Source of the DNA: Branchiostoma floridae
Taxonomy: Eukaryota > Chordata > Leptocardii > Amphioxiformes > Branchiostomatidae
DNA: 64,000 nucleotides
Direction of reading: 5' to 3'
Assembly (NCBI RefSeq): GCF_000003815.2
Contig: NC_049981.1
Coordinates: 14,778,581-14,842,580, forward strand
A program made the translations under genes and the position numbers. The notes beneath the pieces are model-generated. The model had not been told where the DNA came from, searched no databases, and worked only from the letters and a program-made list of their open reading frames with translations. Below, piece after piece: positions 1 to 64,000 of the stretch (position 1 is the first letter of the stretch; the number at the start of each line of letters is the position of its first letter).

Positions 1-3000
1 TTCAGGATTTGGCCACGCCGTGACTTGCCATCTGCTATGTTACTACGGCATCAGCAGCATGAAAAAGAGCCTAACGCACAACATTTGGAACACACACATA
101 CACAAAAAGATGGAGCAAAGACAGACTCGTTCTCCACCCGGAACACCCATGTCCTGGTTCCAATTAACTTCTCATATTGAAGATCAAAACAAGCGGAAAA
201 TACGAGACCACTTTTACCGCCAACTCGTAAAACCTGACATAAAACCTTGGTAGAACTCAACAAAATTGGGCCAGCAGTGTCTACGAATACCAGAGTATCA
301 TTTGTGCGGTGCAAGCAAGGTGTAAAGATGTGATAGACTCGTAGAGAAAAAAACAGCGACAGCCAAACCTAGCCGGGGACGGTTACCACAAGATAAAATA
401 CAGTAACACCCACCTCCTTGACCTACGGAGCTACAATGAACCTTTACGAGCTGAACAATGTTCTTTCAGAAATCCCGTAAAAGGGGTGATTTCTAGACCT
501 CCTGCTTCAAAATCTCGGCCATGACATTTTACGTTACTTAAGTTCTCTAAGCAGCAGATACAGTAGTCAATACCCGTACACAAACACACGGCAAGAAGAA
601 ATTTTGTGAAGGCTAGATCTTCCCTCTTCCGCCAACAAACAGACACAAGGAAAACAAACGCCTAAAAAAGCACACTGTAGAAAAAAATTGACAACTTATG
701 ATTAAATGCAAACGATACTGCAGGAGGATGTTGAGAAAGGAGAGATAATCTAAAATTTACGATACTGTTACAATCGACGACAATGGACGCAGAAGTACTC
801 TTGAATAGAAACACTATGTTTAGATAATAGCAGAGATGTATGACCTACCATGGGTCACAAACCCTTGACTAGCAGAGCCGCTAGGACAAACATCATAAAG
901 GTTTTCTGTTCAATGAGGCAAGCAAACACGTTTGACCAAGGGTTTCCCCGTTGTGAAAACAGGTTACATAACAAAGTTCAAAAACTGTGAGCTCACACAC
1001 ACAATAAGACAAAACCAAACTGGTTGATCTATCTTTTCATTTGGAATTCTGATCCCATGTTTTTGTTTGGTTTACTTTTTAGCTAGGACTTTGTCTTTAT
1101 TTACATCATACGATTCATGGGAACACTGCACATTTCATGTATGAATGCTTCAAAAGAAGATTTTAACTAAGTTAAAACACGACCTTCACCTGATATAACA
1201 CAAGACATTGATCAGGAACTGCGTTTATATATATATAATTTTTCTATCCTGCAGGGTTTGTATCAGTGCTCTGGCCGGTTGGACAGTGCTGATTCACAAC
1301 AGATGGGCACACCAAAATGGAAACCAGGCACATACATCTCGACAGCTTCTCGGGACAAGGATTTCTCTTCTTTCAAACACAGACCGGAGAGAAAGCAAGA
1401 TCATTTGATAGAGACTTTGAAACAAGAAACTTCCTATCTATGCAAGGATTAACCATGAGGTAAACAGACCGTTGTTTACCTACGCCCTAACACTGAAGTG
1501 CACAATACAGATAATATCAGAAAAAACAAGTCGGCATATATATATATACATATTTGTTCTGTATGTCACAAAGCATTGCTAACTTTTACAGCGTAAACTA
1601 ATCCCTATAAATAGTCCGGATTTGGTTCCGTCTCAAGACAATCCACCATGATGATACAGCATCCTGTTGACCTCGACCCTTTGACAACAATCATAGGAAA
1701 AAGCAACAAGAAAACTTTAAAATCTCTTGTAGCATCCAAGTCCTTTTAAAAACATACAGCACTGGACAAGAAACGGTGTCGCGGGGATGAGTTGATAATG
1801 ACAACTCTTTCCCGGGAGGGTCGAAATCTTAGACACCTCGCAAACTGACGATAACACCTCGCCAACATCATATTCCGACAACAAAGGCGGTACTCACTTC
1901 AACTCTTGGCCCCTGCTCAAGGGCTAAGCCACCGTCATTTTACAACAAAACGCACCGACCTAATTCTCTTGACAGCTTCGGGCTAAGCGCTCTCCACGAA
2001 AGCCCGACCTCCCAACTCAACGCAACGCGAAGAAAATGAAACAAGGAATGTGTTGGATCTACTTAAAATACCGGCCTTAATTATTTAAACCTTGACGTCC
2101 GGAGAAACATAAGGCCAGAAACAATACATGCATAACTGTATCAAAGTCGTCCTCATTGCGAATCCGTATCTATATATTCACAGGAAGCGATACAACAGCT
2201 CTACCCGATCAATTTACGTCATACGTCAATACATAACTTCTAGCAAACAAAAGTGCATCTATGGTATCTATGTTCAACTCAAATGCAATTGAACGTTGTT
2301 TTTTTTGCCACGATCATATAGGTGACCTCGTGCTAAGGTGAGGAATACTTGTTAGTGTCCTACAATTACTTTGGCACCATAAAATACTTTTATTGGCCCT
2401 ACGCAAGGCATTATTCAGTGTCATAAAATGGAAGGTTCTTCCTTACATCAACAATAACACAAATGCATCAACAAACCAATGACATAAAACAGCAGACCCA
2501 ATAGAAAAATTAAATGCGACTATATCAACCATCTTGATTATTGTAATTCAAAAATTCGTTTCACTTACCTTGCATGAAACACGATCTGCTTGGCTGTCGC
2601 CCAGTAAAAGTTGTAATGTCATCAATATGCGATCGCCAAATACGAGATAAAATTGCACAGTGTATTACTTGAGTTGAATCCTCTTGCTCCGCTGCGAATG
2701 GTGCTGGTCTTACGTGATCGTAAAAGCTCGGGTCAAAACAGGTCATCCAGTAAACACGCTGGCGTGTCACAGAAACAAAACCACAACCAAAATCGTCACG
2801 TGGATCTCAAAAACATAATTTGTATTTGCTTTGTAACGATGGTAGTTTGTTAGAACGAACAAAACGCAACAAACGTTACAACAACGCACAACAGAACACA
2901 ACGCTGTAGAACGGAAAACACCGTGTGAAGTTGAACGTCGTCAACAACAATGCTAGTAGTAGCAGTAGTACAACCATAGCTTTGAGCCAACGACCCAGAA

Positions 3001-4320
3001 AATGTCACACTCAACACTGCTACGTGCTTTTGCAACATAACATTGCTACGTGTGCTGTATGTCACCCATCACAACACCGTATCCTCGTTTCAAATTTGCC
3101 ATCTTTAAGCTCGGGGCAAGACATTCACTAGAGCTCAGTTGTACTTGTAGGTAAAAAAAAACACAGCTAGAACTACAGCAGCTATGAATATAGATCTAGC
3201 GTTGACAACTATACATTTATCAAGCTTATAAAATTCAATGTGCAAATCTTTATTTTGCATGGAGCATAGTAGAGTCTGCAACTTGCATAGTACAAAAGCT
3301 AGAGATAGATCTGACAGGTAAGTAAAATATGATGTAATGTAGGAGTGTGCATGCAAGTAAAGTTGAGTAGAATTGTGTTTCATTCTCTTCAGTATTTGTG
3401 ATGTAGCTATATGGACAAGTTGCTAGTGTATGGATAGGAGGCCTAGTTGCAAATAAAAATATTATACACATTTTATAGCATTGGGTGAGAAATAACTACA
3501 GTTAATTCAGGTAAATACAGTCATGGACTACAACAAAGGTTTCAAACATTTTGTAACATCCGGGGTCATGTGCTGCTGTTACAGAAGTGCGCAAAGTTAC
3601 TATAGATCTTTACTAAAGCTCGAGAAAATGTAATTTACTATTTTGTAAACCAGTTAAAAATGTACATCAACTGTGTGAGCGTTGTGTGCAGTGTCTGTTC
3701 GCGTTGCCAGAAGCTATTACAACGATGCATTCGTGCGGAAATTGTTATCGTGCGATGTTACCTTAGTCTAAGGTTACCGGGGGTGAGATTCGCAGAGCCG
3801 ATTTGCGGTATTTTGGCTACATTATACGTTGGGCACCAATCCCGAACAACATGGGCTTGTGTATAACTATACAATGGTAGTGTAGACATGCATTGCAACG
3901 TTGGTTCTGTGATGATGTGAGTTGCTCTTACAGAGGTGGTTGAAGAAAAAGCAAGCTGGGTGGCTAGGGCCAGGAGAGATAAGGGTGCACGGTGGGGGCC
4001 AGTTTGGGGGATTTTGAAGTAGGGCAGAAGAGAACCCGTGCGTCCAAAACACAGGAGAACAGTTTGTGTACAATGACATCCCACGGAAAATACTCTCACA
4101 CCCCCGCTCATATGAAAACAGAATATGCGGTCATCTAGCACAGCATGGGAATTTGACAGAGTGAGTGCAAACCAGGTAAAGCGTGTATATTTTTCAATGA
4201 AACCTGCGGCCATCCCGCCTGTTTGTCCAGTGACAAACCTCGTGCAGTGAGTGACCAAACCTAGTCCTGGGCCCCCCTCCGATCTGACACCTTTCTCCCA
4301 ACACACACACACGCTCACAC
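1..4320. other. No convincing gene
   Basis: AT-rich sequence with scattered short open frames on both strands that I do not recognise. A minus-strand stretch ending in CATGCAAG|GTAAGTG (donor at about 2571) and a 188-codon open frame at 3758-4324 were examined; neither shows family motifs. A short (CA)n run lies at 4301-4325. Confidence 0.4.
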
Positions 4321-4399
4321 ACACCTAACCTGCCCTTTCTCGGCCCGGTAGTAGGCAGGTAGCAAGAGTCTGTGCAAGCTACTGCCTTGTCAACGAAGA

Positions 4400-5060
4400 T
4401 ACATCTGTGTTTGGCCCGATCCAACTGCTGTCAACGCGCACAACGCGGCCAGGCCTCGGGCGAGGGGCCCTCGACCCCCGAAAGGGGTACTCGGCACGTT
4501 ACGCTGACCTCCCCTAAACTGGGGCACGCATCCATGTGGCAATCGTCCGAATGGAAAATGTAGCAAAACTGGCAACTGTGATGCAAGGTCCTATCGAACT
4601 GCGGAGTAATCCAGGGGTGTGGTGGGCTAGTCCTGTAGGCACGGCGACTGTGCCCTCCTCACGGTCCGACCATCTTCAGATGGAGGGCAGGAGGCCGGCA
4701 CACCATTCCAGTGACACCACCACCACCACACAAACAACAGCACTGCCGCGCCAGGCCACTAGTCCCAACACTTGGGCCGCATCGGCGTTTCGCGCCGACA
4801 CAGGCTCCGATCGGCTTTCCTCACCTTTCACAAGAAGGGCTAGCGGGAGAAGAAGCGTCCTGCTCCTAAGCGGGGGCCTTCCCGGCGCCATCTAACCGAT
4901 GTCATGAGTGCGGTTTATCGGGGTAACTCTCAATTCGTCCCGAGCGCGATTCCTTCTGGCCTCGGCCCAGCGCGCATGAACACAAACTGACCGCGTGCAA
5001 CCGGAGTGCGCTGTACACTTCCGCGTAAACAACGCGCACTAGTTCGTCGGGTGGGACGTG
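4400..5060. promoter_or_regulatory. GC- and CpG-rich island
   Basis: The composition rises sharply compared with both flanks, with many CG dinucleotides (for example AACGCGCACAACGCGGCC at 4434). Islands of this kind often mark promoters. It contains the signal-peptide-like exon candidate at 4825-4891 on the minus strand. Confidence 0.4.
4825..4891 (-). CDS. Candidate first coding exon with signal-peptide-like sequence
   Basis: The ATG at 4891 opens 22 codons, MAPGRPPLRSRTLLLPLALL then VK. They end at a phase-1 donor G|GTGAGG. Basic residues are followed by a hydrophobic core, as in a secretory leader, and phase-1 splicing after a leader is common. It lies in a CpG-rich island. I could not find the next exon between here and position 1, so it may be spurious. 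Confidence 0.25.
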
Positions 5061-5915
5061 ATGTAAACAACGTGGTGGGATTCCAGGAACCTGATTTTTT
5101 ACACACTAGTCTAGGCGTATCACTGTGACTCAGAGATGCATCAATTGGAGATTATTAAAAATGATTGGTTCTCCAAGTACATAATACATCTTTTTTTGCT
5201 TCTTCTTCTCTTTTTTATATTTGAATGTTTCATTTTCATTGCACCATCTTCTTGTATCACCACCACCGGTCATGCTATAGGGCAACCGTCACCCCCGTGC
5301 GTTTTTTTCCGCGATAGGCCTTGCTCAGTTAAGATATCTATTGAAGTGTTTCGGGAGAGAGACGCACAACAAACACAGAAACCTGTAATCGCGCGCACGT
5401 CTATAATCAGATCATAAGGACGTTACCATATGTCAATGCAAGAAGGTGGTTGTATAACAAACGTGTAGTGGCAATTATTCCGGGTCAGGGTTGTAGCCAG
5501 CCTGAAATCATTTTCAGTCCCCTTGATTTTGAATGGGAATCCTATCGAGCACCGAAGGCTTGGCGTGACGTTGTGCGTCATTTCTAGGGAGTCTGGGTCC
5601 CAGAAAATTTTTAACTCAAGACCCTCTGAAACACTATTTCTTGCATTTTGAGGTGCAAATGTTGCTTGTAGACTAAGCTGTTCAATGGCATCTGTTTTGG
5701 TGAAGAAGAACACATGGGTTTCAGTTTTTTTATATCTTTACATATCAATTTATGTCTGTCCCAGGGGAAGGAATGGGGAAAACTTTTTTCAGTCCCCAGC
5801 TGCAAAATTCCTTCAAAGGACTGAAGGACAGGTGCTGGCTACAACCCAGTTCCGGGTGCAGTATCCCCATCTTCGTGACCATGGGTGGGGTGCGGCAAGT
5901 GTGATATTTTCAAAA
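5061..5915. other. No gene recognised
   Basis: AT-rich sequence with a T-rich tract at 5190-5220. Two similar pieces around 5560-5640 and 5760-5830 look like parts of an old repeat. Nothing coding is supported. Confidence 0.4.
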
Positions 5916-5917
5916 CA

Positions 5918-6321
<404 letters not shown>

Positions 6322-6329
6322 ATATTATA

Positions 6330-8765
6330 TAGCTTAATATAGATAGATAGATTTGTTCTCGTTTTGCCGATATAGTTCAAACGTTAGATATAATGACTAG
6401 ACAAGAACAAGACACTGAAAAACAATTGCCCTTCATTCACAACATTTGTATGCAGAAAAGAAGCACATATTGTCTTTATTTCATTTTCTATAGCACTGAT
6501 GGAAGATAACATCACAATAAATTATGAAGCGCAGTTTTGCGTTATACAAACATTAACGCATTATGGACATTTTCTATTTCCTTATTATTCTTTTAGGTGT
6601 TCAATGAAATCAGAGTTTTATTACATCAGGCTACTGCAACTTGAATTTTATTTTAAGTTTTATATGTGTAAAGACTGATTTAAGTCCTTTTTTTACCATC
6701 GCTTGTCCATTTTCTTCCTAGAAATATGAAGTTATATTTCGATCCACCCGTCCCTACTTGCATAGCGACACCTCCCCAGCTCCAAATGTTGTTTTCATGG
6801 TGTAAATCCTCTCTGCAGCACCAAGGACACACATAACTCGCCACCTATTCCCAATGGCCTGATCGCATTAGCGTATTTATGCGCATATAAATACACCAGC
6901 GGTGCCACTAGCATGAAAACAGACGCAACAAAAATAAAGACAAAAAAGCAAAAGACGATAAACAGCAAACATTAACCGTGCGGGAATTTTTTACGGAACA
7001 AAAAAAAAGACACTGATTTTGCAATCGTGGGCTTTTGTGATTTAGGTGTTAGTATAGTCTAAGAGGTAAACGGCAAAACAGCTGTGAAATATTCAAAGTC
7101 TTATAATCATTTTAACATTTAGACAAAGATATAAACACTAGCATACGTATCAATGAACTATGCTATTACTGTACTTTTAACTACGACATTTAGTTTTACT
7201 TGCACGTCGAGACCAGTAAATTTTGGTCCAATTCATGTTTCAAATCAAAGTGCGTGATCATCACAAGGGTATTTAGGCAGCATTATACGGGTATATGGAT
7301 CTGGGTTTTTCCCGAATATCTTTTGTTCTAAGTATTCTTCTTGTGACCAAATGTCTGTAGATGTTTGTTTACATAAGTGTATCTATTATGTTTGTTTTCA
7401 AAGGACACCACTATGTTTGCTTTTTAAAACGCCTGGTTCCTAATGTGTCACTAGGCACAAGAAAGAAACTACTATTTTTGGAGCAAAATTCAAACATGGA
7501 TGCTGTCACCATATAATCTGAACACCCCCATGGAGCATGACGAATGAACTCGCCCTTTGATATCTACCACCCACTGAGTCAGAATCACCATGGATATATT
7601 CCATTGGCCTTGACCTTTGGAGACATTAGCGTCAGGCAGGGAAGAAACTAAATATTCCCAGAGAGGGTCGGTGGCATCTAAATGAGGGGAAAACATTTAG
7701 TCTCGACTCTCTAGGGGGTATCGAAAATAAACGCTTTGATTCTAACCTTGCCGATAAAAACGTATGTCAAAATACAAAACTAGGAATAAACGTTGCCGTA
7801 GTTGGTAGAATGGTTTATAATGTGGTTAATGTTTATAAATGCATGCAAAGGGTATGAATAAAATTAAATTACTTAGCTCTGAGCACTAAACCTATCACAA
7901 CAAAAAGGTTTTCATACAGAGGAAAAGTGAATTACCAGATTATGTTGCGTTGACTTGCAATATGTATTTTGTTATAGTTGTAAGTTTCGAGAGAATTTCA
8001 AGGTTCGTGAGATTGATAACAACACTGAAAGCTGTATGACAACTGGTCAAAGTCGCCGTGTTATTTTATAGCAATGGAAAGCACCAAAAAGTTGAACCGC
8101 AAAAATTGTTATAGTTGTAAGGTATTTTTAACGTGTTTGTGTTTCTTCAATTCAATAACAATACTCCGTAAATGTTGCCACTGTCAAATGTCATGTAGGT
8201 CAAACAAATATATTTTCTAATTGTCTCTTATATTCTACAGTCCGGAACGTCGAAGCCTAAGGTCGCACATTTTAAACCTGAGATTGCGACAGTAAAGTCC
8301 TACACCCACCCTCTGTTTATGAATGTAATTCAAATACGCTATGTATTTTTTGCCATTTTCGTTTTCCGTGGTGACCGCTCAACACCGGTGTTTCCTTTTA
8401 GTGTTCGGTATGAGACTATAGAAAAATCACGTTAAAGTCACGTTAAGTTAAAGTCTCAATTTTCCCAGATCTGCGAACTTGATAACTCACCGCGAACTAA
8501 AAGGCATTTACAGTACACTATTCCGCTGTACCAGCATACTGCGTATGCTGTGCTTGTAAGTCATGATGCCAGCACTGCGCGCTAAAGTTGATGGATTGAT
8601 ATCATGTTGTGTGTTCCGCTTCCACGGTGATGAGTAGATACGGTGTCAGTTTCTTGTGACACCTCCGGCATTTCGGCGTGTTGCTTCCTCAATGATAGCG
8701 CGCTTTATTATTATGTCTATTATATATGAGTTCGCTACATAAATCGTAGTGTGACATTGGCATAT
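6330..8765. other. No gene recognised
   Basis: Plain AT-rich sequence. I see no long open frame, known motif or clear repeat array. A slightly GC-richer piece at 7490-7700 has a 68-codon minus-strand frame without recognisable features. Confidence 0.4.
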
Positions 8766-8769
8766 CTCC

Positions 8770-8803
8770 CCTTCTCTCTTTCTCTCTCTCTCTCTTTGTG
8801 CCT

Positions 8804-8842
<39 letters not shown>

Positions 8843-8976
8843 TCTTCTTCTTTCGCCCTTGCTTTCTCTTTCTGCCAGTCTCAGTCTCTTCCCCTCAGAC
8901 TGTCTCTTATTCTCTCTCTCTCCCCGCCTCTCTCTCTGTCTCCCAGTTCTCTTTCTCTCTAGTCAGTCTCCCATCA
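8770..8976 (+). repeat. (TC)n-rich low-complexity tract
   Basis: Long CTCTCT runs broken by CTTCTT and other variants run straight into the assembly gap. Confidence 0.9.
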
Positions 8977-9076
8977 NNNNNNNNNNNNNNNNNNNNNNNN
9001 NNNNNNNNNNNNNNNNNNNNNNNNNNNNNNNNNNNNNNNNNNNNNNNNNNNNNNNNNNNNNNNNNNNNNNNNNNNN
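8977..9076. other. Assembly gap, exactly 100 N
   Basis: The fixed length suggests a gap of unknown true size. It sits in a pyrimidine microsatellite, which probably caused the assembly break. Confidence 1.
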
Positions 9077-9079
9077 TCT

Positions 9080-10860
9080 ACTTGTCTGTCTTTGCCTGAT
9101 GTTACTACAGCACATGTTATTACAGCACATACTATACCTGGCAGTATTACACGTAATGTATAGTTGATACCTTATACCGATAAGGGTTGTCAACTCTCTT
9201 CTGCAAGAAAATTAATTTTCTTGTATCATTGTTTATTCCTTCATTGTTTTTCAAAAAGAACACCGTGGCAATGGTGCCTATATACTGTATATGATATCTC
9301 CCGATGCACCTTTTGGAGATGTTGTCAACAACGGTGGCCTACATGCCGGTCAATGACCTTTCCGAGAACTGGCCGGCCGAATAATTTATGCAGATTGAAA
9401 CACCCATAGGGTTTGCAAAGAAGAAGAAAAAAAACATCACGTAAAAAACGTTACGGCATCATAGTTTGGACTGTTCCCGTGTATGTATGACATGGCATCT
9501 TTTATACTCTCTTCAATGTGATTACATATACTAGAGTTACTAAATCCATTCAATACGGCGATATGCTTTATACTTTATAAAGAATAGTCAAACATGATGT
9601 ATTCGAATAAATATGAGTACATATACGAGCGTTACTAAACCCATCCGATAGGGTTCGTACTTTCGTGATTCTACTCATATGTTTTTATCTGTGATGATTG
9701 TAAAAAAAATAGACAAAAAAACAAAGTGAAAACGAACACTGTTCAAAATTTTACGCTCACTATTATTACAACATATAAAAGTGTCATCAAGGAGGTTAGA
9801 TAGACCTACTTGGTGTTATGGATCAATCCGATAGACTTCAGTTTATCATATTTTGTTCATACTTTGATTAAATAAGAATGATCAAAACATGACAGGGAAT
9901 TGAATGAAAACGAAGACGGAAGAATGACGCACTTGGTTAGCATCGCCGGTAAAGTAATAGAAACAACCGTGAAAATTAGCTTCCTGTGCCTTAGCAGGTT
10001 TATAGGTTGGGCTTTTCTGTGGCCTATTTATTATGTGCAGATTGCATATGAGTTCTATTTACACTCGGTTTCCTATACAGGTCCGCAGAGCATTAATGGA
10101 TTGATTTATCCGATATACCCACTGATTTGATACAGGTCTCAAAGAATAATTTACAGATAGATATACAAAATTGCTAAGGCACAAGAATTCCACTCCGCTT
10201 ATTTGTGACGGTGAAAATGTAAGAGCAGATATGTTTCAAAATAAAATTGGCAAAACACAATAAAGAATATTATCATGCCTGTGTTACTCAGGTCTATGAA
10301 ATAAATAGATTGTATAAGTTGATCTTTCTTCCTCTCTGCTGTATAAACTACATTCTACTACAAAATAGTGTTCATCTTCTATTCTAATTTCTATCTAGAT
10401 TACAGTATAGACATATTCATTGTTAATGCAGCCGGTACACCATCACCACAGCCATCCCCAAAAGCCTGTGCACGAGTCTTGTAATTGTGAAAATCTTGTT
10501 TACGAGAAGGACCCGTTTTGGGGTCATTCGTTAAGCCCGGTTTAATTGCCGGAACAGAAGTCGATGTTGATCAATGGGAATATGTACTAGTCGGTCGATG
10601 GCCACCTGTCGTCGTGTTGATGGTTCCTGGAAGAGAACATAATTCTGATGTAAGGTCGAAGCGTATGGAATGTATTCAGTTTCAGATACTATTACAAGAC
10701 TCTGCATACATTCATATAGAGACCAAATTTTGAAGGGCCTTTATTGTGTCGAGCTGTCAATATAATTCCTTGCCTAAAGATGAAGAAATTCATAAAATAA
10801 AACCCAATATATCATTCATTATGGAATATATTTGTGCATCAGTGTATTCAGCCTGATGGT
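9080..10860. other. No gene recognised; degenerate local repeat
   Basis: A motif like TACATATAC(T/G)AG(A/C)GTTACTAAA followed by CCATYCRATA occurs near 9521 and 9619, with a looser match near 9818. These may be a decayed tandem repeat of about 100 bp. The rest is AT-rich without coding signal. Confidence 0.4.
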
Positions 10861-10862
10861 AT

Positions 10863-10922
10863 CACACACAGACACACACACACACACACAGACACACACA
10901 CAGACACACACACGCACACTCA
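10863..10922 (+). repeat. (CA)n microsatellite
   Basis: ACACACAGACACACAC pattern over about 60 bp. Confidence 0.9.
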
Positions 10923-10929
10923 GTATCCA

Positions 10930-12100
10930 CATCATTTTACCATTTTTAGTAATTGTCTCTATCATTTTTATATGATAATCATTTTTATTTCAGTAATTCA
11001 GTTTCATTATATCAACTATTGGAGATCAATCTAGCAATCATTCGAATTCTTTGAACTTGGCATACGCTTAATGTTAATACGGATACACGCTATTGTTTTA
11101 TTGAAAACATCCGGGGCTTTGGTGTTTACACACATCCGGGCACTTGTCTTGGATGCAAACATCCGGGATTTTTCCAGGCTGCTTGGCCTTGACCTTAGGC
11201 GACCCCAACCGCTAAGGACACACGTGTCTGTTCTGGACACACCGTCCAGGGTACATTAACTAGACATGTCCATACCCAGAATTTTAATTTTCTTGAGAGG
11301 GGAACAGCTCTATCATTGCTCACTTGATACCTTGCTGCAACTATTCTCATATTTATTCATTTATGCATGCATATTAGATTGTACTATAAAGCGTTCTAAC
11401 CATTTCCTGTTATGACACTACTGGGTTTTCGAAAAATATGATCACCATACACAAGTGATCCTATTTATATTAGTTGTGAAAAAATTGCTAAACGCCATTC
11501 ATAATAACAACTACTTCCGTGTATTCGAATGCATTCTTTATCTGGCTATTTCCATCTATGATTCTCCATGGTGTCTAGGGTATCATAATATGTCTTTTCT
11601 TCCTAAGGTAAAATTAGGTTCATATTGATGGAAGCAAATCACGACATAAGGATAACATTATCACAGAATTCGAAGCAACGTCGTAACGTAACAAAGGATT
11701 TGGAAACTGACAGATGCTTTTCGAATCCTTTCTCTGGATCGAGATGTGGATGATTCCATTTTCAATTGCTTTACTTGGTGAGTAGTTCACGATGGTACAC
11801 TTTTGGACTAGCGGTGATGGCGTTAGGTTGATAAGCTGGTGGGCCAGGTGTCGAATCCCGGAAGCCAGGGGACTGTTTCTACATACAGTATTCTACTCGC
11901 TTCTAGTTTTTCAAGTGGTCCCCACACCGACCCTGTATCAAATAAGAAGGCCAAAGTGTGCCACACAATAACAATCCAACTCGGAGAATCGAGGACAAAT
12001 CTAAAAAAAAAAAAAAAAAAAAAAAAGAGAGGGAGTCATGTAACTGAAGTGTTCAAGCGCCAATAACTGACCAGTTCATTATTTGTCGCAAGACGAATAA
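10930..12100. other. No gene recognised; poly(A) tract
   Basis: AT-rich sequence with an uninterrupted A run at 12003-12026. The bases just before it (11800-11900) include GTCGAATCCCGG, resembling a tRNA B box, so this may be the A-tailed end of an old SINE. Confidence 0.35.
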
Positions 12101-12109
12101 TTTACAGTC

Positions 12110-12900
12110 TAAGACGAGGGTTGGTACATGATGGGGCATCTGTTGCGACCGGCTTACGATCCGAGGGTGTGCGGTTATTAAACGGAAGAGCCTGCGGAAG
12201 AGCAGTATGCGGTGGCTTTTCCGCCCAAACTGGTGCTTTTCTAGAACGAATGTCTCCAAACCAGGGGCTAACAGAGTATTCTTGCGGAGTTTACATTCAT
12301 TCAAGCTAGCTGTGCATCTACACTGCCCGTATGATGATACTAGCGGCTTGAGAGAAGAAATTCCTCGGCAAGTGGCGCCCCTGTGCCCCGCGGCCCCGAG
12401 ATTGTTTACCCGGCCGGGCTCGCACATCTTGGGTGATTGACAGGCCGGTGATTGCTCTCAGATATCTGCATTGATTATTCCTGCAAAAAGCGCCATCAAT
12501 TTTCACCGCCAGGGGCCCACGCAACGGGCTTCTGGGGTTAGGCGGGCACGGGTTCCCGACAACGCGCTTTCATGCTACAGGCTCAACGAGGTATCATTTT
12601 TGTGTCAGCGGGTTATCTCTCCCGATTAGACAGGTTTTGCAATGCGCGGCAGACCAGGCCAAATACCGTTCCCCTAGCTGTAAGGACCTGAAAGACAAAG
12701 CTAATGGCCTTTGACCCCAAACTTCCGCCGGCCAGGACACAGGGATTCCTGATCCCACCATGCACCGCGAAGGCACGATAACGGAAGCTCCCCTCGCCCA
12801 GTTCAAGGTCAAATTGGTTCGATATGTTCTTTTTTTGCCTGGATGGAAACACCCAGGGGAACAGACCGTGGGTATAACCTCTTTATGCATTTTCAACGTT
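12110..12900. promoter_or_regulatory. GC-rich island with PBX/MEIS-like and DR1-like motifs
   Basis: TGATTGACAG at 12434-12443 matches the PBX-MEIS/PREP composite site. TGGCCTTTGACCCC at 12705-12718 reads on the minus strand as a DR1 nuclear-receptor element (GGGGTCAAAGGCCA). Homeodomain-like ATTGATTATT and ATCAATTTT lie between them. The block is GC-richer than its flanks. A role as enhancer is inference. Confidence 0.35.
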
Positions 12901-12959
12901 GGTCTTAGAAGGTAAAGGACGAGCTCAGCTGTGAAAAACTTAAAGTTAAAGTATTGAAT

Positions 12960-14090
12960 TTTCAAATATTAAAAGACTTTTTTTTCTTGATCTTTCTTCT
13001 CTGCTATTTCGGACTATTCAGTTCTATTGCACTCTGTTTTTGTTTTTTTGTTTTTTTTTGTAGCCCACCACTTTGTTCTACATCCCAGTTTTATTTCGAG
13101 AGTTGTATGTTTTAGTTACGTTGAGTTACAAGTCATCATAACGGAGTTTTGTCATGTGTTTTAATACCCCGAAGTCGAAGGGGGGAATTAACGACCTCGA
13201 TAAAGTTTCAAGGTAACATTCTGACAAGAATTAAACGTCACGCAAAAAGGGACGGCATCTTAATTGGTGTGTCATCCAAATACAGTAAAGCGGGCAGTTA
13301 AAAAGTTTGGGACGACGGGATCGATAAACTGAAGTCAATGCAGTTATGACTATGAGTAGTAGCTGAAGTTGATAGGGGCATTCAATTAACCTGTCAACCG
13401 ATTGGGAAGAAGAAAAATGAACAGTTTGACGGATCGAATGTTGCAAACTGAGGCTGTGAAAGATGCTTATTGTATATCAATAACTAGTGTTTTCAAATCA
13501 AAAGTTATAGTTCTCTGAACTTCTCATGCATTTTTCCGTTGAACAAGCTAATGTGTTATTTGGTGTACATATAACTGTTGTTCTTGCATGTTTGTTTATT
13601 TGTTTGCCAGCTCTTCTTGTACGTTGTTTTTCTCGCATACTTGTGTACATAGTATACATCAAAACAAGGAGGTTTTATATTTATAAAAGAATAACCTCAT
13701 CCTTTTTCTTCCTTCATTTGGAGATTTTTAGGCCGTTCGGAAATTTCCAGCCTACTGCAGCCCTTGCAGCGCTGGTGCCAAATATAACCAAATGATACTG
13801 TTATTAATTCTGAAGATTATCATCGGTATCATAATTTTCAATACCATTATTTTTTTCATCTTTGGCATCAGATTATCCCAACTCTTTTAGGTGCAGAGGT
13901 TTGGCGCCTGCATGAGGCTTTCGCCTGAAGCTCCCCCATGCACAGCCTCAATTAAAGTGCCACTATCATGATCATGATTCTTCCAATTATCTCGAAGTTC
14001 GAGTATTGGGGAAATCATTATAAGGGTGACTAAAGGAACATACTGGGAGCGGAGACACATAGAAAGACTAGCTATATTTTTATATTGCCA
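12960..14090. other. No gene recognised
   Basis: AT-rich with T-rich tracts (13038-13062). An 89-codon + frame at 13526-13795 is hydrophobic at its start but shows no family motif or splice context I trust. Confidence 0.35.
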
Positions 14091-14100
14091 TTCAAGGTAC

Positions 14101-14163
14101 AAGGGATGTAATAAACCAGTAGCGAAGGAAACTGATTGATATGCATCTATTTCACCGTATGAG
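14101..14163 (+). repeat. Direct repeat copy 1 (about 64 bp)
   Basis: AAGGGATGTAATAAAC ... GATTGATATGCATCTATTTC is repeated with about 85% identity at 14474-14536. The SINE-like sequence lies between the two copies. Confidence 0.7.
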
Positions 14164-14359
14164 TCCAAGGTTGTTATTGTTGTTCACGGTAGTGCCTAGT
14201 GGCACATAGAGCAGCAGGTTCCCTTCCTGTTCAGCAGCAGGGTTTAGTTTTACAGGAGTGGTTGCTAGCCCTTCCCCTTTACCTTAACACGTGACATGAC
14301 ACAGGACCCCAGTTTTATGTCCCCCTAAGACGGGTCCAGCCCCAACCGAGATGTCCTAC

Positions 14360-14425
14360 GTATACAGCTACCAGGATTGAACCTTGGTGTCCCATTTACC
14401 AACTAAGCCAGGGGCTCAACTGTGA
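14360..14425 (-). mobile_element. tRNA-like SINE head with shortened A-B box spacing
   Basis: On the minus strand a perfect A-box TGGCTTAGTTGG (complement of 14399-14410) is followed after only about 16 nt by a B-box GGTTCAATCC (complement of 14373-14382). True tRNAs have a wider spacing, so this is a decayed SINE rather than a tRNA gene. Confidence 0.45.
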
Positions 14426-14473
14426 GGCTACGTACATGTTGAGCTACAGGGACATCCCTCATCATGAAAGAAC

Positions 14474-14536
14474 AAAGGGTGTAATAAACTAATGGGGAAG
14501 AAAAATGATTGATATCCATCTATTTCACCCCATGAG
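14474..14536 (+). repeat. Direct repeat copy 2 (about 64 bp)
   Basis: Second copy of the 14101-14163 repeat, 373 bp downstream. Confidence 0.7.
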
Positions 14537-14539
14537 GTG

Positions 14540-17500
14540 AAGGCTACCGGCAGCTAATTTGTCTTTCTATTGGCTTCAAATAGAAAGTTGGTGGAGCAGT
14601 CGAGGAAGTAGTTTTGGCACTTCAATGACAAATGGGCTAGATTTATCGATGTGGGTGTCTTATCATAAACGCGTGGGTGTGTAGGCATGGCAACGGTGTA
14701 AACAAACAGATTACATTTTTATTTCATGTATGTATTCATCGCATCTAGGGTCTTGGAGAGAAACATAATTTCCGGTCAAGATACTTCCGAGCTGAAAAAC
14801 AACAACAACAACAGAATGGACAATCTTTCTTCATCGCATACCGATTGTCAAAACGTATCGACCTTTGTTGATTTTAGAAACCTATGACTAAGTAATATAG
14901 ACGTAGAAACGCCATTAGATTTGACGCAAGTTGTCAATGACTGGCAGACATAAATTTCATGCTCTCGAAAAGTCATTTTTTATATTAACAACTATGATAT
15001 ATATTCTAAAAATGTAGATCTTGTCGCTTGTATTTTGCGATAGAGAGAAAATGAAGTGTTTACGGTGGGTTTTAAGTTGGAACATTGGAATAGACATACT
15101 CAGTATGAAGAAGAATGTGGGCGTGGCATTGTCGACGTCGAACACATGATTGACGTTTGAAAAAGGGTAAGGATAATTGCGACAATAACAGGATGAGCAA
15201 TCATGATGGTATGGTAATCATAAACCGATATATCAATAATGCATGTGATCACTCTTTATGAGCCGCGTGACTGTTTATGCGGGTATGATAACATATTTCT
15301 CATGAGCTTGTCATTATCCCATGAAGATATACATTAAAATCAATCTAATATAACAATTGTAGAGAAGATATGAAACCTTTGAAGAATTCAATATACTTCT
15401 ATGATCCTTCTTCGCTCGCTCCACAGTGAACATATTCTACATCCGTCGTTCTTGTGAAAAGGATTTTGAAAAAAATATAATATACATTTCCTTGAATAAA
15501 TAATAGCATATCTAGATAAATTCTCTTTCAAATAGAAGGCCTGTATGTGTAAACGATATTTCAAACAAAATATTAAGGAAATTTGAGCTACTGTTACAGC
15601 TCGTGGAAGACATCGCCAATAATTGATAAAAAATAATTAAATTGAATCGGCGGATCAAAAGAGGATCGCACACTACAATTTTCAATCTGTAATGCCCTTT
15701 CCCTTGCCCTTTCTGAAACTTGATTTTATATATAGAATTGAATATGACCCTTGATGTTTAAGTATCAAGCTGATAGACAACAAACACAAAACTTGAAATG
15801 TTCACGTCTTTATTAATTCCCTTGAATTACTAATGAAATTTTCGTCGCTTAAAAAAGTTTGATCAACGGTCGCCGACTAAGTGGACATAGGAAACAACAT
15901 AAGTACAGTTGTTTTTGTAAGGACCCCTACAACAATGTATACAAACAAACAAGTGTATGTGAATGGATTAGATTACAAACAAACAAATAAGTAGATTGAC
16001 GTTTACACTACTGACTCTTAAGTCTAAACATAATTGAATATATAAATCTGTAAAGAGTCGGTCTTTTATGAACTCCATCGGAGGAATTCCTCACCCCCAA
16101 GTTAGTCCATGGTACATCCCGAAAGCAGGTAAAATGCCATATAAATACCGAGCGGCAAGTAGATATTATCTTGTTTATTGCACGTTATTTGCGGCGACCT
16201 TTAAGATACTTTCGATACAAGCAATAATCAGGAACCCCCGAGAGGGGTGAAAATGCAATAAATGACAGTAGTAAATGTGCAATAAATCATCTCTGCATCT
16301 CACTGTGCATTTTTTCTCCTTCTCGTGGGACTCAGCAATGATTTTATGGAGATAAACGTATTTTGTGTTGGGATCCTTACAGAACGGAAGCGCTGATATC
16401 GGGTTACGTGCTCATTTATTTCAATCTTCAATGGTGGATGTGGATCAAGGCACGCTCTAATACCGGCACAAAGAGCACGACAAAGCGAAACAAATTGATA
16501 GGGAGCATTTTAGCAGATCGAAAGATAAGATAAGCTGGAAAAAGATATTTGTTTTTAAATTCCTCTGCGTGTCAATGCAGTATGTAAGTATCGCTCTAAA
16601 TGTCCATTATCACACGTACGGTACCTCCTTGAAAATTGATGGTATTGGTTTGGTCGTTGATGTGTGTTTGTCTGTTTGTGTTTCCGGATATTTGTGGTCA
16701 GCATAACTTATTCAAGACCTGCTTCCTAGATTGTTATGATATTTGGATTGTGATTTTTGTTTTACGTTTGGGCACCCTAGTGGCTATCCTTGGCACTGCA
16801 GCAGAACTTTCAGTTATGTATCTCTTGTCCTGGACATGCTAAGGTCTTGTTGTTGTACAGAGATCTGGGTATACAGATCTTGATACTTTGCGTTAGCATA
16901 GAAAACTGTTCAGGGCCTATACACAGGCAAGCTCTTCGGCCTCAGGGTCAACATGCCCCCGAGGAAACTTTTCACCAGCCCCCTCAGGACAGCCTTCGAA
17001 GACGAATTCCTCCCTTTAACACATCATTGATATGTGTGTATCTGTCATGCGTGATTGGTAGAAAGAAAGAAAATATAACACTGTCTGGGATGTGTTGGTC
17101 TGAAAAGAAACTTTTAAACCTCCGTTTCTGACCGGCTGCCTTCAAATTGTTCTAGATAGTATAGGTATAAAACAACAAGTTCTACAAATATTCTTATATA
17201 CTCATCATGAGTTTCTGGTATCATTGCCAAACTTGCCAAAGTGAATATCAAAAGTGCCATCAGTGGGTGCACGTACTCGGTACCGGCCTCCCATTCTCTT
17301 TAAGCAAAACATAATTCAACAAGAGTTCGTTAACCTCATACCTCCACGAAATATATTTTAATATTTTTAAATTGATCGCATCTGTTTGCTATGCATTACA
17401 CATTACGCTTTGGTGACCACAATGTCAAGATACAAAAACAGACACACCCTTATTGAGTGAACAGCAGAGCCCACGGCCAGGCTCCGTCAGGACACGTGTA

Positions 17501-18890
17501 AATGTAGTCTGAACCTTGCTAAGCCTGATCAGTAACACAACCCAAAAAGTAACTGAGAAGCAACACAACACATATGTACATGTACTATCCAAGCAGATGT
17601 TATAGTAAGATGGCCGCCAAACTACCCCTGCAGTTACAGCGCCTGGTGCTAGGTGGCCCAGACTAACACCACTTCCACAATACATAGGAATATAATTATC
17701 ACAAAAAACCAAGGCCACAGCATGTGCAGTGCCAAAGATACCATAACAGGAAATCCAACGGCAGTACCGGTCAAACACCAGCTGCAGGAAGCCCAAAATT
17801 ATACCTCACCGTCAGGACATGTAAAACAACACAAATACAAATTTCGTCGCAATCTCACGAAACGTTCTGGAGATATACCACCGGAAATACAAGAAACACA
17901 AAATTACACCCATTTCACGGAGGCGACAAACAATCTGTAATTCATACATTAACTGGAGGAAAGCAATACTTTCTCTTGATTGTAAACTACCGGTCACGCG
18001 GAACCAGATACATATATCTCTGTCATGTCGGTGACAACAAAGATATAACTCGACTGGTTCAAACCGGCGCAAGTGCCATGGCACATTAACGTCAACAAGT
18101 AAACTGTTGTCACCCCAAAACGCCTCATTGCCAGTTAGATATATAGAGCAGTACTAGTGTGACACAAGTCGAACTGACCATAGATCTAACAAGAAGAATG
18201 TGAAATGGGTAACACGCGTGTGTAACATGTATTTATATATTACCCCACATTTCATTACATTGATCACAGTAGTGACGATGAGCAATGTATCAAAGTTGAT
18301 CATATTTGTATCATATATCATGGCAGTATTAATGTTTGTACAAGATTGTTTATTTATTCCTTATTACAGTTTAGAAGCAGTTTGTAAGCTAACACAACTT
18401 GAAAGGAACACAAACGCATACAGGTACATGGCGAAACAGTGCCCCAATTTTCGCGGTTGTAACAACTGAATTACCAGTTTTGCATGTTGTTGTGACAGAC
18501 TGAAGCAAGTTTCGTTCAAACTGGCTTAGATCGCTAAACAACGGAACCCTACAGTTTTGTATGTGATACTATGCAGGATATATGCAACAGACACATTCAT
18601 GTGAAATCATGCTGTGCGTGAGTTCGATTCTGAGAGTACAAAGTTAAACTTTAGAATCTGGCATCACTCCAACACGTTCAAACATTGTTATCAGAATGAC
18701 CCGGTCGTGTAAACCTACCCATAAAGGGTCAAGGACAGTCAACACATCTGTCGTGCTTACTACTCTCATGTTGGCACGTCCGCAAGGACAAAGGGTCAGC
18801 GACATATTTGACCTGCCCCCCTCCCCCAGGACACATGGGAAGTTTTGCCTGAAGGCGCGTCCACACTCGTCGCAGTTCATCCTCCAATTT
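14540..18890. other. No gene recognised; scattered interspersed repeats
   Basis: A stretch at 16660-16715 (GTTTCCGGATATTTGTGGTC then AGCATAACTT) recurs in diverged form at 51218-51252. A block near 17706-17800 (GCCACAGCATGTGCAG ... GGCAGTACCGGT) recurs in diverged form near 26410-26490. No coding evidence. Confidence 0.4.
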
Positions 18891-18990
18891 TGAGGCCGTG
18901 TTTTATTTTCGAGCAGGCTGTGACATATCCAACCACCTAAAAGGACCAAGGAGAGTCCTTCTCCGTTACATGACACCTGAAATTTGCGGG

Positions 18991-19163
18991 ACAAATGACA
19001 ATCCAAAGAACGCATTCAGTTTGCGATCGTGCGACGTATATAACGTACCGGGCTCTAAATATCTTTCCTTTGAAAGGACAAATGACAATCCAAAGAACGC
19101 ATTCAGTTTGCGATCGTGCGACGTATATAACGTACCGGGCTCTAAATATCTTTCCTTTGAAAG
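18991..19163 (+). repeat. 87-bp tandem duplication, copies essentially identical
   Basis: Copy 1 is 18991-19077 and copy 2 is 19078-19163. 87 is a multiple of three and the + frame 18898-19176 stays open through both. I do not recognise the predicted peptide. The identity implies a recent duplication or gene conversion. Confidence 0.95.
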
Positions 19164-19747
19164 AACGAATGTTTAAATGTAAGTAATATGATATGCTGTG
19201 TAGAAGGAAGGCAGCAACTAGAATGAAAATAAGATTTGCACAAAGTTAATGATGTCTAAAGAACACAGCATACAGTTAATACTGTAATTTTTGCCTAACT
19301 ACTTTTTTTTCTACGAAACATAATTTGTGTTTATGGACTGGATGATTAGACGAGAGACACCAGGTAGAAAACATTATATGGGCTGGATATGATATGAAGG
19401 TACAAAGTCGAGATCAAAAGCATTCAAGAGACACATTCAAACGCTAATAATCAAGAACAAGGATGTAACAGTCATAACTAACTCCCTTTGAGCATTTCCT
19501 ATGTAGGTATGTGCTTCGGATGCTGCCGTCTTACGCCTTCCTCCCACATTCTACTCCCTCCGGACCTCCCAGTTAACGTCGCCATGCCGCCGTGTAGGTG
19601 AAGGCCACATGTAAATGTTGCGTATCACCTGCGCCAGGTAATGTTTATAGTTCTTTGTTGACCAAACACAATGGGCTATTCAGTACTTATGTGTCGGTGG
19701 GCTACAGTCAGGTGAACTTTGATAGAAGTGTATGGGGGCAGCCCTGT

Positions 19748-19973
19748 CATGTTCCGACACCCTCTTTCCATTCGGACGGCGACCTCACCACGACTAGCCT
19801 GCGACTCTGCGATTTAAAAGTGCGCTCCATGCAAAAGCCAAATAGCAGAAAAGTACAACACACTCATGTTCCGACACCCTCTTTCCACTCGGACGGCGAC
19901 CTCACCACGACTACCCTGCGACTCTGCGATTTGAAAGAGCGCTCAATGCAAAAGCCAAATCGCAGAAAAGTTG
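19748..19973 (+). repeat. 117-bp tandem duplication, about 93% identical
   Basis: Copy 1 starts at 19748 and copy 2 at 19865, both with CATGTTCCGACACCCTCTTT. 117 is also a multiple of three, and the + frame 19598-19981 is open across both copies. Confidence 0.9.
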
Positions 19974-20339
19974 CAGCATGATCGCCGGGAGCTTTGGGCT
20001 TAGAGGTTGTCGAAACATAGCCGTGTCGGAACAAGAGATTCTTAATTAAGAATTTTTGAAGGCTTTATATTCTAATCTAATCTAATCCAACTGAAACTAA
20101 CAAAATGAAATAAACAAACATCTTGCACAGTGTGGAATCACTGCTAAATGTCTCTTAAGACGTGCCGAGTGTGACGGAATAATTAAATAACAATTATTCT
20201 TGTCGAATTTGTAAAACCAGTACCGCTGTGCAAGGGGCACTGCACCCACACAGGGAGATAAAGAGGAGTTGATGCTCCTGTGTATACATGCAGATCACAA
20301 GGAAAAAGGAAACTTTGAATATTCACAGTCACAGGTGCA

Positions 20340-21035
20340 ATTTATGACCTGTGTGTGTGGCAAATGTTCAGCACCAGGGATAGGCGTGTTTACCGGTGTG
20401 TGGAAGGGGTCTAGCACCGAGGAGAACTATGCTTTCCTATATGTGTATGGTGTTCAGCACCAGGGACAGGTATGATTACCTAGGTATGCGGATGGTGTTT
20501 AGCACCAGGGACAGGCGTGATTACCTGCATGTATGTGGATGGTGTTTAGCACCAGGGACAGGCGTGTTTACCTGTATGCGGATGGTGTTTAGCACCAGGG
20601 ACAGGCGTGATTACCTGTGTGTGAAAAATGTTCAGCACCAGGGACAGGCGTGTTTACCTGTGTGTGGATGGTGTTCAGCACCAGGGACTGGCATGTTACC
20701 TGTGTGTAGAAAATGTTCAGCACCAGGGACAGGAGTGATTACCTGTGTGTGGATGGTGTTCAGCACCAGGGACAGGCATGTTACCTGTGTGTAGAAAATG
20801 TTCAGCACCAGTGATGGGCGTGTTTACCGGTGTGTGGAGGGGGGTTAGCACCAAGGACAGCTTTGCTGTCCTGTATGTGTATGGTGTTCAGCACCAGGGA
20901 CAGGTGTGTTTACCCGTGTATGGAGGAGGCTCATTATTAGGGAAAGGTGTTTTTACTTGTATGGATGGTGTTCAGCACCAGATACAGGTATTTGCCTATG
21001 TGTGGCTGAAGTTTAGCACAAGGGACAGGCCTCAA
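20340..21035 (+). repeat. Minisatellite, about 15-16 units of about 43 bp
   Basis: The unit reads GTTCAGCACCAGGGACAGGC then GTGTTTACCTGTGTGTGGATG. Units near the ends are more diverged (20401-20450, 20840-20880, 20930-20960). Open frames run through parts of it because most units lack stops, but there is no other sign of a gene. One inverted copy of the core lies at 21788-21808. Confidence 0.92.
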
Positions 21036-21039
21036 TACC

Positions 21040-23190
21040 GATTGTAGATTGTACAGCGACATACAATTAGGCCAACAATATTTTCACTTACTAGATCTAT
21101 ACTTCATAACTGCTAATAAGAATAGTTAGGCTAAACGGGGATAGACTAAAAGCAGGAACGCCGGTAACGCTCAGATTCCTAGAAGTTTGTAGCTATAAAA
21201 CGTAAAAACTGACTATGTCAACTGCATTAGACCTTTTTACATGCGCAGTGTCAACACAGTTGGTTCATTGCAATATAGCCTGTCAACCCTAATGATTTCC
21301 ACTGGCAAAAGTTATCGTCTGCAAAAAGGGCTCCAGACGTCATCACGACTCCCGCGGCGTGACCTGTCCCCGAATCCGGGTCACGCGTTACGGTAAATGA
21401 TGCTCATACGTCATCAAAGGTCACCTTCAAGGTTAAAAGTGGAAGTCTCGAGGAGTAGGTAGTGAACCTGAAAAAATGGCCTTTCTTTCCTCAGAAGTGT
21501 CGTGTGCATTCCGCAGACGACACGTTCTGTTAGGTGAAATCTTAAGGCTTGGCAGGCTCTTCCGTAATCAACAACTGCATTGATATACGGCATATGTGAA
21601 ACTGTCTTACGCAGTAAATTCAGGTCAGGGCGGATATGGCTAGCTCCTTTGAATACATATTTTACCAGTATTCCTGGTTTTAGTCCATTCAGAACGTTTT
21701 CCATTAGCATTAGAGTTCCTTTAAAAGTCTTGCTTACTTTGGGCCTAAACGATGTCGTATCTTTAACCGACTGAGTATTCGTTTGATACCTGTCCCTGGT
21801 GCTGAACTGTTTGTTATAACCATTTGGCCTGTGGTGACCTACAGGAATAAACAGCACAAAGAAGCAAAAGGCACATACGTTGTCTGGAAACCTACGTATA
21901 CTAAGGCTAATAATCAATTTGGAAAGCATTTTTTGGAAAATGTAAAGCTAATAGAAATAGTGATGTGCGTTGCGATCTCAAAGCCTTCTCTTCGGTGTAT
22001 AATGTTAAGGGTTTTGATTATATCGATGGTTTTATTCCTGCCATTGCTGTGCAACATTTTGCTCTTGCTACAACTTTGCTTTACAATAACGTCTTACATT
22101 CCATTCCATTTTTCAAGTTGCATTTACGAAAAAGTCCAACCGATCCTACAATTCCCACGAGTTTTTCTAAACGCTTTCATAATCGATGTGTAATTGACGA
22201 GGTTAAGCGTAGATCCGTTTTATCTGACTTTTTTTGGAGGGGGGGGGGGGTAATCTTCATATATTTTTTTTTTACACTTAAAAAGATATTATTTCATCTT
22301 TGATAGTTTTGGACTGTTTGAGACTCCTCAAAGCCGTTACTTACTAAAAGGATGGAAAGGAATTACTAAAGAAACCACGGCCCCGGCAGAGTTTGGCATG
22401 GACTCGTCCTGCACGTTTGGGTGCGGTGGTTCCCTCAGGCAGCCGACAGTACGGCGCCGCCATGATGATGAAGCTTTCTCACGATCACCGACGATGGCTT
22501 CAGATTCGTCTTTTTTAATTTCTCCCAGGAAGTGGGGCTACATACAGGGAATACGGGAACACTTGAATGGTAGATAAGTAATATAACATCTAATCATTGA
22601 TTGACTTTCTTTAAGTTTCGAAAAAATGCAAACTTTGCTTATATCTACGTTTTATTCTAGGTACGCTGTATCACAAGTTAGCTACTTCTTAGTTATTGTT
22701 TTGGAGTTTGGCACATTCGTTTTAGGGAAAATAACAGCAGATGTTTGCAAGAAAAGAAATCATAGTTCTATAACTATTACCGTTCCAGTGGTTTCTCAGC
22801 CCCCATGCACGGCCTACAATGATGGACACAGGCCATATAACATGAATTGAGGGGACCAGGAGATGTTGATTGATGGGAGTATACACGTGGCCATGACCCT
22901 AGCCTTTATTACAGCGGCTTGATTTCTCTAGGTCCTGTTTTGTACATTTGTCATGCAAGGCGTCCCAAGCGGGACCCCACGGGGCCGTCAATCAAAGTGC
23001 TGCCATGGCAACGGGTGAAGATGACCTTGTGAAGGCGTGTCGTGCAGAATGATATCAAACTATATCAAGCCGCTGTGGGCGACTCACGTGATTCCAACAC
23101 AACAACACTTCTCGGAACAAAGATTGGTAATGGAAACGGTGCTAAAACACACATAGATTTTCTTGTCTTCTACGGAACCGGCGAGGTGAG
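21040..23190. other. No gene recognised
   Basis: A 171-codon minus-strand frame (21414-21929) overlaps the lone inverted minisatellite core and shows no recognised motif. A GC-rich patch at 22375-22500 carries an ATG run but no splice context I trust. G and T homopolymers at 22238-22280. Confidence 0.35.
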
Positions 23191-23202
23191 GAGTGCTTCA
23201 AA

Positions 23203-23360
23203 CAGACAAACAACAAGCAAACAAACGAAATAAGCAACCAACAAACAAACAAACAAGCAAACAAGTCAACCAATCAACAAACGACCAAAAAGGCAGAAAC
23301 GTAAGTAAATCAGTCAGCCAATCAATCACAATCAATCAATCAATCAATCATCTGCAATCA
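23203..23360 (+). repeat. (CAAA)n and (CAAT)n low-complexity tract
   Basis: ACAAACAAACAAGCAAAC-type repeats at 23203-23285 and ATCAATCAATCAATC at 23316-23351. Confidence 0.85.
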
Positions 23361-23384
23361 CGATTCACAGTTTGTTAAGGCAGT

Positions 23385-23635
23385 ACCATAGATCTGCACT
23401 GCAGGGGGCAGAGGGTTCCTACCCACTATGTCCAGGGAACGGTATTGGAAGGCGGAGCACATCCATCTCCTTCTACCACCTTTTACCTCCCCAACAGAAG
23501 TCAGGTACTCGTGCACGTGGGTGGAGTGAGGAAAGTTTTGTAAAGTGCATTCCCGAGAACGCAACGTCTAGCCAGGAACGCAAGGAATCGAACACATGAC
23601 CTCTCGATCTCACAGACGCCATTAGCCTTTGTGGG
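23385..23635 (-). mobile_element. tRNA-derived SINE, nearly complete
   Basis: The minus strand has GGCTAATGGCGTCTG, B-box GTTCGATTCC (complement of 23583-23592), body GGGAATGCACTTTACA, TTCCTCACTCCACCCA and GTTGGGGAGGTAAAAGGTGG. The same body modules recur in the SINEs at 42.1 and 63.5 kb. Confidence 0.7.
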
Positions 23636-23639
23636 CATG

Positions 23640-26600
23640 ACCAGACACGTGTTTACTTTAGACGTATTTTGTAGTTAGTCATGGTCGGATGGTGAAATGA
23701 CAATATCCCATTTATCTGTTATACTAGTATTCCCATTGATATGTCACAAGACTAAGTTGCAAATACGATTCCAACGATTTAAAACATACCTAACCATACT
23801 GAAGTATATACTTGTCCTATTTTCCGTTTCTTTAATACTGCATTGAAAAAAGAGTAAAGATAAGGTGGTCATAAATTTCAGCCTACTTTCATAGATCCAT
23901 TGGTCACTTCAGGACATTCGCACCGACCTTGGTGCTGAATGACGCGCTGTTGTAACCGTAGCAGCAGCACCATCAATATAAAACCTTTGCATGCATAACG
24001 CCGATGATGGGCCTGCCAAGGTCAGATTCTCCACGGGCACACGTTCTGGTGCTATTTAGGGCTGTTGTGAGCTCAGTGCCAGTAAACCGTAAATCCTGCT
24101 CTAGAGAAACATCCGCCCGCGATGTCAGGCATCATTTTGCTATTCAAATCAAGGAGGGTCGATGACTTCATTGTTCAAGTCATAGGTCGAAAAGCAAGGG
24201 AAAAAGTACAAACCCATCAACTTTAGAAAATTATGTAAAACTGTATGTACAATGCTTATAATTCACGAAAGCGTCACTGTAGACATATGATATATGATTT
24301 CCAGAAGTTGTAGAAATATAGCAAATTGCTGACAAATTTTCTAGTGCTATCGAAGGTTTCCACTTTGGCGCTGCGAGTGACTAAGAGCGACCTTGGCAAC
24401 ATCACTCATGTTTCCTTTCATCCGGTGTATGTTCCATGTGCAGTGGGGTGGGGGATAACAATACTTGTATTTGGACAACTGACCTCGCTATGGCAGATAG
24501 TGCAAAATTGATACCGTTATTTGTGCCACAAATTTCGAAATGGCAACATGCAAATAAGATGTAAATACTGTGCCTCTGATCGAAAGCAAAATCGTTTGTA
24601 GCCAATGAAAAACAACAAAAGTGATGCAAAAGTAAGGCTTGAAAAGAACAGTGCGGCAGCCCAGTAGCCTATCATGTTAATCCTAACATCAAGTCCACTT
24701 AACCCAGCTCTTCGAGTATCTGCGTTATGTTGTTGCTATGCGACAGTCCAGCGTAGGCGTGCACACGCGCCTTTCAGCGGTAACCTCGGTATCCTGTCAG
24801 CACTAATCGCCAAACCGCTGAACGAACGTTGAACCTGAGGTGCCGATGAAAACATTTCCCAGCTCAGACAGAAGTTAACGTTTTTTCTCGTTTCAATGAA
24901 AACAAAAACAGTTTCGGAGACCTTATACCTCCTTGCGATATCTAGAATTTTTGTAACTTACTTCTTCGCCTGCTTTCGTGAGTAGATTATCATGATGATG
25001 TAGGATACTTTCAACTCAAGCAAAGCCCAGACCGTTATTTTTTTCATCAGAGTTTTAAATAAACTTTGGCGTCATTGTAATGACGCATGGATAAACAGAT
25101 GGCTGTGATTTGAAATAAGTCCGCCACTACGCTCGTTTAACTGTCAGCTGTTTTGTTATCTGTAGGCAAGGAAGCACGCTTATTTTCCCCATCGCAACTT
25201 ATCCATGACCTTCGTGAATCCACGTGCCTCTTATATGTGAGTAAACTCAAGTGCTCTCTGCAGTCACAACGCTCACATATTTTGTTATTTCAACGTCGGC
25301 AGACAATTCACCATCATATTCCATAGACACCGATTTCTGTTATCTTTATTGTTTCATCTTTTAGAAATGGGAAAAAAGTAAATACTTAAAATCCTAACTC
25401 CAAAAGCGTTTATACAGATATTACATTGAGTAGGAAAATACAATTCAACAAGGATGAAAGAAGGATAGCGAAAAATTGAACAGACATAAGACAAGTTAGT
25501 ACACGACCAATCATCTGCAAGTACAACGGATAAAGGTGTGAGCCATATCTAAAATGTTACAGTTTTGTAGGTATCAAAAATTTAACGTTATAAAGCGGAT
25601 TCTGGTAGTAGTATGGCTGCCACCAAAACTTTGTTGTAGAGGCAGTAGTGAAGGGATTTGTTGTTATTGCAAATACCACTACTCAAAAGATATTGAAGTG
25701 CAGCTTTAAGTGAGCTCCCTGCTCAGCAATTTATCCCGCACCTACGTAACCTTCCCAAATAAGTACTTGTTTTTCTAGAAGAAACCGATACGCCCTTGAC
25801 CTTGAACATATCCGGGTGGCTATATACAAGGTGACCTTCAGTGCTAGGAAAAAACACGGCGTAGACATGTTATATCCTCTAGAGTGTCCAAACACAATAC
25901 TGCAGCAGGTATTTGTGTTTAATATATTCTTAGGCAAACTTGCACAAAGAACACTTTGTACCCACGTTTATGTTTATGTTATGGGTATCATTACATTAGA
26001 AAAACGTTTTTCCAGGATTCACTTGATACAACGTAATACATGATTACAATGCACACATAACATTGTTTACAACTACAACACAGCATATTAACTACAAGTA
26101 AAAAAGTACATACCAAGTCCGTCTTTAGATGGTATTTCATACCAACCAACGTTAATTCAACACTACCATCCATTGCTCTAAGCAACATTTAGAATGAAAT
26201 TTTATTGATGCAACAGAAATTACAGCGGTTTTCGCACCATCAACCACGATCCGCAAAGTAGATGTCACTTCTGTCCTTAGTGCTAAATACTTGATTGTAT
26301 TGTTATCTATTGGCTACACTTTTCTGATGTTTGTTCTGTCGTTCTCTATTTGGCATGTAGTAACGTGAGGGGTAAAATTCTCAGAAAAGCTACCACTGAC
26401 AAACTAAGACCACAGCATGTCCAGGACAAAATATACAAAATCCGGCAGCTCTACTACAGTACCAATTAAGGTCAGTCACCAGAAGCCCCAGACAACGGGT
26501 TTACAACACCTACCTACATACCGAAGATCACCGCAATCTATCCAAATATTATCTAGTGATTATTTAAAACGCGTGCACACACACACAGAAAGTTAAACGG

Positions 26601-29600
26601 AGCTATAACTCTATTTTCCATGGAGACAAGGAGGACTTTTGCTGTTTAGCAGCAAAATCAATATTATAAGTATCGAAAAAGCTGATGACGATTGAACATG
26701 AACTATCTGACAAACATGCATTGATTGATTCTCACATATGCTGTTTCTCTACAATAAAATATAACAGGGGTCAAGACATGAAGAATGCTGACAAAGTATG
26801 GTAACCATATTTGGTATGCAACTCTGACAGACGAGAGATGTGAGAGTGATGACTGGCATATTCATCAGGAAGATTTGGTTTCCCCACTGTACTTATCCTT
26901 GCACGCAATGGCAGAAACTGAATGTAGTCAATATTTCTACCTCCGAGAGATCATCTACCAAATCCACTTCTTATCCATTTTCCATCTTTGACAAGCAAAA
27001 TTACGTTAACGTTGCAGCAATAAGCCGATACTTCAGATGAGGAAAGTTATGAAGCAAAGAGTTGACGACATCTAGCTGCATCTATCTGACAAGCTTAAGG
27101 GGGTGGGGTAGAAGTGAAATCGAACAACTTTAGCTCGATGAACAGCTATCCACTTATAGATAGCTCAATGAACTCTTCCAGTGGGTGTGATAGACACTCG
27201 AGCAGAACAAGGCCACTTCACTTCAAGTTTCCTAGTAAATCCTACTCATCAGCCTTTTTTCCGTGGCTTTTTCCGGGAACTCATAAAAAAGATACCCACG
27301 GCAAGGACATCTAAAACATCATTCTATTTCAATGATTTAGCATAATGCGATGTCCATTGCAGTGTAACGGGATTTTGGCTGTGCATAATGATCTATGGGG
27401 GGATTAGAAGGTAGTGTAGTAGATTGTCCAGTTGAGTCTTCCTCCTGTCGGTTAAAAGAAAGGTTAATCAATTTCATGAATTACGTTTGATAAAGTAGAA
27501 ATGCCTTACCTAAACACTCAACATCCCAGTTATATATCTAACTGTTATTGATCTGGAAGTTTGATCAGCTAAGTGGTAAATCATTTTGGCAATTTTCCCA
27601 GAAATTGAATTGACTTCGAACAGAAGAAAAAGAAATGTTCTTTGGGGTAATGTATTTCCTGGAATGTAATCATTTGTTTCTTAGAAATGCCTACAGAAAC
27701 AACTTCAGATTACTTTCCGAACATTTTCGGTTATCCTGTTATGAATTAAATTTCCATCAATGTCCGGTACAACCCACCTGCCGACTAACCAAACAACCAA
27801 CGTCGGTTGTTATCACTCACTCGTAGAACTATTTTTACCCAGGTTTATCCTCCAAACCGTTTGCCTTCTGAGCTGCTTTCATCATACCTATACACAAGAG
27901 CTACCTTTCGCCAATTGGTAGAATTGCAGCTTGTTTTACGTAGGAAAACCTATGTTTTCTTTAGCAATACATGATGCCATACCCAGGATAGGATATAGCA
28001 GACAACCAGTTAATACTCATTTTGCTTACGTTTTGCGTCCATCAGACACCTTCCTCAGAGCTTCTGAATGGAGTTCTGCTTATCGCCGCCATATGTAGCC
28101 GATGTAGGTGGCGCTTCTGTGGTGAGAACACAATCCCTTACGTGGCTGATTTTATACACCCCCTCCCCCCCGTCCCGGTTCACCACATATAAATGCCATA
28201 AGATACACAAGGTCTAAAAAAAGGCATGCACAAAAAATCTGCCATCTGACATAACCACACACACAATAGTTCAAACCTTTGCAAGATGAAAACTCTGCGA
28301 AAGTCGTGGTCACTCCAATCTCATTGATCTTCAAAGTCACCCCGGCAAAACTGATTTTACGCTTCCCATATTCAGGATGGTGTGAACAATCTATGTAATT
28401 GATAAAATGCCAAGTAAACGCCTTCTGTTATACTATTCTCGGCTATACTATCGTTAAACAACACTGTCAAATTCTCATTATGCAAGGGGCGAAGTTTTGA
28501 AACCACAACTCTAAGATTTTCCCTCGAAGCTCGCAGTTCGATTGTTCGGAGGGACAATTGTTTCAATTTCGGTGTGATCAGGAACAGCATTTTCCATGAT
28601 TGTGGGATATCACTCCGCCGTACCGGTTATTGACACAGCTCTTGTGTGAAGGCAGGAAGTTTCTTAAGCACTTACCGGACGCCCATGTGTGCCAAGCTCT
28701 AAATGAAACATATTCATTTCCTTTCCTTTCTTTGAACGATTTGCAAAAGAAAAACGTTCTAGAAGGTTCTGCTACGGGGCCTTGACCTACGCCATTTTCC
28801 CTGGCATCGAAAGGTAATTGTCGCCCAAAAGACTACAGTATGTCTAGGAGAAGATGCAAAATTTGGATGTTATTATGCACTAACAAGGACAGCCGATAGA
28901 GGCCCATGATCGCCCCTGACTTTGCAATAATGGAATAGCCCAACAGACTACTAATGCGTAGTGCGGACCCCCGGAGATTACTGGGCAGGGAGGTAATCAA
29001 AGAAGCGAGTTAGAATAGGACGACATCTTGCTACCACTTAACGGCTAACACGAATCGTTTATTTCAGTATTTAAACAGCTTTACCAGAAACATTGCTCTG
29101 CTAAGATTATTACAGTGTTGGTCACAACGCATTCGTGAATATGCGCGGAAAAGGAATGGTTCACAATGGTTGAACATCGGCATTTCCAAGAAAAATGACC
29201 AAATTTCAAACAGACGAAAACAGTTGACTGTAACATCGCCTGCCATTCAGTGATATTGATGACTAACTGCATGTAAGTACTATTAAGCTTGGCGGTGTCT
29301 TGGTGTTTGACCAAACGATATCCACTCGACGATTTCCATTCCAACCGTCATGTAATGTTGTCTTTGCTCTTATGATTTTTGATATCCACTTTTGTAATCT
29401 TAGCATTAGTCAAAATGTCATGCTACCATGATATTTGCTGAAGTCTCCGTTTCCACGGGAACATGTATACGTGCATTTACCTAAGTAAATTGGCTAGTAC
29501 TAATCTTTTGGTTTGGAATTGGACAGCTAGAGTTGCGTGTCAGATTCTGGAGTCGGTTGGTAGTTTAGAACTGTTGGAGCTCCTCTTTGCTGATTCTATA
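23640..29600. other. Upstream intergenic region of the subtilase gene; no gene recognised
   Basis: AT-rich sequence with many short open frames, none with a recognisable motif or supported splice sites. It may contain regulatory sequence for the gene starting at 29635. Confidence 0.4.
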
Positions 29601-29634
29601 CCTTCTCTCCGGGAAAGCAACAGAAACTGTCAAG

Positions 29635-29686
29635 ATGAAGGTTGTGCTTATGCTGGCACTTCTCGGTTATGTAGCAAGTGCGAAAG
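29635..29686 (+). CDS. Subtilase exon 1: signal peptide, start codon choice
   Basis: The ATG at 29635 opens a 17-codon hydrophobic leader and ends in a phase-1 donor (AAAG|GTGAG). A phase-1 intron just after the signal peptide is a common arrangement. Exon 2 resumes in frame with the I9 propeptide. The context AAGATGA has A at -3, which fits an initiation codon. Confidence 0.85.
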
Positions 29687-32600
29687 GTGAGAATATAATT
29701 GCTTATCACATTTCTTCAACGTGTTGCATCGTATGTGAAGAATAGCCGCTGGCGTTTTGACGTTTTCAGTTGATAACTAAAAAGAGACTACAAAGCTCAG
29801 AGGCAATGTAGCATTAGAACTAACCAGCGTCTCACAGCTGTTAACGTTAAGCTTGAACGTTCTTGATTAATATGAAGTCAGCGACGGGCCTTTTCTGACT
29901 AAATGTAGTCATTTAAATCAAGTCATTTCTCGTATTAAAACATTTTTGTCCCTGCAATTTTAGTTATGATATGTAATAGTAGTCATTCGTGATTTCTCTT
30001 ATGCGGTTTCCTTTGTCTGCTTTCAACTTCCTAGGATCATACATACTGTTTCTCCCTTTCCTGACGTTTCGCGTCTGTTTCAGTACCTCTGTACAACACG
30101 GAGCATGGCACCGCCATCCCGGATGAGTACATTGTGGTTCTGCGCAGCAACATCACCGACCATGAGCGTAAGGACATGTCCTTTCCTAGACTGTACATGT
30201 ATATATATACTCACTCCATATGACCTAGTCAATTTTAGACCAATTTTTTTTACAACAAAAAGTTTGACATCTTTGCATCTCATACAATTGTTGTGCAAAT
30301 AAAGTTATCGATTGAAAGTTAATAAATCTACTCTCTAACAGGAGCTGTCCATATGGGCAAAGTGAACGACATCGTCAAAAACTCGGAGTTACCCCACTCT
30401 CATGTGAAACACGAATTCTGCATCGGTGATCTGGTGGGCTATTCCATGATAGCACCGAGGAGGTACGTAAAGAGTTTGAGCTGTTTTCATAGAGCGCACC
30501 TTGTAACTTAACTAGGGGTATCTTTGTCTAGGCTTATGCCAAAGTAGCAGACACCCTGTAGTGTTCAATTATACATTATGTAGCAAGTCGCAGTACAGAC
30601 CTTGAGAGACAGGTCATTACATTAGTGTGTTTGAGTGAGAAAAAAGCAGGCAATAGCTAGACCTTGCTTTTAGATTTGCTTGTAGTAGATGTAACCTTTC
30701 TAGTTGATTGTAGTATGGCAACGAGCACAGTTATTATGACAATGTTGCAATATCGTTGTGGATGATATGTTTTTTTTTAGTGTTGTGGAACTTCTCCGAG
30801 AGTTCCCGGATGTAGAATACATCGAGGCCAATCAGATTGTGAAAGGGCACTCTGGGCACGAGAGTAGCGAAAAATACCGAGAAATGAACGAGACTGAGGA
30901 AAAGTGTCACGTGCAGCGCATGGCAGGATGGGTAAGTCATATCTTACATATTTCACGATCCCAAATATCACCATATGAAGCATAACAACACAAACTTAGC
31001 ATAAAACATATAAAACCACTAAATCTGTGTTATTTTTATCCCAGAACCTCGTGCGCATCAACCAGAGGATGTTGAACATAGACGGGCGGTTCTCGTACAA
31101 AGGTAAGGATTTTCCACATTCACCACCACAAACAAGAAAGCAGACTCCGTCCCTATGGCGTTGATAAAAACGTTGCAATTTCACTTCCATTCTGGTCACT
31201 ACTTGAAGAGAGAAAGGAGAGTGTGGAAGAAACTGAGACATAAAAAGTGGATCAAATTCGTGACGTATGCTAATGCTAGCAATTTTATAAACAAGTTTCG
31301 TAAAGTTTACAGTTTAGTAATGGTACGGTAAAGGCAACGTAAAGACGTGACGCTCAACTGAGGCATGGTACTTTTCCAAGTATCTATAGTAGCTGTACAA
31401 TGTGCCTAGCTGGCTGTGCTTTCATTAGTCATTTTTATGGTTTATTCTTGTTAATGATTGCCAATACTTTTCCTTGGCCTTCCAGGCAGCTCTGACGGTA
31501 CAGGTGTGACTGTTTACGTCATGGATAGGTAAACGTACAATGTTTGTTAATTAGTTGTGCGTTACGTGGACAATAAAGACTACCAATATTGCGCGTTAGT
31601 CAGTCTGCTTACATTGCACTTATACTTTGCTACTGTTCCATGCATTCTATCAATATACATGTTTGATGAGTAGTGTTATGTAAACATATGCATATTAGAC
31701 CAAAAGGGGCCTCCCGCAACTAGAAAGTCTGCTAAGGACTCTACAATTCTCGACGGCGCGGAACATATGCTAGTTCTGTATTATCTACATGTACGTATAC
31801 ATTGAATGTCGAGGCATTGTATACGATCCTGCACCTAGCACCAGGGTATCCCTTTTGGTCGTATTCTATACACGGTATAATTTTTTTACCATTCATCATC
31901 ATCTTCACCGCATATTAGTGTTTACTAAGGCGGGCCGCCATTGTTCCCCACACTTTCCTGTCCACTGATGTCCGTTGCAAGTCTTCCCATGCTATGAGTA
32001 AGCGAATATATCGCACCCATGTTCATTTTTTTCTCAATTAGTGGTATCAACACTGAACATGTGGAGTTTGAAGGAAGAGCAAGCTGGGTAAGTCTTGAAC
32101 ATGCAAAGATATATAAAAGCCGATCGTTCTGCTGTAGTACCATAGAAAGTCGCTATTTGATATTAGAACTTGTCCTGTAACTTTCTGACACCCACATACT
32201 ACATGTCATAAAGCCCCCTTTACAAATCAAGAATTTAGCTCGGCCGAGGTGTCAGCGAGCTCTACATTATGAGGAGGTATAGCCCTGATGCCGACGAAGA
32301 AACTTTGCCATTTGTTCATAGGCATCAGGGTCATGCCTCCTCGTTATGTAGAGCTCGCTCACAACTCGGCCGAGCTAAATTCTTGATTTGTAAAGGGGGC
32401 TTAAAGACACACCCACAACATTTGGTATTGTGATGTCCACAAACACATGAGTTGAAGATGTAGAAATAGTTACGATGTCAAAAAGGACCTGAATTTTGAA
32501 ACCATATTCTATCACTGATACTTCAGGGTGTGGACTTTGTTGACGACCCCTCTCCCTTTACCGATAAGAACGGACACGGCACACACGTAGCAGGTAAGAA

Positions 32601-35600
32601 TACATTCTAGACGTTTTTCAGGAAGGTGGTTGAAAGGGCCAGATATAGCCCATATTGCTTTGTATGACACTTGGATCAACGTTGCTTAGACCAACAACAT
32701 ACAGCACTGCTTTAAGATCAGTAACAAAGAATTTGTTTGTCCCTGAGTTAATGGCAATAGATCATAAGAAAGTAAAGTAGTCGACAACCACTGCAGTGAA
32801 ACATGTTGCTTTTTCAAGTACTAGTAGTAGTACTAGTGCAATTTGGCCTCGCCACGGCTCACGGTTTCAGCTACTGAACACTGGGTCACCCCTACCCTTC
32901 TCTGTAAGTGTGCTGGGATGCAAAGGTTTGGCACCTGAAGGTAAAGAACATATATGTACAGAATCTAATCGGAAATCATCCCTCTAGCTTTGATAGGCGG
33001 AAAGACTTTCGGAGTGGCAAAGAAAGTTCACCTGGTGGCCGTGCGGACGATGAACCAGAACAGCTCCGGCAAGACCGAGTACGTAACACACCGTGATGTT
33101 TACTTCATGGAAAGGAAACATAACGTTATATTTTTGCTTCCTCTTCTTCTTCCATTCTAAAAACATATGTTTATTGAGCTGGACGATACGGTAGTAGCCA
33201 TGGTCACAGGTTAAGTAGCAGACACCCACAGGTGTTCGACTACATTCTGCAAGGGACAGGACAGAACTGGAGGGGCTGGTCATATATATATATAAGATTA
33301 TGTTTGACTGAAAATAAACAGTGCAGTGGTTTGTTAGGTTAGACCTCATGAAGGTAACATTATGTACTTGCCTGCAACTTTTACCTTTCTAGTTTATCTA
33401 TTTTCATCAATGTATATAGAAGTATATAACCTAGCCTTCCATTGACATTATCCATTCCAGTGACGGTCTTGTAAAGTTCAATATTTTGGTCATAATATAC
33501 GCACAGGGCCTATGTTATCAACAGTTGTTGTCGTAATATTATAGTGATAACGGGGGTATGTTTTCATATCTACAGTAACCTGATACTAGCCATTGAGTGG
33601 ATCACCAAAGACGTGCAAAAACACAAAGAGAAGAAACCCACGTACAAGGCCATCACCAAGTAAGGGCAACTTTCCCTTGTCTTCACAGTATCTAAGTGCT
33701 TAGCAATTGTTAGATGTTAGATGGTAGATAGTCAAAAAGCCTGTAGATTGCGCACTACACAGAACAATACATGTCCTGTTGTTGGTGTTTTCTTAATTCC
33801 AGCATGTCAGTAGGAACTTCACGTTCTGCTGCGCTCAACGCCGCCATTGCTGCTGCAGCCAACGCGGTGAGTTCTGGGTAATCAAAGATGTCGTTGTTTC
33901 GGTTATAACATCCGTTTTATAAAATCAAGAGCAAACATGATTATTACCGACTGTGCGATGCCTACCGAACTTTGATTTTGTTGAAACCTTAGATGGCGTT
34001 CATTTGCATAATTTATTAAGTTATTTGATAATTTTTTTGCTTGACAACTGCATATGATGCAACCTACTCAACAATTATTGGAAACTACTTTAAATATAAG
34101 GGTGAGATGATATATCTATACATTCTTTGATGGGGTTTCTGGTGTATATGCACTCCCTTGTATGTGTTCTTTACATGTATGTCCTATATTTACAATGCAG
34201 GAACATGTAAAAAGTTGCATCTGACATGTTCATTACTGTCTCCACTGTATGTTTTCCAGTCCATGCTCTTTGTGGTTTCGGCGGGAAACGCCCAGACAGA
34301 CGCCTGTAACGCGTCCCCTGCCAGCGCGGAGGCAGCGTAAGTAATAGGCTGGTTCATCGTTTAAACTGCGCAGGCGCTGTCAGTGCAATGAACTGTGGGT
34401 AATATGTCAAAGTTGAAGACCCCGGAGACATAACAAAACACTCTGGACAAGGCCTAGACAAGAACTTTGGGGCCTTCACCTTTGACACATTACCCACGAT
34501 GCATCTCGCTACGCATGCACAGTTTAATCCACGAGCCGGCTTGATTTCTTAGCCTGCTTGATCCCTTGTAAGCGCCGTAGTAGACTCTATCCCAGGCTAT
34601 TTCGTGTTCCTACTGGTTCCTGATTGTATGCAGTATGATTGCTACCGGGTTTAGCTTGAATCCACAACACCAACATTGAGACAATACAGACTGTTTACAC
34701 TGGTGCTGAAATGCCTTCCAATGCAAGGACCTCAGTTTCTGATAGCTAACGCGTTTCTCGTTACATCTTTCACTCCACCACAGGATAACAGTTGCCGCTA
34801 CCAACGCAATCGACAAGTTCTCCTCAACTTTCTCAAACTTCGGTGCATGCGTGGACATCCTTGCCCCGGTGAGTACACGATACATATCGAGCACATACCG
34901 TATCATCGGTCCAGTGGTTAGGGTTTTGCGATCTCATTGAAAGGCCTGGTTTCGATTTTTTCTTTTATGCTTTTTGGTTTGGATAGCGAAGATGGGATCG
35001 TGTTCTATTCCTGATATTGCTGCCGAGAGGCTGTGTCCTTGGGAATCCGGAAAGACATTGCACGAGTTCCTTACTTCAACCAGGTGTAGATGGGTGCCTC
35101 TCAACCCGAAATCAAATTGTCTCAAAAAATAAGAAAAAATCAATGATCTTACAAATGAGGTAAAGTGATAAAAGTCACGTCTATTTTCTTGTATCAGGGG
35201 GAAGACATCCAGTCTGCCTGGATCAACAGCAAGTACTCCGTCATGAGCATGACTGGCACGTCCCAAGCTGCGCCGCATGTGGTACGTGATCAAATCGCCA
35301 GGTGTCAGCACTTCACTATCTATTCAGTTTCACCAGCCAGTATTGCAGAGGAAAATGGTATAGCGGAACGAAGCAAAATGTGCTATTTTGATAGCTTCAA
35401 GTGCTACTGTTAGCCTCAGGCATCAGACCTCGACACATCAAGGAACCCTTCACAAACAGCGCACTGTAGTCTCACTACCATGTTTCTATCATGATTAAAA
35501 AAAAAACACCCGTTAAGAATGGATCCTTTATCTTTTGTTTTACTTTCCTGTAATTTCAGACCGGAGTGATCAGCCGGTACCTAAGCTTCTTCCGTGATGC

Positions 35601-36009
35601 CACCGGCAGCATCAGTCCGGAGGCAGTCCGGGACTGGGTGGTGGGCATGTAAGTACAACAGATGGTTACTACAAAACCAAAGATGATCGCCAGGGGGCTA
35701 TAAAGTGTAGTCTTGTGTGGTTACTAGTAATATGCAAGCAGATGTAAGGATGCGGCCGAGGTTAACTAGTTTCCTCCTTTTTACTAGGCATAAATGTGCT
35801 GTTATAGTTCCCAGCTCTTACAGAACAGAGTTGTTGGTGTGGTGTTCAGTCCAGCTGACCCTCAGTAGCTTACTATAGCACTTTATCTTCTGAGTGTCTT
35901 TTTTTCAACCCATATCCATTCTTCTGCTTTCAGGTCTAGTAAGGACGTGGTGCAAGAGATCCCGGATGAGGACACGCCCAACAAGCTGTTGTTCCTGGAC
36001 TGTTACTAG
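29635..36009 (+). CDS. Secreted proteinase-K-type subtilisin-like serine protease (S8A), 16 exons, 423 aa
   Basis: Coding exons: 29635-29686, 30084-30167, 30342-30462, 30781-30931, 31045-31102, 31486-31528, 32042-32087, 32527-32593, 32988-33078, 33576-33659, 33803-33866, 34260-34336, 34784-34868, 35198-35281, 35560-35648, 35934-36009 (1272 nt, all GT-AG, in frame). Residues 1-16 are a signal peptide (MKVVLMLALLGYVASA). About 27-106 is an inhibitor-I9 propeptide (IPDEYIVVLR to VEYIEANQIV). The catalytic domain starts near 130. The triad is Asp169 (VYVMDSGI), His202 (NGHGTHVAG) and Ser363 (GTSQAAPHV), with oxyanion Asn297 (VVSAGN). NASPASAEAAITVAAT and SNFGACVDILAPGEDI are typical of the proteinase K family. 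By family knowledge it is made as a secreted zymogen whose I9 domain assists folding and is cleaved off. There is no C-terminal P domain or Cys/His-rich domain, so it is neither a furin-type convertase nor a full PCSK9, although Gln follows the active Ser as in PCSK9. The physiological substrate is unknown. Confidence 0.95.
32222..32401. mobile_element. 180-bp foldback MITE with about 82-bp terminal inverted repeats and TAA target duplication (subtilase intron 7)
   Basis: The left arm starts AGCCCCCTTTACAAATCAAG and the right arm ends with its complement. About 80 bp pair with few mismatches around a short loop of about 20-30 bp. The trinucleotide TAA stands directly outside both ends (32219-32221 and 32402-32404), as expected for a 3-bp target-site duplication of the PIF/Harbinger type. 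There is no coding capacity. The high arm identity suggests a fairly young insertion. Confidence 0.85.
34347..34541. mobile_element. About 195-bp foldback MITE in subtilase intron 12
   Basis: The two arms (about 34347-34425 and 34465-34541) are imperfect inverted repeats. They share a TTTAAACTG-like core, GTGGGTAAT, GTCAAAG and TGAAG blocks. A related, more decayed copy lies at about 60640-60805. Confidence 0.65.
34905..34960 (+). mobile_element. tRNA-derived SINE fragment (subtilase intron 13)
   Basis: It has an A-box-like CAGTGGTTAGGG and a B-box-like GGTTTCGATTT spaced as in a tRNA-type SINE head. Only about 55 bp is recognisable. Confidence 0.4.
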
Positions 36010-38413
36010 GCAACCGCCGTTGCTGGGCAACCATCAACACTACGTAACTGCAACGGTAAAAGTGAACGACACGTTTGGGTCTTCACAGAAAACTAAACTG
36101 AACTGTTGTAGGATTGAAAGAGAACTAAGCTACGCCAGCGACTACATGTATGTCTGGTTGGTCATATTATCGGCTCTGTTGAGTTGTTGTAGTAGCAATA
36201 GTCTCCGAAAGTACAGCATATGAAAAAAAAGAAGAAAAAAAATCTGATCGATGTACATGTGTTTTTTCTTGGTCTTAATTTAAGCATAAGAAGAAAAAAC
36301 TGTAAGGCCTGTTGCATTTCCCGTTTTCCCCTTTTGTTCTGCTTCCTGGAGAGATTCTAGGGCCTAGATCCTAGATAGATCTTAGGTGAGAGACGATATA
36401 TAGCAAGTTGTCCCGCACACCTCAGGTCGCAGCTCAATTGTCCACGTTTTTTCCCTTATACCTTACCTAACGTTACTGGGTGTCGCCTGCAAAGTAATGA
36501 TCACAATAATTTGAATTTTGCTACACATTTATGAAAGACTTTATACTTGACATCTATGCTTCGAAATCTGAGTTGTGCTTATTATTTCTGGGTGAGGCCG
36601 AGGACTTATTGATCACCCCTCGTAGGAGTAAACAGATTTGAGCTCCTCCTGCACAAACTAAGGTTTGAGGAAACAATCTCTTGCTACCAGGAGCGGGCCG
36701 CTAGGAGTCAGTCGGACGGGCCGCTAGGAGCACGGGTTAGTATAATAGTGATTTCTAGTCGAGTCGTATGTAATGTACACTAACGCCCAAAAGTGCCGAA
36801 TAGTAGCTATGAATATTTGTGGTTATGGATGACTGACCTGACTATTAGTAAAGCGGTGCGCTGCAAACATGGTAAAACTCGCTAGTCGCCCCCACTGTCA
36901 GGTGGGGAATCCATCCATTTGCTGGCATTGAATTGGTTTATCTCCAGGCAAGCAGGTGTTAATGAATGTCATTACTTGACAGTCGTACGTGGTGCAATGT
37001 ATGGTAACAGCTAATTAACAACAGTTATCCGGGGCTACATACAGAACAACAAAATGTTATTGATCATTAATTATGAACAGCAGTCATGTGCTGGCTGCTT
37101 CATTTCAAAGCAGATGTTAAGGTGGAAAATTCTAACGTTTCCAAACTGCATTAAGAACCATACCATAATACTAAAACAAACTGTAAGAACCATTTCATTC
37201 AAGTTTTCATGTTATGATGAGCTGTATGTGCGTATTTCGTAAGATGGTAAAACACACTAGAAATCTAGAAAAAGTGGAATGGACAAATTGAATTACAAAT
37301 GCAAAATATTCTTTCACATTTTTCTTTATTCCTCTTTTTAGGGGTACATTTGCTAAGTGACCATCATACTTATGTAACAATATTACACCACTCTCCATAT
37401 ACATCCAATACTAGTAATACAATCATTACTTTCTTCTATCTGTTTCTCAAGAAACGAGTATCATTTTATAGATAAATATCAATGCATTAAAGTGAAAAAT
37501 GTACTGCAAATTATGATTGGTTAAAGTTAGAAATTTGGAGCCAACCAGCATTAAGCTTTGTAGTGAGGAGAAAAATGCAAGTCTAGAACATGATAGTACT
37601 TTGTACCACCTCTGTTGATTGGTTGTTTCAATTACATGTATGTGACATGTAAGCCATTCTGTGATTGGCTAATCTTTCATATCTATCTGAGAAAACGTTT
37701 GTTCAAAGGCTAGTTGAAAGTCATGTGGTACGAATCTTAAGCTGTGATTGGCCAAAACAACTAATTAAATCAAATATCACACTGACTCTCATAGTGACAC
37801 AAATGAAACCAGTTGCCATTTCAAATTCATATTGTACAACATTGATGATCATTGCATAATGGAGATACAAATGATAATAATTTCATCTCTAAAATAGATT
37901 TCATAACCTATTCATCTTCATAGTTTCATTGCAACTACGTGGTACACAAGTCCTGTTGTTAGGCCAGACCACCCCCCACCCCCTTTGGGTTGACACTGGA
38001 AAGTGCACACTGAAAGGAATGAAATACATGTACTTGAGTTCAAAATAAATTAACTTTTAACCTTGTTCACTGCAATTTATCCACAAATTTCTGACATCTT
38101 TCAATTTCTCTCTGCATGACATTCATTCATCCATTTACTGCACAGTCTTTTTCATAGGTAACTAACCTACATATACCTCGATACACTGATCCAGCATTTT
38201 TAACCCTCTTAATGTGAAGAAACCCATGGCACCAATTTTGTAATGGTGATGGGATTTGGCAGCAGGGGGAAGGTTAAAAAGTCTAATGGTCAGAAGTTGT
38301 TAATCTTATCGAACATCAATGGACCATTAAACTGTTGAGAATCAAGGCCAATCTTCAGGATGTTTCCTATCAAATTTCATGGGAGCCTGTTTCTGTTGCT
38401 ATGGCGATGGTTG
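36010..38413. other. Convergent 3' region between the subtilase and aconitase/IRP genes
   Basis: It contains the 3' UTR of the subtilase (+) and of the aconitase/IRP gene (-). I see no further coding region. On the minus strand an AATAAA at 37325-37330 is a possible polyadenylation signal, implying a 3' UTR of about 1.1 kb. I see no iron-responsive-element hairpin by eye. Confidence 0.6.
37325..37330 (-). terminator. Possible polyadenylation signal AATAAA of the aconitase/IRP gene
   Basis: TTTATT on the + strand reads AATAAA on the transcript strand, about 1.09 kb downstream of the stop codon at 38414-38416. No transcript evidence is available, and other signals could be used. Confidence 0.3.
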
Positions 38414-41400
38414 CTAGGCAGAAATCATGCGGCGGACCATGTAGTTGAGGATGCCACCATGGCTGAAGTACGTTAACTCCACAGGAGTGTCGAACCGCAC
38501 CAACGCTTTGAACGTCCGCTCTTCCCCATTCACCTACAAGGTTGGGAGAAAAAAATGTTCTTCATTGATTAAGTCTTTAAGTTTACAGTTGTCAATCTAG
38601 AAAAGTTTCCACTATTTGCAACACTGTCTCAAGTTGGTATGATTATTTATAAGACTACACAAGCAGTAATTCATCCTACTTATTCTGTGCCTTGTCCACA
38701 GTACCTACATGTATGCAATACCAGTATGTTAAGGTAGTGACAAAAGCCGTAAAATGTACCAGGAGTTCATTTTGTCTGAAAACTTACCAAGTATAAGATA
38801 AGCAAAAGGACAAGATACATATGAAAACACTAGACTCTTATGCTGATTTTTTCAGACCAGCATACATGTATCTTATATCTGATAGCCAACAAAGAGATCT
38901 ATGCCGCTATGTGTGAAATGTTACCTTTATGTCGATGGTCTGCCCAGGTTGTATGTCATCAGCTAGTTGTATAGTGAAGCGCTCCTTCCCGGTAAGTCCG
39001 AGAGACTCGGCAGTCTCCCCAGGTAGGTACTGTAGAGGGATGATGCCCATCCCTACCAGGTTACTCCTGTGGATCCTCTCATAGCTCTCCGCTATCACTG
39101 CCCTGATGCCCTGGGGAACAGTTACAAGGCTTACCTCAAAAACGCCGCTTTAGGTTTTACAAAAACATCTATTGGTCAAACCTTGTTAAACCCAGTTTAC
39201 ATACTTAACTCTTAAGAAAACAAATATTCTTATTCAGTCCACAAGGATTTAATCTGCCAATGTGTGAAATGTTACCTTTAAGTCAATGTATTGATTTACC
39301 AATCTCTTGCTATTTTAGCTGCATCCAAGGCCTCTTAGCAGCAAAATTCCTTGCTTTATTGCCAACCTACCTGCATCCAAGGCCCCTTAGCAGCCCAGTC
39401 TCTAGACGACCCAGACCCGTATTCCTTCCCTGCCAGAATGATGACAGACTGGCCTTCCTCACGATACCTCACTGCAGCATCAAACACATCCATCTGCACA
39501 AGGGAAAATGTTAGAGGCTCTTTAAAACTTGTACAAGCAGTACACATACACACATACACACACACACACACACATCAAAAGAGATCGACTCTCTGTCAAT
39601 AGAGATTGCAATAAGGACACTAGGAATGTGTAAAGGTCTCCCAAGTCCTAAATGTGATCGAAAGTGACATGAATCAAGGTTCTGATTGTTTGAAGGAAAA
39701 TCTTAAAATTGGTCTCTTCCCTGACATATAAACATGTACATACTGACAAAACTAAACACGCATGAGACAAATGGCATTAAAGTATTAATTACAGTTAGGA
39801 GTCATGAATGAACTTACTGTGTCTCCAGAGGGAACGTGACAAGTTTTTGGAGAAGCCTTGCCGATGAACTTGTTGAGCAGGCGGATGTTGGCGAACGTTC
39901 CCCTTGACATGACGGCGTCGTTGCCACGCCGACTGCCGTACGAGTTGAAGTCACGCGGAGTCAGTCTGGAGATATGGAGAAAACATTTACAAGCAAATGC
40001 AGGATATTTCTCTTGTACATGTATTTTGAACCTCAACGAATTGTACAAAACAGTTCTCCAAAAATTTTGACAGAAATTAGCTTGCCTGTCACTATTGTTT
40101 TGAATGCATACTACATAGATGTACATGGAACAGTGCTATATTTGGATATATTGTTAAACCTGTCTATAGCGACCATGAAATGGTCACAGTAGACAGGTAG
40201 TCAATATAGACAGAATTCTTGATAATGGACCACCAAAAGTAGCCACCCACAACGGCCAGGTGGTCCCTATTCAGAGGTCGTCACTAGTACATGCAATATT
40301 TGACTGCAGTCAATTCTTAGGAATGATCCTTAGCTGAAGAAACAAAACAGAAGTAGAGTGGAGACTTACCCCTTGCTCGCCAGATAGCGCGCGGCGGGAC
40401 TGTTCCTAGCGATACTGCCAGCTGGTGAGATGTGGTCTGTCGTGACCGAGTCCCCCAGATTCAGCAGCGCGAAGGCATCAGTGATTGCCTGGAGTGAAGG
40501 AATCTCCGCAGTCTGTTGCAGAAAAAAAAGCTTAATCACATCTTTATCCTTCTGGGCCACAACTTAATTATACTGCATCAAGACCAATGTTGTGGCTAAG
40601 CACAATTGTACAATTCGTTTAATGTAAATTGATTTAAGTTTGCAGGGATTTAATTTCCCAGTAGGGAGAAAATGGAGTGGTTTTGAGTTGGCAGAAGTGC
40701 TATAATAGTCACATAATGTAAATTAATAAAAACTCTGAAGTTGATCTGCATTTACAGTACACTACTGTCAATTGCAGCTAGAAAAAACACTATAAAGTTT
40801 TCATAAACATCTGGAAAAAAGGATTACACGAACAGTGTGTACATGCAAATGAGGTACGTACCATCTCTTCAAAGAAGGGGGGAGACTTGATGTACGTTGA
40901 CTTGGGATCCCATGGGTAGAGTTGGGCATCTGAAGCTTCAAGATTGTTCCAGGCCTCATTTCCATCCTGTAGGTACAAAGTTAAAACTTTAAAGACTTTC
41001 CCACACCTGTGGTGCACTGTGGTTAAAAACTAGTCTTCCCATTACACCAGGTAGCCATAGTTTTTAAACTATATAAAAATGTACTGCTGACAATGCTTGT
41101 CTGTTTCATGGACAAAATGTAGCATCCTTTCATGACAATGTAGGATCTTCAAAGATTTTAAGGGTCATATTGATGAAGGTATGCTGTACATTCACAGTAG
41201 CTTTAGTTTTGTGACGAAGAAAGGAGGTTTTAATCATGTTTGAAGTTCCACACTGACCTGTATCCTAGCGTAAACGTCCTTGAACATGGCAGGTACCACG
41301 TTCTTTCGCTCCACCTCCTGGATTTCAGCACGGGTCGGCCAGACATCACGTAGGAAAATCTCTTTACCATCAGCTGTCTTTCCTAGTGGGAAAGATGAGG

Positions 41401-44400
41401 AACTTAACCCCTGATAGTCTATGTTTTTAGTGTTTTAGCATGACTTCAGTGCATGGAGGTAGTTATAGCATAATGTATGACAAAGGAGCCAAAAACATGC
41501 TTCATTTCAACCCCAAATCCATCTTAAACAAAGGAATTTAAGTTACTGTCAAACTGTTACGAAAACTAAAAACAAAATTGTGTTAAAATTGTGTACCGAG
41601 TGGTTCAGTCTCGAAATCGATGCTGACAGTCCCTGCGATAGCGTACGCGATGACCAGCGGAGGGGAAGCCAGGTAGTTGGCACGTGTCAGGGGGTGGATA
41701 CGCCCCTCAAAGTTCCTGTTTCCAGAAAGGACACCGACCGCAACCAAGTCTCCCTGGAACATATCAAAGGAGGGACATTCTGTAAAGCTAATGGTACAAC
41801 CCGCCGTACATTTTTTGAGAGGCCACGTCCGCCACATATTTCTGAAAACGTTCAGGATGTACAGCGCAGGCGTGTCGCCAGTACAGGCACGTACGGGATG
41901 AATCTGCAGCCCGATGGCACACAAAGTTTTGCCAGGGCGTAAAGTTCTGCGTGGTCCAAAATCTGTCGGATTCCCTAAGAGTTTGTACGGAGGCGGTACT
42001 GACCACTTACGGATCCCAAAAGATCGCCCACGTTTTGCCACAAAGACAGCACGTATTTGCATGTACGGCGGGTTGTGCCCTTAGCTTAAGTACACTTTAC
42101 AACATTCCATTGGTCTAGCGGCCAGTTCAGCCGAAACAGGATCAAGAGGTTACATGTACATGTTTGATTCCTGTCAGTCCTGTCCTCAGTACTAAACACA
42201 ACTTTCCTCACTCCACCTAGGTGCTAACATGGTTGGAGAGGTAAAAGGTGGTGGAAGGAGAGGGATGAGCTCCACCTAACAATGTTGTGCCCTAGATACT
42301 GTAGATAAAGCCCCACTGCTATAACAGCCATAAACTTTAAAAGACTATGAGAGCTATATTACCATTTTACCTCACAGAAAAACAACACATTATGAAAGTC
42401 TCTACAACAATCTTTAGACTCATACTAATCACTGTTAAACCATGACAGTGCTTTTATATTTTGGTATATATATTTTGGTATACAAAATTTTGTATTCATA
42501 TACATAAATCATACCTGTGAACCTTTCTCAGCAATACAATGCCTCGAAGGCAGACTTACTCATACATAAATCTATATATGCTATAAAAACATCTATGAAC
42601 AGTTAAGTATTTTTTTTTTTAGTTATGTTTTTTTTACCTTTTCAACTGCCTCAGCCACTGGCTCAGGAAGGGGCCCGCTGTTCCCTATACATGTCATGCA
42701 GCCATAGCCAACAATGTCAAACCTGGGGAACACACAAAACAAGTACATCAACTTCTACATCTTATTCACTGAACCTAGGCAGGCCATCAGGAATAAAACA
42801 ACAAAACTTGGTACAAACTACAACACAAAGCAACAAGTACAGGAAATCTTGGAATGGTGGTTTGTGTTGACCTCTCCTGTTCATGACACTGAGATGTGTT
42901 CCCAACAGAACTCTTAGAACGACAATCTTAAAGACGGATAAAGCTTCTTTCCCCTTCTACTGCATAACGAAGTACTTGATAATAAATAAAAAATAAATGA
43001 GTTAACAGTAATAGGTCTTGGCCACAATACAGCCGGGAGTAATACTGTACACAACAAGAACACAAATAAATTACATTTATATATCATAAAAGATAATACT
43101 TGTTAGGTTGACTCAAAAGACAGATGAGGTGACACTGGAAAACGTTATCTTACCCTAGTTGCTTGAGATATGGTGTGACCCCACTCTCCTGTAGGTAGTA
43201 GGTAACAACCCCACTACCGGGGGACAGACTGGTTTTGATGTACGGCTTCACTGTCAGACCAGCCTCTACTACTTTCTTGGCCAAAAGTCCTACAAAAAAA
43301 TAAACAATTCTTCACCACTAATTCATATCAATGAATGAATAAATGAATACATTGAAAAGTAACTTCTGACTTTTTTATGACCAATTCTTACAAGTTGAAA
43401 TAAAAAGGCTTATTTTCTTTGTCCCCAGCAACATTGATTAGAATCTGCAGTTCATTTACAGACTGCTAGGTAGTGCTAATAACTACAAAATCATTCAAAA
43501 TAATTAGACTTTTAAGTGGTTTTCAAACCATGTTAGAACAATATTAATCAAAAAAGCCATAACAATGGTATTGAAAACTTTCCTTTTTTTTACTAAGTTA
43601 TACATGTACAATAGGAAAGTCTATAAAGATCATAAAGCAACAATGCTTATATAATAAACAGTGGAACATTTAGACAAGTCCACTTACCAGCTCCCAACAT
43701 GACAGAGGGGTTACTAGTGTTGGTACAGCTGGTGATGGCAGCGATCACCACACTGCCGTGGCTTAGTGCGTACTCCTTATCGTTGTATGTGAAGGGTATC
43801 GCGCTGGACTGTTTCTCCTTAGGAATGGCGAAACCCTTGAAGCCGACCTTGTTGGCGAGGCACTGTTGGAAGTCCTGCTTCATGTCGGAGACGGGCACGC
43901 GGTCGTGTGGACGTTTGGGCCCGCTCACCGAGGGCACAACTGTGGCCAGGTCCAGCTCTACTATCTATGGTTAACAAAAAGAAAAGGTCTTTAATTAAAA
44001 TGATCACATTGTGCGCAATACATGCCTATAATACTGGATGAAACAGGTCAGCATTTTTGTAATTACCACTGAGCAACCAAAAGTTTGACAGGTCACTAAA
44101 CAAATTACAAAAATAGGACAAATTCTTTCACATCAGGTGTGTTTTGTTGTCTTTTACATCAAACTTGTTGCATCATATTCATGAAGTTGCGGGTCACACA
44201 AATCCAGTTTTGGTAAGGAAGGAAAATATTTAAGTTTAAAAGAAGACATTTGTGTTCTTAATTCCAACATAAAGAAAGAAGAAAAGGTGTTACCTGACTA
44301 AAGTTAGGGTCCTGGTCTGTGTTGTTGAAGTCCCTGTACATGTTACAAGCTTTCAGGTAGGCTTCAATGTACACAAGCTTCTTCTCGTCACGATCTACAT

Positions 44401-45965
44401 AGAGTTAGAATATTTCTGATTAACTTTTCATAAAATTTGTGGAATCATCCATGTGTATATGGGGCAGCAATGATGACACAGAAGGCAATAATTACATTAT
44501 GGTGCTGTATGGTCTTTAGAAAGCTATATTAAACCTTTAATGGATTATCACAAGAAAACACAAAGGCTCCTGTAGCTCAACATACGTACTAGGAATAACC
44601 AAGGCAGATAAAAATTCTTTTTGTAGCAAAGAAAAGAACCCATTCTATACATGTATTTAAGGGTAGAGATTGTGACATGGCAGAATTGCTGATTCTACAG
44701 GTACAGATTGCAACTGACATGGACTCCAATCAGGCCTGGATACTAGGAATACATCAGGGTGGTCTCCTATTTATAAATCCTGACTTTCATCAAGTCAATC
44801 TATTGATCTATAAGGCCATGAATGGAAATTAAAATGTTGTGACTGTGCTTTAAGAGACAGTCTTTTAATCTATACAACATTGTGCTTACTTGTCTGTCTC
44901 AGATAGACCATAGACATGTCGTCCACTGGGAAGTAACCGACAGTAGCACCATATTCGGGACACATGTTGGAGATGGTGGCCCGGTCTGCGATGGACAGTT
45001 GGGAAACTCCTGGCCCGAAAAACTCCACAAACTTGCCCACAACTCCAACCTGACGTAAATGCTATAAGGAAGAAGATTTTAAAACTAATTATAAACACAG
45101 CATTCTTATTACAATGCATTTGAAGGGAACGTTTCTCTTTCTACTTCCAGTCTAGTATCATAACCAATACAAATAGCAGGATGTAGGTTAAATAGGATAG
45201 AAAAACATTACCTTGGTAATGGTCAATACTACATCGGTGGAAGTGACCAGCTGATTCAGCTGTCCAGTTATTTTGTAGCCCACAACTTGTGGTAGCACCA
45301 TGGAAATAGCCTGGCCCAACATCACAGCCTCTGCCTCAATTCCACCAACACCTTCGATGTTAAAAAACACATACTTTACTACTTTCATCTTTGACACCAA
45401 TACATTTGTATCACATCTATTCTAGTGATGATAAAGTAAAACAAACATAGATGCATTTCTGTGACTTGTTAAAGCATACTATATCAACATTTATCCTAGA
45501 GTCAGCTTTGTTATTAATACAGTATCATGGATTTCTTAAATACGAATTTTTTTAAACCAATGGCTTTTTGCAACAATTGGAACTCAATTCATCATCATCA
45601 TCATCATCGGTCGGCTGCAGCGCAGGTGACTGCAAGCTTCCTCCAGTTCCTCAATTCAATACAGTCAAAACTGCTCAAGATGACCATTCAGGGGAATGAT
45701 AAAATCTGCTGCATATGAATAGGTGTTCGCCATAGACAGGATTCTAAATATCAACAAAAATTTGGACACATTGGCCAGCCACTAGTACAGGTTTGAATGT
45801 TTCTCTCCCAAATTCTCTGACGTGTCCTTCCACTACCTTGTCCCCAGATGCACTAATACTCACCCCATCCCAGGATGCCAAGCCCATTGATCATGGTAGT
45901 ATGGGAGTCGGTGCCCACCAGGCTATCTGGGTACAGGGTACCGTTGGTGTTGAAGACAACCCTTC

Positions 45966-45996
<31 letters not shown>

Positions 45997-48900
45997 ACCG
46001 GATCCTGGCGGAACAATCAGCATGTTTCGCAGCGCCTTGGCACCCCACTGTGATATAAAACATGATTTACCTACTGAAGTGTAGTCAAGAAATTTCAGGG
46101 ATAGATGTACAGGACGATCCAATAGCCCTGCCACATGTTAAATGTAGAAATGCAAAATAAAAACCTAACAAAAGCAAACATTTGACAGACATGCAGTCGA
46201 CCTCTCATTGCTTGACCTGCTTATTGTCATTCTCTCATTGGTTGAACTGTTAATAGTGATGGACAACCAGGATCGGTGTATTGCTGAACAATTTTAATTA
46301 CATGTACTGACAGCATGGCTAAGAACATATCAAAACTTTAGCAAAAGAAACAACGGTGAAAGGCATAGGAAAGTAAATAAAGATCAAGCATTTTTTCTTC
46401 TTCATTTTTTCCAAAGTAAACTATGATTTTTTGCATCTCCTTGAGACTTTTGGATTTTTCTGTAAGAAGAAAAAAACAAACCTTAAGAAACTGGAAGCGT
46501 TCTTGGTTCCTTTGAAACTCCAGTTTCTGGTTCTGTTTAAGGGCATCTTGGCTGATTAAAGGGCAGACAAAAAACAGAGTTATCAGTCTTTGCAGTGTCT
46601 ACTTAAATACAAGTGCTTTGGTGAGGCACAGAAGCACATTTTTTAAAACTAAACCAAATCTTGCATTGATGTTAAGAAATTGAATCCTTTTTGCAAGGGA
46701 CTTTTACTTTATGGCTATTTTCATCTTTGATATGTATCTTGTTGTCATTCATGGGCCAAAGTGTGTGGGGGCTGGCCTTAGAAACAGTGTGCAAGTTAGT
46801 TTGGTTATGATAATATAGTTGAAAATTCAACCATATAGTGCATCCTGCAAGCTGCAATATAAAGCAATACAAATTACAATGCAGGAACAACTGAGGAAAT
46901 GGGGGTTAGTTGGTTATTGAAAAATGATTGATTGGATGTTAGCATAGAGAGGGGGAGGGATATGGTGGCCACCAAGCTGAGCACATATGGACTGATATGG
47001 AAAAAGGTTCATTTCCTTTGTGAGACTAAATAAGAGGAAAATTGGAATGAACTTTTGGTCAGTTTGCATGGTAACCAAAATGGAAAGAGAAAACTAGCTA
47101 CCTAGCAATGCTCAGCACATGTAAGAAGCTGCTAAGCAAAAATGTAAGCTGCAAAGCAAACTAGCAGAGTGCTAGGAAGGATCAAAAACGTTTGGTGACA
47201 GAAGGGCCAATTTCTGTCTCAACACTAGCAATCTAGCAATCACATGTCAATTTCAAACCAACAAAAATGCTTCATCTATGATTTTCATGAATGGAACAGA
47301 AGACAAATTTGAACAGCATCCTTCCTAGTCCCTGCTTAAGTCCTGCAGTGGCAAAACTCGTTACAAAATATGCACATTAAAAACAAGTCTCAAAAATAAC
47401 TACCAATCTGTAGGCTGTTGGTGAAAAGGACAAATTTCTTCTAGTTTTGGCAGGCCCGTGTTGAGACAGATATTGCACCCCTTAGCAGCACCCCCACAGG
47501 ATTTGGCTGGTACTGCAGCATTTGCACGCGATGCCGTTTGTCCCGGCCTAAGCCCTCCTCCTGGGTTTGGTGTATTTCTTACTATACTTGTGCTGTAAGG
47601 AGACAAAGTCAGTACAACACTTAGCTAAATGCTTGGGTTTTTTTGGCAAACAAAAACATAAGACCTTCTTTCCATGAGCTAAATATTTTTGACATTGGGG
47701 CATCACTAATGGTTAGCTGACCAGACAAAAAGGTCATAGTAACACAAATGTGATCCTTGTCTGCCACAAACATAGTCTACAAAGCAGAAGGAGTTATAAA
47801 GAATGTATTTCTTGTATGGAATGCAGCCGAACATAATAACATAGATGTTATTTGAGAAGCCATTTAGGTGCAAACTGTCCAAAAGATTTTCTTCTTCAAA
47901 ACATACATTCTGTGAATGTAGCTTAATTAGCAAAATGATTTGACTGTACACATGCCAAATGGCCCAAAGGAAAACTCCCATTGATTGATTGATTTTATTT
48001 TGCACTTTAAAAAATGATACATACAGAAAATTATAGAATACAACAGAACGTGCAAGGGGGGAGAAAAAAGCCATGTGGCTTATACAAACTCTCCCCCCGT
48101 CAAAATATACAAATCATGATACAATTAGATGGTCATGAAGATTATACATCGAACAATAATAAACCAAGTGAAAAAAATATAACTCAGTGATCATACATAA
48201 CGTTACAATTAATCTTAACATCAAAAACTGAAATTAGACAAAACTAAACATGATCAACAGATCATAAAGAAATTAGTCAAAATCATACAATTAATCATGC
48301 TAGCAAAACAAAATGAAAGCAAGTACAGATAACCAAGACAATGGGTGCAAAGACTGCAAACAAACAGGTTAAAGGAGCACCAAATACACGGAGTAATACT
48401 AAATGATAATTGAGCATAACATGATCAAAAACAAGGAAAAAAACAAATCAGGAGTAAATAGTTGGCTTCTCTATAAGGTTGTTTTTCATACGTTTCTTGA
48501 AAATGGAAAGGGACTGACAATTTCGTAGGGAAAGACTTAGAGTGTTCCATATGGATGGGCCTCTAAACATTATAGTAAATTGTGTTAGGTTCGATTTTGT
48601 TTTAATAGGTCTAAGACTATTTTGCTGCCTTGTACTGTGATTGTGAATATCTGCGTTGTACTTAAAAATGTCTTTATATAGGACTGGTAAGAAAGAATTA
48701 TTGTGAATAACTTTATGGACGAAAATGGCTGACTGCAATTTGTTTATGTCGTATACTGTCAAAATCTTCAGATTGTGAAAAAAAGTTGCTGAATTTGCTA
48801 TAAAAGAGGCGTTTGATGCAATTCTAACAAAACGTTTTTGTAGTAGGTGCAGTGGCATTCAAGAAGTCAAAAGTGGGCAGACAACATATCTTATAAAAAG

Positions 48901-51900
48901 ATGGTACTTGGTGATTTAGGGGGATACAATAAAAGGGAAGATTAAACATGCAATTAAAATGAAAGGTGTACAAGGGACAGCCACAGTAAATCAAATGTCT
49001 AAATGTTCCAACCCTGTCCACACTCTTCATACCTAATCAGCCACACCTTGGAGGTGAAGCCAAAAACAACCGTATTACTTACTGCTTGTTAGTTGATTTA
49101 AGTGGATTGGAATATGACACAAAAACTCTTATATTATATTTGTTGTCCCCTGTAGCTTTCATTGTACCATAAGCCAAGGAAATCTAATTTCAACATATAA
49201 CAGTTGCTGCACTTAAGTTTTGACTCTTTTTACTTCCATAAAACAATCAAGAACTACAAAAAACTCAGGCCAAAGCTTACCTCCTAGAGACATCCACTTG
49301 AACAGAATGGTCTATAACTAAGTCTGCCGGACAGACGGGGTTAATTTTGGACGGGTCCCCTCCGAGTCGCTTCACTGCATCCCGCATGGCTGCGAAGTCA
49401 ACCACCGCGGGAACACCTCTGGAATGCACAGGTACAAACCAACAAGTCAGACAAATCTTATTCTATATTAGTGTTACAAATACAGGAACACAAATAACTT
49501 TCCTAGGTGACATGAAAATAAATTTGGGAGGAAGTTGATAATATTGTTCATATTACACCACATTTTGAATGTCATTTTATGTGTACATGCATTGCTGTTT
49601 GTCTTATTGTACTTTTTTAAGATATTCACTAAGACTTCTCAAAACAATGTACATCATAATCACAATAAAACATTGCACTGATAACTCATTAAACAAAAAT
49701 CCCTGTTACCAAATCTTGTATATTTGTAATAACAAAAAAAATCTGGCAACAAAAGGCTAACTTTAAAGGCAGTTAGAAATCAATGATCATATGGTAGACA
49801 ACAATGAAGGCCTTACGTGAAGTCTTGCAGAATGACCCTAGCAGGCCTGAATGGTACTTCAACTGCCTTTGTCTGTGTTTCTTCCCATGACAGGATGTTC
49901 TCTACATCTTTGGGGTGGACCTGGAAGTTATCACAGTTCCGCACTGCAGACTCCAGCAGTACCCGGATGGAGAAGGGCAGGCGCTCTATTGGCGGACAGA
50001 AATTATGGTCATCACTTACATGAAGAACTTTTGACACTAATCTATTGAGATTTACCACATTTGTAGAAGGATCAACATCATCTGTAACCTTTCTAAGATG
50101 CTAACCCAGAGCCAAAGATTTGTACCACTAGAACCATGCACAAAGTGTGATTCTCAACATGGGCTGTCCAGCTTAATATGTATGCCACATCAAAGAGGAC
50201 AACTGAACCTAGTTTTTGCCAGAGTCCAGTGAGGAAAAAGTGTAAGGTGCCTTTCCAAAGGGCCCAACACAGGGGCCTGCCAGAAATTCCAATCTAGAAC
50301 CTTCATATTCTAAGTAAGCAACCCTAACCACTATACCACTTTGCAACATACTTAAAGCAGGCATGTTATTTTAGCCCTGTTTTTGTTTTCAGGTCTAAGG
50401 TGCTGTGCTTTTATTGTTCAATTGTTAATGCAAAATCAAAAACTTCACAGTTACACATTTTCAATTTCATTAAACCCCAACAGTGATCACAACTGGACTA
50501 CTCTCAAGTCTCATCAACGATTTACATGTATTCATCATGGGAAAGATTCTGCTACCACCATGTCTTCTTGTGACAACTCACCATATCTTGGGTCGTTGAG
50601 CTTGAGAGGGTTGTAGTAAGTGAAGGACTCCCCTCCCACCTCAAGGGAGGCCACACACTGTTGGAAGGGGTGGGCTGGAAGAGATGGAAAAGACTTAAAC
50701 CCTCTTGTTGCTATGTCATCTATGGCCAACACAAACATTTAAGTAGAGCTATACTGTCTAAAAACTGGTTTTATTCTAAACCTGAGACAGATCGTGGGTT
50801 TCACATGACATATCATAACGGCAACCAGAATTTCAAATTCTAATTTGGTTGCCTTTTCTTTCACAATACAGTCACCACTTTAACTTCATTTACTTTTGCA
50901 ACAGTTGCAGTAGGAAAAAAACTGAGTTTGTTGTGGTATGTTAAATTCACAGTTAAATTAATTGTGCAGTACAGTAGCCAGTAGGGAAGGTAACTAGATT
51001 TAGTAACCTTTCTTCAGCCAATCAGAGTGCGCCATTTCCATGACCCCAATATTTGACCCCAAATCAAGATGGCCGCCAAAACCAGGAAGATCCAGGAACT
51101 TTGAGGAAGTGGTTGACACATGATGAAATCTGTTTGCTTTTTGTCTTTTGGTACATTACCGTTTCATATTGTTACTTCCATTTTTTTTGGTGTCTGTGTG
51201 TCTATCTGAGTGTGTGTTTAAGTTTCCGAATATTTCTGGTTAGCATAACTTTAGAACCTCTGGATAGAATGTTAATACTAGATGGGAGAGGTGCCCTACT
51301 ATCAATATTGTAGTATTTACTTCATTAGTAATAGACTTATTACATGTAATAGACTTTATAGTAAATACATCGAACAATGTTTATTTTTGACACTCATGTT
51401 GTTAACATCAATAAACACATTTATGTACATCGGAATTTTAAACTTATTACACTCCTCATCTTGTAGTCCTTGTTCTGTTATGCATACTACATGTACTAGT
51501 ATATGTTGAGGCTTTCACACAAAACTTTGACCATATAGTCATATAAATATAAATCTAATTATTTAATTTAATATAATAATTTAATATATCAAAAAACAGG
51601 TAGTGTGCGAAGGTCACAAAGCACTGTCTTAGAGTCTCTATTGATTAAACATCCTCACACAACATCCATATATCAACATTTACTTTTGCCTTTTTGGTGG
51701 CATAACATTGAGGAACATAGTCATACAAATATAAATGATGAACAAAACAGATACCACAGGGCACTGGTAACTTCATTTAGTCCTGTTCCTAACACAACAT
51801 ATCCACATAAACTTTTGCCTCTTATGGTGATATAACACTGAGGACCGTAGTCATACAAATATAAACCAACAAAATTAGGGAACTTTACATGGCCTCTACA

Positions 51901-54900
51901 CAACTTACAGTATCTTCATTAACTTTTGCCTCTTTGACAGCACAACACTGAGGTGATTCTTATATCTAACATTACATAAACAAAGGTAATTTGTGACAGA
52001 CTAATTAGCTTGGCAGATGGATCAATCCTAACGAGGTTCAGAAACTGCTCCATATGATGTACCACATCATTGGCAAGTGTTGTTGTCACTTCCACATAGT
52101 CTGAATCTTCTTTTCAGTTGGTAGCAGTGGTCCATTTTGTCACCTATGGGCAAGCACAATATTTCAGAATTGACATACAAACCCTGCCACAGTAGTCCTA
52201 CCATCACATATTATTATACATGTCAATGCCTAGTCATGTCTGCAGAATATTTACTAACACACAAATCTACCTACAAATTACAACAGACTAAGTCCAGCAA
52301 AATAGACATTAAAGTACAGCATTTTTACAAATACTAGTAAAAGGCCAAAAGACCAAACTCCATACATGCGTGAACCCATCCCCAAAATACTGAAGACTAA
52401 AATGTCCTTCAAAAAATCATTCAAGTCATCAATTTTGTCGCCACAATGATCTCAGAAGTCACACATATTTCATGATTGTGTCAAAATGATATGCAATTGA
52501 AAATTACAGATAAAAAACGGCAGGACTCATGCCCATAGCGATCTCCGCAGAACAACGCCCCCTCCCCACCTTTAGCCATTATCGCTAAAATTGCCGCTTA
52601 TACCCGTTCAAAAAAGGAGGAAATTTTCTAGAACACCATCAGCCCCAAACCAACAATGTAGAAGCATGGTGGAGACTTTGATTCATTCAAGAAAATTTTT
52701 AGATTTGGTTCAACCCGCCGCGAAAGGCAAATACAATCATTTTTTCTACGAAGAAACAACCCGCAAGTGTGCAAATGTCCGTGCACTAACAATACGGCTG
52801 GCTGTCCCCGAGCAAGCAACTGGTCAACTTCAAAAACTCAAAAATTCTTTGCATCGCAAGACGAACAAAGACAAAATGGCGGAATCGACTCACGACACCC
52901 CAAACAATCACGGAAAAACAACAAAAACTACGACAAATTCCATGAAAATAACAAGTTAGACCAGTCAAATCACATGAAAAAATGAAGAAATGGACCGCTT
53001 ACCCGACGATTTGGCCGCCATTCCGGCCAGAAATTGTTGATTCTCGTGGTTTTTCGCCGATCAAAATTGGCTTCAGCGCTTTCCTCTTGTTTCCACAAGG
53101 GTTCTACAAGACGGATATGACGTATTTTGACCTTTGAACTGTTCTCCAAGCAGATATAGAGCCAAAATTCGCATTGAAAATGAACGGAGAGATAGCTTGG
53201 CATGGAAGGATCGGGTCCGCGGGAAAATGACGTCATGGCCCGGAGCGCACGCTGATTGGCTGAAGAAAGGTTACTAAATCTAGTTACCTTTCCTACTGGT
53301 AGCCACATGAAGGAGACCATTCGCGGTGTGGAGAAGTCACAGAGAAAACAAAACCATGAAAGTTTTGACCCTGTTCACATGAAAAAATTGCAAGTGAGTT
53401 AAACAAGGAATCCGATTGAAATTTTCTATCGGATTAAAAAAAATGTGTTCACATGAGTTTTATACAATCGGATTAAACTCAAACTTGCGACCGCGACCAC
53501 ACAATCGGATTAAACTCTTTACCGCGGCATGCGTCGTGTTTCCAACGACCACCGCGGGCACGCGTAGTTTTTCCAAAATGTTGCCAGACTACCTCATAAT
53601 TTTGAAGGATGTAGCGACATCGATATTGATTATAACTTGAGAAATCGGCCGGCTTTGGTCAGATTTTGACGCGTCGATGGTCCGCAACACACACTGACGA
53701 AAGTGGCCGCCTCTGGGTCATACGGGGTCATTGGGATAGTCTATTAGACTGGGGGTGGAAATGTTACGCGCGGTGTGATTATACTCTACATTTAACTATA
53801 TAAAATGTATCTGTTGCAGAAGTTGCATAAATAAGGCAAACTGCTACCAAAACATTTGACTTCATCACGTATTTATCTGAAATAAAAGTCTGTGTTTCGT
53901 TTAAAAAAACTGCTCACCCATGCTTGCATGCAGTGAAGTGACCCAAGCTCGAAATTTCTGTTTAGACACGCTTCCGACTGCTTTTCTCGTAGAATATTTG
54001 CTTTTTTAGTGGTGTTGGGACATTGGCTCCAACAACAGGAGAGAAACGAAACCATACATGTTATTTTCATGGGCAATATTGCCAAAATTAACCAGTTGGT
54101 CTTCTCACACTGCCGATTTTTGGAAAGAACCGGTGCACATGTTCCGGCGAATCTTGTGGCGTCCGGTTGTTAACCATAGCGGTAAGATGATTTTGCAAGC
54201 AAACTTGCCCATAAACTTCTTTTCTAATCCGTGTATCATACTTTTTTTGCCATGTTGTAGGTATGGTTGTATATCTAATGTCCACAGTACCCGTATGTAT
54301 GACGTAAAAACCATGAAACAAGCCCGAATCCAATCCAATTGTGTTCACATGGCGGATTCCGGTCAATCGGATTGCGCGCGCTGAATCCACCTCCCGAGGT
54401 GGATTGCAATCCTATCCAATCCAATCCAAAATGGGCAATCCAATCGGATTAGTTCTGTTCACATGGCTTTGGATTGGTCATTTTAATCGGATTCCTCGTT
54501 TAACTCACTTGCTTTTTTCCCATGTGAACGGGGTCTAAACTTACTATAAACACATGGTTTGTCAACAATTATTCTTTTCTCTACTTTAAAATCCCAAGGG
54601 ACCATTTACAATGTAGATTTAAACACCAAGATGACCCAGAGAGATAGCATTGTGGCACATGCTAGTCACATGATAACTTCATTGGTAATCTATCAACTAC
54701 TAGTAACTGATGACACAGCAATTCTGAGAAAAATCTGAATCAACCAAATATGACAAAGCCTTTGACTTCACGACTGTACCCTACTATTCTACTGTCTATT
54801 GTTGGTAATACCAAAGTTCATACAATTTAAACATTTCATAATTCCATGACGTAGCAATGAATCAAATATTGGTGTTTTGTCTTAGATCGATTGACAACTG

Positions 54901-55415
54901 CTTTGACTGGAAAAAAAAATTCTTTGACAAATCAAGACCTAGGTTATAAATCCTTATAAAAACAAGCACAAGGGTAGGACAAGCTAGATGTGATTACAGG
55001 ATATGATGTTAGAATTCCAGTCTAACCGGTCTCGTTCATCGTGATTTTCTAGTGCCTTCCTTCGTGAGTTTGGACCCTTAAGAGAGGAATGTACCACTTA
55101 CACGTCAGATGATTGACTTCTTGTGAACTTGGGATAGTACTACGTGGCCTACGTGACAACTGTCTTCTTCAAACGATATAAATACATTTACATACGTATG
55201 TAGTTTTCCTCATCATCATAATCTTCGTTTGTCTGTCAAACATATGCCTCATTTAAACACGATAACGTGATCATCCCTCTACCTAGGAAACCAGTAAAGA
55301 CCTAGCTGTGTTCTGACACAATTTTACTGATATTTTTGAGTCAAAAAGGTAAGGAAATGTGGCATATTTGTTCTGTAAGATTGAAAAGACGAAATGACCT
55401 ACCTGGATCCGCCAT
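38414..55415 (-). CDS. ACO1: Cytosolic aconitase / iron regulatory protein with IRP2-type cysteine-rich insert, 21 exons, 957 aa
   Basis: Exons 5' to 3': 55403-55415, 50582-50674, 49817-49985, 49281-49418, 47404-47592, 46482-46551, 45864-46047, 45212-45351, 44890-45061, 44294-44394, 43688-43964, 43154-43289, 42638-42722, 41597-41753, 41258-41382, 40862-40966, 40370-40512, 39818-39965, 39371-39493, 38925-39110, 38414-38533 (2874 nt, in frame). As an aconitase it interconverts citrate and isocitrate; without its 4Fe-4S cluster the family binds iron-responsive elements in mRNAs. Cluster ligands Cys503 ([10 protein letters not shown]), Cys569 and Cys572 ([13 protein letters not shown]) are present. 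So are SGNRNFEGR (599-607), TDHISPAG (743-750), [13 protein letters not shown] and [13 protein letters not shown] (841-853). Human IRP1 is 889 aa and IRP2 963 aa. Here a 63-residue insert at 138-200 explains most of the extra length. At 765 a Lys replaces the Arg expected from human IRP1 (Arg699, numbering from memory). Confidence 0.97.
39535..39577 (+). repeat. (CA)n microsatellite in aconitase/IRP intron 18
   Basis: Runs of CA/ACACAC at about 39541-39573, immediately upstream of exon 19 on the transcript strand. Confidence 0.8.
41786..42086. mobile_element. 301-bp MITE with about 27-bp TIRs and TAA target duplication (aconitase/IRP intron 13)
   Basis: The left end AGCTAATGGTACAACCCGCC is matched by the inverted right end (GGCGGGTTGTGCCCTTAGCT). 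TAA flanks both sides (41783-41785 and 42087-42089). It is GC-richer than the surrounding intron and has no gene. The structure fits a Harbinger-type MITE. It lies just upstream of exon 14 on the transcript strand. Confidence 0.8.
42105..42295 (+). mobile_element. tRNA-derived SINE
   Basis: It has an A-box-like TTGGTCTAGCGGCCAG near 42110 and a B-box-like TTTGATTCCTG near 42163. The tail TCCTCACTCCACCTAGGTGC ... GAGGTAAAAGGTGGTGGAAGG is shared with the copy at 23.4-23.6 kb. Confidence 0.65.
47404..47592 (-). CDS. ACO1: Exon 5 of the aconitase/IRP gene: IRP2-type cysteine-rich domain with CPFH heme-motif-like sequence
   Basis: This 189-nt exon encodes residues 138-200. It starts [14 protein letters not shown], has Cys170, Cys177 and Cys180 (Cys-x6-Cys-x2-Cys), and ends with [10 protein letters not shown], where Cys192-Pro-Phe-His195 lies. 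Cys201 is created across the junction with exon 6. From memory, vertebrate IRP2 has a 73-residue insert at the same point. It begins with a PNPGGG motif, has three regulatory cysteines, and ends with a CPFH heme-regulatory motif (Cys201/His204). IRP1 lacks all of this. Both splice sites are phase 2, so the exon is a symmetric cassette. Acceptor is CTTACAG, donor TTG|GTAGTT. Homology to the IRP2 insert is inferred from position, length and motifs. Confidence 0.93.
47980..48858 (-). mobile_element. Truncated non-LTR retrotransposon, reverse-transcriptase C-terminal fragment (aconitase/IRP intron 4)
   Basis: The minus-strand frame 48448-48858 (136 aa) reads like the end of a CR1/L2/Jockey-type LINE reverse transcriptase. 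It has the [13 protein letters not shown] start, an [20 protein letters not shown] block, an HNHSTRQ block, [10 protein letters not shown] and a FKKRMKN end. The downstream A/T-rich stretch ends in an ATCAATCAATCAA-like tail near 47983-47995, as common at 3' ends of such LINEs. The 5' part is missing. It sits antisense-to-genome but in the same orientation as the host transcript. Confidence 0.7.
50225..50350 (-). mobile_element. tRNA-derived SINE (aconitase/IRP intron 2)
   Basis: On the minus strand there is an A-box-like AGTGGTATAGTGGTTAGGG and a degenerate B-box GGTTCTAGATTGG. The body GGGCCCTTTGGAAAGGCACC also occurs in the SINE at 63.5 kb. Confidence 0.6.
50979..53298. mobile_element. 2.3-kb TIR DNA transposon, apparently non-autonomous, with GTAGC target duplication (aconitase/IRP intron 1)
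   Basis: The left terminus CAGTAGGGAAGGTAACTAG and the inverted right terminus (CTAGTTACCTTTCCTACTG) match over about 53 bp (50979-51031 against 53246-53298) with few mismatches. The 5-mer GTAGC stands outside both ends (50974-50978 and 53299-53303). I recognise no transposase inside. A degenerate tandem repeat (51.68-51.97 kb) lies in the middle. The superfamily is not clear: a 5-bp duplication argues against Harbinger, Tc1 and hAT. Confidence 0.8.
51660..51975. repeat. Three degenerate tandem copies of an about 110-130-bp unit inside the intron-1 transposon
   Basis: The core ACTTTTGCC ... ATAACA(T/C)TGAGGA ... AGTCATACAAATATAAA recurs at 51682, 51811 and, shorter and more diverged, at 51922. 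Confidence 0.6.
53367..54535. mobile_element. About 1.17-kb TIR element with CAATCGGATT subterminal repeats (aconitase/IRP intron 1)
   Basis: The left end GACCCTGTTCACATG and the inverted right end (CATGTGAACGGGGTC) continue through GCAAGTGAGTTAAAC and GGAATCCGATT as inverted repeats over about 50 bp. The motif CAATCGGATT or its complement occurs several times near both ends. Such subterminal arrays are often transposase-binding sites. No transposase gene is visible. The TIR resembles Harbinger-type ends, but I could not settle the target duplication. Confidence 0.7.
55403..55415 (-). CDS. ACO1: First coding exon of the aconitase/IRP gene (13 nt)
   Basis: The sequence reads ATG GCG GAT CCA G with donor G|GTAGGT. 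It joins exon 2 (50582-50674) as MADP-AHPFQQ. The start is chosen because it is the only ATG that splices in frame to exon 2 close to the CpG-containing promoter. The start codon sits inside an AAGATGGCGGA sequence, a YY1-type motif. Intron 1 is 4.7 kb and packed with transposons. Confidence 0.8.
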
Positions 55416-55560
55416 CTTTCGGGCGAAGTTTTGCACGTAAGCTTGTACCGGAAGTGCCTGGACACGAGACGAAATTTGCATAAAAGTAAGGATTCTGATT
55501 GGACAAAATTAGCTTTACTGGGAACAAGAGTGCGAGGTGTGACAAAATGGCTGCCCCCGG
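55403..55560. promoter_or_regulatory. Putative divergent promoter between aconitase/IRP (-) and SLC25A44-like (+)
   Basis: Two YY1-type sequences face outwards: AAGATGGCGGA over the aconitase/IRP start codon (complement of 55409-55419) and CAAAATGGCTGCC on the + strand at 55543-55555. The second begins a short open frame MAAPGKR-stop followed by a GTAAGT at 55648, so it may lie in a 5' UTR exon of the SLC25A44-like gene. Transcription starts are inferred, not seen. Confidence 0.45.
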
Positions 55561-55647
55561 CAAGAGGTGAACTTTACACGAAAGTCCTTCCTAATTTTGG
55601 AGACATTTTTCCCTTTTCTACCCATTCATGGCGAGATAAACTCTTGT
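55540..55647 (+). other. SLC25A44: Possible non-coding first exon of the SLC25A44-like gene
   Basis: The stretch ends in a good donor (TTGT|GTAAGT at 55648) and carries only a 7-codon upstream frame. A candidate acceptor is CTTCTAG|GG at 58131-58135, leading towards the coding start at 58573. Upstream ATGs between 58135 and 58573 leave this uncertain. Confidence 0.25.
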
Positions 55648-56434
55648 GTAAGTCATAGGAGGTTGTTTTCGTAAGTATGATCTCTTTGTTTGCTCTCACG
55701 CTGCTGTAGTATTTGAGAAAATCAACGACTTATATTTGGGAAGTATTTTGTCTTGGCCGCGAAAAACTGGTGTTTTCAGCCCCGTAAAATCAGGTTTGAT
55801 AAAAAAAATGCGTAACAAAACAGACTTGTTGCACAAAACTGGAAATATAGACAAAGTTATGTAGAGCTTAAGCGATTCTAGAGGTCATATGTTTCAGTAG
55901 ATCGTGAACCTCAAATTATGCTTGTCTTTGTTATTAAACCCACTTGTTCAAAATTATGTAAAGGTGTCCTAAAGTATAGGTTATCTTATCAATAAACCAA
56001 GGAGGTTAAAATCACTCTTTTTTTTAACCTCCTTGATATAACGTTAGATTTCTTTCAACTATTTGTGTGTGAGTTTGAATCCCAAGATCACACAAGTTCT
56101 ATTGCTTTGGCTTGACTATACATTTTTTAGGGTTCGCTTAAAAGGCTGGGCTGTCTACCAGGCCAGGCTACCTTGCCTGTCTACCTGGCCTGGCTATCAC
56201 CTCAGGCTACTCAGATCCCACCCATTCATAGCCCCATCATATGGCACTCAGCCAAAATAGCTGATTGACAGGCATAGTAATTGCTGATCTCCAACCCTGC
56301 TAGTGCCAGTGACCCAAGGTTGCCCTGTCCACCACTGGCTGGGCCCTTCGGGAATGTGTCTGGGAGGCCTTGCTTTCAGCATGTCAGGAACACAAGTACC
56401 AGCACTGTGTTTGTGTATGTTTGTGGGTGTGTAA

Positions 56435-56454
56435 ATGTGTGTGTGTGTGTGTGT

Positions 56455-56486
<32 letters not shown>

Positions 56487-56488
56487 AA
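56435..56488 (+). repeat. (GT)n microsatellite
   Basis: An almost pure GT run with one GA interruption, in the spacer of the foldback element. Confidence 0.9.
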
Positions 56489-56764
56489 GAATGGGCTTGC
56501 CAGCAACAGAAATTTGTTTCTTTATTGAATATCTATCTTCTAGAGCAGAAACTATCTCAGCTTGTGCAACAAGAAGGGAGAGCATAAATCACTTGCTCAC
56601 TGTAAAGCTAAACTTGTACTGACCAAGGGGGGGGGGGGTATAATTACATGTACCTCCTTGTTCTTTATGCTAGTTAGTATGCCATGTTGACATATAAAAT
56701 CTTAGTAGTCACATAGCATTCTTGAGGCTGTGGATTGTTATCCACTGTACAATTTTGGTGTCCA

Positions 56765-56925
56765 GGACAGAGCCCAATCCTCTCCTTCCACTGCCAATAA
56801 TCTCTCCAACCCCCTTGTACAAGTTGGAGTGGGGAAAGTACTGTTAACAGCACAGATTTTGTGACATGTCAAAGGATTTGAACCCAGGACCTCTGTTTTC
56901 TAGGTCTAACACCCTAAAGCATTTA
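56765..56925 (-). mobile_element. tRNA-derived SINE
   Basis: The minus strand has a GTCCTGGGTTCAAATCCTT B-box region (complement of 56872-56889), followed by the CCCCACTCCAACTTGTACAA and GGAAGGAGAGGATTG body seen in the other SINE copies. Confidence 0.6.
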
Positions 56926-58572
56926 CCAAACACAGTACTGGTACAGTACTTGAATGCGTTCCTGACAGCTGCAAGGAAGGCCTCCCAGACACATTCCCGA
57001 AGGGTCCAGCCAGTGGACAGGCCAACCTCAGGGCACTGGCAGTGTTGAAGATTAGCAATTACTATGCCTGTGAATCATGAGTGCCACATGATGGGGCTAT
57101 GAATGGGGGGATCTGAGTAGCCTGACATGATAGCCAGGCCAGGTAGACAGGCCAGGTAGCCTGGCCTGGTAGACAGCCCAGTCTTTTAAGCGAACCCGTT
57201 TTTTTAACCTCCTTGTTGTAACACATCAAGGACGTTATATCAGAACACATCAACTGGTCAAGTTGTCTGCAAGTGTACTGTGTTTTACCCCAGGGACTTG
57301 TGACTTACCTTGATCTTGTTCTTGACTATACAACATCTAGACAGTTATTTACACTGTTCAACTCTATGATGCCCGCTATCGTTGGACAAATTTTCCCTTG
57401 GGATCACTTAAGTAATACATTTTTTGTATATAGATGTCTGTAGTGTTTGTGTCTGGACCCCTATCAATCATGTGACAAATTATCGATGCAGGGCAGACAA
57501 TCAAAGACAATGGGGGTCACAGGGGGTGTAATTAAGGAAAAGATGCCTGGCCAAAAGTCAACCAGGTGGAGAAGTGTGTTCTGCTGAATTTTGAAACCGC
57601 TTTCCCGAAGTGATCGCTACCCAAAGTACAGCACTTTGTCTTTATTAATTTTTTTCTTATCACTATCAGTCGGATGCATAACCCCTCCCAGTTTTATGGG
57701 AATAGCCTAATTTGATTAAATCACACTCCCGTGCGGTCCTTCTGTAAGCATTAGTGGTCTCATGGCTGCCATGCTGGGGTAATTGAGCAAGACAAATTCA
57801 AGTGCCAATTGAAAAGAGTGAATAAGAGTGACTTGGCTTTGGCAATATTATAGACAGTTCATGGTTTGAATTGCTAATACACAAGGTGAAAGGTGAAGAT
57901 CCCTGACTTCTTGTCCAGACCATGCATATGCTTGATATATGTGCAAAAGTATTTTGTTTATGTCTATGTGGCCTTCACCTTTGAGTTTGACATACATACA
58001 TTGTACACATTTTACTACCCATCTTGCAAATGCACGACATGCAGTTTAAATTGTGAACCAGTATATATCTAAGAGCACCATGTGGACATAATTATTATTG
58101 TAGATGATTAATGTTATATTGTATTATCTTCTAGGGAATCAACATTGCTAGCCTGTCTTCTGGCTTTCTGAGCATAGAGGAAGCTTTTTGGATTCATCCC
58201 TGGCATGGAAAAGTACAGGCAAGAGGCCTTATTGTCATCACAGAGACATTACAGACTTTTACATCTTACCTATCTGCACAAAAGCAGTGAAAGTCACAGA
58301 TGAGAAATTCTGTGTGTTTGAGTACAAGTGATGTCATCCCATAATTTGTCATTATTGACATCATCATCTTAAACAAAGTTATTGTCAAAATCTACTTTAA
58401 GGAAAAATTGTCTTCTTCTTGTTTCAAAACACAAATACTTCTAAATTCTATTTTTGGCCAATATACATTGTAACAAAGACAAGTTCAGCATTGAGATTCC
58501 ACCATTGACCAATCAAGAAGTTAACATCAACACAGACAGGATTTATTTTCAACCAATTACTGTCAAGTTGCT

Positions 58573-60427
58573 ATGGAAACCATGTCTGCCGATCCAACCA
58601 ATCAGATCCGCATCATCGAGTGGGATGACATGGACAAGCGGAAGTTTTACTCATTTGGTTTGTTCCTTTCGATGACAATCCGCGTGACGGTTTATCCGAC
58701 CACCCTCATCAAGACGAGACTTCAGATCCAGCGAGGCACTTCTCTGTATAACGGTACTTTTGATGCTTTTCTTAAGATAACAAGACAGGAAGGCATCAGA
58801 GGTCTCTATAAAGGCTTTCTAGTGAATAGCATATACTTGATATCTGGACAGATGTATATCACAACATACGAGGTCAGTAGACAGCAACTGTCCGGATACA
58901 GTAACTGGATCAAGTCCCTTGTTGGTGGTGGAATGGCATCGCTCGTCGGGCAAGGCATATCTGTACCGATAGATGTTGTTTCACAGCATTTGATGCTGCA
59001 GGGACAGGGAAAGGACAGAAGAAAAAAGCTGCCCAAAGAACGACTGACATTTGGAAAAGCACAGGCAGTGGTTGTAGAACTGTTCCGACGCGACGGAGTG
59101 GCGGGTTTCTATCGTGGATTCTTTGCTTCCATGCTTACAACCATTCCAAACAGTGCGCTGTGGTGGCCATTCTACCATTTCTATGCTGGTGAGTCATGTT
59201 CTTGTTTATTTGTTTGTCCCTGTGTGTTTCTGCAGTGCAGTTTCTGTTTAATATGCCAGAAAGGAGCCTTAGGTTAAGGGAGTGACGTCCACTACATGCA
59301 TCTTAGCCTTGTTTCAGACCCAATATTGTAAGCCTGTTAATGAGTAATTGCACATAGTCAGTAAGATAAATTGTACACAGTATATGTACATGTATGTAGT
59401 TATTCAGGCTAGAAGCTTAAAGTAGGTAGGGTTTTGTTTCCATACAACATTTCCCCAGATTGCTAAATGTGTGTACAACATGATTTAGAAAATCCATGTA
59501 AACAATTCAAATGTTACATACTAATGCTGATGTCCTGAATTATAATTTTTCAGAACAACTGGCATCTGTTGCTCCGTCGTACCTTCCCCATCTCATGCTG
59601 CAGGCTGTTGCGGGGCCGCTGGCGGCCGCAACCGCAAATACTCTCACCAACCCCATGGACATCGTCAGGGCCAGGTTACAGGTGTGTGTGTATGTCTGTA
59701 TCTATGAGTATGAGTATGTGTGTGTGTACGACCTATCATCATCATGACCCAAGTGGGTGTATTTGTGTAAGTTCGTACTAGTATGTGTGTATGTCTTTTA
59801 GTGTGTATGTCTGAGTGTTTGTGTGTGTCCTTCTGTGTAAGTTTGTACCAGTATGTGTGTTTGTGTATGTCTTTTAGTGTGTATGTGTATGTCTATGAGT
59901 GTTTGTGTGTATTCTTTTGTGTAAGTTTGTACTAGTATGTGTGTGTGTATGTCTTTTAGTGTGTATGTGTATGTCTATGAGTGTTAGTGTGTGTTTTTGT
60001 GTGTAAGTTTGTACTAGTATGTGTACTCCTACTCACACTCATTATTCGGTTTAACGGAAGCTAAACCGGATAGTGAATGTGTCCGTCTGTACATGTGTGT
60101 GTGTGTATGTTAGTGTGTGTGTCTATGCAAGCATGTGTGTGTGAGAGAGAGTGTGAGTTTGTATGTGTATGTATGCATGTCTGTGTCTATGCAAGTTCTA
60201 ACATCGAACCTCATCTATACATATCTTCACCTTAGGTTGAAGGAGGCAAGTCCATAGTAAAGAAGTTCAAACAGCTGTATGTGGAAGAAGGACTCTGGGG
60301 CTTCTCCAAGGGCCTGTCCGCACGCATCATCGGCTCCATGCCAACCACGTTCGTAATCGTTGTTGGTTACGAAACACTGAAGAAACTGAGCCTTAGGTCT
60401 GACCTAGTCCACACAAGGCAGTGGTAG
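58573..60427 (+). CDS. SLC25A44: SLC25A44-type mitochondrial carrier, three coding exons, 311 aa
   Basis: Exons 58573-59188, 59554-59681 and 60236-60427 (936 nt, in frame). The protein belongs to the six-helix mitochondrial carrier family of the inner membrane. It has three repeats, each with a Px(D/E)xx(K/R)-type motif: PTTLIK (42-47, lacking the acidic residue), PIDVVS (132-137, lacking the final basic residue) and PMDIVR (239-244). The start (IRIIEWDDMDKRKFYSFG), GFLVNSIYLISGQMYITTYE, the VPIDVVSQHLM stretch, SALWWPFYHFYAEQL and the C-terminal GYETLKKLSLR match the SLC25A44 subfamily, whose human member (314 aa) is reported to carry branched-chain amino acids. The first of two near ATGs (58573 and 58582) is used; either is possible. 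The gene is head to head with aconitase/IRP. Confidence 0.96.
59682..60235 (+). repeat. GT-rich variable repeat filling SLC25A44-like intron 2
   Basis: Imperfect units of about 75-120 bp built from GTGTGTATGTCTTTTAGTG, TATGTCTATGAGTG and AAGTTTGTACTAGTATG recur through 59.76-60.03 kb. They are followed by shorter GTGTGT runs to about 60185. Confidence 0.8.
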
Positions 60428-60639
60428 AATTGCTACAGGTTAATTAGTGCATACCTATTGATCTTTTTTTGCAAGGCCTCAGGGGTGGAGACAATGATTT
60501 TGCAAAGATGTAACAACTACGTATGGTTGAGATTCTCTATGTAAGCCATATATCCAGGCAATATGATATGGAAGCATTTTTAGCTGGCATAGATCTTCTG
60601 CATTTTTGTATAAGAATGTTCATGTGTTCAACTGTGCAT

Positions 60640-60805
60640 GTGTAGTGGTGTATTGTGGATAATATGCCAAAGTTGAAGGCCACTAATGTATAAACACAAC
60701 ACATCTGGACATGTATCAAGCATGATCTAGACAACAACTGATTAAGAGTTAGGGGCCTACACCTTTGACCTCACAGAGGTGCAGATCAAATGGAACTGGC
60801 TTATA
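60640..60805. mobile_element. Decayed copy of the MITE family found at 34.35-34.54 kb
   Basis: Blocks AACTGTGCATG, TTGTGGATAATATGCCAAAG, TTGAAGGCC, CTGGACA, CTAGACAA and CACCTTTGAC occur in the same order as in the subtilase-intron copy. Confidence 0.55.
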
Positions 60806-60999
60806 CGAGCGATCGCTGTTGTTGTTTATATTCGGGGTATTGGACGGTTGTTGCCTACCAGGACGTCAGTAGATTGGATCAAAAACTGATAGTCAAATTA
60901 TCGGCTCAAATTACTGGTTAATATGTAAATCATTCTTTTGCCAAACACCTGCTTGTTGCCTACCACTGCGTCACTGTGACATCATCGCGATTGCTCGTA

Positions 61000-61275
61000 T
61001 TGGGGCTACCCCAACACGTCACCGGAACGTACTGCGCCTGCGCGAAAAGTATAGACATGCTAAACCTTGCTAAACCCCCGGTTTACTAAAGGGCCGCATT
61101 TAAGAAAGTACGTGCGTATATAGGGGTAAAATCCCGTGTACGTTTTGCATGAAACCATGTCTCTAACATATACTGTGCAACAAGCGGGATTTCAATGCAA
61201 CGTTGACCAAGCCAAGCCCCAAAACACCAGGGTTCGTGCAGGCGCAGTACGTTCCGGTGACGTGCTGGCTACCCC
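61000..61275. mobile_element. About 270-bp MITE with near-perfect TIRs
   Basis: The stretch CACGTCACCGGAACGTACTG (from 61014) and GCGCCTGC are repeated inverted near 61235-61264. The outer ends are GGGGCTACC and GGCTACCCC. Flanks GTATT and GTACT may be a diverged 5-bp target duplication. Confidence 0.65.
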
Positions 61276-63127
61276 GTACTCAGTAGTCTAGCAGTAAAAT
61301 TGAAGGTAAATTGAATGATGGTTAATCACAGGGAAACAACAAGGGGTTTTGACCCTTGTCTAACATTGTTTTAATTCTGATATCAAAGGTAGTCTTATAA
61401 ATGTATGCCATAATAAAACATTTTGATAATTTCAGGAACTTGAAAGACAAGGAATCGTTTGATACATAATGAGAGGTATGAAACTGTTTTTGTGTCTTGT
61501 AAACAAACAGCTTTGGCTAATATTGCCATAACCTGTTCTTATCATCACAGACCATAACAGCATGCTGTAACCTTCACGTCAGCCTGATAAGAAAGCCAAT
61601 TGTTTCAAAATTTATATCGGTTCTGGGGTTAGGCAGCAAGAAGGTTAAACAAGCTGGAGACAGCAGATTTACGTAGGTATGTATGTGCTAGCTCATTTTT
61701 GGCCACACCTCGGAGGCGGAGCCATTTTTACCTTCAGCACCGTAAAAGATGGTGTCATTTGACGGCACTGAAAATGCAGCAGATTTATGGTATATTATAA
61801 GTAGAACATTGTTTTAAGAAAAGCAAGTTGTAACAAGAATGGGAAGTATGTGTACATTATGATTTTTAATATTGTATGCTTAATGAAGTGTAAACAAAGG
61901 ATCATAAATTGTCCATAGTGATATAGCTTTTACTGTGTGTACATTTGTACTTAAAGAGGACCAAGTATAGTAGCTAAATGCATGAGATCACACAAAAATA
62001 GTTTATATCTTAATTTCTGTTTCCATTTTTAGTAGAAAGACTGGAAAAACAACATATTGAAGTCTTGTATTTTCTGTTTCCACAATAGTTCATTTATGCC
62101 ACGGGAATTGGTATCTATGACCAAGGAGGTTGCCTATGACTACTAGTAATTAAAAATATTGTGCATTGTTTTACATGTACATGTATGTATATTATTTCCA
62201 AGAGATAATGCTGAAATAGCAAGGTGTGGCTCTTTTAAATTTGAGAACAAGAATTGGTGAATCGGCATGTTGGATAGGCTTGTTGCAAATAAGGAGTTTG
62301 AGATGATGGTAATATATTATTCTACATTCATACAACATTATTTACTACATACTCAGGATTGTAAGTAATTTTTCCTTTTTAATTTAGTCATTGAAATGTA
62401 CAAAGCTGAAAGTAGGTAATGTTACATGTGTTGGAAATTGAAATTGTGTAATATCTTTTAGGAAGAGTCTGTTCTGAAGCATTTATTTAGCCAGCGTGTT
62501 GTACTTTTAACTGAAACATACTTCTAACCCTGTCTTTTTGTCAAAAATGGTTTGATATTCAGTGCTTATGCTTTGTCTTATTGGACCTGACATTGTCCAA
62601 TCAGAATTGTGGACACTTTTTTTATTGTGAGTGATCCACAGTTACAGTTGTGTCCATGATCCTGATTGGTCACCATGACCCCATGTGCACTCTCTTCAAA
62701 TGGAGATGTGAAAGAGGAAATAGATAATGATAATAGCCTTTTTATGTCAGTTTAAAAGAGTCTATCCAAGCATTTGTATGTTTAGTTGGCTGTTTTTTTT
62801 CCTTGTCATTCTTCAACTAGGTGGTGCCATTTGTCAATAAGTAATAAATTAAAGCTATCAAATACTACTCAACACATGTACTTTTTTCAAATGGATTTTC
62901 CTTTAGATGATGTAAAGAACAGGTGTGCCATAGTAAGTAAATTCAAGTCCCATTAGAATTAAATTCTTCATGCATCTTTGTTGTATATTTCTGGTCTTCA
63001 TCTTGTATACCATTTTGCACTGATTCAAAATATGCAAATGTTACCCATTTCAAGGTTGTTTAGGTTTAAAAACCCCACAAAGCTACTCTATCATTAAGGA
63101 CAATAGTTTGATATAGGGTAACATTTG

Positions 63128-63360
63128 TTAATTTTCCTCCCCTGTGAAAAGGGGTGATTTTTCTAGCAGTTTAGGGGGAAGGCTTCGTGTTAAAGATTCG
63201 AGGAGTTGCGGGACGATCCTGCTCAGTTTTGTAGCCACCCATGGACCTCCCCAAGGGTAGTAGATTTCTCGCTGCCGTGCTGCTCCCCCCCGGATGATCG
63301 CCATGGCGCAGTCCGAAGGTGGTGCCCGTTGGAGTTTCGCAGTGAAGTTAAACATCTATG
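63128..63360. other. GC-rich block of unknown nature in AT-rich surroundings
   Basis: About 230 bp is clearly GC-richer than its neighbours. The minus strand is open for 75 codons from the ATG at 63355. I recognise no protein, snRNA, 5S rRNA or SRP RNA in it. It could be a decayed repeat, a regulatory island or an unknown exon. Confidence 0.3.
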
Positions 63361-63429
63361 AGATAAATAGGGAGACATGAGACATAGTTACGATACCATT
63401 CAAACAAAAAGTGACAAATGCCTCTAGTG

Positions 63430-63595
63430 GCATCCTGCATTGTAACAACAGGATGTTTGGCCCAGAAGCCAGAGGTCCTTAGGGTTCAAATCCTGCCATG
63501 TGCACTTGGGAAAGGCCCTTTACATGACTTCCATGGATACCTGAATTTGGTTGGGGAGGTATAACTATAAGGTGGCAGCTCTGAGACTACCTTGA
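63430..63595 (+). mobile_element. tRNA-derived SINE
   Basis: It has a B-box GGTTCAAATCC (63483-63493). Body sequence TTGGGAAAGGCCCTTTACA and a GTTGGGGAGGTA tail are shared with the other SINE copies. Confidence 0.6.
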
Positions 63596-64000
63596 CCTCT
63601 TTTACAGATTCTTTTGGTATGTTTGCTTAGATTACCACATGCTATATGATATAGCATAGGCATGTCTCTACACACAGAGTGACAGGAAGTAATAAGAAAA
63701 AGGTCAGGAAATAGTGTTCAATGATGGTAGAATTAGTCAATTCATCAACCTTGACTGACAGCTGAAAGACATTCCAGGTCTTTGGGTCAATGGAAGAAGC
63801 CACTACTACTAATTCATGGGGAGCTACTAGTATTAATTCTGTTTAAGGTCAGTGTTTTTGCTGTCATATACATGTATCTTCCAAAATGCTAGTCGCATTC
63901 ACTGTCGATTGACAGGAAATGTTACTGTTAACTGAAACCTTATTTGCATGATGTACATCGTGTATGAACCACAAGTACGCAAGACCCACAAGAAACTAAA

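Follow-up and report, generated by a model that had tools for sequence, protein, structure and literature searches.

Whether the 73-residue insert so far treated as the mark of IRP2 arose with that paralogue, or predates the duplication which gave rise to vertebrate IRP1 and IRP2, is the question raised by a gene of the lancelet Branchiostoma floridae, which encodes a protein of the aconitase/IRP type with 63 additional residues at the corresponding site. The gene lies within the window analysed here, i.e. the whole stretch of 64,000 nucleotides. The function of the IRP2 insert is disputed. In mammals, several laboratories found its cysteines and the whole 73-residue piece to be dispensable for iron-dependent degradation, but opposing data exist (passages of PMC2267205 and PMC2854138). 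Whether the insert senses iron or heme in mammals is likewise a matter of conflicting data (PMC2267205), and a passage of PMC2854138 describes it as apparently unstructured, with a largely unknown function.

In the literature searched, whose coverage leaves out some relevant older work, no report of the insert outside vertebrates was found. The title of Andersen 1998 reportedly speaks of two lamprey IRPs. Two sponges are reported to possess a homologue of IRP1 but none of IRP2 (PMC7034838), and Branchiostoma is among the species listed in PMC12475580.

The lancelet gene and its insert exon

The gene model was assembled manually, exon by exon, with splice sites picked by hand in order to preserve the reading frame. 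In this model, 21 coding exons encode a protein of 957 aa with no internal stop, and all 20 introns are of the GT-AG type. The protein scores 1325.7 bits with the family model TIGR01341 (cut-off 945) and matches the Pfam models Aconitase and Aconitase_C; by these matches it is a cytosolic aconitase/IRP, presumably already contained in public databases. The coordinates, residue numbers and motifs reported for the insert by the initial annotation were all recovered in the exon model, on the minus strand. The gene, the insert exon and the two exons flanking it are located as follows.

38414..55415, minus strand: cytosolic aconitase/IRP gene, 21 coding exons, 957 aa, hand-built model
49281..49418, minus strand: exon 4, starting at c.276, the equivalent of human ACO1 c.267
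47592..47404, minus strand: exon 5, the insert, 189 nt, 63 codons, phase 2 at both ends
47553..47570, minus strand: PNPGGG, residues 146-151 in the exon model, the N-terminal conserved end (0 of 20,000 in the end-only shuffle test)
47466..47498, minus strand: Cys170, Cys177 and Cys180, out of register with human Cys168/174/178
47421..47432, minus strand: CPFH, Cys192-His195, equivalent of human IRP2 Cys201-His204 (3 of 20,000 in the end-only shuffle test)
46482..46551, minus strand: exon 6, joined in frame to exon 4 upon skipping of exon 5

Exon 5, bordered by the acceptor CTTACAG and the donor GTAGTT, encodes residues 138.67-200.67 of the protein. One published exon border of human ACO1, the exon start at c.267 (given in an extract of PMC5850917), is found at the lancelet position and phase: with an ungapped three-residue alignment offset it corresponds to c.276, where exon 4 starts.

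The genome was searched over 513 Mb in 431 contigs and a single IRP locus was found, with 20 exon matches; one further weak match, on a different contig (C13), falls in a region where another aconitase is present. Exon 5 itself has two other matches in the genome, with E values of 0.64 and 2.5.

Two introns of the gene contain features of their own. In intron 1, 55-nt inverted repeats (50978-51032 and 53245-53299), 96% complementary and 2,212 nt apart, have the appearance of transposon termini, from a DNA transposon or MITE. Close to the insert exon, intron 4 contains a 136-aa open stretch (48451-48858, minus strand) which resembles by eye part of a LINE reverse transcriptase; a Pfam search of this stretch gave no match. 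Outside the gene, a piece of a mitochondrial carrier gene is located at 58525-59274 of the plus strand (Pfam Mito_carr, 1.3e-32), and open stretches at 30740-30982 and 35159-35410, also on the plus strand, resemble by eye prodomain and catalytic pieces of a subtilase, for which the Pfam search again gave no match. The open frames neighbouring the IRP gene provide one carrier gene and nothing usable for synteny.

Comparison with the insert of human IRP2

In a phmmer search of the PDB, the alignment to human IRP2 (IREB2, 6vcd_A) runs continuously across exon 5, whereas those to human and rabbit IRP1 (ACO1; 2b3x_A, 3sn2_A), which have no insert, stop at residue 138 and restart at 203. Between the same two anchors, 35 residues are found in IRP1, 108 (35 plus 73) in IRP2 and 98 (35 plus 63) in the lancelet protein. 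Prokaryotic AcnA belongs to the same enzyme family, TIGR01341, but differs in having no insert: the anchor spacing is 35 in 79 of the best 80 loci, out of at least 570 relatives, the remaining one (L017) being unreadable at this site. From these counts it follows that the insert corresponds exactly to the 63 codons of exon 5, whose removal keeps the frame and restores a spacing of exactly 35 residues, as in AcnA and IRP1.

The locus L017 lies on a contig labelled Rhodobacteraceae and contains an aconitase with a broken frame, whose similarity to the query roughly equals that of the best bacterial loci; it is possibly a eukaryotic contaminant. Among the Omnitrophota AcnA loci, the match continues into a second aconitase-family stretch downstream in L018, L023 and L076, and the same extension is suggested for L033 and L034 by similar locus lengths only.

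The human IRP2 insert carries, at the same alignment position, PNPGGG at 143, Cys168/174/178/201 and His204. Lancelet protein and human IRP2 share the insertion site, PNPGGG near the start, CPFHxQP near the end and cysteines in between. When exon 5 was compared with the IRP2 insert, a local score of 70 was obtained, above those of all 20,000 shuffles (mean 27.9, best 66); an alignment no better than background, the outcome which the initial annotation had set as speaking against its own reading, was thus not observed for the insert as a whole. The runner-up among the 2,257 open segments of at least 20 aa in the window scores 41 against the same insert. The proposal that an IRP2-type insert is present at the IRP2 position is borne out by the continuous alignment, the anchor spacing and this score.

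The homology signal resides in the two ends of the insert, PNPGGG and CPFHxQP, where 7 of 10 residues near one border and 6 of the 8 residues of ICPFHQQP match IRP2, in the same order. For end pieces of 14 residues each, both selected after the motifs had been seen, the scores were reached by none of 20,000 shuffles (PNPGGG piece) and by 3 of 20,000 (CPFH piece). With a score of 21, the middle of the insert, containing the cysteines, is at chance level (shuffle mean 22). Cysteines are spaced CX6CX2C in the lancelet insert, as compared with CX5CX3C in human IRP2, and four of them per 63 residues represent a mild excess (p 0.038, with an assumed frequency of 2%). Exon 5 alone, used as the sequence query of the PDB, did not retrieve IRP2 even at E<=10.

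On these alignments, we conclude that the lancelet insert is homologous to that of IRP2 at its borders and in its position. The three cysteines assigned to the IRP2 type by the initial annotation are indeed present, but their spacing differs and the region aligns no better than shuffled sequences; there is no evidence in the alignment for inheritance of the triad from a common insert.

Relation of the lancelet protein to IRP1 and IRP2

After trimming of the insert columns (857 of 1,171 columns kept), the lancelet protein shares 72.3% of residues with IRP1 and 62.1% with IRP2 (identity); 145 sites are equal to IRP1 and not to IRP2, while 45 are equal to IRP2 and not to IRP1. Human IRP1 C437, C503, C506, R536, R541, S778 and R780, known as Fe-S ligands or catalytic residues, all have identical equivalents in the lancelet protein, in this order Cys503, Cys569, Cys572, Arg602, Arg607, Ser844 and Arg846. 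The exons carrying the cluster ligands and Ser844 are the following.

43688..43964, minus strand: exon 11, carrying Cys503, the Fe-S ligand equivalent to human IRP1 C437
42638..42722, minus strand: exon 13, carrying Cys569 and Cys572, the Fe-S ligands equivalent to human IRP1 C503 and C506
39371..39493, minus strand: exon 19, carrying Ser844 (IRP1 S778; Asn in IRP2) and Arg846 (IRP1 R780)

The residues R536 and S778, kept in the lancelet protein, are changed in IRP2 (R536K, S778N). Over a set of 25 IRP1 positions, 22 are identical in the lancelet protein; at K379 and N685 the lancelet residue matches IRP2 instead, and the equivalent of R699 is Lys. The lancelet protein also differs from IRP2 in the absence of Cys516.

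Trees were built with IRPs of two vertebrate species, the lancelet protein as the sole invertebrate IRP, and prokaryotic loci as outgroup. These loci were collected by a contig scan with an alignment (A1), which detected at least 570 relatives, the best 80 of which were retained as outgroup pool; a scan with the protein alone gave no confirmed relative among 31 pattern matches. The broken-frame locus L017, whose longest ORF ends short of the insert site, was left out. Four runs were performed, with 25 of the best 80 loci (first tree and its AU test), with 10, with the same 10 under LG+C20, and with 5; the trees compared in the last three runs had been optimised under LG+F+R4.

In the tree with 25 outgroups, the lancelet protein is placed outside IRP1+IRP2, with modest support for the union of the two vertebrate paralogues (58.9/72), and this placement is the best of the three topologies in all four runs. 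The AU p values for grouping of the lancelet protein with IRP2 and with IRP1 are, respectively, 0.013 and 0.41 (25 outgroups), 0.011 and 0.054 (10 outgroups), 0.045 and 0.042 (same 10, LG+C20), and 0.014 and 0.038 (5 outgroups). The IRP2 grouping is rejected by AU in all runs and by SH in two of the four, and the IRP1 grouping escapes AU rejection in two (p 0.41 and 0.054). Raw counts of shared-derived sites lean towards the IRP1 grouping, with 10 sites, as compared with 4 in favour of the best tree and 3 in favour of the IRP2 grouping. The other possibility raised by the initial annotation, i.e. that the gene is IRP2-like, finds no support, in view of the higher identity to IRP1, the retention of the equivalents of R536 and S778 and the AU tests. 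Under either of the two topologies other than the IRP2 grouping, the insert would be older than the IRP1 lineage.

Origin and possible role of the insert

Since the insert ends are homologous to those of IRP2 at the same site, the aconitase residues are kept and a grouping with IRP2 only is rejected by AU, the analysis suggests that the insert predates the vertebrate IRP1/IRP2 duplication and was later lost by IRP1. This had been proposed by the initial annotation, and it emerges as the most likely reading from alignment, spacing, insert score and trees. With good confidence, the lancelet protein can be regarded as a pre-duplication IRP, presumably bifunctional as IRP1 is and carrying an old insert exon, which IRP2 kept and IRP1 lost. 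A phase-2/2 exon would have been gained at the insert site before the vertebrate duplication; afterwards, IRP2 would have kept the insert (73 residues today) and lost the aconitase residues, and IRP1 would have remained an enzyme while losing the exon.

The gene would be a true IRP2 orthologue if the duplication were older than the lancelet lineage, with the insert as an invention of IRP2 and IRP1 lost in the lancelet. The common insert, the 45 IRP2-like sites and the two runs in which SH does not reject the grouping (p 0.116 and 0.061) agree with this, but it is made very improbable by the AU values in all four runs, by the 145 sites shared with IRP1, by the retained aconitase residues and by the missing Cys516. 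An independent origin, in which different exons entered the same phase-2 intron and came to resemble each other at their ends by chance or convergence, would account for the background score of the insert middle and for the failure of the exon-only PDB search; it is rendered unlikely by the matching border residues in the same order, and by the rarity of comparable scores among shuffled end pieces.

Exon 5 might also be a relic or a rarely used exon, the normal protein lacking the insert and the sequence being functionless. Its donor, TTG/GTAGTT, is the second weakest of the 20 donors of the gene, according to a rough frequency table, and skipping preserves the frame and yields the IRP1 spacing. 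On the other hand, all 63 codons are open, both end motifs are intact and the acceptor is pyrimidine-rich, while exon 14, coding for part of the enzyme core, has a donor weaker still; such a status of exon 5 is thus improbable, and inclusion of the exon can be presumed on account of the open frame and the motifs. A regulated cassette, giving an IRP1-like protein when skipped and an IRP2-like one when included, with the duplication fixing the two forms as IRP1 and IRP2, may be considered as a minor possibility.

In the proposed mechanism, the lancelet protein would act as a 4Fe-4S aconitase in plentiful iron and as an IRE binder after loss of the cluster, and the cluster switch would be the main form of iron sensing. 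Cluster-free protein may be removed by FBXL5, which is reported, in a passage of PMC4112806, to act on cluster-less mutants of mammalian IRP1. An FBXL5 orthologue was detected in the genome at C5:7665000-7674999 (G000, locus L118), where exons for the hemerythrin, F-box and LRR regions follow one another in this order, with eight pieces at E<0.001, 39-70% identical to human residues 1-409. A Pfam hemerythrin search of the genome found nothing, a miss which is false given the presence of this orthologue.

Six ferritin-like loci were found in the genome. A pattern scan of loci L097-L113 revealed one IRE-like hairpin (L107:4328-4357, on contig C4 of G000), with the loop CAGTGA. It lies on the same strand as the matched ferritin exon, about 5.5 kb upstream, between a TATATAAAA box, which precedes it by some 65-75 nt, and a donor-like GTGGGT directly behind it, and scores 15.6 bits against Rfam IRE_II, where the cut-off is 30. 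The hairpin is a weak candidate for one ferritin IRE, with a putative connection to the ferritin transcript. In the whole-genome IRE search, none of the 82 scored among 214,772 candidates was above cut-off, and Rfam at gathering score detected a tRNA and no IRE in 11 ferritin-locus stretches. According to the discussion of a razor-clam paper (a passage of PMC12896564), ferritin mRNA of the lancelet Branchiostoma belcheri has a confirmed IRE.

The insert itself would probably form a flexible loop of domain 1, whose ends, PNPGGG and the Cys-Pro-Phe-His motif of heme type, may constitute a site of contact with proteins or heme; as judged from its residues, the CPFH end fits such a heme contact. 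The further proposal of the initial annotation, an early origin of iron or heme sensing through the insert, stays hypothetical, given the conflicting mammalian results.

If the insert predates IRP2 and sits on an intact aconitase site, IRP1 would be, in that respect, the derived, exon-less copy. The conserved parts to test would then be the two ends of the insert, not its cysteine-rich middle, and a natural protein with both features would offer a direct test of insert function.
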